From Massilia niastensis DSM 21313 (GTDB lineage Bacteria; Pseudomonadota; Gammaproteobacteria; Burkholderiales; Burkholderiaceae_D), in NCBI RefSeq assembly GCF_000382345.1, contig NZ_KB908096.1, forward strand, positions 1 through 64,000: a stretch of DNA of 64,000 bases. Reading direction: 5' to 3'. How positions within the stretch are numbered: the stretch's first letter is position 1; each line of letters begins with the position of its first letter. Below, piece by piece: positions 1 through 64,000 of the stretch. Both the position numbers and the translations under genes were made by a program. Under the pieces are notes generated by a model. That model saw only the letters and a list, made by a program, of their open reading frames with translations, was not told the origin of the DNA and did no database searches.

Positions 1-36
1 CCCGGAAGGCTTCGATGGTGATCTGGATTTCGGCAT
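1..36 (-). CDS. Start of a leftward gene cut by the window edge
   Basis: On the minus strand an ATG at 36 follows a strong AGGAGG about six bases upstream and opens a frame reading MPKSRSPSKPSG before the window ends. Only 12 codons are visible, so no function can be given. Its position next to an IS remnant makes a transposase gene possible, but that is a guess. Confidence 0.35.
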   Translation of the reverse strand, partial: MPKSRSPSKPSG

Positions 37-92
37 GGTCGACCCTCCTGGATAGGCGCAGGACGGGGACTCGGATTTGATCAATTTCCTAA

Positions 93-161
93 ACGGGGTC
101 ACCCGAAGGCGCCGCCACAGATGAGTCCGCAGCTTCCCCTGGGCCAGGTTTTTTGACGGGG

Positions 162-164
<3 letters not shown>
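93..164. repeat. Two direct copies of ACGGGGTCA (possible IS end repeats)
   Basis: ACGGGGTCA occurs at 93-101 and 156-164. Both lie just upstream of the leftward partial gene and at the broken end of the IS3-type orfA. Short repeated end motifs like these are seen in some insertion sequences (for example IS21-type ends), so this could be the end of a second IS that cut into the first. With one end visible this is tentative. Confidence 0.3.
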
Positions 165-582
<418 letters not shown>

Positions 583-629
583 ACTACAAGTTCATCACTT
601 CTGTTCCATACCTTCACACGGAACGACTC

Positions 630-1109
630 ATGCTTCGTGAATATCGACGGGAGGACTTTGACGTATTCGCAGCGCATTGCGCCGACCCTGTAAGCTCGGC
701 CCACTTGGTCCCGGCTGACCGCCATGCTGCATGGCGAATCTTCTGTTCACAAGCAGGATTATGGCTCATACATGGCGCCGGATGGTGGGCTGTCGAGGAA
801 AAGGAGACTGGTCAACTCGTCGGGAATGTTGGCGCGTTCTTTCGCGAGGAATCCACTGTGATGGAGCTTGGTTGGAACACCTATCGTGCCTTTTGGGGCC
901 AGGGATTCGCGAACGAAGCGGCGGCGGCAGCCTTGAACCATGCGCTCGAGATCCGACGCGAACCAAAAGTTCGGGCTCTCATCGCTTCAGCCAATGAATC
1001 ATCGCTGCGCGTTGCCAAGCGCCTTGGCCTGACTTATGAAGCGGAAACTGAGATATACGGCAAAGCGGTCGGCATTTATACGCGTGAGCGGGGAGGCTCA
1101 GTTGTTTAG
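630..1109 (+). CDS. GNAT acetyltransferase (RimJ/RimL-like), 5' end displaced by the IS remnant
   Basis: The product belongs to the Gcn5-related N-acetyltransferases, which transfer acetyl from acetyl-CoA to amines or protein N-termini. Family signs are the TERL-LREY opening strand, the WWAVEEKETGQLVGNVG beta strands, and the acetyl-CoA loop region WGQGFANEAAAAAL followed by ANESSLRVAKRLGL. The typical opening TERLxLR begins a few residues before the first usable ATG at 630, and the frame stays open upstream into the IS. This suggests the native start was lost when the IS inserted and that translation, if any, now begins at 630 or from an IS-derived start. GC content is visibly lower than in the core genes to the right. 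The substrate is unknown. Confidence 0.7.
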   Translation: MLREYRREDFDVFAAHCADPVSSAHLVPADRHAAWRIFCSQAGLWLIHGAGWWAVEEKETGQLVGNVGAFFREESTVMELGWNTYRAFWGQGFANEAAAAALNHALEIRREPKVRALIASANESSLRVAKRLGLTYEAETEIYGKAVGIYTRERGGSVV

Positions 1110-1141
1110 GCCTACAGGACTGCACGGGAAGCTGTTTGTCA

Positions 1142-1248
1142 GGTCCGCATGGGTCGGTTCCTGTCCTTCGTGACAGTCTGCGATTTTGCGGCGGTGGCGC
1201 CCTGCCATGCTGAGCTCAAGGGCCGACTTCGGCCAAGAGCGGCCGTTG
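1142..1248 (+). repeat. Cassette-like repeat A (GGTCCGC ... AGCGGCC)
   Basis: About 107 bases that align over most of their length with 2426-2533 and share both ends with 1551-1610. Landmarks are GGTCCGC at the start, GTGACxGTxxGxGATTTT in the first half, ATGCTGAG near the middle, and GGCCAAGAGCGGCC at the end. The start and end are imperfect inverted complements. It lies between the GNAT gene and the hypothetical at 1275. Confidence 0.6.
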
Positions 1249-1274
1249 CAACATGCCGTATTTGTGGAGCGAGG

Positions 1275-1559
1275 ATGAGCAGACAGCATGAGAAAGACCT
1301 GTACCCGCGAGTTGATGAGGTCCTGCACTACCTTTGGGACCCAATCGGCGTGTCAGGCATACCGATGGCGAGGGACGAATATCAATCGTACGTACCTCAA
1401 GTTGTTACGCTACTCAACGAAAACGCGAACGCGGAGCAAATTGCTGATTACCTGAACGAGGTCGTCACCCAACGGATGGGGCTTAGTGAAAATTTAGACG
1501 CCACGCTACATGTTGTTGCGGTTCTGCTGGACTGGAAGGCGGCGCTAATGGCCGCTTAG
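1275..1559 (+). CDS. Small conserved hypothetical protein (94 aa)
   Basis: The reading frame continues upstream to 1149, but that part is repeat A. The ATG at 1275 has GGAGCGAGG just upstream, so it is the likely start. The protein starts MSRQHEKDLYPRVDEVLHYL and contains DPIGVSGIP, an acidic helical middle and a hydrophobic C-terminal helix (HVVAVLLDWKAALMAA). I recall similar small proteins scattered in accessory regions of proteobacteria, without a known function. No signal peptide or catalytic motif is visible. The last codons overlap the start of repeat C, so gene and repeat are physically joined. Confidence 0.6.
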   Translation: MSRQHEKDLYPRVDEVLHYLWDPIGVSGIPMARDEYQSYVPQVVTLLNENANAEQIADYLNEVVTQRMGLSENLDATLHVVAVLLDWKAALMAA

Positions 1560-1610
1560 GGTCGGGAACTGCCGTACATTGAAGGGCAGCACCGGGCCAG
1601 AAGCGGACAA
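1551..1610 (+). repeat. Cassette-like repeat C (short form)
   Basis: Sixty bases starting GCCGCTTAGGGTCGG and ending GGGCCAGAAGCGGACAA. It shares the two ends of repeats A and B but lacks their middle. It begins inside the last codons of the hypothetical gene. Confidence 0.5.
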
Positions 1611-1660
1611 TGATTGATGCCTGCTGGGTTGTACAAGAAAGCAGATGTGGTCTCGCTGCC

Positions 1661-2230
1661 TTAATCGAGGCGCCCATCCACGTCGCGAGGATCGGTCAAC
1701 TTGATCATACCCTTTGCGAGATAGAGAACGATCAGAATGCCAACGACATCGCCAGTGATCATTGCCGTCATTGCCGTCCAGTCCACCATCCCGGTCTGCA
1801 CCCATATGAGCGCGTGGTGAAAAGCCGGGCTCATGATTCCACATAGTACCCCTGTGAACAAGAGCCGTTGTGCTGTAAGGTTCCCGAGCCGCGGTCCCAA
1901 GTCAAACCAGTGTTTCGCGAAGAGATAGGCCAGATAAGGACCACCTGCCCCGGCTAGCGCACCATATACGGCACGAGCCTCATCCTGGAAAACGAAATGA
2001 TGGAAGTTGAGGTAGATGCCTGTCAACAGCAGACCGACGAAGCCGGCGAACCCGAACAGGAGTGTTGCCAGAAGCCGGATGCCGGCTGGTAGGAACACCC
2101 AATTGATCCCGTTGCTTTGCTCGAATTGAATAAATAGAAGCTCATTGATCCAGTTCAGCCCGAGAAACGCGATGATCGTGATCGCAACACCGCCTAGATG
2201 CTGTCTGGCGTCGTCTTTCAAAGAGGACAT
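1661..2230 (-). CDS. MASE1-like integral membrane protein
   Basis: A protein of 189 residues with about six hydrophobic segments and short loops. The stretch GINWVFLPAGIRLLATLLFG resembles the first part of MASE1 sensory membrane domains, which are normally fused to GGDEF or kinase outputs. Here no output domain follows and the protein ends in a short charged tail. The ATG at 2230 (MSSLKDDARQ) is preferred over the upstream frame to 2281, because the extra residues are hydrophilic and unlike the family. It lies opposite to its neighbours within the low-GC patch, flanked by repeats C and B. A stand-alone MASE1 sensor with an unlinked partner is possible but unproven. Confidence 0.6.
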   Translation of the reverse strand: MSSLKDDARQHLGGVAITIIAFLGLNWINELLFIQFEQSNGINWVFLPAGIRLLATLLFGFAGFVGLLLTGIYLNFHHFVFQDEARAVYGALAGAGGPYLAYLFAKHWFDLGPRLGNLTAQRLLFTGVLCGIMSPAFHHALIWVQTGMVDWTAMTAMITGDVVGILIVLYLAKGMIKLTDPRDVDGRLD

Positions 2231-2425
2231 TGCGTCAAACCCGCTTATTTTTTGCACTGAAGTAACGCATTGTATCCTCATGCAGATCCTTCTGCTCGCC
2301 TACCTATATTGAAAACAGGCTGAGCACTTGCGCTCAACATTCCGAAGGATAGGCTCGGTTTCGCTCTCAAATAATGGGAGAGTGCGAATAGAGGGTTTAC
2401 CGTGAGTTGGGATTCGCGCGTCGTA

Positions 2426-2533
2426 GGTCCGCTTGGGGGCGGTTTCGGCCGGTCGTGACGGTGCGTGATTTTTCCTGCTTGGCAAGATGCTATGCTGAGT
2501 CCAACGATCGAGATCGGCCAGAAACGGACGTTC
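2426..2533 (+). repeat. Cassette-like repeat B
   Basis: Second long copy of the element at 1142, starting GGTCCGCTTGGGGGCGG and ending GGCCAGAAACGGACGTTCGC, with ATGCTGAG shared in the middle. It fills much of the 2231-2603 gap between the MASE1-like gene and the hydrolase. I see no gene in the rest of that gap. Confidence 0.6.
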
Positions 2534-2603
2534 GCGGCGCACTGCCTCCCGATCGTCCGCTATTCTTGTCTTATGCTTGCAAGCTCATTGATCGCACGAT
2601 ATC

Positions 2604-3656
2604 TCAGATCCACTTCGCCACGTCGAGGATCGCTTGCGCGAATGCTCGTGGAGCTTCCTGCGGCAAATTGTGGCCGATCCCACCGCTCAGGTGGCGATGC
2701 TCGTACTTGCCGAGAAACTTTTTCGCATAGCTCTTGGGATCGGGGTGCGGCGCGCCGTTGGCATCGCCTTCCATCGTAATGGTGGGCACCCGAATGTCAG
2801 GAAAACTGGCCAGCTTTTGCTCCAGGCTTTCATACCGGGCTTCACTGGGCGCCAGGCCGAGACGCCAGCGATAATTGCTGATCGAGACGGCGACGTGGTC
2901 CGGATTGTCGAGCGACCCGGCCGAACGGGCAAAGGTCGCATCGTCGAACTTCCACTGTGGCGAGGCCAGCTCCCAGATCAGGCGGGCGAAGGCGTGCGTG
3001 TTTTCGCGATAGCCGAGTTCGCCGCGTGGGGTAGCAAAGTAGTACTGGTACCACCACTGCAGTTCCGCCTTCGGCGCCAAGGGCTTGCGGTTCAGTTCCT
3101 GGCTGCCGATCAGGTAGCCGCTCACCGACACCAGGCCGTTGAAGCGCCGAGGCCATAGTGCGGCCAGCGTCGCTGCGATGCGGGCGCCCCAGTCGAATCC
3201 GGCCACGATCGCCTTCTCGATCCCGAGCGCATCCATGAGGGCGAGCGCGTCTGCGGTAAAGCTCGCCTGCTGGCCGTTGCGCAGGCTGTCCGCCGACAGG
3301 AAGCGGGTAGTTCCGTAGCCGCGCAGATGGGGAATGATCACGCGGTAGCCTGCCGCGGCCAGGATGGGGGCGACGTCGATGAAGGCATGGATGTCGTAAG
3401 GCCAGCCATGCAGCAGGAGGATCGGATCGCCGCTCCTGGGGCCGGCATCGACGTAGCCGATATCCAGGACGCCTGCACGGATCTGCTTGATGTCGGTGAA
3501 TGTATTGCTGGCGGGAGAAATCCCGCTCGCGGCGGTCGATGGCGAGGCCGATGGGTCCGCGCCCGCACTGCTCGCCAGGCCGATGTGCGCTACGGCAAGG
3601 CCGAGCGATGCGCTGGTCAGGAACCCTCGACGTTTCAGATTCGTTGCTGCGTTCAT
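2604..3656 (-). CDS. Tat-exported alpha/beta hydrolase, epoxide-hydrolase/dehalogenase type
   Basis: The N-terminus has a twin-arginine signal (KRRGFLTSASLGLAVA, residues 8-23), so the folded enzyme is probably exported. The alpha/beta-hydrolase fold follows. HGWP at residues 83-86 forms the oxyanion region. The nucleophile elbow GFDWG (Asp155) carries Asp instead of Ser, as in epoxide hydrolases and haloalkane dehalogenases. GIGHN near residue 331 supplies the catalytic His. The family forms an ester on Asp, then hydrolyses it. Length (350) fits. It is a single gene facing left, with a ~280-base leader on its right. Whether the substrate is an epoxide or a haloalkane cannot be told from sequence. 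Confidence 0.85.
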   Translation of the reverse strand: MNAATNLKRRGFLTSASLGLAVAHIGLASSAGADPSASPSTAASGISPASNTFTDIKQIRAGVLDIGYVDAGPRSGDPILLLHGWPYDIHAFIDVAPILAAAGYRVIIPHLRGYGTTRFLSADSLRNGQQASFTADALALMDALGIEKAIVAGFDWGARIAATLAALWPRRFNGLVSVSGYLIGSQELNRKPLAPKAELQWWYQYYFATPRGELGYRENTHAFARLIWELASPQWKFDDATFARSAGSLDNPDHVAVSISNYRWRLGLAPSEARYESLEQKLASFPDIRVPTITMEGDANGAPHPDPKSYAKKFLGKYEHRHLSGGIGHNLPQEAPRAFAQAILDVAKWI

Positions 3657-3935
3657 GTTGTTTTTCCCAGGTTAATGGACGTTCGGCGATGTCGCACGGC
3701 GAAGTACATGCCGTGGAATGTCTCCATTAGACGGCGGCCATATATCCCGGAGATGTCGTAACGAGGGGCTTTTGCAAGCCGATGTGTACCAGACGGATCC
3801 AGATACACTGGGATACAAAACGTCAGTCTCGCGGGCTCGGGCGCAGGCTCCGGCACGCCGGACAAGCGGGTGTTTTCCTGGGTAGAGGCGGCTCCGGCCT
3901 CGTTCGGTCCGGAACCGCACAGTGGACTGCCGGCC

Positions 3936-4775
3936 TCAAAGAATCGGCGTTCCTCCCGTCACCGCGATCCGCGCCCCCGAGATATAGCTGGCCTCGTCCG
4001 ACGCCAGCAGTACATACACCGGCGCGCATTCCTTCGGCTGTCCGGGGCGCTTCATCGGCACCTGCTGTCCGAAGCTCTCGACCTGGTCCGGCGGCATGGT
4101 GGAGGGGATGAGCGGCGTCCAGATCGGCCCCGGGGCCACGGAATTGACCCGGATGCCTTTTCCGGCCAGCAGCTGCGCCAGCCCGGCGCTGAAGTTCGCG
4201 ATCGCCCCCTTGGTGGTGGCATAGGCCAGCAGGGTCGGCTTCGGATTGTCCGAGTTCACCGAGCTGGTATTGATGATCGACGACCCCGGCTTCATGTGCT
4301 TCACCGCCGCCTTGCAGAGGTGGAACATCGCCGTGATGTTGACCTTGAACGTGTAGTCCCATTCCTCGTCCGGTATCTCTTCGAGCGACTCGTGGCTCAT
4401 CTGGAAGGCGGCATTGTTCACGAGTACGTCGATGCGGCCGAATTCGGCCACCGCCTTGTCCACGATGGAGCGGCAGAAGGCCGGATCGGCCAGGTCGCCC
4501 GCCACCAGCACCGCCTTGCGCCCGGCTTCCTCCACCAGGCGCGCGGTTTCCTTCGCATCCTCGTGCTCGTTCAGGTAGGCGATCAGGACATCGGCCCCTT
4601 CGCGCGCGAAGGCCAGCGCCACCGCGCGGCCGATTCCGCTGTCGGCGCCGGTAATGACGGTGGCCTTGTCCTGCAGCCGGCCGGCCCCGCGGTAGCTGTC
4701 CTCGCCATGGTCGGCCTGCGGCGTCAAGCCCGCTTCAGTGCCGGGCGGCTGCTGTTGTTGCCTGGGTTGGTTCAT
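3936..4775 (-). CDS. Short-chain dehydrogenase/reductase, YghA-like stress type
   Basis: An NAD(P)-dependent oxidoreductase of 279 residues. Visible motifs are the nucleotide-binding TGADSGIGRA (about residue 42), NNAA, the catalytic Ser in NTSSVNS, and the YATTK pair (Tyr and Lys). The Gln/Pro-rich N-terminal tail (NQPRQQQQPPG) is typical of the YghA/YhxD group, often general-stress induced. The ATG at 4775 is preferred over a longer frame because AGGGGGAGCG stands upstream. It is followed after about 50 bases by the MscS gene on its upstream side, and both read left, so they may be co-transcribed with the channel first. The substrate is unknown. Confidence 0.85.
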   Translation of the reverse strand: MNQPRQQQQPPGTEAGLTPQADHGEDSYRGAGRLQDKATVITGADSGIGRAVALAFAREGADVLIAYLNEHEDAKETARLVEEAGRKAVLVAGDLADPAFCRSIVDKAVAEFGRIDVLVNNAAFQMSHESLEEIPDEEWDYTFKVNITAMFHLCKAAVKHMKPGSSIINTSSVNSDNPKPTLLAYATTKGAIANFSAGLAQLLAGKGIRVNSVAPGPIWTPLIPSTMPPDQVESFGQQVPMKRPGQPKECAPVYVLLASDEASYISGARIAVTGGTPIL

Positions 4776-4827
4776 CGTTCGCTCCCCCTGGTCTGCGTGG
4801 CGCGGCAAACCGGCGCGCCCTCCGGCA

Positions 4828-5967
4828 TCACTGCTTCAGGTAGCGCGCGCGCACCGGCTCCGTTGGCCGGACCTCGGCGTCGCGTCCGGCCGGCACCGGC
4901 TGTTCCTGCAGGTCCTGCAGCACCAGGTGCTGGGGACGCGGAGCGGTGGAGATCCCGAGCTCGGCGAACATGCGCATGGCGTCGAGGTTGATCGCCTGCT
5001 GCACATCCATGAACAGGCCATAGTCGGCGGTCAGCATGGTGTACACGACCTCGTACTCGATCCAGTTCTGGTCGACGGTGCGCAGGTGCGCGCGGTCAAA
5101 GCGTACCTTCTCATGTTTTTCGATGAGGGCGCGCAGCGCTTCCGGCACCCGCGCCGCCAGCTCGGGCGCCGTGGACGGATTGGCGCGCAGGTTGAAACTG
5201 ATGCGGCGCGTGCTCATGCGGCGGTAGTTGTAGACCGTATTGCGCAGCAGCTCGGCGTTGGCGACCACGATCTGCTCGCCGCCCAGCGCGCGGATGCGGG
5301 TGGTCTTCAATCCGACGTGCTCGACCGTGCCGGAAAAATTGTTGACCGAGATCGAGTCGCCGACCTCGAACGGCTTGTCGACCGCGATCGACAGCGACGC
5401 GAACAGGTCGCCCAGGATGTTCTGCACCGCCAGTGCGATCGCGATGCCGCCGATCCCCAGGCTGGCGACGAAGGTGGTGACGTTGATGCCCAGGTTGGAC
5501 AGCATGGCCAGCGCGAAGATCGCCCACACGCTGGTCTGGAACAGCCAGATCACGAGGGTATGGGCGACCGTGACCTGCTGGTCTTCGGCGCCCCGGCTGT
5601 GGGCCCGGAAATAGCGGCGCGCCCCGACCTTGATGGCGCGGTGCAGGTAGAGCGCGCACTGCAGGCCCAGGGTGAAGAACCAGAGGTGGCCCAGGCGCGT
5701 GCCCCAGGGTTCGGGCAGGTCCAGCACCGACAGGCCGATCAGGATCGAGGTGGCCAGGATCGCGAGGGTGGAAGTGCGCGCCAGGGTCTTGGTCAGGACT
5801 TCGGCGACGGGCCGGTGGGCGCGTTCTTCGCTGAGCTGGCCGAGGCGCTTGCGGATCAGCAGCAGCGCGCCATGCATCAGGAAGAAACTCAGGATGGCTG
5901 CACCCAGGGCGAAGAGGGCGTTGGTGGGAGTGACCTGCAGGGACGTGATGAAACCGCGGATATCCAA
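4828..5967 (-). CDS. Small-conductance mechanosensitive channel (MscS family)
   Basis: The protein (379 aa) has several N-terminal membrane helices and a conserved MscS core. The pore helix region FVASLGIGGIAIALAVQNIL is followed by GDLFASLSIAVDKPFEVGD, the beta domain, then a cytoplasmic alpha/beta domain ending in a Pro-rich tail. Such channels release solutes on hypo-osmotic shock. The start is TTG at 5967: AAGGAG lies six bases upstream and there is no better ATG. A paralogue with near-identical pore segment lies at 30983-32077. It neighbours the SDR and the DUF3606 gene, which fits a stress locus. Confidence 0.9.
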   Translation of the reverse strand: MDIRGFITSLQVTPTNALFALGAAILSFFLMHGALLLIRKRLGQLSEERAHRPVAEVLTKTLARTSTLAILATSILIGLSVLDLPEPWGTRLGHLWFFTLGLQCALYLHRAIKVGARRYFRAHSRGAEDQQVTVAHTLVIWLFQTSVWAIFALAMLSNLGINVTTFVASLGIGGIAIALAVQNILGDLFASLSIAVDKPFEVGDSISVNNFSGTVEHVGLKTTRIRALGGEQIVVANAELLRNTVYNYRRMSTRRISFNLRANPSTAPELAARVPEALRALIEKHEKVRFDRAHLRTVDQNWIEYEVVYTMLTADYGLFMDVQQAINLDAMRMFAELGISTAPRPQHLVLQDLQEQPVPAGRDAEVRPTEPVRARYLKQ

Positions 5968-6061
5968 ATTGGACTCCTTTCTTGTTCTTGGCCGGCGCCA
6001 GCCGCGTATCGGGCGGCGGTCGGCAATGAGCGGGCAGGGCGCCCGCGCGGGTGTCGGTGTG

Positions 6062-6241
6062 TCAGGGCTTCTTCAGGTGCTCGCGTACCGCCGCGGCGCC
6101 CGGGCCGACGGCCTTGACGGCGCGCTCGAGTTCCTCCTTGCTGACACCGAGTGCTTCGGTCCAGTAACGCACTTCCCATTCCTCGTGCACGTTGATGCGG
6201 GAACGGTCCTGCGGGCCGCTGTTCTTGAGGTTGTCCGACAT
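6062..6241 (-). CDS. DUF3606 small stress-type protein
   Basis: Fifty-nine residues, matching DUF3606 over their whole length: a hydrophilic N-terminus, then INVHEEWEVRYWTEALGVS, then KEELERAVKAVGPGAAAVREHL. Function is unknown, but the family is common in beta- and alphaproteobacteria next to stress genes. The start is set by AAGGAGG seven bases before ATG 6241. The initiation region AGGAGGACATCATG is identical to that of the small gene at 37588. It lies about 90 bases from the MscS gene, same strand. Confidence 0.85.
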   Translation of the reverse strand: MSDNLKNSGPQDRSRINVHEEWEVRYWTEALGVSKEELERAVKAVGPGAAAVREHLKKP

Positions 6242-6391
6242 GATGTCCTCCTTGCTCACATGGTTGGCTCCAGAGTGCCAGTCCGGGCTGGAGCGTTCCG
6301 TTCGCTGCTTCACGTACGGCTGACTCCGGTCGTCCGGGCCACGACCGGAGAATGGCGACAGGGTATGCCCGGGCCCGCGTTTTGAGGTACG

Positions 6392-6413
6392 CTTGCAGTA
6401 TTGGTAATGCAAG
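6392..6413. promoter_or_regulatory. Inverted repeat CTTGCA-N10-TGCAAG upstream of the thioredoxin operon
   Basis: Perfect 6-base arms at 6392-6397 and 6408-6413, about 17 bases upstream of ATG 6431, between the divergent DUF3606 and thioredoxin genes. It could be an operator or an mRNA hairpin near the ribosome site. No regulator can be named. Confidence 0.4.
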
Positions 6414-6430
6414 AACAAGGAGAGCAACCC

Positions 6431-6766
6431 ATGACCAAGCCCTATGAAACCTCCCAGCCCGAGCGCAGCGCCGTCGATGCGCTGCCGGGCCTCGTCGTCC
6501 TCGACTTCGGCACCAACTGGTGCGGCTATTGCCGCGCCGGCGAGCCGGTCATCGAAGAGGCGCTCGCCGACTATCCGGCGGCGCGCCACATCAAGGCCGA
6601 GGACGGGCCTGGCCGCCCGCTGGGCCGCTCGTTCCGCATCAAGCTGTGGCCCACGGTGGTGGTCCTGAAGGATGGGCAGGAGGTGGCGCGCGTGGTGCGC
6701 CCTGACAGCGCCGACGAAGTACGCGTGGCCCTGGCCCAGGCCGACGCCGGCGCCGGTGCGGCATGA
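6431..6766 (+). CDS. Thioredoxin-like protein with WCGYC active site
   Basis: A 111-residue thioredoxin-fold protein. It has the redox motif WCGYC instead of the classic WCGPC, the cis-Pro region KLWPTVVVLKDGQEV, and no signal peptide, so it should act in the cytoplasm on disulfides. ATG 6431 follows AAGGAGAGCAACCC. Its stop overlaps the next start in ATGA (6763), so it is translationally coupled to the MFS transporter. The Pro-to-Tyr change in the active site usually shifts redox potential. The partner protein is unknown. Confidence 0.85.
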   Translation: MTKPYETSQPERSAVDALPGLVVLDFGTNWCGYCRAGEPVIEEALADYPAARHIKAEDGPGRPLGRSFRIKLWPTVVVLKDGQEVARVVRPDSADEVRVALAQADAGAGAA

Positions 6767-8067
6767 GTGCAGCCGCAATGCCCCAGCCGGCCAACAAGCC
6801 GCGCACCGTGCTGTTCGCGAGCCTGATCGGCACCACCATCGAGTTCTACGATTTCTACATCTATGCGACCGCCGCGGTGCTGGTGTTCCCGCGGCTCTTC
6901 TTCCCGGCCGCCGACCCGGCCGCCGCCACCCTGCAATCGCTGGCGACCTTCGCGATCGCCTTCTTCGCGCGTCCCGTGGGCTCGGCCGTGTTCGGACACT
7001 TCGGCGACCGCATCGGGCGCAAGGCGACCCTGGTCGCGGCCCTCCTGACCATGGGCCTGTCGACGGTGCTGATCGGCCTGCTGCCGACCTATGCCTCGAT
7101 CGGCACCCTGGCGCCGCTGCTGCTGGCGCTGTGCCGCTTCGGCCAGGGCCTGGGCCTGGGCGGCGAGTGGGGCGGCGCGGTGCTGCTGGCCACCGAGAAC
7201 GCACCGCCGGGCAAGCGCGCCTGGTACGGCATGTTCCCGCAACTGGGCGCGCCGATCGGCTTCTTCCTGTCCGGCGGCACCTTCCTGCTGCTCGGCGAAG
7301 TGATGAGCGACGAGGAGTTCTTCGGCTGGGGCTGGCGCATTCCCTTCCTCGCCAGCGCGCTGCTGGTGGCGGTCGGCCTGTGGGTGCGCCTGAAGATCAC
7401 CGAGACGCCCGATTTCCAGAAGGTGCTCGACCGTAACGAGCGGGTCAAGGTGCCCGTGCTGGCGGTGCTGAACGAGCACCGGCGCGCGCTGGTGCTCGGC
7501 ACCCTGATCGCGCTGGCGACCTTCGTCGTGTTCTACCTGATGACGGTGTTCGCGCTCACCTGGGGCACGCTCAAGCTCGGATTCTCGCGCCAGCAGTTCC
7601 TGATGCTGCAGCTGTTCGCGGTCGTGTTCTTCGCCCTGACCATCCCGCCCTCGGCCCTGCTGGCCGACCGCCACGGCCGGCGCACGGCCATGATGCTGGT
7701 GAGCGGGGCGATCGCCGTGTTCGGCCTGTTCTACGGACCGCTGTTCGGCGCCGGAGGCCTGCTGGCGGCCGGGGTCTTCATGGTGATCGGCATGTGCCTG
7801 GTGGGCTTCACCTATGGCCCGCTGGGCACCCTGCTGGCCGAGCTGTTCCCGCCCGAGGTGCGCTATACCGGCGCCTCGCTGACCTTCAACCTGGCCGGCA
7901 TCCTGGGCGCCTCGCTGGCGCCCTACGTGGCGACCTGGCTGGCGACCAACTACGGGCTGGAGTATGTCGGCTACTACCTGACGGCCGCCGCGCTCCTGAG
8001 CCTGTTCGCCCTGGTGCTGGCCGGCGGCGCCCGTCCGGTCGGACCGGCCGAGCCGGCGACGCGTTGA
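6763..8067 (+). CDS. MFS transporter, metabolite:H+ symporter (MHS) family
   Basis: A 434-residue protein with 12 predicted membrane spans. Family features are the opening segment SLIGTTIEFYDFYIYATAA, the loop motif GHFGDRIGRK between helices 2 and 3, and LCRFGQGLGLGGEWGGA, all typical of the ShiA/KgtP/ProP-like MHS group that imports organic acids or osmolytes with protons. It overlaps the thioredoxin gene by four bases and its TGA overlaps the TTG start of the following GNAT. The three probably form one operon. The substrate cannot be assigned. Confidence 0.88.
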   Translation: MSAAAMPQPANKPRTVLFASLIGTTIEFYDFYIYATAAVLVFPRLFFPAADPAAATLQSLATFAIAFFARPVGSAVFGHFGDRIGRKATLVAALLTMGLSTVLIGLLPTYASIGTLAPLLLALCRFGQGLGLGGEWGGAVLLATENAPPGKRAWYGMFPQLGAPIGFFLSGGTFLLLGEVMSDEEFFGWGWRIPFLASALLVAVGLWVRLKITETPDFQKVLDRNERVKVPVLAVLNEHRRALVLGTLIALATFVVFYLMTVFALTWGTLKLGFSRQQFLMLQLFAVVFFALTIPPSALLADRHGRRTAMMLVSGAIAVFGLFYGPLFGAGGLLAAGVFMVIGMCLVGFTYGPLGTLLAELFPPEVRYTGASLTFNLAGILGASLAPYVATWLATNYGLEYVGYYLTAAALLSLFALVLAGGARPVGPAEPATR

Positions 8068-8573
8068 CCGCTCCGGGCGGCGCCGGCTGGTCCGGGCGCA
8101 AGGCGCTCCCGGAGGACGCGGGCTTTCTCGCCGCGCTCTACCTGTCGGCGCGCCCGGACCTGCAAGGCCTGCCGGTGCCGCGCAGCGTCATCCAAGGCAT
8201 CGCGCGCCACCAGCAGCACCTGCAGCGGCAGGACTACGCCCTGCGTTATCCGGACGCGGAGGAATGGGTGATCGAGGCGGGCAAGCTCGCGCCGCGCGCA
8301 GCGGTGGGGCGCCTGGTGCTGCACCGTTCGGCCGCGGCGCTGCGGGTGGTCGACCTGTCGGTGGCGCCGCACGCGCGCCGGCGCGGCCATGCGCGCGCGG
8401 TCCTGGCCTGGCTGCAGGCCGAGGCGCAGGCGGCCCGCCTGGCGCTCCGCCTGCGGGTGCGGCGGGAGAACCATGGCGCGCGGGCGCTGTATGCGAAGAT
8501 GGGATTCGTGACCGTGGCCGACTACGACGCCGCCCTCGAACTGCGCTGGGCGGCGCCCGGTCAGAACGAATAG
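8064..8573 (+). CDS. GNAT acetyltransferase
   Basis: A 169-residue GNAT. The core reads LRVVDLSVAPHARRRGHARAVLAWLQAEAQ (beta4 plus the acetyl-CoA pyrophosphate loop R-R-R-G-H-A), followed by LRLRVRRENHGARALYAKMGF (beta5, alpha4). The likely start is TTG at 8064, overlapping the MFS stop as TTGA, which gives tight coupling; no ATG lies before the conserved core. Its 3' end converges with and overlaps the DUF481 gene by 13 bases. The substrate is unknown. Confidence 0.7.
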   Translation: MTAPGGAGWSGRKALPEDAGFLAALYLSARPDLQGLPVPRSVIQGIARHQQHLQRQDYALRYPDAEEWVIEAGKLAPRAAVGRLVLHRSAAALRVVDLSVAPHARRRGHARAVLAWLQAEAQAARLALRLRVRRENHGARALYAKMGFVTVADYDAALELRWAAPGQNE

Positions 8574-9355
8574 ACCAGGGTCAGCGAGGTCTGGGTGTCG
8601 GTGTTCTTCTTGTCTTCGGAGACGCTGGAGTCGCTGCGCACGCTGAAGCCGGCCTTCATCTGCATGGTGCCGTTGATCTTGGTGCTGAGCGAGGTTTCCG
8701 CCACCGAGTGCGTGTTCGAGGTGCCTTTCTCGACGCTGACCGTTTGCGTGAAGTAGGCCGAGGGGCTCACCTGCCAGCGGAACTGCGCCGCGCCGCGCAC
8801 CGTGAGGCCGCTCTCGTCCTCGCCGGTGTCGCGCTCGCCGCTGAAGTAGCCCGGACCGATCTCGACGTCGAGGGTCTTGTCCTCCGAGTCGTACCAGCGC
8901 GAACCATGACCGATGCCGATGGTCGAATAGCGGGTGTAGGCGCCGAACTTGTCGTTCACGTGGGTGCCGAGCACGAAGGCGCGCCTGTCTTCGCCGAGCA
9001 GCTTGAGCGAGGCCTTGGCCGAGGCCGCGATGCGCTCGGCCGAGCGGCTGGTCTGCCGGGTGCCGTCCTCGTTCTCGTACTCGTCTTCCTTGAAGAAGCC
9101 GCTGACGATGAACTCGTGGCTCCACCTGGCGGTTTCGTGGCGCGCATCGATCTTGCCGGTGATCGAGGTGCCGGTGGTGTTGCCCGAGGTCGAAATCGCG
9201 CCCAGTTCGGCGGAGGTGAACCAGCCGCCATCGGGGATTTCGGGCAGTTCGACGGTGAGCGGGGCATGCACGTCGCCCACGGCGGGGAATTCGGGCGAGG
9301 CGGCGGCCGCGCCCTGCGCGGCCAGTGCCAGCGCCAGGATCGGGAGAGATTTCAT
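8561..9355 (-). CDS. DUF481 (YdiY-like) outer-membrane beta-barrel protein
   Basis: The protein starts with a Sec signal (MKSLPILALALAAQGAAAA) and then has alternating beta strands such as FTSAELGAISTSGNTTGTSI, characteristic of DUF481 'salt-induced outer membrane protein' barrels. It ends in TLVYSF, a terminal Phe preceded by alternating hydrophobics as expected for BAM-assembled barrels. ATG 9355 puts the signal peptide at the N-terminus; ATG 9361 is an alternative. It converges on the GNAT gene. Function in this family is poorly known. Confidence 0.8.
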   Translation of the reverse strand: MKSLPILALALAAQGAAAASPEFPAVGDVHAPLTVELPEIPDGGWFTSAELGAISTSGNTTGTSITGKIDARHETARWSHEFIVSGFFKEDEYENEDGTRQTSRSAERIAASAKASLKLLGEDRRAFVLGTHVNDKFGAYTRYSTIGIGHGSRWYDSEDKTLDVEIGPGYFSGERDTGEDESGLTVRGAAQFRWQVSPSAYFTQTVSVEKGTSNTHSVAETSLSTKINGTMQMKAGFSVRSDSSVSEDKKNTDTQTSLTLVYSF

Positions 9356-9525
9356 CGGCATCTGTGCGGCAGCCACCGCGCAAGGCGCAGCGGGCTTGCC
9401 GGCCCATCGTTCGTGGAAAGAACGCCGCTGCTCCTGGCAGCCGCGAATTGCTCGACATTGTAGCGCAAACCCATTCCGGATGGCATTGTGAACCCATCAA
9501 TTGTGCCGGGGGATTTCTGGAGAGT

Positions 9526-9555
9526 TTGCAGATCCTTGTTCTTCATCGGTACAAT
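9526..9555 (+). promoter_or_regulatory. Candidate sigma-70 promoter for the double kinase gene
   Basis: TTGCAG at 9526 and TACAAT at 9550 are separated by 18 bases, with the ATG 38 bases beyond the -10. It reads away from the DUF481 gene. Confidence 0.4.
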
Positions 9556-9592
9556 CCGCCGCTGCACCGATCCACCGGGAGACCCGAGACAC

Positions 9593-12500
9593 ATGAGAGA
9601 CGAACCGGCCGCCATCGCCCTGTTCAATGGCGGCGGCGCTACCAACGCGGCGCTGCGCGCGCTCGACTGGAGCGCGACCGCGCTCGGCCCGGTGGCGCAC
9701 TGGCCGCCCGAACTGCGCTGCGCCGCCAGCATCTGCGTCCACTCGGACTTCCAGCTCGCGATCGCCTGGGGGCCGGAGTTCGTCTACATCTACAACGAGG
9801 CCGCCAGCTCGCTGTTCGCCGACAAGCACCCCTGGGCCCTGGGGCGGGCGGTGGCCGAGGTCTGGCCCGAGATCTGGCCCACCGTCGGCCCGATGCTGGA
9901 GTCGGTGCGGGCGAGCGGCAAGGCCACGCGCAGCGACGACCTCGAACTCATGCTGGAGTTTCCCGGCCGGGTCGAGGAAACCTACATCACGTTCTCGTAC
10001 AGCCCGATCTTCCTGCCGGAGGGGACGGTCGGCGGCGTGTTCATCGCCTTCATGGACACCACCGGGCGGGTCCTGGCCGAGCGCCGCCAGCGCATCGTGG
10101 CCGGCCTGGCGAGCCAGGTGGCGCTGCGCGAGCGCGGCGACGACTCGCTGGCGCGGGTGCGGGCGGCGCTGGGCGATGCGGGGCCCGACCTGCCCCTGGT
10201 CGCGCTGGTGCAGCCCGGCGCCGACGGCGCACCCCGGCTGGTCTTGTGCACCGGCGTGCAGCGTCCGCTCGAGCCGGCGCGCGCGCGCCAGGTGGCGGCC
10301 TGGGCCGGCCGCTACCTCGATGCGCCGGAGCCGCTGCTGGCCGCCGCCGCGCCGCTGCTGGACCTGGCCGGCGCCTGCGGCCCCTGGCAGGAACAGCCGC
10401 GCCAGATGCTGGTCATGCCCTTCGGGCGCGGACGCCACGACGCCGCCTGCGGCGTGCTGCTGATGGCGCTCAATCCGCGCACCGCGCCCGACACCCGCTA
10501 CCGCGACTTCCTCGATTCGATCGCCGGCCACATCTCCCATGCGGTGACCCTGGCCGAGTCCGAGGCCGCCGAGCGCCGCCGCATCGAGGCCCTGGCGGAG
10601 CTGGACCGCAGCCGGTCGCAGTTCTTCACCAACGCCAGCCACGAGCTGCGCACGCCCCTGACCCTGATCATGGGGCCGCTGGACACCATGCTGGAACGCG
10701 AGGGCGAGGTGCCGCCGGCGCTGCGCGAACCGCTCGAGATGGCGCAGCGTAACGCCCAGCGCCTGCACAAGCTGGTCAATTCCCTGCTCGATTTCGCCCG
10801 CATCGAGGCCGGGCAGCTGCCGCCGGCGCTGGAAGCGATCGATCCCTGCGCCAGCGCCGCCGAGATCGCGGCGCTGTTCCGCTCCGCCGTCGAGGCGGCC
10901 GGCCTGGCGCTGACGGTGCGCTGCGAGGAAGGGCGCGGCGCCGCGCTGCTCGACCGCGACATGTGGGAAAAGATCGTGTTCAACCTGTTGTCGAACGCGT
11001 TCAAGTACACCCATGCGGGCGGCATCGAGATGGCGGTCGGGCGCGAGGACGGCTGGCTGGTCCTGCGCGTGAGCGACACCGGCATCGGCATCGCCGCCGA
11101 CGAGGTCGGCCGCGTCTTCGAGCGCTTCTACCGCAGCACGCGCGCCGCCGGCCGCAGCGCCGAAGGCAGCGGGGTCGGGCTGGCCCTGGTGCAGGAGCTG
11201 GCCCGGCTGCACGGCGGCGATGTCGCGGTCGACAGCGAGGCGGGGGCCGGGGCGCGCTTCACCGTGCGGCTGCCCTGGCGCGCCGCCGAGGGCGGCGCTG
11301 CGACCTTGCGGCAGGTGCGCACCGGGTTCACCGATGAAGTACGGCGCTACGGAATGCGCGCCAACGCCGATGGCGGCGCGCTCCATCCCGCAGGGCCGCA
11401 GGCGCCCATGACGGCGGTCGTGGTCGACGACGACGCCGACGTGGTGCGCTACATCGAACGGCTGCTGGGCGACAGTTGCCGGGTGGTGGCGGCGCGCGAC
11501 GCCGAACACGGGCTGGCCGCGGTGCGCGCGAGCGCGCCCGACCTGGTCCTGGTCGACGTCATGCTGCCCGGCGCCGACGGGCTCGAACTGGTGCGCCGCA
11601 TCCGCGCCGAGCGGCCGATCCAGACCGTCTCGGTGCTGGTGCTGTCGGCGCGGGCCGGCGAGGAGGCGCGCCTCGACGCCCTCGACGCCGGCGCCGACGA
11701 CTACCTGGTCAAGCCCTTCAGCGGGCGCGAACTGATCGCGCGGGTACGCTCGCACGTGCAGATGGTGCGCCTGCGGCGCACGGCGCTGGAACAGGAAGGC
11801 GTGCTGCTGCGCCAGATCGAGGCGGTGCGCAACGACCTGGCCGGGGTGCTCGACGGCACCAGCGACACCGTGATCTTCCTCGACCGCGAGCTACGGGTGC
11901 AGGCGATGAACGAGGCCGCGGTCGCCGCCACCGGCCTGAGCCGGGCCGAGGCGATCGGACGGCCGCTGCCGGAACTGCGGCCGGGCGTGGCCGGCTCGGC
12001 CCTCGAGCATGCGCTGCGCGGCGCGCTGACCGCGCGCGCCGGCATCACGGTCGACCATTTCCAGGCCGAGACCGGGCGCTGGTTCGAGGCGCGCTGCTAT
12101 CCTGCGCCGCAGGGCGCGATGCTGTTCGCCAGCGACATCACCGACCGCAAGGAGGGCGAGCGCGCGCTGCGCGAAACCCAGGCCGCGCTCGAATGGCGGG
12201 TGGAGGAACGCACGCGCGAGCTGCGCATGGCCAACCAGCTGCTGGCGGCGGTGTTCGACCGCGCGCCGGGCGGCATCGCGATCAGCGACGGCCGCGGGCG
12301 CCTGGTGCACGTGAACGCGGCCTACGCCGAGCTCACCGGCGTGGCCGAGGCCCAGCTGGCCGGGCGCGCGCTGGCCGACTGGATCGAGCCGGCCGGCCTG
12401 GCGCGCCTCCAGGCCGGCGCAGCGCGCCTGCTGGCCGGAGAATGCGCCTGGTTCGAGGCCGAGGTGCGCTACCGGCGGCCGGCCGGCGGCAAGCTGTGGG

Positions 12501-13294
12501 TCAGCCATTTCGTGTCGCTGCTCGGGCCCGCCTGGCACGGCGAGCGCTGCTTCGTGACGATCGCGCGCGACATCACCCGGCGCAAGCGCGACGAGGCCGA
12601 GCGCCAGGCCGCGCAGGGCGAGCTGCGGGTGCTGTACGAGCGCCTGCAGACGGTGCGCGAGAACGAACGCAAGGCCCTCGCGCGCGAGGTCCACGACCAG
12701 CTCGGGCAGATCCTGTCGGCGGCGAAGATCGACATCAAGCTGCTCGAGGACGGCCTGCGTCCGGGCGCGGAGATGGTGCGCGAGCGGATCGTGGCCGAAC
12801 TCGGCTCGGCCAGCGCCACCATCGAGCGGGCGATCGTGCTGGTGCGCGAGATCGCCACCGAGCTGCGCGCGCCCGAGCTCGACGAACAGGGGCTGTACAC
12901 GGCGATCGCCTGGCATGTGCGCGACTTCGAGCGCCGCACCCGGATCGCCTGCCACGTCACCTTCGAGCCGGCGCGGCCGCACCCGAACCGGGCGGCCGCC
13001 GCGGCGCTGCTCGGCATCCTGCAGGAGGCGATGACCAATGTGCTGCGCCATGCCCAGGCATCGAAGGTCTGGGTCAGCCTCGAACGGCGCGGCACCGTGC
13101 TGGTGCTGCGCGTGCGCGACGACGGTGTCGGCATCGCGCGGCCCGGCCAGCGGCGCGGCGGCGCGCTCGGCCTGCAGGGCATGCACGAGCGCGCCGAACT
13201 GGTGGACGGCAGCCTGCTGATCGGATCGCTGCGGCCGCGCGGCACCCTGGTCGCGGCCCGGGTCCCCCTCATGCAACGCAGAGGAAGACAATGA
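9593..13294 (+). CDS. Double-core hybrid histidine kinase: PAS-GAF-HisKA-HATPase-REC-PAS-PAS-HisKA_3-HATPase
   Basis: A 1233-residue soluble sensor with no membrane segment visible. Approximate order: PAS-like input (10-150), GAF-like (170-330), a classic kinase core with NASHELRTPLTLI (about 346) and the N-box EKIVFNLLSNAFKYT (about 459), then a receiver (605-725, acceptor Asp in VDVMLPGADG and Lys in LVKPF). Two PAS domains follow (750-1010), then a NarX-type HisKA_3 (REVHDQLGQILSAAK, about 1031) and a second HATPase. ATG 9593 follows GGGAGACCCGAGACAC. It overlaps the NarL-type regulator by ATGA, so that regulator is the likely partner of the C-terminal core. The receiver is the likely target of the first core, making an internal relay plausible. 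Confidence 0.9.
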   Translation: MRDEPAAIALFNGGGATNAALRALDWSATALGPVAHWPPELRCAASICVHSDFQLAIAWGPEFVYIYNEAASSLFADKHPWALGRAVAEVWPEIWPTVGPMLESVRASGKATRSDDLELMLEFPGRVEETYITFSYSPIFLPEGTVGGVFIAFMDTTGRVLAERRQRIVAGLASQVALRERGDDSLARVRAALGDAGPDLPLVALVQPGADGAPRLVLCTGVQRPLEPARARQVAAWAGRYLDAPEPLLAAAAPLLDLAGACGPWQEQPRQMLVMPFGRGRHDAACGVLLMALNPRTAPDTRYRDFLDSIAGHISHAVTLAESEAAERRRIEALAELDRSRSQFFTNASHELRTPLTLIMGPLDTMLEREGEVPPALREPLEMAQRNAQRLHKLVNSLLDFARIEAGQLPPALEAIDPCASAAEIAALFRSAVEAAGLALTVRCEEGRGAALLDRDMWEKIVFNLLSNAFKYTHAGGIEMAVGREDGWLVLRVSDTGIGIAADEVGRVFERFYRSTRAAGRSAEGSGVGLALVQELARLHGGDVAVDSEAGAGARFTVRLPWRAAEGGAATLRQVRTGFTDEVRRYGMRANADGGALHPAGPQAPMTAVVVDDDADVVRYIERLLGDSCRVVAARDAEHGLAAVRASAPDLVLVDVMLPGADGLELVRRIRAERPIQTVSVLVLSARAGEEARLDALDAGADDYLVKPFSGRELIARVRSHVQMVRLRRTALEQEGVLLRQIEAVRNDLAGVLDGTSDTVIFLDRELRVQAMNEAAVAATGLSRAEAIGRPLPELRPGVAGSALEHALRGALTARAGITVDHFQAETGRWFEARCYPAPQGAMLFASDITDRKEGERALRETQAALEWRVEERTRELRMANQLLAAVFDRAPGGIAISDGRGRLVHVNAAYAELTGVAEAQLAGRALADWIEPAGLARLQAGAARLLAGECAWFEAEVRYRRPAGGKLWVSHFVSLLGPAWHGERCFVTIARDITRRKRDEAERQAAQGELRVLYERLQTVRENERKALAREVHDQLGQILSAAKIDIKLLEDGLRPGAEMVRERIVAELGSASATIERAIVLVREIATELRAPELDEQGLYTAIAWHVRDFERRTRIACHVTFEPARPHPNRAAAAALLGILQEAMTNVLRHAQASKVWVSLERRGTVLVLRVRDDGVGIARPGQRRGGALGLQGMHERAELVDGSLLIGSLRPRGTLVAARVPLMQRRGRQ

Positions 13295-13932
13295 CGACAA
13301 CGACAAGCCTGGTAATCGCCGACGACCACGAACTGCTGCGCGAAGGCGTCAAGAAGATCATCCGCTCGGCGCCCGGCCTGCGGGTCGTGGGCGAGGCGGC
13401 CGACCTGGCGCGCACCCTGGCCCTGGTGGCCCAGCACCGGCCCGACGTGGTGGTGCTCGATATCTCGCTGCCGGGCCACGAGGGGCTGGAAGGACTGGAG
13501 GAACTGCGCCGCGCCTTCCCCGAACAGCGCGTCATCATGCTCAGCATGTACGCCGAGGAGCGCTACGCGCTGGCCGCGCTCAGGGCCGGCGCAGCCGGCT
13601 ACATCACCAAGACCATGGCGGCCGAGGAGCTGGTCAAGGCGATCCGCAAGGTGATGGAGGGCGGCACCTATATCGGTCCGCGGCTGGCCGAGCTGCTGGC
13701 CCAGGAGGCCTGCGCGCCGGCGCCCCAGGCGCCGCACGAGCGGCTGACCGCGCGCGAGGGCGAGATCCTGGCCCTGATCGGGGCTGGCCTGCAAATCAAG
13801 CAGGTGGCGGCCGAACTGGGCATCAGCATCAGTTCCGTGAACACCTACCGCAACCGGATTTTCCAGAAGATGGGCCTGTCGACCAATGGCGCGCTGATCC
13901 GTTACGCCGTCCAGCACGGCCTGGTGGAATGA
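13291..13932 (+). CDS. NarL/FixJ-family response regulator
   Basis: A 213-residue regulator. The receiver starts VIADDHELLREGVKK with acceptor Asp in VVVLDISLPGHEG and Lys in AGYITKTMAAEEL. The C-terminal LuxR-type helix-turn-helix is LTAREGEILALIGAGLQIKQVAAELGISISSVNTYRNRI. It is translationally coupled (ATGA) to the double kinase, whose HisKA_3 core is the type that pairs with NarL regulators. Targets are unknown; the inverted repeats immediately downstream at 13950-14076 are candidates for its sites. Confidence 0.92.
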   Translation: MTTTTSLVIADDHELLREGVKKIIRSAPGLRVVGEAADLARTLALVAQHRPDVVVLDISLPGHEGLEGLEELRRAFPEQRVIMLSMYAEERYALAALRAGAAGYITKTMAAEELVKAIRKVMEGGTYIGPRLAELLAQEACAPAPQAPHERLTAREGEILALIGAGLQIKQVAAELGISISSVNTYRNRIFQKMGLSTNGALIRYAVQHGLVE

Positions 13933-13949
13933 TCCATACTGCATGAGTT

Positions 13950-14076
13950 GTTGTCGTTTGACAACGACTTCGGGTTACTGCTTGTCGTTAAATCTACGAC
14001 AGGACATGTCCGATCTGCGACGCGGCTTACCCGCCCCGCATTGTGTCTGATTGGTCCAATCATTGTTAAATCAATG
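13950..14076. promoter_or_regulatory. Cluster of five inverted repeats between the NarL-type regulator and the Wsp-like operon
   Basis: This 321-base spacer (13933-14253) is AT-richer than its surroundings and holds consecutive short palindromes: GTTGTC-N4-GACAAC (13950-13965), TGTCGT-N7-ACGACA (13983-14001), GGACATGTCC (14002-14011), ATTGGTCCAAT (14050-14060) and CATTG-N6-CAATG (14061-14076). TGTCGT recurs in the first two. They are candidate regulator sites or a promoter control region for the chemosensory operon. I see no gene in the spacer. Confidence 0.45.
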
Positions 14077-14253
14077 ACTTGGCACAATATGCCGGTGACG
14101 AGGGGACATTGCTGTGACGCTCGGGGAGGGCCGGGCCCGCCAGCGCCGGATCCGTGCACCCGGCTGGGCTTGGGTAGGATGGGGGCATCGCCGTAAGGCA
14201 TCACGAGTTTCCATTCCTGTCAGCAGCCGTGCGTGCGCGGCTGCCTTGTACCG

Positions 14254-14727
14254 ATGAGCATCCCAAGCACGCTAGGCCTGATCGAGTTCGAATGCCGCGG
14301 ACACCGCGTCGCGCTGCCGCTGCAGCACGTGCGGCGCGTGGTCGCCAGCGCGCAACCCACACCGCTGCCGGCGGCCGGCGAGATCGTGCTCGGCGTGCTC
14401 AACGTGCGCGGCGAGGTGGCCGTGGTGCTCGACCTGTGCCGCCGCCTCGGCTTCGCGCCAAGGCCGATCCAGGCTTCCCAGCAGATCGTGCTGGTTCAGC
14501 TGCCGGGCCTGCTCACCGCCCTGGTGGTCGACCGCGTGATCGGCGTGTCCGAACGCCTGCCCGCCGCAAGCATGCCCGCGGAGCTGTGCACGGCGCCGTT
14601 CGTGGCCGGGGTGGTGCGCCTGGACGACGGCCTGTGCCTGATCGTCGATCCGGAACGCTTCCTGTTCGAGGATGAACGGCGCCGCCTGGCGCGCGCGCTC
14701 GAGGGAGTCGGCGATGCCGTCCACTGA
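14254..14727 (+). CDS. CheW-type coupling protein (WspB-like position)
   Basis: A 157-residue single CheW domain: LIEFECRGHRVALPLQHVRRVV, then GVLNVRGEVAVVLDLCRRLG, then a C-terminal VDRVIGVSER ... GVVRLDDGLCLIVDPERFL. It links chemoreceptors to the CheA kinase. ATG 14254 is chosen because the upstream frame (14233) adds only seven unlike residues. It overlaps the CheR gene by 14 bases. As first gene of a CheW-CheR-CheW-MCP-CheA-CheB cluster it takes the role of WspB, although sequence alone does not prove orthology. Confidence 0.85.
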   Translation: MSIPSTLGLIEFECRGHRVALPLQHVRRVVASAQPTPLPAAGEIVLGVLNVRGEVAVVLDLCRRLGFAPRPIQASQQIVLVQLPGLLTALVVDRVIGVSERLPAASMPAELCTAPFVAGVVRLDDGLCLIVDPERFLFEDERRRLARALEGVGDAVH

Positions 14728-16066
14728 GCGCATGGCGCGCCTGGCGCAGCGCGTGGAAACCGAGCTGGGCCTGCATTTCGCGGCGCTGCGCCAGCGCGAC
14801 CTGGACCAGGCCGTGGGGCGGATGGCGCGCGCCGGCGGATTCGCCGACCAGGACGCCTTGCTCGACTGGCTGCTGGGCGGCGCCTGGGACCGGCCCAAGG
14901 CCGACCTGTGCGCGCGCCACCTGACCATCGCCGAAACCTATTTCTTCCGCGAGCCGCGCGCCTTCACGCTGCTGTGCGAGGTCGCGCGCGCCAAGCTGGC
15001 GACCAACCCGCAGGCCAGCCTGCGGGTCTGGAGCGCCGGCTGCTGCACCGGCGAGGAGCCGTATTCGATGGCGATCGCGCTGCGCCAGGCGCTGCCCGGG
15101 CTCGACCCGGGGCGCATGGCCATCCTCGGCACCGACCTGAACGCCGCCAGCCTAGCCACGGCGCGCGCCGGCCTGTACCGCGACTGGTCGTTCCGGCGCA
15201 GCGATCCGGCGCTGCGCGCGGCCTGGTTCAGCGCCGCCGGACCGGGCCTGTACGCGCTGCGTCCGGACGTGCGCGCCCAGGTCCGCTTCGCCCAGCTGAA
15301 CCTGGCGCAGCCGCTGTTTCCATCGGCGGCCGGCGGGATCGCCGGCATGGACGTGATCTTCTGCCGTAACGTGCTGATGTATTTCTCGCGGCGTCAGATG
15401 CAGATGACCATCGCGCGCCTGCGGGCCTGCCTGGTCGAAGGCGGCTGGCTGGTGGTCAACCCGAGCGAAGCATCGAGCGAGCTGTTCGCCGGCTTCGCCG
15501 CCACCTACCATCCGGACGCCATCTTCTACCGCAAGCTGCCGGACCGGGCGCCGGTGCGCGCGCCGGCCGGCGCACGGGCGGCGATCGCACCGGCCCCGGC
15601 GCCAGCGCGCGTCCTCCCGCTCCCGGACGCTCCCGTGGCGGCGCCGGCGCCCCTGGCCGCCGCGCCGGATCCGGGCGCCGTGATCGCACGGGCGCGCGAG
15701 CTGGCGCGGGCCGGGGAGCCGGCGGCGGCATTCGACGCACTGCTGGATGGCGCCGGCCGCTGGCCGCTGGAGGCCGGGATCCACCTTGCGGCGGCCGAGA
15801 TCGCGCTGGAGCAGGGCGAGGCCAGCTCCGCCCTGGTCCACCTGCAGCGCCACCTTTACCTCGAGCCGGATTCGATCCTGGCCCATTACCTGAGCGCGAT
15901 CGCCCACCTCGGCGAGGGCAGCCGCGAGCGCGCCCTGCGCGAGTTCGCCGCCAGCGACGCACTGCTCGACAGGCTGGCCGACGACGCCGTCGTGCCGGGC
16001 GCCGACGGCTGGCAGGCCGCCAGCCTGCGCGCATCGGTGCGCGCCTGGAAGGGCCGGGTCGGATGA
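14714..16066 (+). CDS. CheR methyltransferase with C-terminal TPR extension (WspC-like)
   Basis: A SAM-dependent glutamate methyltransferase for the receptor. The N-terminal helical domain is followed by AETYFFREPRAF, then the SAM motif WSAGCCTGEEPYSMAIAL, then DVIFCRNVLMYFS. After residue ~275 comes a Pro/Ala linker (APAPAPARVLPLP) and a TPR-like helical repeat region (LVHLQRHLYLEPDSILAHYLSAIAHL). CheR-TPR fusions are characteristic of WspC and related alternative systems. ATG 14714 follows GAGGGAG and overlaps the CheW gene. The stop overlaps the next gene by ATGA. Confidence 0.9.
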   Translation: MPSTERMARLAQRVETELGLHFAALRQRDLDQAVGRMARAGGFADQDALLDWLLGGAWDRPKADLCARHLTIAETYFFREPRAFTLLCEVARAKLATNPQASLRVWSAGCCTGEEPYSMAIALRQALPGLDPGRMAILGTDLNAASLATARAGLYRDWSFRRSDPALRAAWFSAAGPGLYALRPDVRAQVRFAQLNLAQPLFPSAAGGIAGMDVIFCRNVLMYFSRRQMQMTIARLRACLVEGGWLVVNPSEASSELFAGFAATYHPDAIFYRKLPDRAPVRAPAGARAAIAPAPAPARVLPLPDAPVAAPAPLAAAPDPGAVIARARELARAGEPAAAFDALLDGAGRWPLEAGIHLAAAEIALEQGEASSALVHLQRHLYLEPDSILAHYLSAIAHLGEGSRERALREFAASDALLDRLADDAVVPGADGWQAASLRASVRAWKGRVG

Positions 16067-16662
16067 CGGGGGCACAGGACTTCGACTGGGCCGCGATCGC
16101 GCGCCGCCTGGAACTCAGCATGCTGGAAGCGGAGCACGGACGTTCCGGCGCGGACGTGCTGCGCGAACGCAGCCTGGCGCTGGCGCGGCCGGCGCCGCCG
16201 CTGCTCGACGCCATGGACGGCGCCGCGCTCGAGGTGCTGGCCTTCGAGGTGGCGGGCGAGCGCTATGCCGTCGAGACCCGCTGGGTGGCGCAGGCGACCC
16301 GCATGCCGGCGCTGACCGCGCTGCCCGGAATGCCCAACCATGTGGCGGGCATCGCCGCCTTCCGCGGCCAGGTGGTGGCGGTGCTCGACCTGCGCACGCT
16401 GCTGGCCTTGCCGCTGTCCAGGCTGACCGAGCCCGCGGGGCTGGTCATCCTGCAGGGCCGGGACATGGAATTCGCGCTGCTGGCCGATGCCGTCACCGGC
16501 GTGCAGCGCTACCCGCGCGCCGCGCTCCCCCCCGGCCTGCCGGCTTTCGGCGGGCGCCGCGGCGGCTACCTGCTGGGCGTCGCCCCCGACCAGACCGCGA
16601 TCCTCGACGGCGCCGCCATGCTGGGCGACGCCTCGCTGGTGGTGCACTGGGACCAGACCTAG
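16063..16662 (+). CDS. Second CheW-type coupling protein (WspD-like position)
   Basis: A 199-residue protein with a ~60-residue N-terminal extension (FDWAAIARRLELSMLEAEHG) before a CheW domain: VLAFEVAGERYAVETRWVAQ and GIAAFRGQVVAVLDLRTLLAL. Two CheW proteins, the second longer, is the Wsp arrangement. The extension lacks the Cys-rich segment I recall in Pseudomonas WspD, so this is an analogue by position rather than a clear orthologue. Start is coupled to cheR by ATGA. Confidence 0.85.
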   Translation: MTGAQDFDWAAIARRLELSMLEAEHGRSGADVLRERSLALARPAPPLLDAMDGAALEVLAFEVAGERYAVETRWVAQATRMPALTALPGMPNHVAGIAAFRGQVVAVLDLRTLLALPLSRLTEPAGLVILQGRDMEFALLADAVTGVQRYPRAALPPGLPAFGGRRGGYLLGVAPDQTAILDGAAMLGDASLVVHWDQT

Positions 16663-16670
16663 GAGATTGA

Positions 16671-18305
16671 ATGAACCTGTTTTCCAACGCGAGTACCCGG
16701 ACCAAGCTGATCGCGGGCTTCGGCCTCCTGATCCTGCTCCTGAGCGCGGTCAGCGTGCTGACCTACCGCACCACCGGGGCGCTGCGGGAATCCCAGCGCG
16801 CGCTGTTCGAGGACGACCTGGCGACGGCCTTCAACGTCGTCAGCCTGCGCAACGAGCTCAATCGCGAACGGGTCGCCATGCTGTCGCTGGCGGTAGCCGA
16901 TGCCGCCGACCAGCCGGCGCTGTTCGAGCGCGTCAGCCTGGCCGCGCGCAGGGTGGGCGAACTGGGCGCCAGGCTGGACGCGAACGTCGGGCGCGACGCG
17001 AGCTTCGGCCAGGCCTACGCCGAGCTGAATGCCCTGCTGCGCAACTACACGAGCCTGCGCGACGAGCAGGTCATGCCGCTGCTGAAGGCGGGCCGCCAGG
17101 CCGATGCCGGCCGGCTCGTCGCCGGCACGCTGCAGCGCCGCTTCGACCCGCTGCGCGAGGTCGCCGACCGCATCAGCACCGAACAGTTCGAGGAGGCCGC
17201 GAAGCGCATGCACGACACCGAGGTCCTGGTCGACGACGCGCGCCGCACCCTGGTCGCCTGCAACCTGGCCGCGCTGCTGATGGCCGCCGCGCTGGTGTTC
17301 TGGCTGGACCGCGCGATCGCCGCCCCGCTCAAGGAAGCGACCCTGGTGGCCGGACGCATCGCCACCGGCGACCTCACGGTGGCGGTGCCGGCATCGCGCG
17401 GACGCGACGAAGTCGGCCGCCTGCTGGAGGCGCTTGGCCAGATGGTGGTGTCATGGCGCCAGCTGATGACCGAGACCAACAGCGGGATCGCGACCCTGGG
17501 CGCCGCGGCCGGCGAGATCCTGGCCAGCACCATGCAGGGCACGGCCGGCACCTCGCAGACCGCGGCCGCCGTCAGCGAGACCACCACCACGGTCGAGGAA
17601 GTCAAGCAGACCGCGCTGCTGGCGAGCCAGAAATCGCGCCTGGTGTCGGATGCCGCCCAGGCCGCGGCCAGTACCGCGGCGCGCGGCCGCCAGGCGGTCG
17701 AAGGCGGGGTGCGCGGCATGGAGAGCGTGCAGGAAAAGATGGAGTCGATCGCCGCCACCATCGTGCGCCTGTCCGAGCGCAGCCAGGCGATTGCCGAGAT
17801 CATCGTCAGCGTCGGCGGGCTGGCCGACCAGTCGAACCTGCTGGCGGTGAACGCCGCGATCGAGGCCGCCAAGGCCGGCGACCAGGGCAAGGGCTTCGCG
17901 GTGGTGGCCCAGGAAGTGCGGGCGCTGGCCGAGCAGTCGCGCCAGGCGACGCGTCAGGTGCGCGAGATCCTGGGCGACATCCAGAAGTCGATCGGCGCGG
18001 CGGTGATGATCGCCGAGCAGGGTGCCAAGACGGTGGCGACGGGCGTGCTCCAGGCCGGCGAGGCGGGCGAGGCGATCCGCACCCTGGCCGAGAGCATCGC
18101 CGACGCGGCCGAGGCGGCGGCCCAGATCGCCGCCTCCAGCCAGCAGCAGCTGGCGGGCATGGACCAGGTCGCGCTGGCCATGGACAACATCCAGCAGGTC
18201 ACCGCCGAGAACGCGGCCAGCTCGCGCCAGACCGAGCAGGCGGCCCAGAACCTGCACGAGCTGGGCCAGAAGCTGCGCGAGGTCAGCGAGCGGTTCAAGG
18301 TCTGA
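16671..18305 (+). CDS. Methyl-accepting chemotaxis protein (WspA-like position)
   Basis: A 544-residue receptor. TM1 is at about residues 12-32 ([21 protein letters not shown]), followed by a helical periplasmic domain of ~160 residues of the four-helix-bundle type and TM2 at about 197-217. A HAMP domain ([22 protein letters not shown]) precedes the cytoplasmic signalling hairpin, whose tip reads [20 protein letters not shown]. Paired Gln/Glu sites in flanking helices fit methylation by the neighbouring CheR/CheB. It starts nine bases after the CheW gene with GGAGATTGA upstream. The stimulus is unknown; Wsp receptors respond to surface contact, an analogy only. Confidence 0.92.
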
Positions 18306-18312
18306 GAGCCCG

Positions 18313-20472
18313 ATGAGCGAACCCGGCCAGGCCTTCCGCCATAGACTGCTGGCGATCTTCGCCGACGAGGCGCGCGGCCACCTGCGCCGCATCGAGGCCG
18401 GTCTGATGGCCTACGAGCAGGCCGGCGACGACGCGGCGCGCGCCGGCGCCCTGGAATCGGTGCTGAAGGCGCTGCACACGCTGAAGGGCGCGGCGCGCGC
18501 GGTCGACCTCGACCAGCTGGAACGCCTGTGCCACGCCGTCGAGGGACTGTGCGCGGCGGCGCCGGGCGCGTCCGCGCTGGCAGCCGGCGAACTCGACCGG
18601 CTGCACCAGGCCGTGGCACTGGCCGGGGAGCTGGCGGCCGGCGCCGGCGGCCGGGCGCGCAACCAGGCGGCCGCGCTGTGCCTGCAGCTCGACCAGGCCG
18701 CCGCGCGGCTGGCGCGGGAAGCGCCGGCGCCGCTTGCTTCGGCGGCTCCCGCCAGGCCGTCCGCGCCGGCGGCGCCGGACCCGGTGGCGCCGCCGCAAGC
18801 GGATACGCCCGTATCCGCGCCGTTGCCCGACTTCGTGCGGGTGCGCGCCGCCCAGCTCGACGCCATCCGCACCGAGACCGAAGCGCTGCTGGCCTCGGAA
18901 CTCAGCCTGAACCACCAGATCGGCGAACTGCGCGCGCTGGCGGCCGGCATGGGCGGCCAGGACGGCGGCCGCGAACCCGGCGCGGCCGCCGCGCTGCGCT
19001 GCGAACAGCTGGCGCAGGCGCTCGCCACGACCTGCGCCGGGCTGGCGGCCACCCGTACCCGGATGATGGGCGCGGTGCTGGAAACCGCCCTGGTGCCGTT
19101 CTCTGAGGCGCTGGACGAGCTGCCGGCCCTGGTGCGCAAGCTGGCCCGGGAGCGCGGACGCGAAGTCCAGCTGGCCGTGGAAGGCGCCGCGGTCCAGGTC
19201 GACCGGCGCGTGCTCGGGGCGATCCGCGAAGCGCTGATCCACCTGGTCGCGAACGCGGTCGACCACGGGATCGAACCGGTGCAGGCGCGCCTGGCGGCAG
19301 GCAAGGGCGCGGCCGGGACCCTGCGCGTCGCGGTGCACCAGCCCGACGCGCGCCAGGTGCTGCTGCGGGTGAGCGACGACGGCGCCGGACTCGATGCGGC
19401 GGCGCTCGCGGCCGCGGCCGCGCGCAGCGGCATGTCCGGGGCCGAGCTGGACGCCCTGGGCGAACAGGAGCGCCTGCGCCTGGCCCTGCGGCCCGGGGTC
19501 AGCACCCGCGCCGAGGTGGGCGCGCTGTCGGGGCGCGGCATGGGGCTGGCGGTGGTGGCCGACGCCATCGCGGCGGTCGGCGGCGAGCTGTCGCTCGAGA
19601 GCGGGGTGGGCCGGGGTTCCCTGTTCGAGCTGCGCCTGCCGGTCAGCCTGGCCAGCCTGCGCGCGCTGGTGGTGGAGGCGGGCGGACGGCGCTATGCGGC
19701 GCCGCTCGCGGCCCTGGGCGCAGTACGTGCGGTGCGCGCGGGCGAGGTGCGCACGGTGGAAAACCGCGCCACCATCGTCGCCGACGGCCGCGTGCTGCCG
19801 CTGGTGCGGCTGGCGGTGCTGTTCGGGGCGCCGGCGCCGGAACCCGGCGCCGCCAGCGGCGTGGCCCTGCTGGTGCAGGGCGCGGCCCAGCCCTACGCAC
19901 TGCTGGTGGACGCCATCCTGGCGGAACAGGACGTGCTGCCGCGCGGGCTCGGACCCCTGTTGCGGCGGGTGCGCCACTTCACCGGCGCGGTCCAGCTGGG
20001 CGACGGCGCGCTGGTGCCGGTGCTCGGCCTGGACGATCTCGGCGCCCGCGCCCGCCATGGCGGCGCAGGGCCGGCGCCCGCCATGCCCACAGCGCCGCAG
20101 GCCGCGGGCGGCCGCCATGTGCTGGTGGTGGAGGATTCGATCACCTCGCGCCTGCTGCTCAAGCACATCCTGGAAGGCGCCGGCTGCCGGGTCGACACCG
20201 CCGCCGACGGCCTGGAAGCGCTGTCGCGCCTGCGCCGTGAACGCTTCGACGCCGTGGTGTCCGACATCGAGATGCCCCGGCTCGACGGCCTGGCCCTGAC
20301 CGCGGCCATCCGCGCCGATCCGGACACGGCGCAGCTGCCGGTGATCCTGGTGACCTCGCTGCACACGTCCGCCGAGCGCGAGCGCGGGCTGCTGGCCGGG
20401 GCCGACGCCTACCTGACCAAGGGCGCGTTCGACCAGGACCAGCTGCTCGCGACCTTGCGCCGCCTGACCTGA
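18313..20472 (+). CDS. CheA-REC hybrid kinase (WspE-like)
   Basis: A 719-residue chemotaxis kinase with its own receiver. Order: Hpt with phospho-acceptor His55 in ALHTLKGAARAV, an Ala/Pro linker, dimerisation helices, and an ATPase core with N-box HLVANAVDHGIEPV and G-boxes SDDGAGLD and GRGMGLAVVADAI. A CheW-like regulatory domain (LVVEAGGRRYAAPLAALG) follows, and a C-terminal receiver has VVEDSITSR, acceptor Asp in VVSDIEMPRLDG and Lys in YLTKGAF. A CheA with C-terminal REC is the WspE/FrzE layout. It likely phosphorylates the CheB and the REC-EAL protein downstream, with the fused receiver acting as a sink. Confidence 0.92.
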   Translation: MSEPGQAFRHRLLAIFADEARGHLRRIEAGLMAYEQAGDDAARAGALESVLKALHTLKGAARAVDLDQLERLCHAVEGLCAAAPGASALAAGELDRLHQAVALAGELAAGAGGRARNQAAALCLQLDQAAARLAREAPAPLASAAPARPSAPAAPDPVAPPQADTPVSAPLPDFVRVRAAQLDAIRTETEALLASELSLNHQIGELRALAAGMGGQDGGREPGAAAALRCEQLAQALATTCAGLAATRTRMMGAVLETALVPFSEALDELPALVRKLARERGREVQLAVEGAAVQVDRRVLGAIREALIHLVANAVDHGIEPVQARLAAGKGAAGTLRVAVHQPDARQVLLRVSDDGAGLDAAALAAAAARSGMSGAELDALGEQERLRLALRPGVSTRAEVGALSGRGMGLAVVADAIAAVGGELSLESGVGRGSLFELRLPVSLASLRALVVEAGGRRYAAPLAALGAVRAVRAGEVRTVENRATIVADGRVLPLVRLAVLFGAPAPEPGAASGVALLVQGAAQPYALLVDAILAEQDVLPRGLGPLLRRVRHFTGAVQLGDGALVPVLGLDDLGARARHGGAGPAPAMPTAPQAAGGRHVLVVEDSITSRLLLKHILEGAGCRVDTAADGLEALSRLRRERFDAVVSDIEMPRLDGLALTAAIRADPDTAQLPVILVTSLHTSAERERGLLAGADAYLTKGAFDQDQLLATLRRLT

Positions 20473-20481
20473 GGAGGCAGC

Positions 20482-21534
20482 ATGATCCGGGTCCTGGTGG
20501 TCGACGATTCTCCTTCCGTGCAAGAGCTCCTGGTGCAGGTCCTGGGCGCCGATCCGGCGATCCAGGTGCTCGGCTGCGCCGCCGACGGCGAGCAGGCGCT
20601 CGAGATGGCGGCGCGCCTGCGTCCCGATGCGATCACCATGGACCTGCACATGCCGCACATGGACGGCTACCAGGCCATCCGCCGCATCATGCAGACCTGC
20701 CCGGCGCCGATCGTGGTGGTCAGCGGCTGCGCCGACCGCGCCGAAGTCGAGGCCAGCTTCCGCGCCATCGAGGCCGGCGCCCTGGTCCAGGTGCACCGGC
20801 CCTACGGACCCGGCCACCCGGAGCACGAGGCGAGCGCGCGCGCGCTGGTGCGCACCGTCAAGTCGATGGCCGAGGTGCGCGTGGTGCGGCGCTGGGCGCC
20901 GGAATCGCAGCGGACGCCCCGCGCCGGGGGGGCCGGGCGCGGGCGCCGGCTGGTGCTGGTGGGCGCCTCCACCGGCGGGCCGGCGGTGGTGCGCGACATC
21001 CTGGCCCAGCTGGGCCAGGAGTTCCCGCTGCCGGTGCTGATCGTCCAGCACATCTCGGCCGGTTTCACCCAGGGCCTGGCCGACTGGCTGGCCCAGGCCA
21101 GCGGCTTTCCGGTGGCGGTCGCCGCCCACGGCCAGCTGCTGGCCCCGGGCACGGCCTGGCTGGCGCCGGAACGCTCCCAGCTGGCGGTGACGCGCGAGCT
21201 GCGCGCCCGGCTCTCCCTGGGGGCGCCGGAGCACGGCATGCGGCCGGCCGTGTCGCACCTGTTCCGCTCCGTCCCGGCCGAGCTGCGCGCGGCCAGCGTG
21301 GCGGTGCTGTTGACGGGAATGGGCAAGGACGGCGCCCAGGAACTCAAGCAGCTGCGCGAGGACGGCGCCGTCACCATCGTGCAGGACCGCGCCAGCGCGG
21401 CGGTGTACGGCATGCCGGGCGAAGCCCTGCGGCTGGGCGCGGCGCAGCTGGTGCTCGATCCGGTCCGGATCGGGAAGGCGCTGCATGCGATTGCAAACAA
21501 CCCGGGGCGCAGCCTGGCGCTCCTCGGCTACTAA
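20482..21534 (+). CDS. CheB methylesterase (WspF-like) with Lys-to-Arg change in the receiver
   Basis: A 350-residue receiver plus methylesterase. In the receiver, VVDDS, acceptor Asp54 (ITMDLHMPHMDG) and the Ser of VVVSG are present. The normally invariant Lys before Pro is Arg106 (QVHRPYGPGHP). The catalytic domain shows GASTGGP (Ser nucleophile), VQHIS (His) and TGMGKDGA (Asp). The GPGHPEHE linker resembles WspF-type proteins. It removes receptor methyl groups set by the CheR. It starts nine bases after cheA with GAGGAGG upstream. The Arg could weaken phosphorylation-dependent activation. Confidence 0.9.
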   Translation: MIRVLVVDDSPSVQELLVQVLGADPAIQVLGCAADGEQALEMAARLRPDAITMDLHMPHMDGYQAIRRIMQTCPAPIVVVSGCADRAEVEASFRAIEAGALVQVHRPYGPGHPEHEASARALVRTVKSMAEVRVVRRWAPESQRTPRAGGAGRGRRLVLVGASTGGPAVVRDILAQLGQEFPLPVLIVQHISAGFTQGLADWLAQASGFPVAVAAHGQLLAPGTAWLAPERSQLAVTRELRARLSLGAPEHGMRPAVSHLFRSVPAELRAASVAVLLTGMGKDGAQELKQLREDGAVTIVQDRASAAVYGMPGEALRLGAAQLVLDPVRIGKALHAIANNPGRSLALLGY

Positions 21535-21593
21535 GAAGAACAGCGATGAGCAACCAGAACGACAAGCATGATGACGTACACGAGCGAGGAAAC

Positions 21594-24326
21594 ATGGTCG
21601 AGATCCTGATCGTCGAAGACAGCGCTACCCAGGCGGAGCAGCTGTCGCACCTGCTGACCGGGCAGGGCGGCTACCGGGTGCGCATCGCCCGCGATGGGGC
21701 CGCCGGCCTGGCGGCGGCGCGCGCCGCGCCGCCGACCCTGATCGTGAGCGACATCGCGATGCCGGTGATGGACGGCTTCACCCTGTGCCGGGAAGTGAAG
21801 CAGGATCCGCAGCTGCGTGACATCCCCGTGATCCTGCTGACCTCCCTGACCAGCCTGTACGACGTCATCCGCGGGCTCGATTGCGGCGCCGACAACTTCA
21901 TCCGCAAGCCCTTCGACGGCCGCTACCTGCTGGGGCGCATCGGCTTCATCCTGGCCAACCGCGCCTTCCGCAGCAACGAGCGGGTCCAGCTGGGAATGCG
22001 GGTCAACCTGGGCGGGCAGACGCATTTCATCACGGCCGAGCGCCAGCAGATCTTCGATCTCCTGATCTCGACCTACGAGGAAGCGATCCAGATGACCGAG
22101 GAGCTCAAGGCCCAGCAGGAGCGGATCGCCCGGTCCTACCAGTCGCTGGAAGGACTGTACCGGATCGCGGAAGCCTTGAATCCGGCGCTGACCGAGCGCG
22201 GCGTGGCGGGCGGCGCGCTCGAGCGCGCACTCGACCTGCCCGGGGTGACCGGCGGCTGCATCGCCCTGTACGACGATGCCGGCAGCTTGCGGGTGGTCGA
22301 GGCGCGCGCGCTCGGCGTGGCGATCGGCCATGGCGCCAGCCTCGACTGCCAGTGTACGCGGCGCCTGTTGTCGGGAGAGCTGCGCGGTCCGGAGCTGGTC
22401 GGCGAGTGCGAATCACTGGGCGGGATGCACGCCTGCGTGCCGCTGATGGCGGGCGGACGCAGCCTCGGCCTGCTGCACCTGGCGACCGCGCCCGGCCTGC
22501 TGGGCGAGGACGACATGCAGCTGCTGGGCACGATCGGCAACCAGATCGGGGTGGCGACCGAACGCGCCCACCTGTACGCCCACATGGAGGCGCTGGTGCA
22601 GGAGCGCACCGAGGCGCTGCGCTCCGAGCGCAACCTGCTGTCGGCGGTGGTCGACACCACCGACGCGCTGGTGGTGCTGTGCGACCGCGAGGGCCGCATC
22701 CGGCTGTACAACCGCGCCTGCCAGGAAGCCCTGGGCTGGAGCCCGGAAGAGGCGCTGGGGCGCCCGATGTGGGAGATCTTCCAGCTGCGCGACGATCCGT
22801 CCGCGGTGCGCCGCTTCCTGCACGACCTGCCGCTCGAGAAGCTGCCGCGCCGGATCCAGGGCGAATGGCTGACCCGTACGGGAGAGCTGCGTTCGGTGAT
22901 CTGGTCCACCGCGCCGCTGCGCGACAGCGCGGGGCGGATCGAGGCGGTGCTGTCCACCGGGCTCGATGTGACCGAGCTGCGCGGCGCCGAGGACCGCCTC
23001 CGCTACCTGAGCAATTACGACAGCCTGACCGGCCTGCCCAACCGCGCGCTGCTGCGCGACCGCGTCGACCAGCTGCAGGAAAAGATCCGTGCCGGCGGCA
23101 AGGTCATGGGCTTCATCCTGATCAGCGTCGAGCGCCTGCCGCTGGTGCGCGAAACCCTGGGTGTGGATGCCGAACGCGACCTTCTGCAGCAGGTGGCGCG
23201 CCGCCTGTGCGCCTTGTCCGGCGGCGAGACCGTGGCGCGCTATTCCGAGGCCACGTTCGCGCTGGCCACCCGGCGCGCCGGTGTGGACGAGCTGTCGCAG
23301 TTCGTGCGCCAGGTGCAGACCGCGATGCGCCAGTCCTTCCACTGGGAGGAGGAAGAGCTGCACCTCGACGCCAGCCTCGGCATCACGGTATGCCCGAACG
23401 ATGGCGAGGGCTACGAGCTGCTGGCCCAGCGCGCCGAGAGCGCCCTGCGCCTGGCCGGGGAAAGGGGCGGCGAACGCTACGAGTTCTACCGCCCCGAGTT
23501 CAACCAGGACGCCAGCGAGCGCTTCAAGTTCGAGAGCGCGCTGCGGCGCGCCGTCGAGCGCGACGAGCTGCTGCTGCACTACCAGCCGCAGCTCGACCTG
23601 AAGACCGGGGCGATCATCGGGGTCGAGGCGCTGGTGCGCTGGCGCCATCCGGAACTGGGCATGGTGCCGCCGGGCCGCTTCATCGGCGTCGCCGAGGAGA
23701 CCGGGCTGATCCTGCAGATCGGCGAGTGGGTGCTGCGCAGCGCCTGCGTGCAGTGCCGCGCCTGGCAGGAGGAGGGATTGCGGGCCGTGCCGGTATCGGT
23801 CAACCTGTCGGCGCGCCAGCTGTCCGGGGACGTGGCCGGGACGGTGCGCCGGATCCTGGACGAGACCGGACTCGCGCCCCGGCTGCTGGAGCTGGAACTG
23901 ACCGAGACGGCCTCGATGGACGACCCGGAGAAGACCTTCGAGGTGCTGTGCCGCCTGAAGGAGATGGGCGTGCGGCTGGCGATCGACGACTTCGGCACCG
24001 GCTATTCGAACCTGAGCTACCTGAAACGCTTCCCGGTCGACAAGCTCAAGCTGGACAGGTCGTTCGTGCAGGACATCGCCTCCGACCCCGACGACCTGGC
24101 GATCTCGCGCGCCGTGATCGCCATGGCCCATGGCCTGCGCCTGACGGTGATCGCCGAGGGTGTCGAGAACCAGGACCAGCTGTCCCTGCTGGCGCAGAAC
24201 GGCTGCGACGAGATGCAGGGATTCCTGTTCAGCCGTCCGGTGCCGGCCGAGGATTGCGGCCGGCTGCTGCGCGAGAATGCCGCGCTGCCCTTGTCCGGCG
24301 CGCGGCGCGCCGGCGGCCGGCGTTGA
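21594..24326 (+). CDS. REC-GAF-PAS-degenerate GGDEF-EAL protein, predicted c-di-GMP phosphodiesterase output
   Basis: A 910-residue protein from ATG 21594 (GAGGA five bases upstream); ATG 21546 is an alternative start. The receiver has VEDSAT, acceptor Asp in IVSDIAMPVMDG and Lys in FIRKPFDG. GAF (190-330) and PAS (345-465) follow. The GGDEF domain keeps the fold (LSNYDSLTGLPNRALL) but its active loop reads RYSEATFAL instead of GGDEF, near residue 550, so it should not make c-di-GMP. The EAL domain looks complete: EALVRWRHP (about 677), ELTETASM, DDFGTGYSNLSYL, DRSFV. It occupies the place of WspR, a cyclase, in the operon, but its predicted activity is the opposite. Confidence 0.9.
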   Translation: MVEILIVEDSATQAEQLSHLLTGQGGYRVRIARDGAAGLAAARAAPPTLIVSDIAMPVMDGFTLCREVKQDPQLRDIPVILLTSLTSLYDVIRGLDCGADNFIRKPFDGRYLLGRIGFILANRAFRSNERVQLGMRVNLGGQTHFITAERQQIFDLLISTYEEAIQMTEELKAQQERIARSYQSLEGLYRIAEALNPALTERGVAGGALERALDLPGVTGGCIALYDDAGSLRVVEARALGVAIGHGASLDCQCTRRLLSGELRGPELVGECESLGGMHACVPLMAGGRSLGLLHLATAPGLLGEDDMQLLGTIGNQIGVATERAHLYAHMEALVQERTEALRSERNLLSAVVDTTDALVVLCDREGRIRLYNRACQEALGWSPEEALGRPMWEIFQLRDDPSAVRRFLHDLPLEKLPRRIQGEWLTRTGELRSVIWSTAPLRDSAGRIEAVLSTGLDVTELRGAEDRLRYLSNYDSLTGLPNRALLRDRVDQLQEKIRAGGKVMGFILISVERLPLVRETLGVDAERDLLQQVARRLCALSGGETVARYSEATFALATRRAGVDELSQFVRQVQTAMRQSFHWEEEELHLDASLGITVCPNDGEGYELLAQRAESALRLAGERGGERYEFYRPEFNQDASERFKFESALRRAVERDELLLHYQPQLDLKTGAIIGVEALVRWRHPELGMVPPGRFIGVAEETGLILQIGEWVLRSACVQCRAWQEEGLRAVPVSVNLSARQLSGDVAGTVRRILDETGLAPRLLELELTETASMDDPEKTFEVLCRLKEMGVRLAIDDFGTGYSNLSYLKRFPVDKLKLDRSFVQDIASDPDDLAISRAVIAMAHGLRLTVIAEGVENQDQLSLLAQNGCDEMQGFLFSRPVPAEDCGRLLRENAALPLSGARRAGGRR

Positions 24327-24337
24327 CCAGGCGACTC

Positions 24338-25630
24338 TCAGGCACCTGTATAGGCGATCTTGAAGGTGAACAGCGCCGCGATCACCCACACCACCGGCGC
24401 CACTTCGCGCCAGCGGCCGGTGAGCAGCTTGAGCATCGCATAGGAGATGAAGCCGAAGGCGATGCCTTCCGCGATCGAGAAGGTGAACGGCATCGCCAGC
24501 GCGGTGACGGCGGCGGGGATGCTCTCGGTGCTGTCGCCCCATTCGACCTCGCCCAGGTCGGCCAGCATCAGGCAGGCCACGAACAGCAGCGCCGGCGCGG
24601 TCGCGTAGGCCGGCACCACGCCGGCCAGCGGCGCGATGAACAGGCAGGCCAGGAACAGCACCGCCACCGTCAGCGCGGTCAGGCCGGTGCGGCCGCCGGC
24701 CTGCACGCCGGAGGCGCTCTCCAGGTAGGCGGTGGTGCTCGAGGTGCCCAGGATCGAGCCGGCCACGATCGCGCCGCTGTCGGCCAGCAGGGCCTTGTTC
24801 AGGCGGTGCATCTTGCCCTCGACCAGCAGCCCGGCGCGGCGCGCCACGCCCATCAGGGTGCCGGTGGCGTCGAACAGTTCGACCAGGAAGAACACCAGCA
24901 CCACGTTCAGGATGCCGACCGAGAGCGCGCCCGGGACGTCCAGCTTGAACAGGGTCGGGTCGATCGAGGGCGGCGCCGAGAAGATGCCCCTGTAGGTATT
25001 CCCGCCGAAGAAGAAGCTGAGCACCGTGACCAGCACGATGCCGATCAGGATCGCGCCGCGCACCTTCAGGCGGTCGAGGGCGACGATCACGAAGAAGCCG
25101 GCGATGGCCATGATCGCCTCGGGCCGGTGCAGGTCGCCGGCCTTGACCAGGGTCGGCTCGTTGGCCACCACGATGCCGGCGTTCTTGAGTGCGATCAGGG
25201 CCAGGAACATGCCCAGGCCGACCGTGATGGCGACCCGCATCGAGCGCGGGATGCCGTTGACGATCATGCCGCGCAGGCCGAGCAGCGACACCAGGATGAA
25301 CAGGCAGCCCGAGATGAAGACCGCGCCCAGCGCGGCCGGCCAGGCGATGCCCATGCCCAGCACGACGGCGTAGGCGAAATACGCGTTCAGGCCCATGCCG
25401 GGCGCCATCGCGATCGGGTAGTTGGCGTACAGGCCCATCACGGCGGTGCCGAAGGCCGCCACCAGGCAGGTGGCGACGAACACCGCTTCCTTCGGCATGC
25501 CGGCGTCGCCGAGGATCGAGGGATTGACGAAGATGATGTACACCATGGTCAGGAAGGTGGTCAGTCCGGCCAGCATTTCGGTGCGGGCGTCGGTGCCGTG
25601 TTCCCGGAGTTTGAAGAGTTTTTCGAGCAT
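24338..25630 (-). CDS. NCS2-family purine permease (AzgA/PbuG-like)
   Basis: A 430-residue permease with about 12-14 membrane segments. It starts with TEMLAGLTTFLTMVYIIFVNP and contains NYPIAMAPGMGLNAYFAY, a signature of the AzgA-like hypoxanthine/guanine/adenine:H+ symporters. It converges on the REC-EAL gene with 11 bases between stops. I see no purine riboswitch in the ~130 bases before its start. Confidence 0.9.
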   Translation of the reverse strand: MLEKLFKLREHGTDARTEMLAGLTTFLTMVYIIFVNPSILGDAGMPKEAVFVATCLVAAFGTAVMGLYANYPIAMAPGMGLNAYFAYAVVLGMGIAWPAALGAVFISGCLFILVSLLGLRGMIVNGIPRSMRVAITVGLGMFLALIALKNAGIVVANEPTLVKAGDLHRPEAIMAIAGFFVIVALDRLKVRGAILIGIVLVTVLSFFFGGNTYRGIFSAPPSIDPTLFKLDVPGALSVGILNVVLVFFLVELFDATGTLMGVARRAGLLVEGKMHRLNKALLADSGAIVAGSILGTSSTTAYLESASGVQAGGRTGLTALTVAVLFLACLFIAPLAGVVPAYATAPALLFVACLMLADLGEVEWGDSTESIPAAVTALAMPFTFSIAEGIAFGFISYAMLKLLTGRWREVAPVVWVIAALFTFKIAYTGA

Positions 25631-25759
25631 GTGGGCTTCCCCGATTGTTGTTTTGCCCGAAGCATAACATTGCGCCGGGTCCGTGAGCGCGGCCGCACGC
25701 CGCGCCGGTATGCGGTGCGATGCGCTAACATGGTGACTTCATCACTATGCGCAGCAATC

Positions 25760-26968
25760 ATGCCCAAGAATAAGCGTCCCATCCCCCGCAAATCGAACAA
25801 CACGCGCGAGCCCGATACCAGCGCCCAGGCCCAGGAGCTGGCCGACCTGGCGCTCGAGATCGCCGAACGCGAGGAGGTGCCGGGCTTCGGCGGCGACGAC
25901 GAGCGCGAGGAAGAATTGCTGCAGGCCGTGCGCAAGGCGGTGCGCCGGAAGCGCGACGAGGTGCTGTACGAAGCGATCGAGATCGCGCGCTACACCGACC
26001 CGGGCGCCTGCCGCCTGCTGCGCGAGCGCATCCACGAGGAAGCGGCAACCTGGCGTTTCCGCCGCGAGAACGGCCCCGAGTACGAGATCGACGCCTTCCT
26101 GGTGCCGGTGTTCGTGCGCAGCAGCGGCGGCCTGGCGGCCCGCGAGAACTTCCAGGATCCCGAGGCCTTCGAGCAGCTGGCCGCCAGCTTCAGGTCGGGC
26201 GGCCTGGAAAGCGAGGACGCGAAAGTCGTCCTGATCCAGCACGCCTACGACCTGGCCGAGATCGACCACGTGTCCTTCGGCGCCCTGCACGAGATGCTGC
26301 GCGAGGCGGCCGCCTCGCTGGTCGAGAAAAAGCTGCAGCCGGCTCCCACCATCGAGGCCAGCATCCGCGGCTGGACCGGCGAGCCGGTCGCCCCCGACGA
26401 ATCGGCGATGGAATTGCGCTTCCTGCTCGGCTTTTCGCTGAAGCGCGCCGAGGACCCGTTCTACCAGGTGCCGAAGGACGAGGAGGGCAGCGACGCCTGG
26501 TTCGCGCGGCGCATGGCGCGCTACCGCGACTGGAGCGTCGAGGTGGCGCCGCTGCTGCGCCGCTGCCTGGCCCGGGACCCGGATCGCCTGGAACTGAATT
26601 TCCTGTACCAGGACCTGTTCTACGGCGCCAAGGAGCAGGGCGTGGCCGAACTGGCGACCCTGGCCCTGCTGTCCGAGGTCAGTCGCACGCTGGCCGCCAA
26701 GGACTTGGCGGCCGACCAGGTGCACGCCGCCGTCGCCCCGCTCGACATGGGCGAGCACATCGTGCTGCGCGCGAACCTGTATGCGCTCGATGGCGGCGTG
26801 CCTTGGGGGAGCGTGGAAAGGCCGGTCGACCTGGCCGCCGACCTCGGCGCCGAGGTCGACGAATTGTGCGATGCACTATTGTCGCTCGGCCTCGAGGGCG
26901 TTTCGGTCGCCACCGGATTCAGCGCCGATGGCCATGCCGAGGGCGCCACGCCCTACCAGGCCGGGTAA
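25760..26968 (+). CDS. DUF2863 family protein
   Basis: A 402-residue protein. A basic, disordered N-terminus (MPKNKRPIPRKSNNTREP) is followed by an acidic helical domain and a conserved middle with YEIDAFLVPVFV and ELRFLLGFSLKRAEDPFY. The family is, to my knowledge, largely restricted to Betaproteobacteria and of unknown function. No membrane segment or catalytic motif is seen. It is divergent from the purine permease and monocistronic. Confidence 0.8.
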   Translation: MPKNKRPIPRKSNNTREPDTSAQAQELADLALEIAEREEVPGFGGDDEREEELLQAVRKAVRRKRDEVLYEAIEIARYTDPGACRLLRERIHEEAATWRFRRENGPEYEIDAFLVPVFVRSSGGLAARENFQDPEAFEQLAASFRSGGLESEDAKVVLIQHAYDLAEIDHVSFGALHEMLREAAASLVEKKLQPAPTIEASIRGWTGEPVAPDESAMELRFLLGFSLKRAEDPFYQVPKDEEGSDAWFARRMARYRDWSVEVAPLLRRCLARDPDRLELNFLYQDLFYGAKEQGVAELATLALLSEVSRTLAAKDLAADQVHAAVAPLDMGEHIVLRANLYALDGGVPWGSVERPVDLAADLGAEVDELCDALLSLGLEGVSVATGFSADGHAEGATPYQAG

Positions 26969-27421
26969 ACGGCGGGCCGTCCCGCCATGGGCGCTCCCGC
27001 AGAGAGCGCTCAGCCATCGCTCTACCTTTCGAGGGGCCTCGCCCTGGCGGCCCCCGGCCATCCCGTTCTCCTCTCACGGCCTGCGAAAACCGGCCGTTCG
27101 CAAGCCATTCGCGGCGCCGCACCATCAAGAAATCGGTTGCCATGCGTAGTGGATATTCTTGCTTTCTCGTAGGACGAAACCTACATGCAGCTTCCGGGCA
27201 GAAAAAGCTCCACTATGAGAGCCCAGCAGTATCCGTACGAAAATTGATTCTTATTGGAAATATTGCAATGCATAAATGGAAACATTAAAAAATAGTCATG
27301 TTACGATGCTGGGGTCCGGCCTGGTTCAGAGAGCATGTCCGCAACTGGCATAGGAGAGAGAGAACCGGCACGGCCATATTTGCCCACAACTATAGCGCCA
27401 GCAAGGCGAAAGGAAATGAAT
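26969..27421. other. Non-coding gap with AT-rich promoter-like stretch
   Basis: A GGCGGG-CCGT-CCCGCC hairpin follows the DUF2863 stop within a few bases but has no T-run. From about 27235 to 27300 the sequence turns strongly AT-rich (TTGATTCTTATTGG, AATATTGCAATGCATAAAT), which probably contains the promoter of the fusion gene. The leader from there to ATG 27422 is over 100 bases. No gene is visible. Confidence 0.4.
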
Positions 27422-30031
27422 ATGCCGACCCTGATCGTGTTTTGCCACCTGCGTTGGGACTTTGTCTTCCAGCGTCCCCAGCACCTGATGACCCGTCTGG
27501 CGGAACACTACCACATCCTCTTCGTCGAGGAACCGGTGTATGGCGAGGGACAGGCACACCTGCAAAAAACGGCCGTCGCGCCGAACATTACGGTGTGCCG
27601 TCCGCATACCGCGATCCATGCACCTGGCTTCCACGATGACCAGATCCCGACCCTGCAAGGCCTGCTGGCCGACCTGGTCCCCGATGGCGAAGAGCCGATC
27701 GTCTGGTTCTACACTCCGATGGCGCTGCCCCTGCTGCAGGGCCTGCACCCGTCCAAGGTCATCTACGACTGCATGGACGAACTGGCCGCCTTCAGGAACG
27801 CGCCCAAGCAGCTGCTGCAGCGCGAGAGCGCGCTGCTGAACATCGCCGACCTGGTCTTCACCGGCGGCCCGAGCCTGTACGAATCCAAGAAGGACCGCCA
27901 CGCCAGCGCCCACTGCTTCTCGAGCAGCGTCGACGCCAGGCACTTCCGCCAGGCGCAGGACCGCGATATCTCGCATCCCGACCAGGCCCATATCCCGCAT
28001 CCGCGCCTGGGTTTCTATGGCGTGATCGACGAACGCTTCGACACGGATCTGGTGCGCGCCATGGCGACCGCCCATCCGGAATGGCAGATCGTGCTGGTGG
28101 GTCCGGTCGTGAAGATCGACCCGGCCGCGCTGCCGCAGGGACCGAACATCCATTACATGGGCCAGCGCAATTATCCGGACCTGCCGAAGTTCCTGGCCGG
28201 CTGGGATGTGTGCCTGCTGCCGTTCGCGATGAACGAATCGACCAAGTTCATCAGCCCGACCAAGGTGCTCGAGTACATGGCGGCCGAGCTGCCGAGCGTC
28301 TCGACCCCGATCACCGACGTCAAGGTGCCGTACGGCGACGTGGTGGCGATCGCCGCCACGCCCGAGGAATACATCGCCGCCTGCGAGCGCATGCTGGGCA
28401 TGACCGAGGGCGACAAGCTGGCGATGGCCAGGCGCATGCGCGAGATCGTGGCCGGCACCTCGTGGGACCGCACCGCGGGCCGCATGCATGAGCTGATCAC
28501 CAGTGTCGTGCCGGGCAACAAGGCGCAGCGCCACAGCGTGGCCAGCCCGGACGCCGCCGGCGCCAAGGTCAATCCGCTGCCGGTCGCGAAGACCGCCAAG
28601 TCCTCGTACCGCAACATCATCATCGGCACCGGTCCGACCGGCCTGTCGGCCGCCTACCACCTGAGCGCCGACACCCTGGTACTCGAACGTAACGCCACCA
28701 TCGGCGGCTGGTGCCGCTCGATCGAGGACAGCGGCTTCACGTTCGACTACGCCGGCCACATCATGTTTTCGAACGACCCCTACGTGCTGAAGATGTACGA
28801 CGTCCTGCTGGGCGACAACGTGCACTGGCAGAACCGCGAAGCCTGGGTCTACAGCAAGAACGTGTTCACCCGCTATCCCTTCCAGGGCGCGCTGTACGGG
28901 CTGCCGCCGAAAGTCATCACCGAGTGCGTGATGGGCGCGATCGAGGCGCGCTACGGCGCCAGCAACGAGGACGAGGGCGCGGGCCAGCAGGCCGAGGACT
29001 GCTGCGCCGACGGCACGCTGGATGCCTGCAATACCGACAAGTCGGTCAAGGGCGAGGTGAAGAATTTCGAGCAGTTCATCTACAAGGTGTGGGGCAAGGG
29101 CATCGGCAAGCACTTCGCCATCCCCTACAACAAGAAGATCTGGACGGTGCCGCTGGCGGAGATGGAAACCTCGTGGCTGGGCGGGCGGGTGCCGCTGCCG
29201 AACCTGGAAGAGATCATCCAGGGCGCGCTGGAGCCGGTCGCCAAGCCGATGGGCCCGAACGCCCGCTTCGGCTACCCGCTGAAGGGCGGCTTCCAGGCGC
29301 TGATGGACGGCTTCCTGCCTCACATCAAGGGCAAGATCGAGACCAACGCCGACGTGGTCCAGGTGCTGCCGCGCGAACACGTGGTGGCGCTGGCCGACGG
29401 CCGCCGCTTCCGCTACGACAAGCTGGTCTCGACCATGCCGCTGCCGGAACTGATCCGCGTGATCGGCGACCAGGCCCCGGAAGAGGTGCGCGCGGCCGCC
29501 AAGGGCCTGCGCCACGTGTCGATCCGCTGCGTGAACATCGGCATCGACCGTCCGAACGCGACCGACAAGCACTGGATCTACTACCCGGAAGACACCATCT
29601 TCCACCGCATCTTCGTGCAGGGTAACGCCAGCCCGGAATGCAATCCGGAGGGCGGCTTCGGCTTCACCTGCGAGATCTCGTACTCGCCGTACAAGCCGCT
29701 GCCGGTCGACGGCGAGGAACTGATCGCCCGCGCGATCGAGGATTGCCGCAAGGTGGGCATGATCCAGGAAGGCGACACGGTCCTGTGCGCGAACCAGGTC
29801 GACATGCCGATCGCCTACGTGCTGTACGACCACAACCGCGCGAAGAACGTCGAGACCTGCAAGGCCTGGCTGAAGCAGCACGACATCACGCTGGCGGGCC
29901 GCTACAGCGAGTGGGAGTACTACAACTCGGATCACGCACTGCTGGCCGGCAAGAAGGCGGCCGAGGCGATCGGGGGCGGGGTGCAGGAGACTGCGGCCGG
30001 GGCGCGGACCGTGGCGGCGAAGGCCGAGTAA
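27422..30031 (+). CDS. Glycosyltransferase fused to an FAD-dependent oxidoreductase
   Basis: An 869-residue fusion. Residues 1-375 look like a GT-B glycosyltransferase: WDFVFQRPQHLMTRLA at the start and KFISPTKVLEYMAAELPSV as donor-binding end. After a linker, about residue 396 begins an FAD-binding amine-oxidase/UDP-galactopyranose-mutase-like domain with IIGTGPTGLSAAYHL, ERNATIGGWCRS, FDYAGHIMF and YCKVWGKGIGKHF-like substrate-domain sequence (actual YKVWGKGIGKHF). ATG 27422 is chosen over 27416 because AAAGGAA is then at proper spacing. A sugar-modifying role at the envelope is inferred from both halves; substrates are unknown. A strong terminator follows. Confidence 0.85.
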   Translation: MPTLIVFCHLRWDFVFQRPQHLMTRLAEHYHILFVEEPVYGEGQAHLQKTAVAPNITVCRPHTAIHAPGFHDDQIPTLQGLLADLVPDGEEPIVWFYTPMALPLLQGLHPSKVIYDCMDELAAFRNAPKQLLQRESALLNIADLVFTGGPSLYESKKDRHASAHCFSSSVDARHFRQAQDRDISHPDQAHIPHPRLGFYGVIDERFDTDLVRAMATAHPEWQIVLVGPVVKIDPAALPQGPNIHYMGQRNYPDLPKFLAGWDVCLLPFAMNESTKFISPTKVLEYMAAELPSVSTPITDVKVPYGDVVAIAATPEEYIAACERMLGMTEGDKLAMARRMREIVAGTSWDRTAGRMHELITSVVPGNKAQRHSVASPDAAGAKVNPLPVAKTAKSSYRNIIIGTGPTGLSAAYHLSADTLVLERNATIGGWCRSIEDSGFTFDYAGHIMFSNDPYVLKMYDVLLGDNVHWQNREAWVYSKNVFTRYPFQGALYGLPPKVITECVMGAIEARYGASNEDEGAGQQAEDCCADGTLDACNTDKSVKGEVKNFEQFIYKVWGKGIGKHFAIPYNKKIWTVPLAEMETSWLGGRVPLPNLEEIIQGALEPVAKPMGPNARFGYPLKGGFQALMDGFLPHIKGKIETNADVVQVLPREHVVALADGRRFRYDKLVSTMPLPELIRVIGDQAPEEVRAAAKGLRHVSIRCVNIGIDRPNATDKHWIYYPEDTIFHRIFVQGNASPECNPEGGFGFTCEISYSPYKPLPVDGEELIARAIEDCRKVGMIQEGDTVLCANQVDMPIAYVLYDHNRAKNVETCKAWLKQHDITLAGRYSEWEYYNSDHALLAGKKAAEAIGGGVQETAAGARTVAAKAE

Positions 30032-30066
30032 GCTGCGTGATCCGGCGCTGGACGCCGGATGGCGCG

Positions 30067-30108
30067 AGAACCGCAAGGACGGGGTGACCCGCCTTGCGGT
30101 TCTTTGTT
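30067..30108 (+). terminator. Rho-independent terminator of the fusion gene
   Basis: A perfect 12-base stem, AGAACCGCAAGG (30067) with CCTTGCGGTTCT (30092), a 13-base loop, then TTGTT. Confidence 0.85.
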
Positions 30109-30118
30109 AACAACATAC

Positions 30119-30159
30119 AAAAATGCCGGCATCCACGTCCGAAGGTCGCCTCTGCCGGC
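30119..30159 (-). terminator. Leftward hairpin terminator, distal copy
   Basis: Read on the minus strand, GCCGGCA ... TGCCGGC is followed by ATTTTT. It belongs to a ~50-base unit (30125-30174) that is repeated at 30468-30518 with few changes. The inverted-repeat element sits between the two copies. Confidence 0.6.
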
Positions 30160-30185
30160 CCGGCTGTTTCCGTGGCCGTGCGGCA

Positions 30186-30412
30186 TTCAGGGTCAGGTCT
30201 GTCATTCGGACACCGAGCGCATACCTTTGCTGAATCTCAAAATGCTGGTTTGTTTATCCCAAACTCGTCAATGCCCGGCTCACATTCGCCGCCGCAACCC
30301 GCGCAGCGCGGACCATGTCGGAAAGATGAAAAAAGCCTCGACATGCTTAAAACGGTTCTGAGATTCCGCAAGGGTTGTGCGCCCATGTCCGAATGACAGA
30401 CCTGACCCTGAA
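30186..30412. mobile_element. 227-bp terminal-inverted-repeat element, copy 1
   Basis: The ends are perfect 27-base inverted repeats beginning TTCAGGGTCAGGTCTG and containing TCATTCGGACA. Similarity between the two arms continues imperfectly for some 30 more bases. The full length aligns with 44168-44393 in the opposite orientation. No transposase is encoded, so it is non-autonomous. Its ends resemble repeats I associate with IS200-like REP-associated transposases (recollection only). Confidence 0.8.
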
Positions 30413-30460
30413 CGGTGCGTTACCGGCCCCGGCCGAGGGCGCGACATGGCGCGCCGATGA

Positions 30461-30503
30461 ATAAAAGGCCGGCATCCACGCCCCGAAGGTCGCGTCTGCC
30501 GGC
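30461..30503 (-). terminator. Leftward terminator of the KGG gene
   Basis: On the minus strand GCCGGCA ... TGCCGGC is followed by CTTTTATT, about 30 bases past the KGG stop codon. It is the near-identical partner of the hairpin at 30119. Confidence 0.7.
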
Positions 30504-30534
30504 CCGGCTGCTCCCGTGCGAGGTGTTACGGGAC

Positions 30535-30822
30535 TTAGCGGTTGCCGTCGTTCTTGTGGCTCATGCGGCCTGCCGCACGCGCCTCTTCCGAGCTGAACTC
30601 GTGGGCATTGCCCGAGGCGTGGGCGGCGCGGCCGCCCTGGGAGGCGATCTCGCGCTGCCTTTGCGGATCCATCGAGGCGAAGCCGCGGTTGCTGCCGCCG
30701 CCGCTCTGGCTGTTGCCCTGGCTGCCGCTCTGCGCGCTACCCTGGTTGCCGCCCTGCAAATTGCCCTGGTTCCCGCCCTGGCTCTTGCCACGCTTGTTCC
30801 TGCCCTGCTTGTTCGTTGCCAT
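30535..30822 (-). CDS. KGG-repeat stress-induced protein (GsiB-like)
   Basis: A 95-residue, very hydrophilic protein. A basic start (ATNKQGRNKRGKS) precedes a Gln/Gly/Asn/Ser-rich run of NQG and SQG units (QGGNQGNLQGGNQG). The C-terminal half matches the KGG stress domain: RGFASMDPQRQREIASQGG ... SSEEARAAGRMSH. Such proteins are induced by desiccation or starvation in other bacteria and resemble plant LEA proteins. ATG 30822 is set by AAGGAGACGATC. It has its own terminator, and an MscS gene lies upstream on the same strand. Confidence 0.85.
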   Translation of the reverse strand: MATNKQGRNKRGKSQGGNQGNLQGGNQGSAQSGSQGNSQSGGGSNRGFASMDPQRQREIASQGGRAAHASGNAHEFSSEEARAAGRMSHKNDGNR

Positions 30823-30982
30823 GATCGTCTCCTTGTGCAATGACGAAATGAGTCGGATCCTCTTCCATGTCGGACGCTGTTCTGGAAGATGCAAGTCCAT
30901 GGTAAGCCCGGCTCGCGGGACCGTGAATAGGACCCGACAGCCCGGCCCTGTAGGAAGAGTCCGGCTAAGTCATCCATATAAA

Positions 30983-32077
30983 TCAATGCTTTAGCTCAGC
31001 GCCCTGGGCCGCTGGCATGGGCGGCCAGCCGCGTATCGGGTCGTTTGGCTCGGCCACCCGGATCACCGACAGCGGATGGGCGAACTGGATCCGTTCGCGC
31101 TCGAAGGCCCGGTAGATCCCGAGCAGGATGTCCTGCTGGGCATCCATGTGCAGCACGTAGTCGGGACTGCGGAAGTGGTACACGATCTCGAAGTCGAGCG
31201 ACCATTCGCCATAGCGGAAGAAATGCGTGCGCTCGTAGTCGACGTCCTCGCGCGCGGTGACGATGGCGCGCACCAGGTCCGGGATCTGGCCCAGCTGCGC
31301 CTCGGTGGTGCCATAGGCGACGCGCAGGACGAAGGCGACCCGGCGCGACTGCATGCGCTTGTGGTTGTGGATGCGGCTCTTGAGCAGGTCGCTGTTCGAG
31401 AACACGATCTGCTCGCCGCCCAGTCCGCGCAACCGGGTGGTCTTCAGCCCGATGTACTCGACCGCGCCGAGCGCATCGCCGACGATGATGAAGTCGCCGA
31501 TCTCGAACGGCTTGTCCAGCATGATCGAGAGCGAGGCGAACAGGTCGCCCAGGATGTTCTGGGTCGCCAGGGCCACCGCGATGCCGCCGATCCCGAGGCT
31601 GGCCACCAGGGTCGTGATGTTGAACCCGAAATTGTCGAGCATCATCAGGAAGGCGACCGTCCAGAGCAGCAGGCGCAGCAGGAAGAACAGGATCATGCCG
31701 GACGCCTTGCGCGCGCCGTCGCCGCTGGCGCCCAGGACCTGGGCGCGCCAGGCGCGCAGTCCGGTATCGCCCCATATCCCCAGCTGCAGCAGCAGGGCCG
31801 CGATCGCGATGCGCGAGACGACCAGGCGGTAGTTGTCCGGCAGGATGATGAAGATGCTGCCGAGGTAGACGCCGATGGCGAGCAGGAAGATCAGGTAGGT
31901 CCTGCTCAGCATCCTGGTGACCAGGTCGTCGATGCGGGTCGTGGTCCGCTGCGACAGGGCGCACAGCTTGCGCACCGCGATGCTGCGAATAAAATACATC
32001 GCGGCCGTGCTCCCGATGGCCACGCCGAACGCCATCATCCAGTTCTCCAGGTCATTCCCGGGCAGAAAGTACTCCAT
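30983..32077 (-). CDS. MscS-family mechanosensitive channel, second paralogue
   Basis: A 364-residue channel with about five N-terminal membrane segments, the pore region LVASLGIGGIAVALATQNILG, then DLFASLSIMLDKPFEIGD and the cytoplasmic domain. The pore helix differs from the 4828-5967 protein at only a few residues. The frame extends to 32362, but ATG 32077 (MEYFLPGNDLENW) starts the first membrane region and has GGAG upstream, and the extension runs into the divergent Nudix gene. It is upstream of the KGG gene on the same strand. Confidence 0.9.
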   Translation of the reverse strand: MEYFLPGNDLENWMMAFGVAIGSTAAMYFIRSIAVRKLCALSQRTTTRIDDLVTRMLSRTYLIFLLAIGVYLGSIFIILPDNYRLVVSRIAIAALLLQLGIWGDTGLRAWRAQVLGASGDGARKASGMILFFLLRLLLWTVAFLMMLDNFGFNITTLVASLGIGGIAVALATQNILGDLFASLSIMLDKPFEIGDFIIVGDALGAVEYIGLKTTRLRGLGGEQIVFSNSDLLKSRIHNHKRMQSRRVAFVLRVAYGTTEAQLGQIPDLVRAIVTAREDVDYERTHFFRYGEWSLDFEIVYHFRSPDYVLHMDAQQDILLGIYRAFERERIQFAHPLSVIRVAEPNDPIRGWPPMPAAQGAELKH

Positions 32078-32219
32078 CAGCGACTCCGATCCTCGACGCA
32101 CGCACAAACGGCTAGTGTGGAGGCGGCGGCGTCCGGAGCGCGCACAATTGACAAGCGGGCAGGCCGGTCGATACATTGAACCGTTGGCAACACAGAGCGG
32201 GCAAGGGCCCGTGGACGGC

Positions 32220-32645
32220 ATGTCGAAATTCGCGGTTTCATGCGGCACCCTGGTGGTCAATCCACGGCGCGAGCTGCTGGTCTGCCACGTCACGGACACG
32301 GCGAAGTGGGACATCCCGAAAGGCTTGCGCGACCCGGGCGAGACAGAGCTGGAGGCGGCCATGCGCGAAATGCGCGAGGAGGCCGGACTGGTGTTCGAGG
32401 CCGGCCGCTTCCGCGACCTCGGCCCGTTCGACTACCGGCGCGACAAGCGCCTGCACCTGTTCCTGGTGGAGTCGGGAGATTCCCTCGACAGCCTGGCGCA
32501 CCTGCACTGCAGCAGCTATTTTCCCCACCACGTCACCGGCGAGCCCACGCCCGAAATGGATGGCTTCCGCTGGGCCAGGCGCGACCAGGTCGCCGCGCTG
32601 TGCTGGCCGCGCATGGCCGGGGTGCTGCTGCGGATCGCCTGGTAG
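32220..32645 (+). CDS. Nudix hydrolase
   Basis: A 141-residue Nudix enzyme that hydrolyses a nucleoside diphosphate linked to another group. The Nudix box is complete: G-LRDPG-E-TELEAAM-REMREEAGL, with all metal-binding Glu residues. The N-terminus SKFAVSCGTLVVN and C-terminal FRWARRDQVAAL fit the fold. ATG 32220 lacks a strong ribosome site, but a start further up would run into the divergent MscS leader. Its stop nearly abuts the convergent kinase gene (two bases apart). The substrate is unknown. Confidence 0.85.
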   Translation: MSKFAVSCGTLVVNPRRELLVCHVTDTAKWDIPKGLRDPGETELEAAMREMREEAGLVFEAGRFRDLGPFDYRRDKRLHLFLVESGDSLDSLAHLHCSSYFPHHVTGEPTPEMDGFRWARRDQVAALCWPRMAGVLLRIAW

Positions 32646-32647
32646 GC

Positions 32648-34969
32648 CTAGGTCCGCGCCAGCACGTCCTGGATCGCTTCCATGGTCGCCGGCTTGGTGA
32701 GGTGCAGGTCGAAGCCCGCTTCGGCGGTGCGCGCGCGGTCGGTTTCGCCGCCCCATCCGGTCAGCGCCACCAGCTTGACGCCGGCATAGCGGGCGTCGGC
32801 GCGGATCACGGCCGCCACCTCGTAGCCCGACAGCCCGGGCATGCCGAGATCGAGGAACACCACCTGCGGCTGCAGCGTGGGCAGCATGCGCAGCGCCTGG
32901 CGGCCGTCGTTGGCGACGAGGGCGCTGTGGCCCATCAGGGTCAAGAGCGCCGACAGGGTCTCGGCGGCGTCGCGGTTGTCGTCCACCACCAGTACGCAGC
33001 GTCCCGCGGCCGCGGCGCCGTCCCCGGCTGCCTGGGCAGCGGATTCGCCGGGCGGCGGCGCCCCGTGCGCGGCAAGCGGCAGGCGCACCGTGAACACGCT
33101 GCCGGCATTGGTGCCGGCGCTGGCCGCGCTGACGCGGCCGCCATGCAGCTCGACCAGGCTGCGCACCAGCGACAGCCCGATCCCGAGCCCGCCGCCGCCC
33201 GGATGCCGTCCCTGGCCCACCTGGGTGAACATCCTGAAGACTTCCTCGAGCGATTCCGGGGCGATGCCGATCCCATTGTCCGAGACCGCGATCACCGCCT
33301 CGGCGCCGTCGCGTTCGGCCGCCAGCACGATCCGGCCGCCCTTGGGCGTATACCGCGCCGCATTGTTGAGCAGGTTGCTCACCACCTGGGTCAGGCGGGT
33401 CGGGTCGGCAAACAAGGGGAGCGCTTCGTCCGGCAGCCGCACGTCGAGATGATGGCGGGCCGCCTCGACCAGCGGCATGCTGGTCTCGACCGCCGCCGAC
33501 AGCACGGTCGCCAGGTCGAGCCGCTCGCGCCGCAGCGCGATCTGGCCGCGCGTGATGCGCGCCACGTCGAGCAGGTCGTCGACCAGGTTGACCAGGTGGC
33601 CGAGCTGGCGTTCCATGATCTCGTGCACCCGCGTCACCGCGGCGGCGTCGCCGGGCGAGCGGCGGATGAACTGCAGGCCGCTGCGGATCGGGGCCAGCGG
33701 ATTGCGCAGCTCGTGCGCGAGCGTGGCCAGGAATTCGGTCTTCAGGCGGTTCGCCTCGGCCAGGTCGGCCGCCATCTTGCGCAGCGCATCGTCGGAGCGG
33801 CGGCGCTCGGTGATATCGCTGAACAGAAGCGCGACGCGCCGCCATTCGGGCGGCCCGAGGCGGGTGGCGTACACGTCGTACCAGCGCCCGAGTTCGCGCG
33901 CCTCGTTCACGAAGCGGACCGGCTCGCCGGTCTCGGCGACCCGGCCGTAGATGCCGAACCAGTGCCGTTCATGGCGCGGCGCCAGCTGGCGCATGGTCTT
34001 GCCGATCGCATCGACCAGTCCGGTCTGCTTGACGAAGGCCGGATTGGTTTCGAGGAAGCGGTAGTCGCAGGGCTGGCCGCTGCCGTCGTACAGCATCTCG
34101 ATCACACACAGGCCCTCGTCGATCGAGTCGAACAGGGTGCGGTAGCGTTCCTCGGTGACGCGCAGCTGCTGCTCGGCCTCGAACTGGCGGGTGGCATCGA
34201 TCACCACGCCGCGCATGCGGACCGCGGCGCCGTGCGCGTCCTGCTCCACGTAGCCGCGCGCGATCGCCCAGCGCCATCCGCCGCTCAGGCGACGGATGCG
34301 GAAGGTGGCGTCGTAGGCGCCGCCGCGCGCGGCCGCCTGGGCCAGCAGCGCCCGGGTCGGGGCCACGTCGTCCGGATGCAGCGCGTCCATGTAGGCCGAC
34401 AGCGGCGCGTGGTCGAGTTCGGAGTCGGCGATCCCGAACATGGCGCCCATGCGGGCGTCGCCCGCGACCCGGTCGTCGGCGATGTCCCAATGCCAGACCG
34501 CCAGCTCGGCGGCGGCGATGGTGGTCTCCAGGCGCGCGCGGGTCTCGATCAGGGCCGCTTCGGCGCGGCGCCGCTCGGCCATGCTCTCGAAGGCTTCGAT
34601 GTAGAAGCGCGCCTTGGCCTTCAGGATGACGGGCGAGAGCGGCTCCTGCAGGACGGCGATGGCGCCGGCCTCGTACAGGAGTTCGGGGGCGAACGGCGCC
34701 GGCTGCGGCAGCCCGAGTGCGAGGACCGCGGTGTGGCCCGAGCGTGGATTGGCGCGCAGGCGGCGGATGGTCTCGACCAGCCGGTCCGCGTCGCCCGGCC
34801 AGTCCGCCAGGACCAGGGCGAAGTCGCGTTCGCGCGCCAGCGCCAGGGCCTCGTCCGCCGACCGCGCGCGCACGATCGCCTGTCCCAGTTCGGCGGTGAC
34901 CTGGATGACAACCGGGTCGGCGGTGGGACGATCGCAGATGAACAGGACGCTGGGGCGGGGGCCGTTCAC
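32648..34969 (-). CDS. Hybrid sensor kinase: pseudo-REC, two PAS, HisKA-HATPase, REC
   Basis: A 773-residue kinase. The N-terminal ~110 residues look like a receiver (VLFICDRPTADP; FALVLADWPGD), but the conserved Lys is replaced (VLQEPLS), so it is probably degenerate. Two PAS domains follow, then HisKA with ATLAHELRNPLAPI (about residue 420), HATPase with VVSNLLNNAARYT and GLGIGLSLVRSL, and a C-terminal receiver with VVDDNRDAAE, FLDLGMPGLSG and LTKP. The start is uncertain: GTG 34969 has AAGG upstream, while a TTG at 35026 would add 19 residues with no ribosome site. No dedicated regulator is adjacent. Confidence 0.88.
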   Translation of the reverse strand: MNGPRPSVLFICDRPTADPVVIQVTAELGQAIVRARSADEALALARERDFALVLADWPGDADRLVETIRRLRANPRSGHTAVLALGLPQPAPFAPELLYEAGAIAVLQEPLSPVILKAKARFYIEAFESMAERRRAEAALIETRARLETTIAAAELAVWHWDIADDRVAGDARMGAMFGIADSELDHAPLSAYMDALHPDDVAPTRALLAQAAARGGAYDATFRIRRLSGGWRWAIARGYVEQDAHGAAVRMRGVVIDATRQFEAEQQLRVTEERYRTLFDSIDEGLCVIEMLYDGSGQPCDYRFLETNPAFVKQTGLVDAIGKTMRQLAPRHERHWFGIYGRVAETGEPVRFVNEARELGRWYDVYATRLGPPEWRRVALLFSDITERRRSDDALRKMAADLAEANRLKTEFLATLAHELRNPLAPIRSGLQFIRRSPGDAAAVTRVHEIMERQLGHLVNLVDDLLDVARITRGQIALRRERLDLATVLSAAVETSMPLVEAARHHLDVRLPDEALPLFADPTRLTQVVSNLLNNAARYTPKGGRIVLAAERDGAEAVIAVSDNGIGIAPESLEEVFRMFTQVGQGRHPGGGGLGIGLSLVRSLVELHGGRVSAASAGTNAGSVFTVRLPLAAHGAPPPGESAAQAAGDGAAAAGRCVLVVDDNRDAAETLSALLTLMGHSALVANDGRQALRMLPTLQPQVVFLDLGMPGLSGYEVAAVIRADARYAGVKLVALTGWGGETDRARTAEAGFDLHLTKPATMEAIQDVLART

Positions 34970-35224
34970 CGGTCTGCCTTTCGGGAGGGGAGGTGCGGGC
35001 GAAGCGGCGCGGGAAGGACGGGACAATCGACGGTCATGGGCAGGTGGGGAGCGGTCCGGGCATGGCGGGCTGGCTGGTTGTAGTCACTTCGCCAATCTAC
35101 GGACGGACCCGGTCGCTGTCAACGTCTCTTTTCCGCGACTCGTTTACCCACTGCCCACCACGTCTCGTGCCGCCGTAGTATCTTTCTCAGTAGGGCAGGG
35201 GATGCCTGGGACAGGAGATTTAAC

Positions 35225-36058
35225 ATGGACGGAACTACCAGAGAACACTACGATGTCGCCCAGATCATGGGCGGGCTGTACGGCGACGGCATCATCGCCT
35301 GCAAGGGGGCGTTCGAGCGCTCCTGGGTCGAGCAGCTGGGCGCGGATGTCGCGACCCTGTTCGACGAGGCAAAGGCGCAGCCGGGCGGCGCCCTCGAGCG
35401 CGGACCGAACCGCTACTACGTCGAAGTCCATCCCGAGCGCCTGCACGGCTTCGTCGACATCATCACCCATCCCTGGGTGATGGAGGTGTGCCGTTCGATC
35501 CTCGGTCCGAACTACCGCATCGTCGAAGTGGGTTTCGACGTGCCGGGTCCGGGCGCCATGCACCAGCCATGGCACCGCGACTTCGCGGCGGGGCCCGAGA
35601 CCCTCGTCGGTCGCCGCCTCAGCTCGCTCGCCTTCAACATCACGACGGTCGACGTGAGCGACGACATGGGGCCCTTCGAGATCGCCCCCGGCACCCAGTG
35701 GGATGACCTGTCGGGCGGGAACCCGATGTTCCCGCCGCCGGGGCTATGGCCGCGCTACGAGGCGCGCCGCCAGCGCAAGCTGCCGCAGATGGGCGATATC
35801 TCGGCGCGTTCCGCGCTGGCGATCCACCGCGGCACCGCCAACCTCTCGAACCGCTCGCGGCCGGTGCTGGTGGTCGGCGCCGAAACCCCGGGCGCCTACA
35901 GCGCGGTCAAGCATGACCTGCAGGTGTCGCGCGCCTTCTACGAGCGGCTCGCGCCCGACGTGGCGCGCCACCTCCATTGCCGCGTGGTCGAGCAGCTCGA
36001 GCCGATCCAGCAGGCGCACACGATCGAAGGACTGCTGATGGGAGTGGCGATGGCGTGA
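35225..36058 (+). CDS. Phytanoyl-CoA dioxygenase (PhyH) family protein
   Basis: A 277-residue member of the Fe(II)/2-oxoglutarate oxygenases. The iron triad is visible as HRDF (His and Asp) and a distal His in ALAIHRGTANLSNRSRPVL, with Arg downstream for 2-oxoglutarate. Bacterial PhyH proteins hydroxylate diverse small molecules, so the substrate is open. ATG 35225 follows CAGGAGATTTAAC. It stands alone between the hybrid kinase and a GT4 gene and is convergent with the latter. Confidence 0.85.
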   Translation: MDGTTREHYDVAQIMGGLYGDGIIACKGAFERSWVEQLGADVATLFDEAKAQPGGALERGPNRYYVEVHPERLHGFVDIITHPWVMEVCRSILGPNYRIVEVGFDVPGPGAMHQPWHRDFAAGPETLVGRRLSSLAFNITTVDVSDDMGPFEIAPGTQWDDLSGGNPMFPPPGLWPRYEARRQRKLPQMGDISARSALAIHRGTANLSNRSRPVLVVGAETPGAYSAVKHDLQVSRAFYERLAPDVARHLHCRVVEQLEPIQQAHTIEGLLMGVAMA

Positions 36059-36090
36059 GCGAACAGGGCCGGCCCGTCGGGATGGAACCC

Positions 36091-37296
36091 TCAGGGCCGG
36101 TCGGTCCAGGCGTGGCGGGGATGGGCGCGCAGCGCCTTGAGGTAGATGGCGACGGTCTCGCGCGCCATGCGCTGCGCCGTGAAGGCGCGCCCGACCGCCT
36201 GCCTGCCGGCCTCGCCGAGGCAGCGCGCCAGGTCGGGGTCGCCGATCAGGCGGCACAGCGCGTGCCGCAGCAGGGCCGCGCTGTCGTGGCGGTACAGCAG
36301 CCCGGTTTCCTCATCCTGGAGCGCTTCGGTGGTGCCCGGCGCGCGCGCCGCGACCACCGGCAGGCCGGCCGCCATCGCCTCGAGTACCGTGAGCGGATGG
36401 CCCTCGAGCTCCGAGGGCAGGCAGTACGCATCGGCCGCGGCCATCAGCTCGCCCACATCGTGGCGGAATCCAAGGAAACGCACATGGCCGGCCACGCCGA
36501 GCCGGGCCGCCTGCGTGCGCAGCTCTTCCATCAGCGGACCGTCCCCGACCCACAGCAGCTCGACGCCGGGGTGGCGCTCCAGCACTCCCGGCAGCGCCTG
36601 CAGCAGGGTGGCGTGGCGCTTGCGCCCCACGAAGCGGGCCACCGTCAGCACGGCGAAGCGGCCGTCCAGCCCGAGTCCGGCGCGCAGCCCGTCCCGGGCG
36701 GCCGGGGACGGGGGCTGCTCGATGCCGTTGTAGACCACCTCGTAACGCTCGGGCGCGGCGCCGGAGGCCAGGAAGGTGCGGCGCGCCGCGCGCGAGACGC
36801 AGATCACGCGGTCGACCGGCGCGATGCCATGCACATAGGCCGCCTCCAGCGCGTGGTCGCGCGGGCCGCGCAGGGTGCAGGGCAGGTGCTCGGTGCGCAG
36901 CACGGCGGCCACGCCGCAGGCGCGCGCGCTGGCCGCCAGCGGGTGTCCTTCCCAGGCGGCGCCGGCATGCACGTGGCAGATGTCGGGCCGATGCTGCTCG
37001 AACAGCGCGGCCAGGCCCGGGCCGCCGCTCGCCAGCTGGTGGGCCGGCGCCACGCAGGCGCGCAGTCCGGCCAGCCGGGCCGCCTGCGCCCATTCGTGGC
37101 CATGGCGGGTGTCGGCGAACACCAGCAGCGGCTCCAGTTCGTGGCGCAGCGCCCGCGCCAGGGTCAGCATGTGGCGGCCGACGCCGCAGGGCGCGCGGCT
37201 GTCGCTGGCCAGCAGCAGGGTCGGACGGGCGCGCTGGCGCCGCACGAGCGGCAGCGGCGCGATCCGTCCCGCAGGACGGTGGATGGACTCGAGCAT
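36091..37296 (-). CDS. Glycosyltransferase family 4
   Basis: A 401-residue GT-B retaining glycosyltransferase. The N-terminal domain includes PCGVGRHMLTLARAL and DICHVHAGAAWEGHPLA. The C-terminal domain has VLTVARFVGRKRHATLL, LLWVGDGPLMEEL and the donor-binding ELEGHPLTVLEAMAAGLPVVA with the E-x7-E motif. It probably transfers a sugar to a cell-surface or extracellular glycan. No other glycan genes are adjacent. The ribosome site before ATG 37296 is weak, so an internal start is possible. Confidence 0.85.
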   Translation of the reverse strand: MLESIHRPAGRIAPLPLVRRQRARPTLLLASDSRAPCGVGRHMLTLARALRHELEPLLVFADTRHGHEWAQAARLAGLRACVAPAHQLASGGPGLAALFEQHRPDICHVHAGAAWEGHPLAASARACGVAAVLRTEHLPCTLRGPRDHALEAAYVHGIAPVDRVICVSRAARRTFLASGAAPERYEVVYNGIEQPPSPAARDGLRAGLGLDGRFAVLTVARFVGRKRHATLLQALPGVLERHPGVELLWVGDGPLMEELRTQAARLGVAGHVRFLGFRHDVGELMAAADAYCLPSELEGHPLTVLEAMAAGLPVVAARAPGTTEALQDEETGLLYRHDSAALLRHALCRLIGDPDLARCLGEAGRQAVGRAFTAQRMARETVAIYLKALRAHPRHAWTDRP

Positions 37297-37327
37297 GGTG
37301 GAACCCGGGGAAGAGGCGTGGCGGGGC

Positions 37328-37588
37328 TCAGGACTTTTCCGGCACCGCCTGGGCGGGGATCGGGGTCTTCAGCGCGTCGGGCAGGGAATCGGCGATGCCG
37401 TTGTGCGGGCCCTGGCCGACCCGGCGCGCCTCGTCGGATTGCTGGTCGAGGCTGACTTCCTCGGCGATATCGAAGCGGCCGTCCCCGGCCCCCTCCTCGC
37501 CGGGCAGCAGCGTGTCGGAGCGGCTGTCCAGTCCGCCGCCGGCGGCGGGCTGCGCCTTGTCCCTGTCGGGATTGTTCGATTCGGCCAT
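37328..37588 (-). CDS. Small hydrophilic hypothetical protein
   Basis: Eighty-six residues, acidic and Pro/Gly/Asp-rich (MAESNNPDRDKAQPAAGGG ... FDIAEEVSLDQQSDEARRVG), probably disordered. ATG 37588 has AGGAGG seven bases upstream, in a 14-base stretch (AGGAGGACATCATG) identical to that before the DUF3606 gene at 6241. I do not recognise the family. Composition and leader suggest a stress-type small protein. It lies upstream of the GT4 gene on the same strand. Confidence 0.65.
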   Translation of the reverse strand: MAESNNPDRDKAQPAAGGGLDSRSDTLLPGEEGAGDGRFDIAEEVSLDQQSDEARRVGQGPHNGIADSLPDALKTPIPAQAVPEKS

Positions 37589-37654
37589 GATGTCCTCCTG
37601 ATGTCGGTTTGCCATGGCCGGATTATGCGGTACGCCCCCGCCGGCGGGCGCACG

Positions 37655-37924
37655 CTAGCGCCGCTTCTCCTTGTGCGGCAGGTTCTTCTCGAGGATCGCC
37701 CACAGGATCAGCCCGTAGGCGAGCAGGCGGATCAGGTAGTGCAGCGGCGAGTCCTCGCCGCCCTGGTCCTTCAGGGTCGCGTAGATCCGGTGCAGCCCCT
37801 GGATCGCGAACGACAGCGCGAACCACAGGAAGAAGCGGTCGCCGGAACCGCGCCAGAAGCGCACGAAGAACAGGGCGATGGTCAGCAGGCCCATCGCGAT
37901 CGCGCCGGCCAGGAGCTCATTCAT
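37655..37924 (-). CDS. DUF5985-type small membrane protein (second of pair)
   Basis: Eighty-nine residues with three hydrophobic helices (LLAGAIAMGLLTIALFFVRFW, FFLWFALSFAIQGLHRIY, YLIRLLAYGLILWAIL) and a basic tail. It resembles its upstream neighbour in layout and starts four bases after it, so the two are coupled. Function is unknown for this family. Confidence 0.7.
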   Translation of the reverse strand: MNELLAGAIAMGLLTIALFFVRFWRGSGDRFFLWFALSFAIQGLHRIYATLKDQGGEDSPLHYLIRLLAYGLILWAILEKNLPHKEKRR

Positions 37925-37928
37925 GGCG

Positions 37929-38186
37929 TCATTCCTTTTCGTAGATCAGGCCGACCAGCAGCAGCAGGCAGGCCAGCAGGGCGCTGCCCAGCCGCAGCGG
38001 CATGAAGTCCACCGTCGGATACACGACCTTGTCCAGCAACAGGAACAGGTTATTCAAGGTCATGACCGCAAAGCAGGATCCGCTCCAGAACAGCAAACGG
38101 TAGCGGGTGCGCCGGTAGCTGGAGAACAGCAGCCAGGTGCAGGCCAGCGAGGTGAGGATGCACAGGGTGTAGATCAGCTCGCCCAT
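37929..38186 (-). CDS. DUF5985-type small membrane protein (first of pair)
   Basis: Eighty-five residues with three hydrophobic helices: LIYTLCILTSLACTWLLFSSY, then FWSGSCFAVMTLNNLFLLLD, then LRLGSALLACLLLLVGLIYE. ATG 38186 begins one base after the stop of the upstream gene, so the three small genes from 38580 to 37655 form one operon. A heteromeric membrane complex of the two related proteins is possible. Confidence 0.7.
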   Translation of the reverse strand: MGELIYTLCILTSLACTWLLFSSYRRTRYRLLFWSGSCFAVMTLNNLFLLLDKVVYPTVDFMPLRLGSALLACLLLLVGLIYEKE

Positions 38187-38187
38187 T

Positions 38188-38580
38188 TCAGGCGTCCTTT
38201 CGCAGTTTGAAGGCGTCCGCGAACTGCTGCGCCTTGCGGTCGAGAGTGGAGTGGATCAGGTGGGTGACTTCCACCAGGTGCCTCGCATACAGGTCGGCCA
38301 GGCGGTCGATGCGTTCGCGCAGCGCCGCGCTGGCGGGGGCATACAGGTAGCCGGCGGCGGCGGGCGGATCGCTGCGGCGCGCCATGCCGGCGCGGCACAG
38401 GTCGTCGAGCAGGCCCTGGGCCAGCTTTTCGCGGGTATACAGGCGGCCGGCCAGCATCGCGCCGTCCCACTGCTGCGCGGGATCGGCGCGCAGCAGGAGC
38501 AGGGCTTCCAGGAACGGAACGGAGGGAATGCTGGTCAGCACGAAGCGTCGCAGCTCCTCCGGAATGGGGGCGTGGGTCAT
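38188..38580 (-). CDS. Hypothetical protein, possible winged-helix type
   Basis: A 130-residue protein beginning MTHAPIPEELRRFVLTSIPSVPFLEALLLL. The pattern of helices with LAQGLLDDLCRAGMARRSDPPAAAGYLYAP could be a winged helix (recognition helix then beta wing), followed by a C-terminal helix. This is an inference from spacing only. It heads the operon with the two DUF5985 proteins and is divergent from the nuclease gene. ATG 38580 is preferred to a TTG two codons upstream. Confidence 0.65.
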   Translation of the reverse strand: MTHAPIPEELRRFVLTSIPSVPFLEALLLLRADPAQQWDGAMLAGRLYTREKLAQGLLDDLCRAGMARRSDPPAAAGYLYAPASAALRERIDRLADLYARHLVEVTHLIHSTLDRKAQQFADAFKLRKDA

Positions 38581-38673
38581 CCGCAAAGAACTGTTTCCCA
38601 GGAGGAATTTTTCGTTAGCAAAGTGAAAATTCTAACTGATTCTTTTTTGCAATGCATTTCAATCGTGTGCGCG

Positions 38674-38694
38674 TGTAACAAGATTGGCGTTACA
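38674..38694. promoter_or_regulatory. Inverted repeat TGTAAC-N9-GTTACA in the divergent nuclease/DUF5985 promoter region
   Basis: Perfect 6-base arms at 38674-38679 and 38689-38694. It lies in an AT-rich 160-base divergent spacer, with a TAGAAT -10-like hexamer 15 bases further on toward the nuclease. It is a candidate operator, possibly for the winged-helix-like product of 38188-38580. Confidence 0.4.
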
Positions 38695-38743
38695 ACATTT
38701 CCCTCAGCTAGAATGCCGCCTGTCTTCACTCAGGCTGTCCACC

Positions 38744-39523
38744 ATGTTCCGTACCCTCTTCGCCCGCATCGCTGTTGCGGGCGCGCTGTTCGCCGCCGGC
38801 GCCGCCCAGGCCGCCAGCTGCCCCGTTCATTACCTCGACGGCCGACCGCCGGAAATCCGCAATGCCAAGCTCGCCACCGCGACCCGCGAGCTGTGCTATG
38901 GCGTGTTCGGCGTCATGCATTCGGGCGTCACCCGCACGCCGCTGTGGTCGGCCGAATACCTGCGCGCCGATAACCTCGAGCGCGCCGAAGGACTGGACCG
39001 CGACAACGCCTTCCACGCCGAATCGCGCCTGCCGCCGTCCCAGCGCGCCGAGCTGTCGGACTATTCGCGCAGCGGCTTCGACCGCGGCCACCTGGCGCCG
39101 AACGGCGACATGCCGGACCGCCGCACCCAGCGCGAGAGCTTCTCGCTGGCCAACATGGTTCCCCAGAACGGCGAGCACAACCGCCATATCTGGGCCCCGA
39201 TCGAGGGCGCGGTGCGCAAGATGGCGAAGAAGGAAGGGGAGCTGTACGTGATCACCGGCCCGGCCTTCCTCGGCACCAGCCTGCGCAAGGTCGGCAACGT
39301 GCTCGTGCCCAGCCACCTGTACAAGGTGGTGTACAGTCCCCGCCAGAAGGCGGCCGCCGCGTGGTTCATCGAGAACCGCGGCGACGCCCCGATCCATGTC
39401 ATTCCGGTCGCCGAACTGGAGCGCATCGTCGGCATCGAGCTGCTGCCTTCGCTGAGCCGCCAGGACAAGGAGCGCATGCTGCGCCTGCCGAAGATCAAGC
39501 AGCGCCGCAACAACCGGTCGTAA
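38744..39523 (+). CDS. Exported DNA/RNA non-specific endonuclease (NucA/EndA family)
   Basis: A 259-residue nuclease. A Sec signal (MFRTLFARIAVAGALFAAGAAQA) is followed by mature protein starting ASCPVHYL. The beta-beta-alpha-metal active site DRGHLAPNGDM carries the catalytic His and is followed by NMVPQNGEHNRHIW with the metal-binding Asn. The enzyme cleaves DNA and RNA outside the cytoplasm, for nutrient use or competitor DNA. ATG 38744 puts the signal at the N-terminus. The next small gene follows after 12 bases. Confidence 0.88.
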   Translation: MFRTLFARIAVAGALFAAGAAQAASCPVHYLDGRPPEIRNAKLATATRELCYGVFGVMHSGVTRTPLWSAEYLRADNLERAEGLDRDNAFHAESRLPPSQRAELSDYSRSGFDRGHLAPNGDMPDRRTQRESFSLANMVPQNGEHNRHIWAPIEGAVRKMAKKEGELYVITGPAFLGTSLRKVGNVLVPSHLYKVVYSPRQKAAAAWFIENRGDAPIHVIPVAELERIVGIELLPSLSRQDKERMLRLPKIKQRRNNRS

Positions 39524-39535
39524 CCAGGAGCCCAC

Positions 39536-39802
39536 ATGAACAGCAAGAAGAAACAGCAGTCTTTCGCGCCTTTCGAGAACGAAGCCGAGGTCCTCGAAAT
39601 CGGCAACCTGATGCTGGAGAACCGCGTCGACCGCATCACCATCTCGGGCGACGTCGACCTCACCGCCGACCAGCCCGGCCTGGCCGACGCGCGCCGCCTG
39701 CACCAGGTGCTGGGCGCGATCGTCGCCGCGCTCGAAGCGCGCGAACTGCCCGACCGCCTGCCGCCGCCCGACGTCAAGACGGTCGACAACCCCTTCGCCT
39801 GA
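39536..39802 (+). CDS. Small hypothetical protein downstream of the nuclease
   Basis: Eighty-eight residues: NEAEVLEIGNLMLENRVDRI TISGDVDLT, a helical middle (DARRLHQVLGAIVAALEARELP) and end KTVDNPFA. No signal peptide, so cytoplasmic if stable. ATG 39536 has AGGAG upstream. It probably shares the nuclease transcript. I do not recognise the family; an intracellular inhibitor of the nuclease is conceivable but there is no direct evidence. Confidence 0.65.
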   Translation: MNSKKKQQSFAPFENEAEVLEIGNLMLENRVDRITISGDVDLTADQPGLADARRLHQVLGAIVAALEARELPDRLPPPDVKTVDNPFA

Positions 39803-39945
39803 GTCCCGGCGCCGGGCGTCCCTGCTGCCCGGCGTTCCCATCCTTTCCTCCCGGCCAAGGCCTCGCGCGTCCCGCGCTGGGTCCCGCTTCCCGCGCCGCC
39901 GTTTCCCCGTATTGTCGAGGGTCAATGGTGTGCGAGCTTCAGAAA

Positions 39946-39960
39946 GATTGGAGTAACCTC
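39946..39960 (+). promoter_or_regulatory. Shared upstream motif GATTGGAGTAACCTC
   Basis: This 15-mer lies 86 bases before the first DUF2382 gene and recurs with one change at 41315, 37 bases before the second. A few bases further on both copies also share CAT-GCC. It is a candidate promoter or operator for these stress-type genes. Confidence 0.4.
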
Positions 39961-40045
39961 CGTCGGCATAGCCATCAAGGACGAGCAATCGATCCGATGC
40001 CAGGCAATCCAGCGCCGCCATGACCACCATACCGGAGGAACCACC

Positions 40046-41191
40046 ATGCAACACACACTTGTAGCCGTGTACGACAACGAGAACGATGCCCAGAATGCGA
40101 TGGATGAACTGCTCGCGGCGAACTTTTCCCGGGAGAACGTGCGGCTGTCGTCCGCGGGTCCGACCGGCACCACCGGCGCCGCGGGCATCCGCGCCGGCAC
40201 CGACACCGATTCCGGCGAAGGGATCGGCGCCAGCATCAAGAACTTCTTCGGCGACCTGTTCGGCAGCGACGACGACCTTCGCGCGACCCGCTACGAAAGC
40301 GCCATCAGCGGCGGCAACCACGTGCTGACCGTGACCACCGATACGGAGCCGGACGTCGAACGCGCCGCCGATATCGTCGAGCGCCATGGGCCGATCGACA
40401 TCGACGAGCACCATGACGGCGCCGGTCTGTCCGGTGCGCTGCCGGCATCCAGCCAGGGCCTGCAGCAGTCGTCGTCGATGTCGGCGCAGTCCGCGGCGCG
40501 GCAGGGCAGCCTGCAGGGCGGCGCTTCGCTGCAGCGGGATACCTCGGCGGCCTCGATCCCGGTGGTGGAAGAGCAGCTCAAGGTCGGCAAGCGCGAAGTG
40601 CAGCGCGGCGGCGTGCGCATCTTCTCGCGCGTGGTCGAGACCCCGGTGGACGAGACCATCGGCCTGCGCGAAGAGGAGGTCAAGGTCGAGCGCCACCGCG
40701 TCGACCAGCCGCTCAGCCCTTCCGACGCGACCGCCTTCAAGGAGCAGTCGATCGAGATGCGCGCGACCGGCGAGGAAGCCGTGGTGCAGAAGTCGGCGCG
40801 CGTGGTCGAGGAAGTCACGGTCGGCAAGCAGGTCAGCGAACGCCAGCAGCAGATCCATGACACCGTGCGCCACACCGAGGTGGAAGTCGAGCGCCTCGGC
40901 GCCGCCGGCGCACGCGACGACGACAGCTATTACCGCAGCCATTTCACCAGCACCTATGGCGCCAGCGGCTCGTCGTACGACGACTATGCCCCGGCCTATA
41001 CCTACGGTTCGCAGATGCGCGGCGACACCCGCTACAGCGGCCGCCAGTGGGACGAGGTCGAGAGCGACCTGCGCAGCGACTGGGAGTCGCGCAACCGCGG
41101 CGGCCTCTCGACCTGGGAAAAGATGAAGGCCGCGGTGCGTCATGGCTGGGACCGCATGACCGACGACGATCGTAGCGGCCGGAAAATCTGA
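40046..41191 (+). CDS. DUF2382/YsnF-AvaK stress protein, single C-terminal repeat
   Basis: A 381-residue soluble protein. The N-terminal ~100 residues (MQHTLVAVYDNENDAQNAMDEL) look like the general-stress 17M/YflT-type domain. A Ser/Gln/Gly-rich linker leads to the DUF2382 domain (SIPVVEEQLKVGKREVQRGG ... RVVETPVDETIGLREEEV). The last ~85 residues form one unit of an Asp/Tyr-rich repeat ending WEKMKAAVRHGWDRMT. The same unit occurs four times in the paralogue at 41816. Start-site sequence CGGAGGAACCACCATGCAAC is nearly the same in both genes. The role is unknown; the family is linked to stress in other bacteria. Confidence 0.85.
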   Translation: MQHTLVAVYDNENDAQNAMDELLAANFSRENVRLSSAGPTGTTGAAGIRAGTDTDSGEGIGASIKNFFGDLFGSDDDLRATRYESAISGGNHVLTVTTDTEPDVERAADIVERHGPIDIDEHHDGAGLSGALPASSQGLQQSSSMSAQSAARQGSLQGGASLQRDTSAASIPVVEEQLKVGKREVQRGGVRIFSRVVETPVDETIGLREEEVKVERHRVDQPLSPSDATAFKEQSIEMRATGEEAVVQKSARVVEEVTVGKQVSERQQQIHDTVRHTEVEVERLGAAGARDDDSYYRSHFTSTYGASGSSYDDYAPAYTYGSQMRGDTRYSGRQWDEVESDLRSDWESRNRGGLSTWEKMKAAVRHGWDRMTDDDRSGRKI

Positions 41192-41234
41192 TCCGGCCAC
41201 TTCCGGCCCCGCCGCCGCTTCCCGGCGGCACGAT

Positions 41235-41263
41235 AAAACGGCGCCTTCGGGTGCCGTTTTGCT
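41235..41263 (+). terminator. Rho-independent terminator after the first DUF2382 gene
   Basis: AAAACGGCGC pairs with GTGCCGTTTT around a CTTCGG loop. It ends in TTTTGCTT, about 45 bases past the stop. Confidence 0.75.
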
Positions 41264-41314
41264 TGCCCGGCGTGATAGTCGCACCGCTGGGCAGGCGCGC
41301 GCCCGCCCCAGCGG

Positions 41315-41329
41315 GATTGGAGTAATCTC
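41315..41329 (+). promoter_or_regulatory. Shared upstream motif GATTGGAGTAATCTC
   Basis: Second copy of the motif at 39946. It lies between the terminator and the second DUF2382 gene, consistent with a separate promoter there. Confidence 0.4.
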
Positions 41330-41365
41330 GACTCACATGCCCAGCGATTTCGAGGAGCCGACCAG

Positions 41366-41788
41366 ATGTCCAGCACTACCCCCGCTTCCCCCGCACAGGA
41401 AAGCCTGTCCATTCCCGTGATCGAGGAACGGCTCGAAGTCGGCACCCGCATCGCTGAAACCGGCCGCGGCGTCCGAATCCACAAAACCGTCACCGAACAA
41501 CCGGTCACCATCGACGAGCGCCTCATGCGCGACGAGGTGGAGGTCCGGCATGTTCCCGTGGACCGGATCGTGGCGGCCGACCAGGCTCCCGCAACCCGCT
41601 ACGAAGGCGACACGCTGGTGGTGCCGGTGCTCGAGGAGGTGCTGGTGCTCGAGCGCCGCCTGCGCATCAAGGAAGAACTGCACATCACCCGCATCCGTCA
41701 CGAGGAACGCCACCAGGACACGGTCGTGCTCAAGTCCGAGCAGGTCCACGTCGAGCGTTTCGACGACGACATCCCGCCGACGCCATGA
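41366..41788 (+). CDS. Short DUF2382 protein
   Basis: A 140-residue protein made only of DUF2382-type repeats: SIPVIEERLEVGTRIAETG, RGVRIHKTVTEQPVTIDERL, then VPVLEEVLVLERRLRIKEEL. It lacks both the N-terminal 17M-like domain and the WDRMT repeats of its neighbours. It lies 27 bases upstream of the large paralogue, with no terminator between them, so they are likely co-transcribed. Function is unknown. Confidence 0.85.
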   Translation: MSSTTPASPAQESLSIPVIEERLEVGTRIAETGRGVRIHKTVTEQPVTIDERLMRDEVEVRHVPVDRIVAADQAPATRYEGDTLVVPVLEEVLVLERRLRIKEELHITRIRHEERHQDTVVLKSEQVHVERFDDDIPPTP

Positions 41789-41815
41789 CGCTTACTATAT
41801 AACGGAGGAACGACC

Positions 41816-44053
41816 ATGCAACATACACTTGTAGCCGTGTTCGACAACCGCACCGATGCGCAGAACGCGCTGAACGAACTGCTTTCGTCGGGCTTCTCGA
41901 GCGAAGACGCGCGGCTGGCGAACGCCGATGCGGCCACCGACAGCCTCGGCGCGGACGCCAGCCTGGCGTCCGATCGCGACAGCGACACCGGCTTCGGCGC
42001 CAGCATCAAGAACTTCTTCAGCGACCTGTTCGGCAGCGACAATGCCGACCATGTCAGCCGCTACGAAGGCGCGGTGAGCAGCGGCCGCCACGTGCTCACC
42101 CTGACCGCCGATTCGCTGCCGGAAGTCGAGCGCGCCGCCGACATCGTCGAGCGCTACGGCCCGACCGACATCGACGAGCAGGCCTCGGGCTTCGGCGAAG
42201 TGCCGGGCAGCGCCGCCGCCATGCCGATGGGGATGAGCAGCGGCATGCAGAAATCGGCGCCGATGTCGGCCCAGTCCGCCTCGACCTCGCTGGAAGACGC
42301 GGGCGACCGCAAGCTCTACCAGCAGCAATCGCTGAACCAGGCCGAACCGATGGGCGGCACCTACCAGGAACCGATGGGCAAGAGCGGCCTGACGGCCACC
42401 GGCGGCACTTCGCTGCAGGGCTCGACCCTGCAGGAAAACTCGGTCCAGGGCTCGTCCCTCGAAGGCACCCAGAAGTCCGGCGTGGGCCTGGGCAGCTCGG
42501 CCCAGCAGGGCGGCACCCTGCGCGGCGCGAGCCAGCAGACCGGCACCCTGCAGGGCTCGGCGCTGGAAGGCTCGATCCGCGAGGATTCCCAGCAGCGCGC
42601 CGAGCTGCGCGACACCGACGACAGCCTGCTGAAAGGCTCGCGCATGGGTGCCGACATGCGCGATTCGGCTTCGATTCCGGTGGTGGAAGAGCATCTGCAG
42701 GTCGGCAAGCGCGAAGTGCAGCGCGGCGGCGTGCGCATCTATTCGCGCGTCGTCGAGACCCCGGTGGACGAGACCATCGGCCTGCGCGAAGAGCACGTGA
42801 ACGTCGAGCGGCACCGGGTCGACCGGCCGGTCAATCCCGCCGACCTGGCCGCGTTCAAGGAGCAGACCATCGAGATGCGCGAGACCGCCGAGGAAGCCGT
42901 GGTCCAGAAATCGGCCCGCATCGTCGAGGAAGTCACGATCGGCAAGCAGGTCAACGAACGCCAGCAGAAGATCCACGACACCGTGCGCCACACCGAAGTC
43001 GACGTGCAGCAGCTGGGCGCCGGCATGGGGCGTTCGACGCTGGGCGACGACGACAGCGACTACCGCAAGCACTTCCGGAGCACCTACGGCGCGACCGGCG
43101 CATCGTACGACGACTACGTCCCGGCCTACAGCTACGGCTCGCAGATGCGGCGCGACGCCCGCTACGGCAGCCGCCAGTGGGACGACGTCGAGACCGACCT
43201 GCGCACCGACTGGGAGACCCGCAACGCCGGCGGCCCCTCGACCTGGGACAAGATGAAGGCGGCCGTGCGCCGGGGCTGGGACCGGATGACCGACGACGAC
43301 GACAGCTACTACCGCAGCCACTTCCAGAGCACCTACGGCGGGTCGGGCGAGTTGTACGACGATTACGCCCCGGCCTACAGCTACGGTTCGCAGATGCGGC
43401 GCGACACCCGCTACAGCGGCCGCAAGTGGGACGAGATCGAGAACGACCTCCATGCCGACTGGGATACGCGCAACAGCGGCGGTCCCTCGACCTGGGAAAG
43501 GATGAAGTCGGCGGTGCGCCGGGGCTGGGACCGGATGACCGACGATGACGACGATTACTACCGCAACCACTACAGCTCGACCTACGCCACCAGCGGCCGC
43601 AGCTACGACGACTACAAGCCGGCGTACTCCTACGGCAGCGACATGGCGCGCAGCGAGAACTACCGCAACCGTCCCTGGGACGATGTGGAAACCGACCTGC
43701 GCAGCGGCTGGGACACCCGCTACGGCAGCAGCGGCACCACCGGCTCGGCCTGGCAAGACATGAAGGATGCCGTCAAACACGGCTGGAACCGCATGACCGA
43801 CGACGACGACACCTACTACCGCAGCCACTGGAACGCCACCTACAGCTCGGCGGGCGACTCGTACGACACTTACCGTCCGGCGTATTCCTATGGTTCGCAG
43901 ATGGCCAGCAGCGACAAGTACCGCGGCCGTCCGTGGAACGACGTCGAGAACGACTTGCGCACGGACTGGGAAACCCGCAACGCCGGCGGGCCGTCGACCT
44001 GGGAAAAGATGAAGGCGGCGGTTCGCCATGGCTGGGATCGCATGACGTCCTGA
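41816..44053 (+). CDS. Large DUF2382/YsnF stress protein with four C-terminal tandem repeats
   Basis: A 745-residue paralogue of the 40046 protein. Order: 17M-like domain (1-105), a long Gln/Gly/Ser linker with LQGS-type units (SLQGSTLQENSVQGSSLEG), the DUF2382 domain (about 285-400), then four consecutive units of 82-86 residues from residue 411 to the end. Each unit runs from an Asp cluster through YRxH--STY and PAYSYGS to WxxMKxAVxxGWxRMT. Codon sequence at the start matches the paralogue almost base for base, pointing to duplication followed by repeat expansion. No membrane segment is seen; the repeats look amphipathic and acidic. A strong terminator follows. Confidence 0.85.
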   Translation: MQHTLVAVFDNRTDAQNALNELLSSGFSSEDARLANADAATDSLGADASLASDRDSDTGFGASIKNFFSDLFGSDNADHVSRYEGAVSSGRHVLTLTADSLPEVERAADIVERYGPTDIDEQASGFGEVPGSAAAMPMGMSSGMQKSAPMSAQSASTSLEDAGDRKLYQQQSLNQAEPMGGTYQEPMGKSGLTATGGTSLQGSTLQENSVQGSSLEGTQKSGVGLGSSAQQGGTLRGASQQTGTLQGSALEGSIREDSQQRAELRDTDDSLLKGSRMGADMRDSASIPVVEEHLQVGKREVQRGGVRIYSRVVETPVDETIGLREEHVNVERHRVDRPVNPADLAAFKEQTIEMRETAEEAVVQKSARIVEEVTIGKQVNERQQKIHDTVRHTEVDVQQLGAGMGRSTLGDDDSDYRKHFRSTYGATGASYDDYVPAYSYGSQMRRDARYGSRQWDDVETDLRTDWETRNAGGPSTWDKMKAAVRRGWDRMTDDDDSYYRSHFQSTYGGSGELYDDYAPAYSYGSQMRRDTRYSGRKWDEIENDLHADWDTRNSGGPSTWERMKSAVRRGWDRMTDDDDDYYRNHYSSTYATSGRSYDDYKPAYSYGSDMARSENYRNRPWDDVETDLRSGWDTRYGSSGTTGSAWQDMKDAVKHGWNRMTDDDDTYYRSHWNATYSSAGDSYDTYRPAYSYGSQMASSDKYRGRPWNDVENDLRTDWETRNAGGPSTWEKMKAAVRHGWDRMTS
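43046..44050 (+). repeat. Four in-frame coding repeats of 246-258 bases
   Basis: Units lie at 43046-43291, 43292-43540, 43541-43798 and 43799-44050. Units 1 and 2 are closest; unit 3 has a 3-residue insertion (GSSGTTGSA region). All keep the PAYSYGS and GW-RMT landmarks. Confidence 0.85.
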
Positions 44054-44109
44054 TCTCATCGACGAGGCGCGTCCAGGGCTAACCGGCCCGCCACGCGCCG
44101 CCTGCCTCC

Positions 44110-44157
44110 AAGGGGCTGGGTCCTGTCTTGAACAGGACCCAGCCCCTTTTTCTTGTT
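44110..44157 (+). terminator. Very strong rho-independent terminator
   Basis: A perfect 17-base stem (44110-44126 with 44132-44148), loop CTTGA, then TTTCTTGTTT. It closes the DUF2382 operon. Confidence 0.9.
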
Positions 44158-44167
44158 TCTCCACGGA

Positions 44168-44393
44168 TTCAGGGTCAGGTCTGTCATTCGGACACGAACG
44201 CACAAACCTTGCGAAATCTCATAACGGTTTTAAGTATGCCGAGATTTTTTCCTCATTCCGACATGGTCCGTGATGCGCGGGTTTCGGTGACAGACTGGAG
44301 CCGAGTATTGACGAGTTTGGAATTTACCAACCGGCGTTTTGAGATCGAGCAAAGATGCTCGATCGGTGTCCGAATGTCAGATCTGACCCCGAA
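44168..44393. mobile_element. 226-bp terminal-inverted-repeat element, copy 2
   Basis: It starts with the same 27 bases as copy 1 (TTCAGGGTCAGGTCTG ...). The right end has a few changes (TGTCAGATCTGACCCCGAA). It aligns end to end with the reverse complement of 30186-30412. It lies between the DUF2382 terminator and the sigma-54 promoter. There is no coding capacity of note. Confidence 0.8.
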
Positions 44394-44407
44394 CCGCTTT
44401 TCTTGAC

Positions 44408-44421
44408 TTTGTGATCACAAA
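44408..44421. promoter_or_regulatory. Perfect palindrome TTTGTGATCACAAA
   Basis: A 14-base perfect palindrome ending nine bases before the -24 element of the sigma-54 promoter. Its placement suits a repressor or an auxiliary factor. The regulator is unknown. Confidence 0.5.
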
Positions 44422-44430
44422 ATTTCCTGT

Positions 44431-44445
44431 TGGCACAATACTTGC
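44431..44445 (+). promoter_or_regulatory. Sigma-54 (RpoN) promoter
   Basis: TGGCACAATACTTGC matches the -24/-12 consensus TGGCAC-N5-TTGC at every fixed position, including spacing. ATG 44607 lies about 160 bases downstream, leaving a long leader. No enhancer-binding protein gene is in the window. Confidence 0.75.
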
Positions 44446-44606
44446 GTTGGGCCATAGCATCCGCGCTGCATGAGGGGTGCCGAAACGACACGCCCGGATT
44501 GCTTGCCCTATTTGGTGCTGCCAGCAGGCATCTCGCACCAAATTCGTGCAAACCCGCAGCCGCGGGATCGCGAACCAGGATTTTGTTGAACACATCAGGC
44601 GGACAT

Positions 44607-46895
44607 ATGGCGGTCGAAAATTGCAGCATTGTGAGGAATCTGGAACCGGTACAGTCCAGCATGTGGCGGCATACGATGACGCAAGCCGGCCTCTCCAGCC
44701 AGCCGGAAGAGCTGGCGCATTACGGACGCTGGTGGATGGAGCGCTCGTCCTCGGACATCGCGCTGTCGGTGGTGGCGGCGCGCTACCTGGGCGCCGGCCC
44801 GGGAGGCCACTGCACGCCCAGCGCGTTCCGCAGGCATGTGGCGCCCGACGACCTGCCGCTCCTGTCCGACGCGCTGGCGCGGGCCGGACGCGGCGAGGCG
44901 ATCGATTGCCACTTCCGCCTGATCGACCCGCTCGACGGCGCGCGCTGGCTGCGCATGCTGTCGATGGAGCCGAGCTCGCCGGCCATCGCCTGCGGCATCC
45001 TGATCGACATCACGGCCGCCAGGTATGCGGCGATGCGCGAGAAGTTCAGCTTCGCGCTGACCCAGTACCTGATCGGCACCGACTCGCTGGACGAGGCGGT
45101 GACCAGGATCATCCAGCTGGTCTGCGAGGACCTGGGCTGGGAATGGGGCGCCTACTGGGCCTGCGATCCCGAACAGTCCGGCGACCAGGTCTTGCGCTGC
45201 GAGCACTCCTGGCACGTCGACGACCAGCGCCTCGCCCCGTTCAGGCGCTACAGCGAGACCCTCGGGATGGGGCCCGACGCCGGCCGGGTAGGGAAGGTCT
45301 GGCAGACCGGGCAGGCGGAATGGATCGACGCCACGGTCGCCGACCCGGATTTCCTGCGCGGCGAGCTCGCCGCCGAATGCGGCCTGAAGTCGGGTTACAT
45401 GTTCCCGGTCACCTATGTCGGCGCCGATGGCGTGCTCCAGAGTCCCGGCGTGCTGGAATTCTTCAGCAAGCTGCCGCGCCAGCGCGAGGCGCAACTGCCC
45501 GAGCTGTCGGCCTCGATCGGCGCGCTGATCGCGCTCACCGCCCAGCGCATGCTGGAGCAGGAACGGATCCGGCAGCTGGCGCTGACCGATGAAATGACGG
45601 GCCTGGCGAACCGCAACCATTTCCACACCCTGCTCGACGAGGCCTGCGCCAGCCTGCCGCGGGACCGGCCGTTCGGCGTGCTGTACATCGACCTCGACCA
45701 GTTCAAGCCGATCAACGACGCCTTCGGCCACCAGGCCGGCAATGTCGTGCTGAGCGAATTCGCCCGCCGCCTGAAGGCGCTGGCGCCGGGCGGCTGCGCC
45801 ATCGCCCGCCTCGGCGGCGACGAATTCGCCATCCTCGCCCCGCAGCAGGTCGCGCCGGCCGGGCTGGACGAGCTGGCCAGCCAGGTGCTGGAGGCGGCGC
45901 GCGCGCCCTTCCTGTACCAGGGTAACGAACTGTCGGTCTCGGCCAGCGTCGGCATCAGCCTGTTCCCGGCGCATGGCGGCAGCACCGCCGAACTGCTGCA
46001 CGCCGCCGATGCCGCCATGTACGTGAGCAAGCGCTGCGGACGCAACCTGGCCAGCTATTTCAGCGCCGACGTGAACGACCAGCAGGTCAAGCTGGCAGAA
46101 CAGCTGACCCTGCTCTCGGATCTGCACAACGCCTACCTGCGCGAGGAATTCTTCCTCGAATACCAGCCCATCTTCGACAGCTTCAGCGGCCGCGTGGTGG
46201 CGGTCGAGGCGCTGCTGCGCTGGCGCAAGCCGAGCGGCGAGATCGTGCCGCCCGACCGCTTCATCCCGGTGGCCGAGCAGAGCCGCCTGATCGTCCACCT
46301 GGGCCGCTGGGTGACGGAGCAGGCCTGCCGCGACCTGCCGCGCCTGCACGCGGCCGGCCTGCACGACCTGAAGGTGCACATCAACATGGCGGCGCCCGAA
46401 TTCATCGACAGCGAATTGCCGAGCGAGTTGATGGGGATCGTCACCAAGGCCGGCGTCCAGCCCTGCCACATCTGCCTGGAGCTGACCGAAGGCGTGGTCA
46501 TGAGCCGCCCCGAGAAATCGATCCCGGTCATGCGCGAGCTGCGCCGGCTCGGCTTCGAGGTCAGCCTGGACGATTTCGGCATGGGCTATTCGTCGCTGTC
46601 GATGCTCAAGCGCCTGCCGATCTCCTCGCTCAAGGTCGACCGCTCCTTCGTCGCCGGCGTGCCGCGCGACCGCGAGGACTGCGCCATCGTGCGCGCGATC
46701 CTGGAACTGGGCCGCAACATGAAGATCTCGGTCATCGCCGAAGGCGTCGAGACCGACGCCCAGCTGGGCTTCCTGCGCCAGTTCGGCTGCCTGGTCCAGG
46801 GTTACCTGCAGGGCCGGCCGATGGCGGTCTCGAAACTGGTCGCCCTGCATGGAAGCGCAGCGCATCATTCACCCGATCACGTGGGCCCACTATGA
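44607..46895 (+). CDS. PAS-GAF-GGDEF-EAL c-di-GMP enzyme
   Basis: A 762-residue protein with no membrane segment. PAS-like (30-145), GAF (about 150-330), GGDEF with intact ARLGGDEFAIL (about residue 403) and EAL with VEALLRWRKP (about 533), LELTEGVV, DDFGMGYSSLSML and VDRSFV. Both catalytic halves look complete, so it could make and break c-di-GMP. No RxxD inhibitory site precedes GGDEF. ATG 44607 (AGGCGG upstream) is chosen, since the frame upstream overlaps the promoter. Its stop overlaps the next gene by ATGA, and the sigma-54 promoter drives both. Confidence 0.88.
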   Translation: MAVENCSIVRNLEPVQSSMWRHTMTQAGLSSQPEELAHYGRWWMERSSSDIALSVVAARYLGAGPGGHCTPSAFRRHVAPDDLPLLSDALARAGRGEAIDCHFRLIDPLDGARWLRMLSMEPSSPAIACGILIDITAARYAAMREKFSFALTQYLIGTDSLDEAVTRIIQLVCEDLGWEWGAYWACDPEQSGDQVLRCEHSWHVDDQRLAPFRRYSETLGMGPDAGRVGKVWQTGQAEWIDATVADPDFLRGELAAECGLKSGYMFPVTYVGADGVLQSPGVLEFFSKLPRQREAQLPELSASIGALIALTAQRMLEQERIRQLALTDEMTGLANRNHFHTLLDEACASLPRDRPFGVLYIDLDQFKPINDAFGHQAGNVVLSEFARRLKALAPGGCAIARLGGDEFAILAPQQVAPAGLDELASQVLEAARAPFLYQGNELSVSASVGISLFPAHGGSTAELLHAADAAMYVSKRCGRNLASYFSADVNDQQVKLAEQLTLLSDLHNAYLREEFFLEYQPIFDSFSGRVVAVEALLRWRKPSGEIVPPDRFIPVAEQSRLIVHLGRWVTEQACRDLPRLHAAGLHDLKVHINMAAPEFIDSELPSELMGIVTKAGVQPCHICLELTEGVVMSRPEKSIPVMRELRRLGFEVSLDDFGMGYSSLSMLKRLPISSLKVDRSFVAGVPRDREDCAIVRAILELGRNMKISVIAEGVETDAQLGFLRQFGCLVQGYLQGRPMAVSKLVALHGSAAHHSPDHVGPL

Positions 46896-49420
46896 ATCCG
46901 AACACTCCTTTCGAGGTCGATACCTACCTGCAGTACATGCGCGACGTCACCCGCTGCGAGCGCTCCCTGCACGAGCTGGGCATGATGTGGCGGATGATCG
47001 AGTCCTCCGCCAGGATGAACTGCCCGCATGAAGCGCGCGCGATCCTGCCGACCATGGCGGCGACCCGGCGCGGCTTCGGCCAGCTGGAAAAGGAACTGGT
47101 GGCCAGCCTGGCGCGCGAAAAGGTCGGCAATGCGCTGGCCGAACTGGGGACCAAGGCCAAGTACGTCGCCGACATCGTGGTGCGCAACCTGTACGAGCGC
47201 ACCGCCGACGTCGGCTTCCTGGCGACCGACCGCGAACTGTGCGCCTTCGTCGCCGGGCTGGACGACGACGCCGACGCCATCCGCCTGCGCCTGCGCGCCT
47301 ATCGCAGCAAGTACACGGTGTACGACGAGATCATCCTGCTCGACCTGGCCGGCAATGTCCTGGTGCAGATCGACCAGGCGACGCCGCTGGAGGGGAGCCG
47401 CGATCCCCTGATCGCGCAGACGCTCGCCTGCGATGGCTACGTCGAAACCTTCCGCCACAGCGACCTGCGGCCCGGCCAGCGCCAGGCGCTGATCTATTCG
47501 CAGCGCATGCGCCACCCCGGCACCGGCGCCGTGGTCGGGGTGCTGTGCCTGTGCTTCGCCTTCGAGGAAGAGATGGCGCGCATCTTCACGGCCCACCGCG
47601 GCAGCGCGCGCTCGAACCTGCTGCTGCTCGACGCCGAGAATCGCGTGATCGCCAGCGCCGATCCGCTGTGGATCCCGCTGGGCGCCCAGGTGCCGGTCAA
47701 CCATGAGGCGGCGCCGAAGCTGGTGACCCATGCCGGCCGCGAATACCTGGTGCGCACCTGCCGCTCGGCCGGCTACCAGGGCTATCCGGGGCCGGGCGGC
47801 TGGCAGGGCCAGGCCATGATCCCGCTCGATACGGCCTTCGCCAACGCCCATGGCGGCGTGGTCGCCGGGTTCGATCCCGAGGTGGCCGACGGCCTGCTGA
47901 CCCATGCGCACTCGTTCTGCCCGCCGCTGTTCGACATCATGGGCGCGGCCGACACGATCCGCCGCGTGGTGTGGAACGGCCAGGTGATGACGGCCGGCCA
48001 GGGCGGCGAACTGGCCCGGCTCAGGAGCGTGCTGGAACAGATCAGCGAAACGGGCGCGCGCAGCAACGAACTGTTCACCCACTCGATCCGCGAGCTGTTC
48101 GACACGGTGCTGGCCTCCGGCCTGCGCGACAGCGAGTTCGTGTCCCACCTGCTGGTCGACCTGCTGGACCGTAACCTCTACGAGCGCGCCAACGATTGCC
48201 GCTGGTGGGCGCTGTCGCCCGTGCTGCGCGCAAGCCTGGCGGCGCGCGCCAGGGACAGCATCCCGGTGATGCAGGCGGTGCTGGCCCATATCAATGGCCT
48301 GTACACGGTGTACACCTCGATCTTCGTGTACGACCGCCATGGCGAGATCATCGCCGGTACCGGCGCCGGGCAGTCGCACACCAGGGTCGACGACGAGACG
48401 CTGGCCCAGGTGCTCGCGCTGCGCACCGAACAGGACTACCATGTGTCGCCGTTCGCACCATCGCGCCTGTACGGCGAACGGCCGACCTACGTCTACCACG
48501 CGGCCATTCGCCAGCCCGGCGACGGCGGCCAGGCGATCGGCGGCATCGGCCTCGTGTTCGACGCCGAGGCCGAGTTCTCCGCCATGCTGCACGGCGCCCT
48601 GGACGGGCAGGCGCAGGTGCATGCCTTCTTCATCGACCGCCGCGGCGCCATCATCGCCAGCACCGACCCGAGCCGCCCGGTCGGCGCCACGCTCGAGGTC
48701 GACGCCGCGCTGCTGGCCCTGCCCAATGGCCGCAGCGCGTCACGGATCGTCGTGCACGACGGGCAGTACGCGGTGATGGGCTGCACCGTATCGCATGGCT
48801 ACCGCGAATTCAAGGCCAGCGACGGCTACCGCGCCGACGTCCTCGCGGTCGTGATCGAATCCTTCGGCGCGGTGCGCGCACGGCCGCGCCGCGCCGACCA
48901 CGGCATGGCCCTGGTCGACCAGGGCGCCGGCAAGGCTGGCGGACCGGAATTCGCCACCTTCTTCATCGGCGGCGACCTGCTGGCGATCGCGGCCGAAGCC
49001 GTCCAGGAAGCGATGCCGGCGGCGGAGGTGTCGCCGGTATCGCTGGGCGACTACCCCGGGCGCGTCGGCGTGCTGCCGCTGGACGGCGGCGCCAGCTACG
49101 CCTGGGTGTTCGATCTCGGATTCATCCTGTCGGGCAGGGCGACCGCGGTCGACAGCGGCAGCCAGGTCGTCGTGGTACGCCACGCGGGCCGCACCATCGG
49201 CCTGCTGGTGAGCGAACTGCATGGGGTGGCCAGCTTCGACCCGGCGCAGATCGTCGAGCTGCCGCTGGCGGCGGGCCTGGGCGCCATGCCGGTCAGGCAG
49301 CTCATCAAGGCGAACCAGGGCAGGCTGCTGATCCAGGTGGTCGGGCTCGACTATCTGTTCCAGCAGTGGACGGAAGGCGAGGCCGGCGACGATGCCGGCG
49401 TCCTACAGGCGAGGGCCTAG
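46892..49420 (+). CDS. Soluble tandem Cache-like sensor fused to a CheW domain
   Basis: An 842-residue protein without signal peptide or membrane helix. Two related sensor halves are visible: NLYERTADVGFLATD ... YTVYDEIILLDLAGNVLVQID (about 105-160) and NLYERANDCRWWALS ... YTVYTSIFVYDRHGEIIAG (about 428-490). Both look like Cache/PAS-type ligand domains. The C-terminal ~160 residues are a CheW domain (ATFFIGGDLLAIAAEAVQEAM ... VVVVRHAGRTIGLLVSELHGV). The layout suggests a cytoplasmic sensor that feeds a CheA array without a receptor. It is coupled to the GGDEF-EAL gene by ATGA. Confidence 0.82.
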   Translation: MNPNTPFEVDTYLQYMRDVTRCERSLHELGMMWRMIESSARMNCPHEARAILPTMAATRRGFGQLEKELVASLAREKVGNALAELGTKAKYVADIVVRNLYERTADVGFLATDRELCAFVAGLDDDADAIRLRLRAYRSKYTVYDEIILLDLAGNVLVQIDQATPLEGSRDPLIAQTLACDGYVETFRHSDLRPGQRQALIYSQRMRHPGTGAVVGVLCLCFAFEEEMARIFTAHRGSARSNLLLLDAENRVIASADPLWIPLGAQVPVNHEAAPKLVTHAGREYLVRTCRSAGYQGYPGPGGWQGQAMIPLDTAFANAHGGVVAGFDPEVADGLLTHAHSFCPPLFDIMGAADTIRRVVWNGQVMTAGQGGELARLRSVLEQISETGARSNELFTHSIRELFDTVLASGLRDSEFVSHLLVDLLDRNLYERANDCRWWALSPVLRASLAARARDSIPVMQAVLAHINGLYTVYTSIFVYDRHGEIIAGTGAGQSHTRVDDETLAQVLALRTEQDYHVSPFAPSRLYGERPTYVYHAAIRQPGDGGQAIGGIGLVFDAEAEFSAMLHGALDGQAQVHAFFIDRRGAIIASTDPSRPVGATLEVDAALLALPNGRSASRIVVHDGQYAVMGCTVSHGYREFKASDGYRADVLAVVIESFGAVRARPRRADHGMALVDQGAGKAGGPEFATFFIGGDLLAIAAEAVQEAMPAAEVSPVSLGDYPGRVGVLPLDGGASYAWVFDLGFILSGRATAVDSGSQVVVVRHAGRTIGLLVSELHGVASFDPAQIVELPLAAGLGAMPVRQLIKANQGRLLIQVVGLDYLFQQWTEGEAGDDAGVLQARA

Positions 49421-49475
49421 GATGCGGCGCGCCGGTTGAATCGGGGAGTTGCCAACCGGCGCCGCTGCCGGCCGC

Positions 49476-52346
<2,871 letters not shown>

Positions 52347-52434
52347 GTTGTCTCCTTGGAAAATATACTAGACATAAAGCATAGAATATTCACCAGGGAA
52401 AGAACAGGAGAATCAGGTATGCATATGGGAGCGA

Positions 52435-53421
52435 TCAGGCCGCTTCGCTGAGGGGCAGGCTGATGCGGTTGCGGCCCAGGTGCTTGGCGCGGTACAGGGC
52501 GGCGTCGGCCACCGCGACCAGCTGGCTGGCGCAGTTGTCGGGTCCGGCGACCGCGGTGGCGGCGCCGATCGAGACCGTCACATGCTGGCCGGTGGCGAAT
52601 CGGCAGGGCAGCTGGAGCTGCTCGACCCGGCAGCGGATCCGCTCGGCGACGATGGCGGCGCCCTTGAGCGACTGGTTGGGCAGGATCACGGCGAATTCCT
52701 CGCCGCCGTAGCGCGCCACCAGGTCGTTGGCGCGCATCTCGCTGGCGACCGCGCGCGCCACCCGCTTCAGGCATTCGTCCCCTCCCAGGTGTCCATGGGC
52801 GTCGTTATAGGCCTTGAAGTTGTCGACGTCGACCATCAGCAGCGAGAGCGGCTGCTGCTGGCGCAGCGCGCGCGTCCACTCGGCGTGCAGGGTCTCGTCG
52901 AAGCAGCGCCGGTTGGCCAGCCCGGTCAGGCCGTCGCGGGTGGCGAGCTGCTCCAGGGCGACCTGGGCCATTTTCTCGTCGGTGAGGTCGCGCAGGGTCT
53001 CGACCACGGCCGACAGGCGGCCGCCGGCGTCGAAGATCGGACTGGCGTCGGCGGCCAGGTAGCGGCGCCGGCCGGCGCGCGGCATGTCGCACCAGCTTTC
53101 GATCGACAGGCCGGAGGCCGCTTCGCGCGGGCCGCGCGGATAGATCTGGCGCGTGACGCCCGCGCGTTCCTGCAGCAGCAGGTCGGCCAGGGTGGGGCGC
53201 GGCTGCTCGTAGAAGCAGCGCCAGTGCTCGGCCGTGCCCAGCGTTTCCGAGGCCGGCACCCCGGTCAGGTGCTCGCAGGCCCGGTTCCAGATCATGACGC
53301 GCGCGTCGGTACCGAGCACGAACACCGGCACCGACAGGCTTTCCATCAACTGTCCGACAAAAGCCACGTCCTGGACCAGCGGTGCGGGGCCAGGCGCGTG
53401 GGTGGTGGTCGTACTGAGCAT
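52435..53421 (-). CDS. PAS-GGDEF diguanylate cyclase
   Basis: A 328-residue protein with an N-terminal PAS domain (FVGQLMESLSVPVFVLGTDA ... LRDLTDEKMAQ) and a GGDEF domain. The active loop is RYGGEEFAVIL and an RAND inhibitory site lies five residues upstream, so product inhibition is likely. It should synthesise c-di-GMP in the cytoplasm. It lies upstream of the M16 gene on the same strand, about 90 bases apart. Start ATG 53421 is the first in frame. Confidence 0.9.
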   Translation of the reverse strand: MLSTTTTHAPGPAPLVQDVAFVGQLMESLSVPVFVLGTDARVMIWNRACEHLTGVPASETLGTAEHWRCFYEQPRPTLADLLLQERAGVTRQIYPRGPREAASGLSIESWCDMPRAGRRRYLAADASPIFDAGGRLSAVVETLRDLTDEKMAQVALEQLATRDGLTGLANRRCFDETLHAEWTRALRQQQPLSLLMVDVDNFKAYNDAHGHLGGDECLKRVARAVASEMRANDLVARYGGEEFAVILPNQSLKGAAIVAERIRCRVEQLQLPCRFATGQHVTVSIGAATAVAGPDNCASQLVAVADAALYRAKHLGRNRISLPLSEAA

Positions 53422-53524
53422 GAGCCGTCCTTTGGAGTTCGCTGCGGCAGCCGATTAGCTGCCGACAGGAAAGAATTCTGCTCCTCGGGAAAGATGGCTC
53501 CTTGATATTGAGCAAGCGGGTGTT

Positions 53525-54040
53525 TTAGCGGACGCGGCGACCTCCCGCATTGGGACCGTCAGGCCCAGGCGGGAGTATCCCGGACCCGCGCCCCCGGGCA
53601 TCGGGGGGCGCCGAGCCCTCCGATGCGCCGGGGCAAGCCGCTCGATCCTGGAGACAGTGCGCCAGCGCCGGCGCCGCGCCGCCCTCCGGCTGCGCCAGCT
53701 CGGCGCGCAGGGCGCGGATGCGGCTGCCCAGCCCGGAGTCGGGCGCGTGCACGATCCGGCGGCGCCAGTCGCCATGCACCCCGTCCGGCTGGCCGGCCAC
53801 GCGCGGCGGCGCGCCGTTGCGCCGGGAGCGGCCGCTCCCGGCCTGCTCGTGCAGGCGGCGCAGGAGCGCCTGCTTGCCGGCCCGGCAACGCAGGCCGATC
53901 CAGCCCAGCGCCAGCGCCGCCACGGCGGCCAACGCGGCCAGCAGTCCCGAATGGGCGCCGGATTGCGGCACATCGTGCGCCGGCCCGGCCATGGCGACGG
54001 CGGGGCTGAGCAGGGCTAGGAATAAGGAGAGCTTGGTCAT
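53525..54040 (-). CDS. Hypothetical membrane-anchored protein
   Basis: A 171-residue protein with a signal peptide (MTKLSLFLALLSPAVAMA), a short periplasmic stretch, one membrane helix (LLAALAAVAALALGWIGL) and a basic, Gly/Arg/Pro-rich tail without recognisable domains. ATG 54040 has AAGGAT upstream. The tail composition is close to what random high-GC sequence would give, so the 3' part may not be conserved. It is divergent from queE. Confidence 0.5.
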   Translation of the reverse strand: MTKLSLFLALLSPAVAMAGPAHDVPQSGAHSGLLAALAAVAALALGWIGLRCRAGKQALLRRLHEQAGSGRSRRNGAPPRVAGQPDGVHGDWRRRIVHAPDSGLGSRIRALRAELAQPEGGAAPALAHCLQDRAACPGASEGSAPPDARGRGSGILPPGPDGPNAGGRRVR

Positions 54041-54183
54041 GGCATCCTTCTTACCGGTATCGGAACTTTCCGTAGGAAGTTACCGCTGAGACAGATCGGG
54101 AATATTGTCCATGCTCAACATTTGCGCAAGTCCGGCGGCATGGCCCCGGCTGGCCGGTGGGTGCAATGCGGCTTCCGGCACGG

Positions 54184-54189
54184 TATAAT
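54184..54189 (+). promoter_or_regulatory. TATAAT -10 element of the queE operon
   Basis: A perfect TATAAT 24 bases before the GTG start. The matching -35 (TGCAAT at 54162) is weak. It implies a very short leader. Confidence 0.5.
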
Positions 54190-54212
54190 GGAAGGTTGAC
54201 GAGAGGCTTACC

Positions 54213-54848
54213 GTGACTTACAGCATCAAAGAAATCTTCTACACCTTGCAGGGCGAAGGCGCCCATGCGGGGCGCCCGGCCGTTTTCTGCCGCTTTTCGG
54301 GCTGCAACCTGTGGACCGGCCGCGAGGCCGACCGTGCCAGCGCGGTATGCACCTTCTGCGACACCGACTTCGTCGGTACCGACGGCGAACGCGGCGGTAA
54401 ATTCAAGGATGCCGCGGCCCTGGCGGCCGAGATCGACAGCCTGTGGCCGTCGACCTACGCACCCAGCAAGTATGTCGTGTTCACCGGCGGCGAACCGCTG
54501 CTCCAGCTCGACCGCGCCCTGATCGACGCCATGCATGCGCACGGCTTCACCATCGCGATCGAGACCAACGGCACCCTGCCGGTGCCCGAGGGCGTGGACT
54601 GGATCTGCGTCAGCCCGAAGATGGGCTCGACGCTGGTGGTCGAGAAGGGCAACGAGATCAAGGTCGTGATCCCGCAGGCGAACCAGGACCTGGCCGCCTA
54701 CGAACACCTCGATTTCGAGAACTTCTTCGTCCAGCCGATGGACGGCCCGCTGGCCGCCCACAACACCCGCCTGGCGATCGAGACCTGCCGCCGCAATCCG
54801 AAGTGGAAGCTCAGCCTCCAGACCCATAAACTCCTCCAGATTCCCTAA
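54213..54848 (+). CDS. queE: 7-carboxy-7-deazaguanine synthase
   Basis: A radical-SAM enzyme of 211 residues that converts 6-carboxytetrahydropterin to CDG, the second-to-third step of queuosine synthesis. FYTLQGEGAHAGRPAVFCRFSGC starts the family signature; the cluster-binding cysteines are in the long CX14CX2C form (GCNLWTGREA ... CTFCDTDF). GGEPLLQ and ETNGTLP are the SAM-binding motifs. The start is GTG. queD follows after six bases. Confidence 0.95.
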   Translation: MTYSIKEIFYTLQGEGAHAGRPAVFCRFSGCNLWTGREADRASAVCTFCDTDFVGTDGERGGKFKDAAALAAEIDSLWPSTYAPSKYVVFTGGEPLLQLDRALIDAMHAHGFTIAIETNGTLPVPEGVDWICVSPKMGSTLVVEKGNEIKVVIPQANQDLAAYEHLDFENFFVQPMDGPLAAHNTRLAIETCRRNPKWKLSLQTHKLLQIP

Positions 54849-54854
54849 GTTGCA

Positions 54855-55764
<910 letters not shown>

Positions 55765-55938
55765 AACGGGCCCGGACAGCGGGTGCGGGCGCTTGCGCGT
55801 CCGATTCGCGTGGTGCAAGAGCGCCGCCGGCGCGCCGAAAGTGCTATGCTGGTTCCAAGCCGTCCTGTGCGGCGACGGGAGTGTGTCTTCAACAAATACA
55901 ACCGGCATCGAAGCAGTGCGCGGGCCGGACGAGCCGTC

Positions 55939-56865
55939 ATGCCAACCCTGAACGCCAATGGACTCCGCATCGCCTTCGATACTGCGGGCGACCCCAAGGC
56001 CGTACCGCTGCTGCTGGTACACGGCCTGGGCATGCAGCTGACCGCCTGGCCCGACGAATTCGTCGACGGGTTGGTCGAACTCGGCTTCTACGTGATCCGC
56101 TTCGATCACCGCGATTGCGGCCTGTCGACCAAGTTCGAGCAGGCCGGCACCCCGAATCTCCCGCTGGCCCGGCTCAAGTCCCGGCTTGGCTGGCCGCTGC
56201 ACCCGCCGTACCGCCTGGAAGACATGGCCGAGGACGCGCTCGGCGTGCTGTCGGCCCTCGGGGTGGCGCGCGCCCATGTCGTCGGGGTGGCGATGGGCGG
56301 CATGATCGGACAGATCCTGGCGGCCGAGCATCCGCAGCGCGTCCTGACCCTGACCTCGATCATGTCCAGCAGCGGCCGCCGCGGCCTGCCGGGTGCGGCG
56401 CCCAGGGTGCGCAAGGCCCTGGCGCGACGCCCCGCCAATCCGGTCGACCTCGACAGCATCATGGAGCAGACCGTGGCCCTGCTGCGGACGATCGGCAGCC
56501 CGGCCTATCCGACCCCTGAAAAACAGCTGCGCCGGCGCATCGCGCGCTGCCTGCGCCGCAGCTATTCGCCCGGCGGCGACGCGCGCCAGATGCTGGCGGT
56601 GGCCGCGGCCGGCGACCGCAGCGCCCAGCTGGCCGGCATCACGGCGCCGACCCTCGTCATCCATGGCGCCGCCGATCCGCTGGTGCCGCTCGCCTGCGGC
56701 CAGGACACCGCCACCCGCATCCCGGGCGCGCGGCTCGAGGTCATCGAGGGCATGGGGCACGACCTGCCGCCGCAGCTGGCGGAGCGGCTGCTTGCCTTGA
56801 TCGACGCCCATGCGCGCGGTAAGATGTTGCCAGACTCCACACCGCGGCTATTCGTCAAACAGTGA
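55939..56865 (+). CDS. Alpha/beta hydrolase-fold protein with Ala in the nucleophile position
   Basis: A 308-residue protein of the alpha/beta hydrolase fold. LLLVHGLGMQLTAW (oxyanion region), FDHRDCGLST, the elbow GVAMGG, GAADPLVPL (acid) and GMGHDLP (His) are all in place. The elbow residue that should be Ser, Asp or Cys is Ala118 (codon GCG). The family's ester chemistry should therefore be absent or altered. It overlaps ldcA by GTGA. The downstream genes (ldcA, FAD oxidase) suggest a small catabolic or cell-wall recycling operon. Binding or regulatory function is an alternative. Confidence 0.85.
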   Translation: MPTLNANGLRIAFDTAGDPKAVPLLLVHGLGMQLTAWPDEFVDGLVELGFYVIRFDHRDCGLSTKFEQAGTPNLPLARLKSRLGWPLHPPYRLEDMAEDALGVLSALGVARAHVVGVAMGGMIGQILAAEHPQRVLTLTSIMSSSGRRGLPGAAPRVRKALARRPANPVDLDSIMEQTVALLRTIGSPAYPTPEKQLRRRIARCLRRSYSPGGDARQMLAVAAAGDRSAQLAGITAPTLVIHGAADPLVPLACGQDTATRIPGARLEVIEGMGHDLPPQLAERLLALIDAHARGKMLPDSTPRLFVKQ

Positions 56866-57779
56866 TCACCTCTCAAATCGGCGTCGCCATCGTGGCGCCG
56901 GGCGGCTATACGTCCGACCCATCCACCGTCGAGCGCGCCATCGCCCGTCTCGAGACCCAGGGCTGCCTCGTCCACAACTACTACGACCACGCGCAGATCC
57001 ACCAGCGCTTCGGCGGCACCGACGAGGGCCGCCTGGCCCAGCTGCATGCGGCGGTCGCCGATCCGGATATCCAGCTGATCATCGCCCTGCGCGGCGCCTA
57101 TGGCATGACCCGCCTGCTGCCGCACATCGATTTCGAGGCGATCGCCGCCAGCGGCAAGATCGTGGTCGGCTTTTCCGATGTCACCGCGCTGCAGATGGGC
57201 CTGATGGCCCGGACCGGCGCCCTCAGCTACGCCGGTCCGATGATCGCCGGCGACTTCGGCGCCCGCGAAGTCGAGCGCTTCACGCTCGAGGACTTCTGGC
57301 GCTGCCTGGCCGGCCCCACCCACGCGATCCACGAGCGCGCCTGCGGCAATCCGCTGCTGGACGTGCGCGGCACGGTCTGGGGCGGCAACCTGGCGATGCT
57401 GGTGTCGCTGCTCGGTACGCCGTACTTCCCGTGCATCGAGGGCGGCATCCTGTACGTCGAGGACATCAACGAGCATCCGTACCGGGTCGAACGCATGCTG
57501 CTGCAGCTGATGCAGGCGGGCGTGCTCGCACGCCAGCGCGCCATCGTGTTCGGCGATGTTTCGGGCTACAAGCTGGCCACGGCCGACAACGGCTACGATT
57601 TCGACAGCATGCTGGCCTACCTGCGCGCGACCCTGCCGGCGCCGGTCCTGGCCGGGCTCACCTTCGGCCACATCGATCGCCGGGTGACGATTCCGTTCGG
57701 CGCCCAGGGCCACCTGGTGTCCGATGCCGAGGGCTTCACGCTCATGCTGTCGGACTATCCGACCTTGCGCCGTGCCTGA
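56862..57779 (+). CDS. ldcA: LD-carboxypeptidase (S66 family)
   Basis: A 305-residue serine peptidase of the LdcA group, which trims the terminal D-Ala from muropeptide tetrapeptides in the cytoplasm. VAIVAPGGY opens the domain, VGFSDVTAL carries the nucleophile Ser, YVEDINEHPYRVERML the Glu, and FGHIDRR the His. The start is GTG 56862, coupled to the upstream gene. The S66 family also includes microcin-immunity MccF proteins, a less likely alternative. Confidence 0.88.
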   Translation: MITSQIGVAIVAPGGYTSDPSTVERAIARLETQGCLVHNYYDHAQIHQRFGGTDEGRLAQLHAAVADPDIQLIIALRGAYGMTRLLPHIDFEAIAASGKIVVGFSDVTALQMGLMARTGALSYAGPMIAGDFGAREVERFTLEDFWRCLAGPTHAIHERACGNPLLDVRGTVWGGNLAMLVSLLGTPYFPCIEGGILYVEDINEHPYRVERMLLQLMQAGVLARQRAIVFGDVSGYKLATADNGYDFDSMLAYLRATLPAPVLAGLTFGHIDRRVTIPFGAQGHLVSDAEGFTLMLSDYPTLRRA

Positions 57780-59046
57780 GCGGCTGCTCGATACCACCTA
57801 CTACCGGGCGAGCTCCTCGCCCGACAGCCATTCCCCGCTGGACGGCGCACGCGAGTGCGCCGTTTGCATTATCGGCGCCGGCTTCGCCGGCCTGGGCACC
57901 GCCATGTCGCTGCACGAGCGGGGGCAGCGCGACATCGTCGTGCTGGAGGCGGACCAGGTCGGCCACGGCGCTTCGGGCCGCAACGGCGGCTTCGTGTTCG
58001 GCGGCTTCTCGCTCGGCGAACGCGACCTGCATGCGGCCGCCGGGCCCCAGGCGCGCGGTCTCTACGGCCAGACCCTGGAGGCGGTCGCCCTGATCCGGCG
58101 CCGCGTCCGGCAGTACGGCATCGACTGCGACGCGCGCGAGGCCGGGGTCATGCTGGCCAACTGGTTCGACGACGACCGCATCCTCGATGCGCAGCAGCGC
58201 TTCATGGAGCAGCACATGGGCGTGCAGTGGCAGCGGATCGGCCGCGCCGAACTGGCCGAGCGCCTGGCAACCCGCCGCTATACCGGCGCGCTGTTCGAGC
58301 CGGGCGCCTTCCACTTCCATCCGCTCAAGTATGCACAGGGCCTGGCGCGCATCCTGGCGCGGGAGGGGTGCGCGATCCACGAGCACAGCCGCGCGATCCG
58401 GATCGGCCGGCGCGGCGCGGCCTGGGTCGTGGAGACCCCTGCAGGGCGGGTGCATGCGCGCGAACTGGTGGTCTGCTGCGGCGGCTACCTGGGCAAGCTG
58501 CACCCGCGCCTGCGCGCGGCGATGCTGCCGATCGCCACCTATGTGATGGTCACCGAGCCGCTGGGCGGGCGCCTGGCCTCGGCGATCCGCACCGGGTCCG
58601 CGGTGTACGACACCCGCTTCGCCTTCGACTACTACCGCGCCTTGCCGGACACCCGCCTGCTGTGGGGCGGCCGCATCTCGATCCGGCGCCGCTCGCCCGC
58701 GGCCGTGGCCGAACTGCTGTACCGTGACATGCTGCGCGTCTATCCGCAGCTGGCGGGAATCCGGGTCGAGCATGCCTGGAGCGGCCTGATGAGCTACGCG
58801 CGCCACAAGATGCCGCAGGTCGGGCGCCTGCCCGACGGCACGTGGTACGGCATGGGCTTCGGCGGCCATGGCGTGGCGCCGACCACACTGGCCGGCGAGC
58901 TGCTGGCCGGGGCCCTGACGGGCGAGCCCGAAGGCCTCGGGCAGTATGCGCGCTGGGGTCTGGCGCATACCGGCGGTGCGGCCGGGATGGCCGCGGCCCA
59001 GCTGGCCTACTGGTATTACGGCGTGCGCGACTGGCTGCGCGAATAG
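57772..59046 (+). CDS. FAD-dependent oxidoreductase (DadA/PuuB-like)
   Basis: A 424-residue flavoprotein of the D-amino-acid-oxidase fold. The N-terminus has the dinucleotide motif CIIGAGFAGLGTAMSLHERG and VLEADQVGHGASGRNGGFVFGG. MPQVGRLPDGTWYGMGFGGHGVAPT near the end closes the FAD site. Related enzymes oxidise amines or D-amino acids such as gamma-glutamylputrescine. Start GTG 57772 overlaps the ldcA stop by eight bases. A D-amino-acid substrate released by LdcA (D-Ala) is an attractive but unproven link. Confidence 0.85.
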   Translation: MPERLLDTTYYRASSSPDSHSPLDGARECAVCIIGAGFAGLGTAMSLHERGQRDIVVLEADQVGHGASGRNGGFVFGGFSLGERDLHAAAGPQARGLYGQTLEAVALIRRRVRQYGIDCDAREAGVMLANWFDDDRILDAQQRFMEQHMGVQWQRIGRAELAERLATRRYTGALFEPGAFHFHPLKYAQGLARILAREGCAIHEHSRAIRIGRRGAAWVVETPAGRVHARELVVCCGGYLGKLHPRLRAAMLPIATYVMVTEPLGGRLASAIRTGSAVYDTRFAFDYYRALPDTRLLWGGRISIRRRSPAAVAELLYRDMLRVYPQLAGIRVEHAWSGLMSYARHKMPQVGRLPDGTWYGMGFGGHGVAPTTLAGELLAGALTGEPEGLGQYARWGLAHTGGAAGMAAAQLAYWYYGVRDWLRE

Positions 59047-59065
59047 TCGCCTGCGCATCCGCCTG

Positions 59066-59542
59066 CTAGCCGATCAAGGGCGTATCGACCTTTTTCAGGG
59101 TGCGCAGTACGAAGCTGGATTTGCTGTGGCGAATGCCAGGGATCTTGTACAGCCTTTCCCTCAGCAGCCGTTCGTAGTCCCGGGTGTCCTTGACGGCGAT
59201 GCGCACGAAATAATCGTAGTCGCCTGAAATGAGCAGGGCCTCGAGCACTTCAGGAATCGACTCCAGCGCCCGTCCGAACTCGTAGAGGGTTTCCTCGCTG
59301 TGGCTGTCCAGGGTGACCTGGACGATCACGGTGTCGTGGTAGCCCAGGCTCGCCAGGTCGACCTTGACGGTGTAAGCCTGGAGCGCGCCGCTGTCCGTCA
59401 TTCGCTTGATCCGGTTCCAGCATGAGGTCGTGGACAGCCCGACCGCGCTGCTCATCTCCTGCAGGGAAGTGCGCGAGTCCCTGAGCAGGATGGCGAGGAT
59501 GGCCAGATCCGCCGCGTCGAAAGATTTTCCGTCTTGTTGCAT
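59066..59542 (-). CDS. Lrp/AsnC-family transcriptional regulator
   Basis: A 158-residue regulator with an N-terminal helix-turn-helix (LAILAILLRDSRTSLQEMSSAVGLS ... CWNRIKRM) and a C-terminal RAM ligand domain (GYHDTVIVQVTL ... ISGDYDYFVRIAV). It senses an amino acid or keto acid. It is divergent from the acetolactate synthase gene, with a 10+10 palindrome between them. Control of that gene and of itself is likely. Confidence 0.9.
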   Translation of the reverse strand: MQQDGKSFDAADLAILAILLRDSRTSLQEMSSAVGLSTTSCWNRIKRMTDSGALQAYTVKVDLASLGYHDTVIVQVTLDSHSEETLYEFGRALESIPEVLEALLISGDYDYFVRIAVKDTRDYERLLRERLYKIPGIRHSKSSFVLRTLKKVDTPLIG

Positions 59543-59554
59543 ATGTCATGTAGG

Positions 59555-59588
59555 ATTTTCAGTTTGTGCACCTATATTAACTGAAAAT
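59555..59588. promoter_or_regulatory. Inverted repeat ATTTTCAGTT-N14-AACTGAAAAT, likely Lrp operator
   Basis: Perfect 10-base arms, 59555-59564 and 59579-59588, in the divergent region 12 bases from the Lrp start and about 40 bases before the acetolactate synthase ATG. AT-rich arms and length suit an Lrp/AsnC site. Confidence 0.65.
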
Positions 59589-59627
59589 ATGAAGCACTTT
59601 CCGGTTGCGGGTCGATATCATTCAGGG

Positions 59628-61445
59628 ATGAACACACACTCATCCAGGCATTCTCCGTTCCCGCCGCTGGACACCCCGGGCGAACCCGTCCGGACCGGTG
59701 CGGGCCTGCTGCTCGATACCCTCGTTAAATGTGGCGTCGACACGATTTTTGGATATCCGGGCGGCGCCGTCCTGCCTCTGTACGATGCGCTGGCGCACGA
59801 TACGCGCCTGCGGCATGTCCTGGTCCGGCACGAGCAGGCCGCAGTCCATGCGGCGGAGGGCTACGCGCGCTCGACCGGGCGGCTCGGCGTGGTATGCGTG
59901 ACCTCGGGACCGGGGATCGCGAACACCACTTCCGGCCTGCTCGATGCCCTGAGCGACTCGATTCCAGTCCTGTGCATCAGCGGCCAGGTTGCCACGACCT
60001 CGATCGGCACCAGCGCATTCCAGGAATGCGACGCGCTGGGGATCTCGCGCCCGGTCACGAAGTGGAACGCGCAGATCCGCGCGGAGGGCGATATCGTCGC
60101 GACGCTGCGGCGGGCGGTACGGGAGGCAATGGGTGGCCGACCCGGGCCGGTCCTGGTCGATGTGCCGAAGGATATCCAGGCCCGGTCGGTGCCTGCGGCA
60201 GCGTTCGCGCAGGCGTCGCCGCCAGCGGCGCAGCCGCGCCGTGCGGCCGGGCTGGACGGCAGGCTGGATGAAGCGGCGGCACTGATCCGGCAGTCCCGTC
60301 GGCCGGTCTTCTACGGGGGCGGGGGACTGGTGAATTCAGGCGGCGATGCCTGCGCCGCCTTCACCGAGCTGGTTCTCTGGAAGAATGGACCGTGCACGCT
60401 GACCCTGATGGGACTCGGGGCGTTTCCGGCCTCGGCTTCCCAATGGCTGGGAATGCTGGGGATGCACGGCACCCTCGAGGCGAACCTGGCGATGCACGGG
60501 GCGGATCTGGTCGTGTGCGTCGGGGCCCGCTTCGACGACCGGGTGACGGGCAAGCTGGAACATTTCTGTCCCGGTGCGCGTATCGTCCATATCGACATCG
60601 ATCCCGGATCGATCGGCAAGGTGGTGCAGGCCGACGTCAGCCTGGTCGGGGACTGCGGCGCCGTGCTCACGGACCTGGTCCGCAGGCTCGCCCCCGAGTC
60701 CGCCGATCATGCATTGACTGCCGATTGGTGGAACACCATCGGGACCTGGCGCGCCGTGCGCTGCCTGGACTTCGACGGCAGCGCGTCGACGATCATTCCT
60801 CAACAGTTGATGCGCACGCTTGGCGACCAGTTGAGGGACAGGAACGCGATCGTGTCGACCGATGTCGGACAGCACCAGATGTGGGCTGCGCAGTATCTGC
60901 GCTTCGAGGCTCCCCGGCGCTGGCTGACGTCCGGCGGAGCAGGGACGATGGGCTACGGCTTGCCGGCGGCGATCGGTGCGCAGGTAGCCAATCCGGACGC
61001 GCTCGTCGTTTGCGTGACCGGGGATGCTTCCGTGATGATGAATATCCAGGAACTGTCGACCGCCGTGCAGCACCGCTGTCCCGTCAAGCTGGTGTTGTCG
61101 AATAACGGATGCATGGGCATGGTCCGCCAATGGCAGGAACTTCACCACGGCGGGCGCTACAGCCATAGCTGTCACGAGGCCTTGCCCGATTTTGTCGCGC
61201 TGGCGCACGCATTCGGCTGGAAGGCGCGCCGCGTCGAACATGCCTGCGACCTGGAGGCGGCCATGCGGGAGTGCCTGTCTTCGGATGGTCCCTATCTGCT
61301 GGACGTTGTCGTCGAGCAGACTGAAAACTGCTTCCCGATGATCCCCGCCGGGCATGGCCACCACGACATCATGCTCGCCAAGGACCGCTGGTTCGATCCT
61401 GCCGCACGGGAAGCGCCTGCTCGCGCTGCCTGTCCTTTGAGATGA
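59628..61445 (+). CDS. Acetolactate synthase large subunit-like, ThDP-dependent enzyme
   Basis: A 605-residue ThDP enzyme of the AHAS type. Motifs are FGYPGGAVLPLYDAL, RHEQAAVHAAEGYAR with the catalytic Glu, CVTSGPGIANTTSGL, and the ThDP/Mg region VCVTGDASVMMNIQELSTA with NN after 27 residues. The usual GDG is GDA here. MGMVRQWQELHHGGRYSHS resembles IlvI/IlvG. ATG 59628 (CAGGG upstream) is preferred over 59589, which abuts the palindrome. No small subunit (ilvN/H) is adjacent. Codon use is less GC-ended than the neighbours, hinting at transfer. Lrp control is inferred. Confidence 0.8.
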   Translation: MNTHSSRHSPFPPLDTPGEPVRTGAGLLLDTLVKCGVDTIFGYPGGAVLPLYDALAHDTRLRHVLVRHEQAAVHAAEGYARSTGRLGVVCVTSGPGIANTTSGLLDALSDSIPVLCISGQVATTSIGTSAFQECDALGISRPVTKWNAQIRAEGDIVATLRRAVREAMGGRPGPVLVDVPKDIQARSVPAAAFAQASPPAAQPRRAAGLDGRLDEAAALIRQSRRPVFYGGGGLVNSGGDACAAFTELVLWKNGPCTLTLMGLGAFPASASQWLGMLGMHGTLEANLAMHGADLVVCVGARFDDRVTGKLEHFCPGARIVHIDIDPGSIGKVVQADVSLVGDCGAVLTDLVRRLAPESADHALTADWWNTIGTWRAVRCLDFDGSASTIIPQQLMRTLGDQLRDRNAIVSTDVGQHQMWAAQYLRFEAPRRWLTSGGAGTMGYGLPAAIGAQVANPDALVVCVTGDASVMMNIQELSTAVQHRCPVKLVLSNNGCMGMVRQWQELHHGGRYSHSCHEALPDFVALAHAFGWKARRVEHACDLEAAMRECLSSDGPYLLDVVVEQTENCFPMIPAGHGHHDIMLAKDRWFDPAAREAPARAACPLR

Positions 61446-61486
61446 AAGCAGGGGTCCCCGCCACAAGGAGTCGTACTCGGTGCTAA

Positions 61487-61510
61487 TATGGTGCATATTT
61501 GGTGCACAAA
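61487..61510. promoter_or_regulatory. Direct repeat GGTGCA-N5-GGTGCA upstream of the antitoxin
   Basis: GGTGCA at 61490-61495 and 61501-61506, one helical turn (11 bases) apart, in an AT-rich stretch with TAATAT just before. It is a plausible autoregulatory operator of the Xre/ParS antitoxin. Confidence 0.4.
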
Positions 61511-61521
61511 TGGGGGCCATC

Positions 61522-61917
61522 ATGCATATAGAGCAACGATCACCCGTATTCGGCCAGGATTTCGACGCTTTCATGGCCTACCTGCGCGACGAAACCAGTC
61601 CGACGCTGTCACCGGCGCGCTACGGCCAGGTGCTGCACCTGGACGCCCAGAGCCTGGCGCAGAGTGCGCAGGTACACCGCAACACCCTCCGGCGCGCGCC
61701 CCAGTCGGCGAGCGTCCAGGGCTTCCTGCGCGATTCGGTCCGCGTGCTGCGCGCCGCGACGGATCTGAACGGCAGCGTCGAGGAAGCGCTGTTCTGGTTC
61801 TCGAATCACCCATTGCCTGTATTCGACTACAAGACCGCCCATACGCTGGTGGCGGAACGCAGGACCGAGGCACTGCTGCGTTACCTGACTTCGCTCGACG
61901 CAGGGTTTACAGGATGA
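61522..61917 (+). CDS. Xre/MbcA/ParS-type antitoxin
   Basis: A 131-residue antitoxin. The N-terminal half (AQSLAQSAQVHRNTLRRAP) resembles an Xre helix-turn-helix. The C-terminal toxin-binding part (LNGSVEEALFWFSNHPLPVFDYKTAHTLVAERRTEALLRYL) matches the DUF2384 antitoxin domain. ATG 61522 is chosen among several in-frame starts because the family begins near here; 61510 is possible. It overlaps the toxin by ATGA. Confidence 0.85.
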   Translation: MHIEQRSPVFGQDFDAFMAYLRDETSPTLSPARYGQVLHLDAQSLAQSAQVHRNTLRRAPQSASVQGFLRDSVRVLRAATDLNGSVEEALFWFSNHPLPVFDYKTAHTLVAERRTEALLRYLTSLDAGFTG

Positions 61918-62426
61918 AGCTTGCCCGACTCGATGCCACCGCATATCGAGTTCATACACCGCGCTGGGCCCATGCCCCGCTGAGCGGGGCCGGAGCGGCG
62001 CGCGCGGGTGGACGCGCCAACCGGCCGGGGATCCAGGCGCTCTACCTGTCGCTGGAACTGGAAACGGCGCTGGCGGAATACCGGCAGCTCAGCCCGCTCA
62101 TGCCGCCCGGCCTGATGGTGTCCTATACCTTGAACCTGGGACCGCTGGTCGATTTGCGCGACGGGGTCGATGCCGACTGGGATCCTCTGTGGCACGACTT
62201 TTACTGCGACTGGCGCGCGCTGCACTTCGACAAGGACGTCGAGCCGCCTTCCTGGGTGCTGGGCGACATCGCGATGGCCGCTGGCGCCAAGGGCATCCTG
62301 TTTCCGTCCGTGCTAGTGCCAGGTGTCAACCTGGTCCTGTATACCGAGCTGCTCGATGCAGACGATCGCCTCGACGTTTACGATCCGGACGGCGGGCTGC
62401 CACGCAACCAGCGTTCCTGGGAGTAG
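61914..62426 (+). CDS. RES-domain toxin
   Basis: A 170-residue RES toxin. Family landmarks are AYRVHTPRWAHAPLSGAGAARAGGRANRPG, ALYLSLELETALAEYRQL with the active-site Tyr and Glu, and a C-terminal hydrophobic core. Characterised RES toxins deplete NAD+ or modify Prs. The motif position GGRxN has Ala where Trp or Phe is common. It is translationally coupled to the antitoxin, the standard order for the RES-Xre type II pairs. Confidence 0.87.
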   Translation: MKLARLDATAYRVHTPRWAHAPLSGAGAARAGGRANRPGIQALYLSLELETALAEYRQLSPLMPPGLMVSYTLNLGPLVDLRDGVDADWDPLWHDFYCDWRALHFDKDVEPPSWVLGDIAMAAGAKGILFPSVLVPGVNLVLYTELLDADDRLDVYDPDGGLPRNQRSWE

Positions 62427-62553
62427 GGGACGCCGCATGGCCTTGCGGGCCATTGTTTTCGAGGGTCTCTATAGAGTGGCCCATAGTGCATGTTGTATAA
62501 TGCGCGATTAAGCTTTAACCCTTTGATCTTCAAAGCAAAAGACACAATCTAGC

Positions 62554-64000
62554 ATGCTATCCACAGCCAATATCACGATGCAATTCGGCGCCAAGCCGCT
62601 GTTCGAGAACATTTCCGTCAAATTCGGCGAGGGCAACCGCTACGGCCTGATCGGCGCGAACGGCTGCGGCAAGTCGACTTTCATGAAGATCCTCGGCGGC
62701 GACCTCGAGCCGTCCGCAGGCAATGTCAGCCTCGATCCGCACGAACGCCTGGGCAAGCTCCGCCAGGACCAGTTCGCCTATGAAGACACCCGCGTGCTCG
62801 ACGTGGTCATGATGGGCCACACCGAGCTGTGGAACGCCATCGCCGAGCGCGACGCCATCTACGCCAACCCGGAAGCGTCCGACGACGACTACATGCGCGC
62901 CGCCGAGCTCGAAGGCAAGGTCGCCGAATACGACGGCTACTCGGCCGAAGCGCGCGCCGGCGAACTGCTGCTGGGCGTGGGCATCGCCACCGACCTGCAC
63001 CAGGGCCCGATGAGCGCCATCGCTCCGGGCTGGAAGCTGCGCGTGCTGCTGGCCCAGGCGCTGTTCTCGAACCCGGACATCCTGCTGCTCGACGAACCGA
63101 CCAACAACCTGGACATCAACACGATCCGCTGGCTCGAGGAAGTGCTCAACGAGCGCAATTCGACCATGATCATCATTTCCCACGATCGTCACTTCCTGAA
63201 CCAGGTGTGCACCCACATCGCGGACATGGACTACGGCACCCTGAAGGTCTATCCGGGCACCTACGACGACTACATGCTGGCGTCGACCCAGGCGCGCAAC
63301 CAGCAGCTGGCGAACAATGCCAAGGCCAAGGAAAAAGTGGCCGAGCTGCAGGAATTCGTGCGCCGCTTCTCGGCCAACAAATCCAAGGCGCGCCAGGCGA
63401 CTTCGCGCGCCAAGCAGATCGACAAGATCAAGATCGAAGAGTTCAAGCCGTCCTCGCGCGCCTATCCGTTCGTGCGCTTCGAAGGCGAGAAGAAGCTGCA
63501 CCGCCTGGCGGTGGAAGCCGAGAACATCTCGAAAGCCTACGACCGCCAGCTGTTCAAGAACTTCTCGATCATGGTCGAGGCCGGCGAGCGCATCGCGATC
63601 ATCGGCGCCAACGGCGCCGGCAAGACCACCTTGCTGCGCACCATCGGCGGCGAGCTGTGCAACATGCAGCCGGACAGCGGCCGGGTGAAGTGGGCCGAGA
63701 ACGCCAATCCGGGCTACATGCCGCAGGATCCGACCGAGGAATTCGCGACCGACGCCACCCTGACCGACTGGATGGGCGAATGGACCCAGGAAGGCGACGA
63801 CGACCAGGCGGTGCGCTCGATCCTGGGCCGCCTGCTGTTCGGCGGCGACGAAGTCAAGAAATCGGTGCGCGTGCTGTCCGGTGGCGAGAAGGGCCGCATG
63901 ATGTACGGCAAGCTGATGCTCGGCCGCCACAACGTGATGCTGCTCGACGAGCCGACCAACCACATGGACATGGAATCGATCGAATCGCTCAACATCGCGC
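62554..64000 (+). CDS. ABC-F ATPase (YbiT-like), cut by the right window edge
   Basis: The first 482 residues of an ABC-F protein. Two nucleotide-binding domains are visible: Walker [10 protein letters not shown] and GANGAGKTT, Walker [12 protein letters not shown] and [10 protein letters not shown]. The first signature reads [12 protein letters not shown], typical of the YbiT/ettA-like group, and the second LSGGEKGRM. The linker [26 protein letters not shown] lies between them. ABC-F proteins act on the ribosome. There is no membrane domain. The C-terminus is missing. Confidence 0.92.

Follow-up and report, generated by a model that had tools for sequence, protein, structure and literature searches.

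The window analysed here is a stretch of 64,000 nucleotides. It carries seven genes, all on the + strand, between positions 14254 and 24326, in the order CheW-CheR-CheW-MCP-CheA-CheB-output. Neighbouring genes overlap or sit a few bases apart, in a tight operon with the following features:

14254..14727, + strand: CheW1 coupling protein (Pfam CheW, 93 bits; start at ATG 14254 or GTG 14233)
14714..16066, + strand: CheR methyltransferase with a TPR-like C-terminal region (Pfam CheR, 133.5 bits; overlaps CheW1)
16063..16662, + strand: CheW2 coupling protein (Pfam CheW, 81.5 bits; overlaps CheR)
16671..18305, + strand: MCP with a 4HB sensor and HAMP, between CheW2 and CheA (Pfam MCPsignal 129.9, 4HB_MCP_1 38.2 and HAMP 38.2 bits)
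18313..20472, + strand: CheA kinase with Hpt, HATPase_c, CheW and a C-terminal REC (Response_reg) (Pfam)
20482..21534, + strand: CheB with REC and methylesterase (Pfam Response_reg; CheB_methylest, 180 bits)
21546..24326, + strand: output protein of 926 aa with REC, conserved linker, GAF, PAS, degenerate GGDEF and EAL (Pfam EAL 262, GGDEF 78 and REC 81 bits; motif audits)
21594..22145, + strand: REC and linker module of the output protein (aa 17-200), common to EAL-type and kinase-type outputs

The gene set listed in the first-pass annotation (two CheW, CheR-TPR, MCP, CheA-REC and CheB) was recovered by Pfam, except that the TPR part of the window CheR is weak (TPR_19, E 1.7, under the Pfam cut-off). 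Three relatives were scanned for the same region; L096 clears several TPR cut-offs, L043 clears one (TPR_19, 27.1 vs 25 bits) and L044 clears none. CheR-TPR is one mark of ACF clusters; judged by the Pfam cut-off, it is seen in L043 and L096 but not in the window or L044. A second mark of that class, a multidomain output regulator encoded in the gene cluster, is present. A CheY-like domain on CheA, as seen here, occurs mostly in the F3, F5, ACF and Tfp classes according to the available part of PMC10782961. On sequence features, the operon is compatible with the ACF class. CheA orthologs in genomes G118, G115, G016 and G103 are 51-56% identical over the matched stretch, and four near orthologs have the same gene order and output type as the window. 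Across 45 aligned CheBs, S163, H190 and D283 are invariant; we take these residues to be the catalytic triad.

The layout had been annotated as matching the Wsp type, but the position of the MCP differs. The wspA-wspF order begins with the MCP in the accessible text of PMC8552884, and in the Wsp clade 17 of 19 loci open with an MCP, counting che-type genes along the operon strand; the two exceptions are L055, which begins at CheA, and L120, in which no MCP was detected. In the window, by contrast, the MCP precedes CheA. The terminal protein, REC-GAF-PAS-GGDEF-EAL, is likewise neither WspR (REC-GGDEF) nor WspH (a hybrid kinase), and WspR has no match in the window's own genome at E<=1e-60. In the CheA+CheB tree the 19 Wsp rows form one clade (support 100) with the window outside. 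Forcing the window subclade to join Wsp is 94.5 log units worse (AU p 0.0018), for groups that were named after the first tree had been inspected and with both final CheA+CheB trees being "quick" trees. Among the 19 Wsp rows are L055, which is cut, L057, which has no WspR, and L120, for whose output no GGDEF was detected; rows left out of the tree are L062, L094 and L138 (no CheB), L146 and L147 (no CheA) and L145 (neither), and the tree holds no Burkholderia H-system sequence. Wsp reference loci from plasmids were those of Azoarcus sp. KH32C (annotated) and of Burkholderia stagnalis and Cupriavidus EM10 (both without annotation).

These data bear on the idea that the operon is a true Wsp R-system in which a phosphodiesterase has replaced WspR, reversing the known output. 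The shared gene set and the REC on CheA would fit this, as would the 4HB domain of the window MCP, which is reported for WspA too in the part of PMC8846402 available. Yet the MCP lies elsewhere, the tree sets the window apart, and the 794 clusters with wspA-wspF synteny described in the available text of PMC8552884 all have WspR or WspH, and we consider this idea very unlikely. Because gene order differs and the CheA+CheB trees separate the operon from Wsp, it does not reverse Wsp as had been proposed; by its sequence, it is a member of another, non-Wsp ACF-like lineage. The first-pass annotation had listed a phylogeny that puts the cluster outside Wsp/ACF as evidence against its reading, and with respect to Wsp the trees give that outcome.

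The description of the terminal REC protein held up. Pfam places GAF and PAS between REC and EAL, and the GGDEF loop reads SEATF (RYSEATF) in place of the GG(D/E)EF of diguanylate cyclases. The EAL domain retains its full set of nine catalytic residues (E, N, E, D, D, K, E, E, Q), at what we take from the EAL literature to be the metal- and substrate-binding positions; none has been lost on alignment, a point on which the first-pass annotation had let its prediction depend. The GGDEF domain has changed elsewhere too, with the Mg-binding D replaced by S, the base-binding N by R, and GD by ER (GD status was read from aligned strings, and the roles of these positions are assumed from PleD). Because the EAL residues are intact and the GGDEF loop and GTP/metal positions are lost, the output protein is very probably a phosphodiesterase only, with no cyclase function, in agreement with the original prediction.

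Degenerate GGDEF domains are also found in several c-di-GMP receptors, and the output is a large multidomain protein. Both would suit a FimX- or LapD-like EAL that binds c-di-GMP and works by protein contact instead of as an enzyme. We regard this as very unlikely. The nine intact catalytic residues disfavour a FimX-like receptor. The best PDB sequence matches are 4rnh (a motility regulator, presumably MorA) at 370 bits and 5m3c, a GGDEF-EAL protein whose entry names it a diguanylate cyclase, at 337 bits; FimX entries reach at most 94 bits. In NCBIfam the top-scoring models carry phosphodiesterase names (DibA, 475 bits) and all stay under their curated cut-offs, with LapD at 111 bits; PvrR, a model of a REC-EAL phosphodiesterase, gives 219 bits, also under its cut-off.

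The same combination recurs in the lineage, which was sampled mostly within the window's own order. Among 26 REC...GGDEF-EAL outputs collected, the GGDEF loop is non-canonical in 20, which are not independent events, and intact in six. All nine EAL residues are present in 22 of the 26 (window included), three others are unreadable to the end, and one has E changed to D at one position. Identity of EAL vs GGDEF is 67.5 vs 51.4% in the window's five broken-loop outputs and 67.7 vs 53.2% in 12 of the 15 other broken-loop outputs (L105, L135 and L143 are not full length and were omitted). As a comparison, the values in four of the six intact-loop outputs (L048 and L101 omitted) are 79.3 vs 82.9%, so that EAL is not the more conserved domain, in a group that comes from one genus and whose sequences are more alike. 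The 15 other broken-loop outputs keep the base-binding N in 15 cases, GD in 15 and the metal-binding D in 13. Caulobacter PdeA has the kind of GGDEF that senses GTP. Because base- and metal-binding positions have changed, such sensing is unlikely in the window subclade; going by their retained residues, the 15 other members may sense GTP in this way.

A REC protein lies directly 3' of cheB in 37 of the 39 lineage rows, window included; L119 ends there, and no output was detected after CheB in L126 (Niveispirillum). The most conserved parts of the output are the linker (87% mean identity among five orthologs) and REC (75%). The REC-linker module (aa 17-200) has a match in 25 of 37 searched genomes at E<=1e-50 and in 33 at E<=1e-20, the weakest of the latter being REC-like only. 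These observations bear on whether the output is mainly a GAF/PAS ligand sensor free of control by the chemosensory genes. GAF and PAS do sit between REC and EAL and could act alone, but the conservation of REC and linker and the constant place of a REC protein after cheB make this improbable.

The linker is also recognisable in the kinase-type outputs of L095, L103, L109 and L117. Because outputs with a histidine kinase share the CheA/CheB backbone in 8 of the 39 rows, the lineage is not uniformly directed at c-di-GMP. L147 (genome G281) has a kinase-type output after CheB as well and stands outside this count of eight. Four other lineage genomes have one or two GGDEF-only genes between cheA and cheB, with loops reading GGDEF, GGEEF, GGDEI or GGEEI, and these interposed genes tie the operon to c-di-GMP. 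We tentatively suggest, at slightly less than even odds, that the lineage represents chemosensory arrays parallel to Wsp and dedicated to destroying c-di-GMP, in which the cyclase half has decayed and the phosphodiesterase half is constrained. Kinase-type outputs would have been swapped in behind the shared REC-linker, and the window subclade would be the extreme case in which the GTP site is also gone.

For the window itself we favour, with a probability of about 0.66 that leaves the sign of control aside, a non-Wsp ACF-type chemosensory operon with a predicted c-di-GMP phosphodiesterase as output. The MCP-CheW-CheA array would control CheA autophosphorylation, with receptor adaptation by CheR and CheB. 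CheA would hand its phosphate on to the output protein's REC, to CheB and to a REC of its own, which may be a phosphate sink. The conserved REC-linker would then relay the signal through GAF-PAS to EAL and alter c-di-GMP hydrolysis, and GAF and PAS probably bring in a second, cytoplasmic input. Because it would have lost c-di-GMP synthesis and, probably, GTP binding, the GGDEF domain may act as a scaffold or interaction surface. In the part of PMC3868531 available, the CheA3-REC hybrid of Rhodospirillum centenum phosphorylates the REC of multidomain CheS3, as seen with the own REC of CheA3 mutated. Transfer of the kind proposed here, between a CheA-REC hybrid and the REC domain of a multidomain regulator, has a precedent in this case.

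The most likely sign, only slightly favoured, is that phosphorylation would increase phosphodiesterase activity and lower c-di-GMP. The sequence does not dictate in which direction REC control works, and in R. centenum a phosphorylated CheS3 REC1 has been proposed to turn off a kinase output (PMC3868531, same part). The opposite sign, with phosphorylated REC inhibiting EAL and an active CheA increasing c-di-GMP in the manner of Wsp, is a less likely possibility. It is a variant within the favoured explanation and is not exclusive of its figure.

Several known systems resemble parts of this one. The Wsp R-system (WspABCDEFR of P. aeruginosa, P. fluorescens and Azoarcus KH32C) is similar in gene content, CheA-REC and a c-di-GMP regulator after CheB, whereas its MCP comes first, its output is a REC-GGDEF cyclase of ~340 aa and it forms a separate clade. 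A match to 3bre (E 5e-106), which we take to be P. aeruginosa WspR, was obtained for the WspR of locus L052. Wsp, a surface-sensing system, is the best-studied ACF system with direct control of c-di-GMP, and it raises this biofilm signal. The Burkholderia H-system, as described in the available part of PMC8552884, likewise ends in a regulator that is no cyclase, in its case a hybrid histidine kinase; unlike the window, it has Wsp synteny and wspH 5' of the operon, with no EAL reported in that part. R. centenum Che3 (CheA3, CheS3, CheY3) shares a CheA-REC hybrid, two CheW, CheR, CheB, an MCP and a multidomain REC regulator, and resembles the kinase-output members of the lineage, likened by the description in the accessible text of PMC3868531 and not by sequence; its output differs in being a kinase that feeds CheY3 and not a phosphodiesterase. 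The EAL part of the output is like that of MorA-like GGDEF-EAL phosphodiesterases and PvrR-type REC-EAL regulators, and in the literature examined no chemosensory operon was found to end in such a protein.

EAL regulators in ACF clusters are already known. The available part of PMC3447774 (2012) reports that regulators in ACF-type CheR-TPR clusters contain GGDEF in some 20 cases, EAL in one and both domains in two; these are REC regulators with c-di-GMP domains, some with PAS/GAF, as here. Unlike the present analysis, that part describes no lineage, no broken-GGDEF/intact-EAL pattern and no test of an EAL output, supplementary tables aside. The lineage-wide pattern of related operons ending in a similar output was not found in the literature searched. 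If true, a recurrent phosphodiesterase-ending lineage would show that this receptor-kinase-adaptation machine, the one that Wsp uses to raise c-di-GMP, also serves to lower it. Because the relatives have the REC module in common and differ in what comes after it, they offer a clean test of one module driving different outputs (EAL, GGDEF-EAL and histidine kinase).

In the window's genome, the pairing of a dead GGDEF with a live EAL is common in its own right (13 of 45 GGDEF-EAL proteins scored, with GGDEF, GGEEF, SGDEF, AGDEF and GGDDF as our own list of canonical loops, from which some of the 13 differ by one letter). That audit scored 50 of 52 EAL stretches, L198 and L199 being too weak, and a 53rd match, a fragment, was left out. 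Searches of named genomes with the window CheA gave 12 loci, most matching the REC end only and none resembling a near ortholog, and plasmid searches gave distant CheA or GGDEF-EAL relatives only, with Niveispirillum L126 among the loci that they yielded. In the family, the lineage is present in at least six of 145 genomes (CheA matches read with the tree; weaker CheA matches are partly covered) and a WspR match in 47. With six holders, mutual exclusion of Wsp and this lineage per genome is statistically unsupported. One genome, G016, has both. Because the stretch with its WspR (L145) has no other che gene and G016 has no second CheA at E<=1e-50, this WspR looks like an orphan regulator.

The window operon (14254-24326) consists of seven plus-strand genes that overlap or lie only a few bases apart in our gene calls, and this close packing suggests a single transcript. 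Pfam and the gene calls agree with the parts list of the first-pass annotation (two CheW, CheR, MCP, CheA-REC, CheB and a terminal REC protein), with the TPR of CheR falling under the cut-off.

Genes of the operon at 14254-24326, in order, with Pfam domains
Gene 1, + strand, CheW
Gene 2, + strand, CheR
Gene 3, + strand, CheW
Gene 4, + strand, MCP, 4HB_MCP_1-HAMP-MCPsignal
Gene 5, + strand, CheA-REC, Hpt-HATPase_c-CheW-Response_reg
Gene 6, + strand, CheB, Response_reg-CheB_methylest
Gene 7, + strand, output protein, Response_reg-GAF-PAS-GGDEF-EAL

The C-terminal region of CheR is TPR-like. It scores under the Pfam cut-off in the window and at locus L044 from another genome, while at L043 one TPR model scores above it and at L096 several do. 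Directly upstream (9488-13932) lies a large hybrid sensor kinase with a GTG start, followed by a LuxR-type response regulator, both named by eye. G+C is 72-75% over 8001-24000, 64-70% in most of the remaining window and 58% in its first 4 kb. The genome (6.59 Mb in 139 contigs) has 53 EAL matches; the CheA dimerisation domain model has three matches outside the window and misses the window CheA.

The output protein carries the GAF and PAS inserts, SEATF loop and intact EAL described earlier. In alignment with intact relatives, the GGDEF domain has S for the metal-binding D, R for the base-binding N and ER for the GD motif. Read against WspR, the I-site RxxD ahead of the loop is also lost (SGGE). 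In the EAL domain all nine residues needed for catalysis are kept (E, N, E, D, D, K, E, E, Q). Together these features argue that the protein should degrade c-di-GMP rather than make it, as had been proposed. Among PDB sequences it is closest to the GGDEF-EAL protein 4rnh (370 bits), and FimX entries score no higher than 94 bits. By itself the domain pattern is ordinary: a non-canonical loop together with a full set of nine EAL residues occurs in 13 of the 45 GGDEF-EAL proteins that were scored from this genome, the window protein among them. The weight therefore rests on the operon context and its conservation.

That context is not Wsp. Among 145 family genomes, CheA orthologs (51-56% identity) were found in four (G118, G115, G016, G103), and G021 has two copies at 42-44%. 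These four share the window order CheW-CheR-CheW-MCP-CheA-CheB-output, whereas Wsp loci start with the MCP (MCP-CheW-CheR-CheW-CheA-CheB-WspR, although a single-sequence search missed some CheW genes). The annotation of Azoarcus sp. KH32C gives the same Wsp order, and the WspR at L052 matches 3bre at E 5e-106. In CheA+CheB trees (one of 56 rows, one of 69), a branch with support 100 sets 19 Wsp rows apart from all others; the window groups with its four orthologs (support 100) as a subclade of a different 39-row clade (support 97), hereafter the lineage. Weaker family matches were retrieved at 14 loci (L049-L062), and the Wsp clade takes in 12 of them, with L050 outside and L062 unplaceable. 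Forcing the subclade to join Wsp cost 94.5 log units (AU p 0.0018, an optimistic value because the first tree had been seen when the groups were defined). PMC8552884 defines Wsp by wspA-wspF synteny and reports that in 794 clusters the terminal regulator is always WspR or WspH; the window operon lacks this synteny and does not contradict that result. The first-pass annotation is thus partly confirmed: its parts and predicted phosphodiesterase stand, and its Wsp layout and type do not. One Wsp-clade operon (L057 4833-7568, G081) has a PAS-GGDEF(intact)-EAL protein without detected REC in place of WspR after CheB. G016, which holds a window-type operon, also has a WspR-like REC-GGDEF gene (L145, contig C38), around which no other che gene was found.

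An order-wide search with the window CheA matched 38 of 399 genomes at E<=1e-83, its own counted; not all of these 38 belong to the lineage. Seven genus mates have no CheA match above 39% identity, which together with the four family orthologs would fit sporadic acquisition or loss. CheW-CheR-CheW-MCP precedes CheA in 31/39 lineage rows, window counted; the other eight have an MCP or nothing there, which in several cases reflects truncation of the contig or stretch. In 37/39 rows cheB is followed by a gene for a REC protein (L119 ends there; none was detected at L126). REC...GGDEF-EAL outputs number 26 (25 tree rows plus L146, from the genome of L107), eight rows have a kinase instead (by Pfam for L103 and L117), and six have no assigned type in the tree set (L047, L107, L118, L119, L126, L137). 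Both output types begin with the same REC-linker module, and within the window's five conservation is highest in the REC (75%) and in the linker that follows it (87%).

The loop is non-canonical in 20/26 lineage outputs (e.g. NADSF, SADYF, GDSSF, SEATF) and GGDEF in six (L048, L100, L101, L108, L116, L140), five from a single genus. All nine EAL residues are present in 22/26; L133 has one E to D change, and the EAL of L105, L135 and L143 was not readable to its end. An interruption within the EAL domain divides the output gene into two reading frames at L135 (5324-8729) and L143 (131-3619), reflecting either real decay or assembly error. GGDEF decay is visible in two degrees. In the 15 broken-loop members outside the subclade of the window, the base N (15/15) and GD (15/15) are retained, and in most the metal D as well (13/15); the subclade has lost the base N (5/5), the D of GD (5/5) and the metal D (4/5, kept by L046). 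Mean identity of EAL versus GGDEF is 67.5 versus 51.4% in the window's five, 67.7 versus 53.2% in 12 other broken-loop members and 79.3 versus 82.9% in four intact-loop members. This fits relaxed constraint on GGDEF where the loop is broken, with the caution that the intact four all come from one genus.

From the observed parts, order, conservation and residues kept or lost, we infer how signalling would proceed. CheA, coupled to the receptor, would pass phosphate to the output REC, and the linker would carry this on to EAL activity. CheR and CheB would adapt the receptor, GAF and PAS may add cytoplasmic input, and the dead GGDEF may act as a scaffold. Phosphate transfer of this kind has been demonstrated in R. 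centenum Che3, where the donor was a CheA-REC hybrid whose own REC had been mutated and the acceptor a REC within a multidomain regulator (PMC3868531). Activation of c-di-GMP hydrolysis by phosphorylation is only slightly favoured over inhibition.

Among the regulators of CheR-TPR clusters, which it places in ACF, PMC3447774 (2012) counts some 20 that carry GGDEF, one that carries EAL and two that carry both domains; PAS or GAF is present in some of them. An EAL output within the ACF class is therefore already in print. In the open-licence literature, as far as its text was available, we found no work on a chemosensory operon whose dedicated output is an EAL protein; most subscription papers lie outside that scope.

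Four lineage genomes also have one or two GGDEF-only genes between cheA and cheB.

GGDEF-only genes between cheA and cheB
L098, 11038-14003 (HAMP-GGDEF and PAS-GGDEF)
L107 (same genome as L146), 5941-9861
L132, 1809-3935
L137, 2475-3833

The loops of the six such genes read GGDEI, GGDEF, GGDEF, GGEEF, GGEEI and GGEEI. It is possible that in these operons a cyclase and a phosphodiesterase share one chemosensory system.
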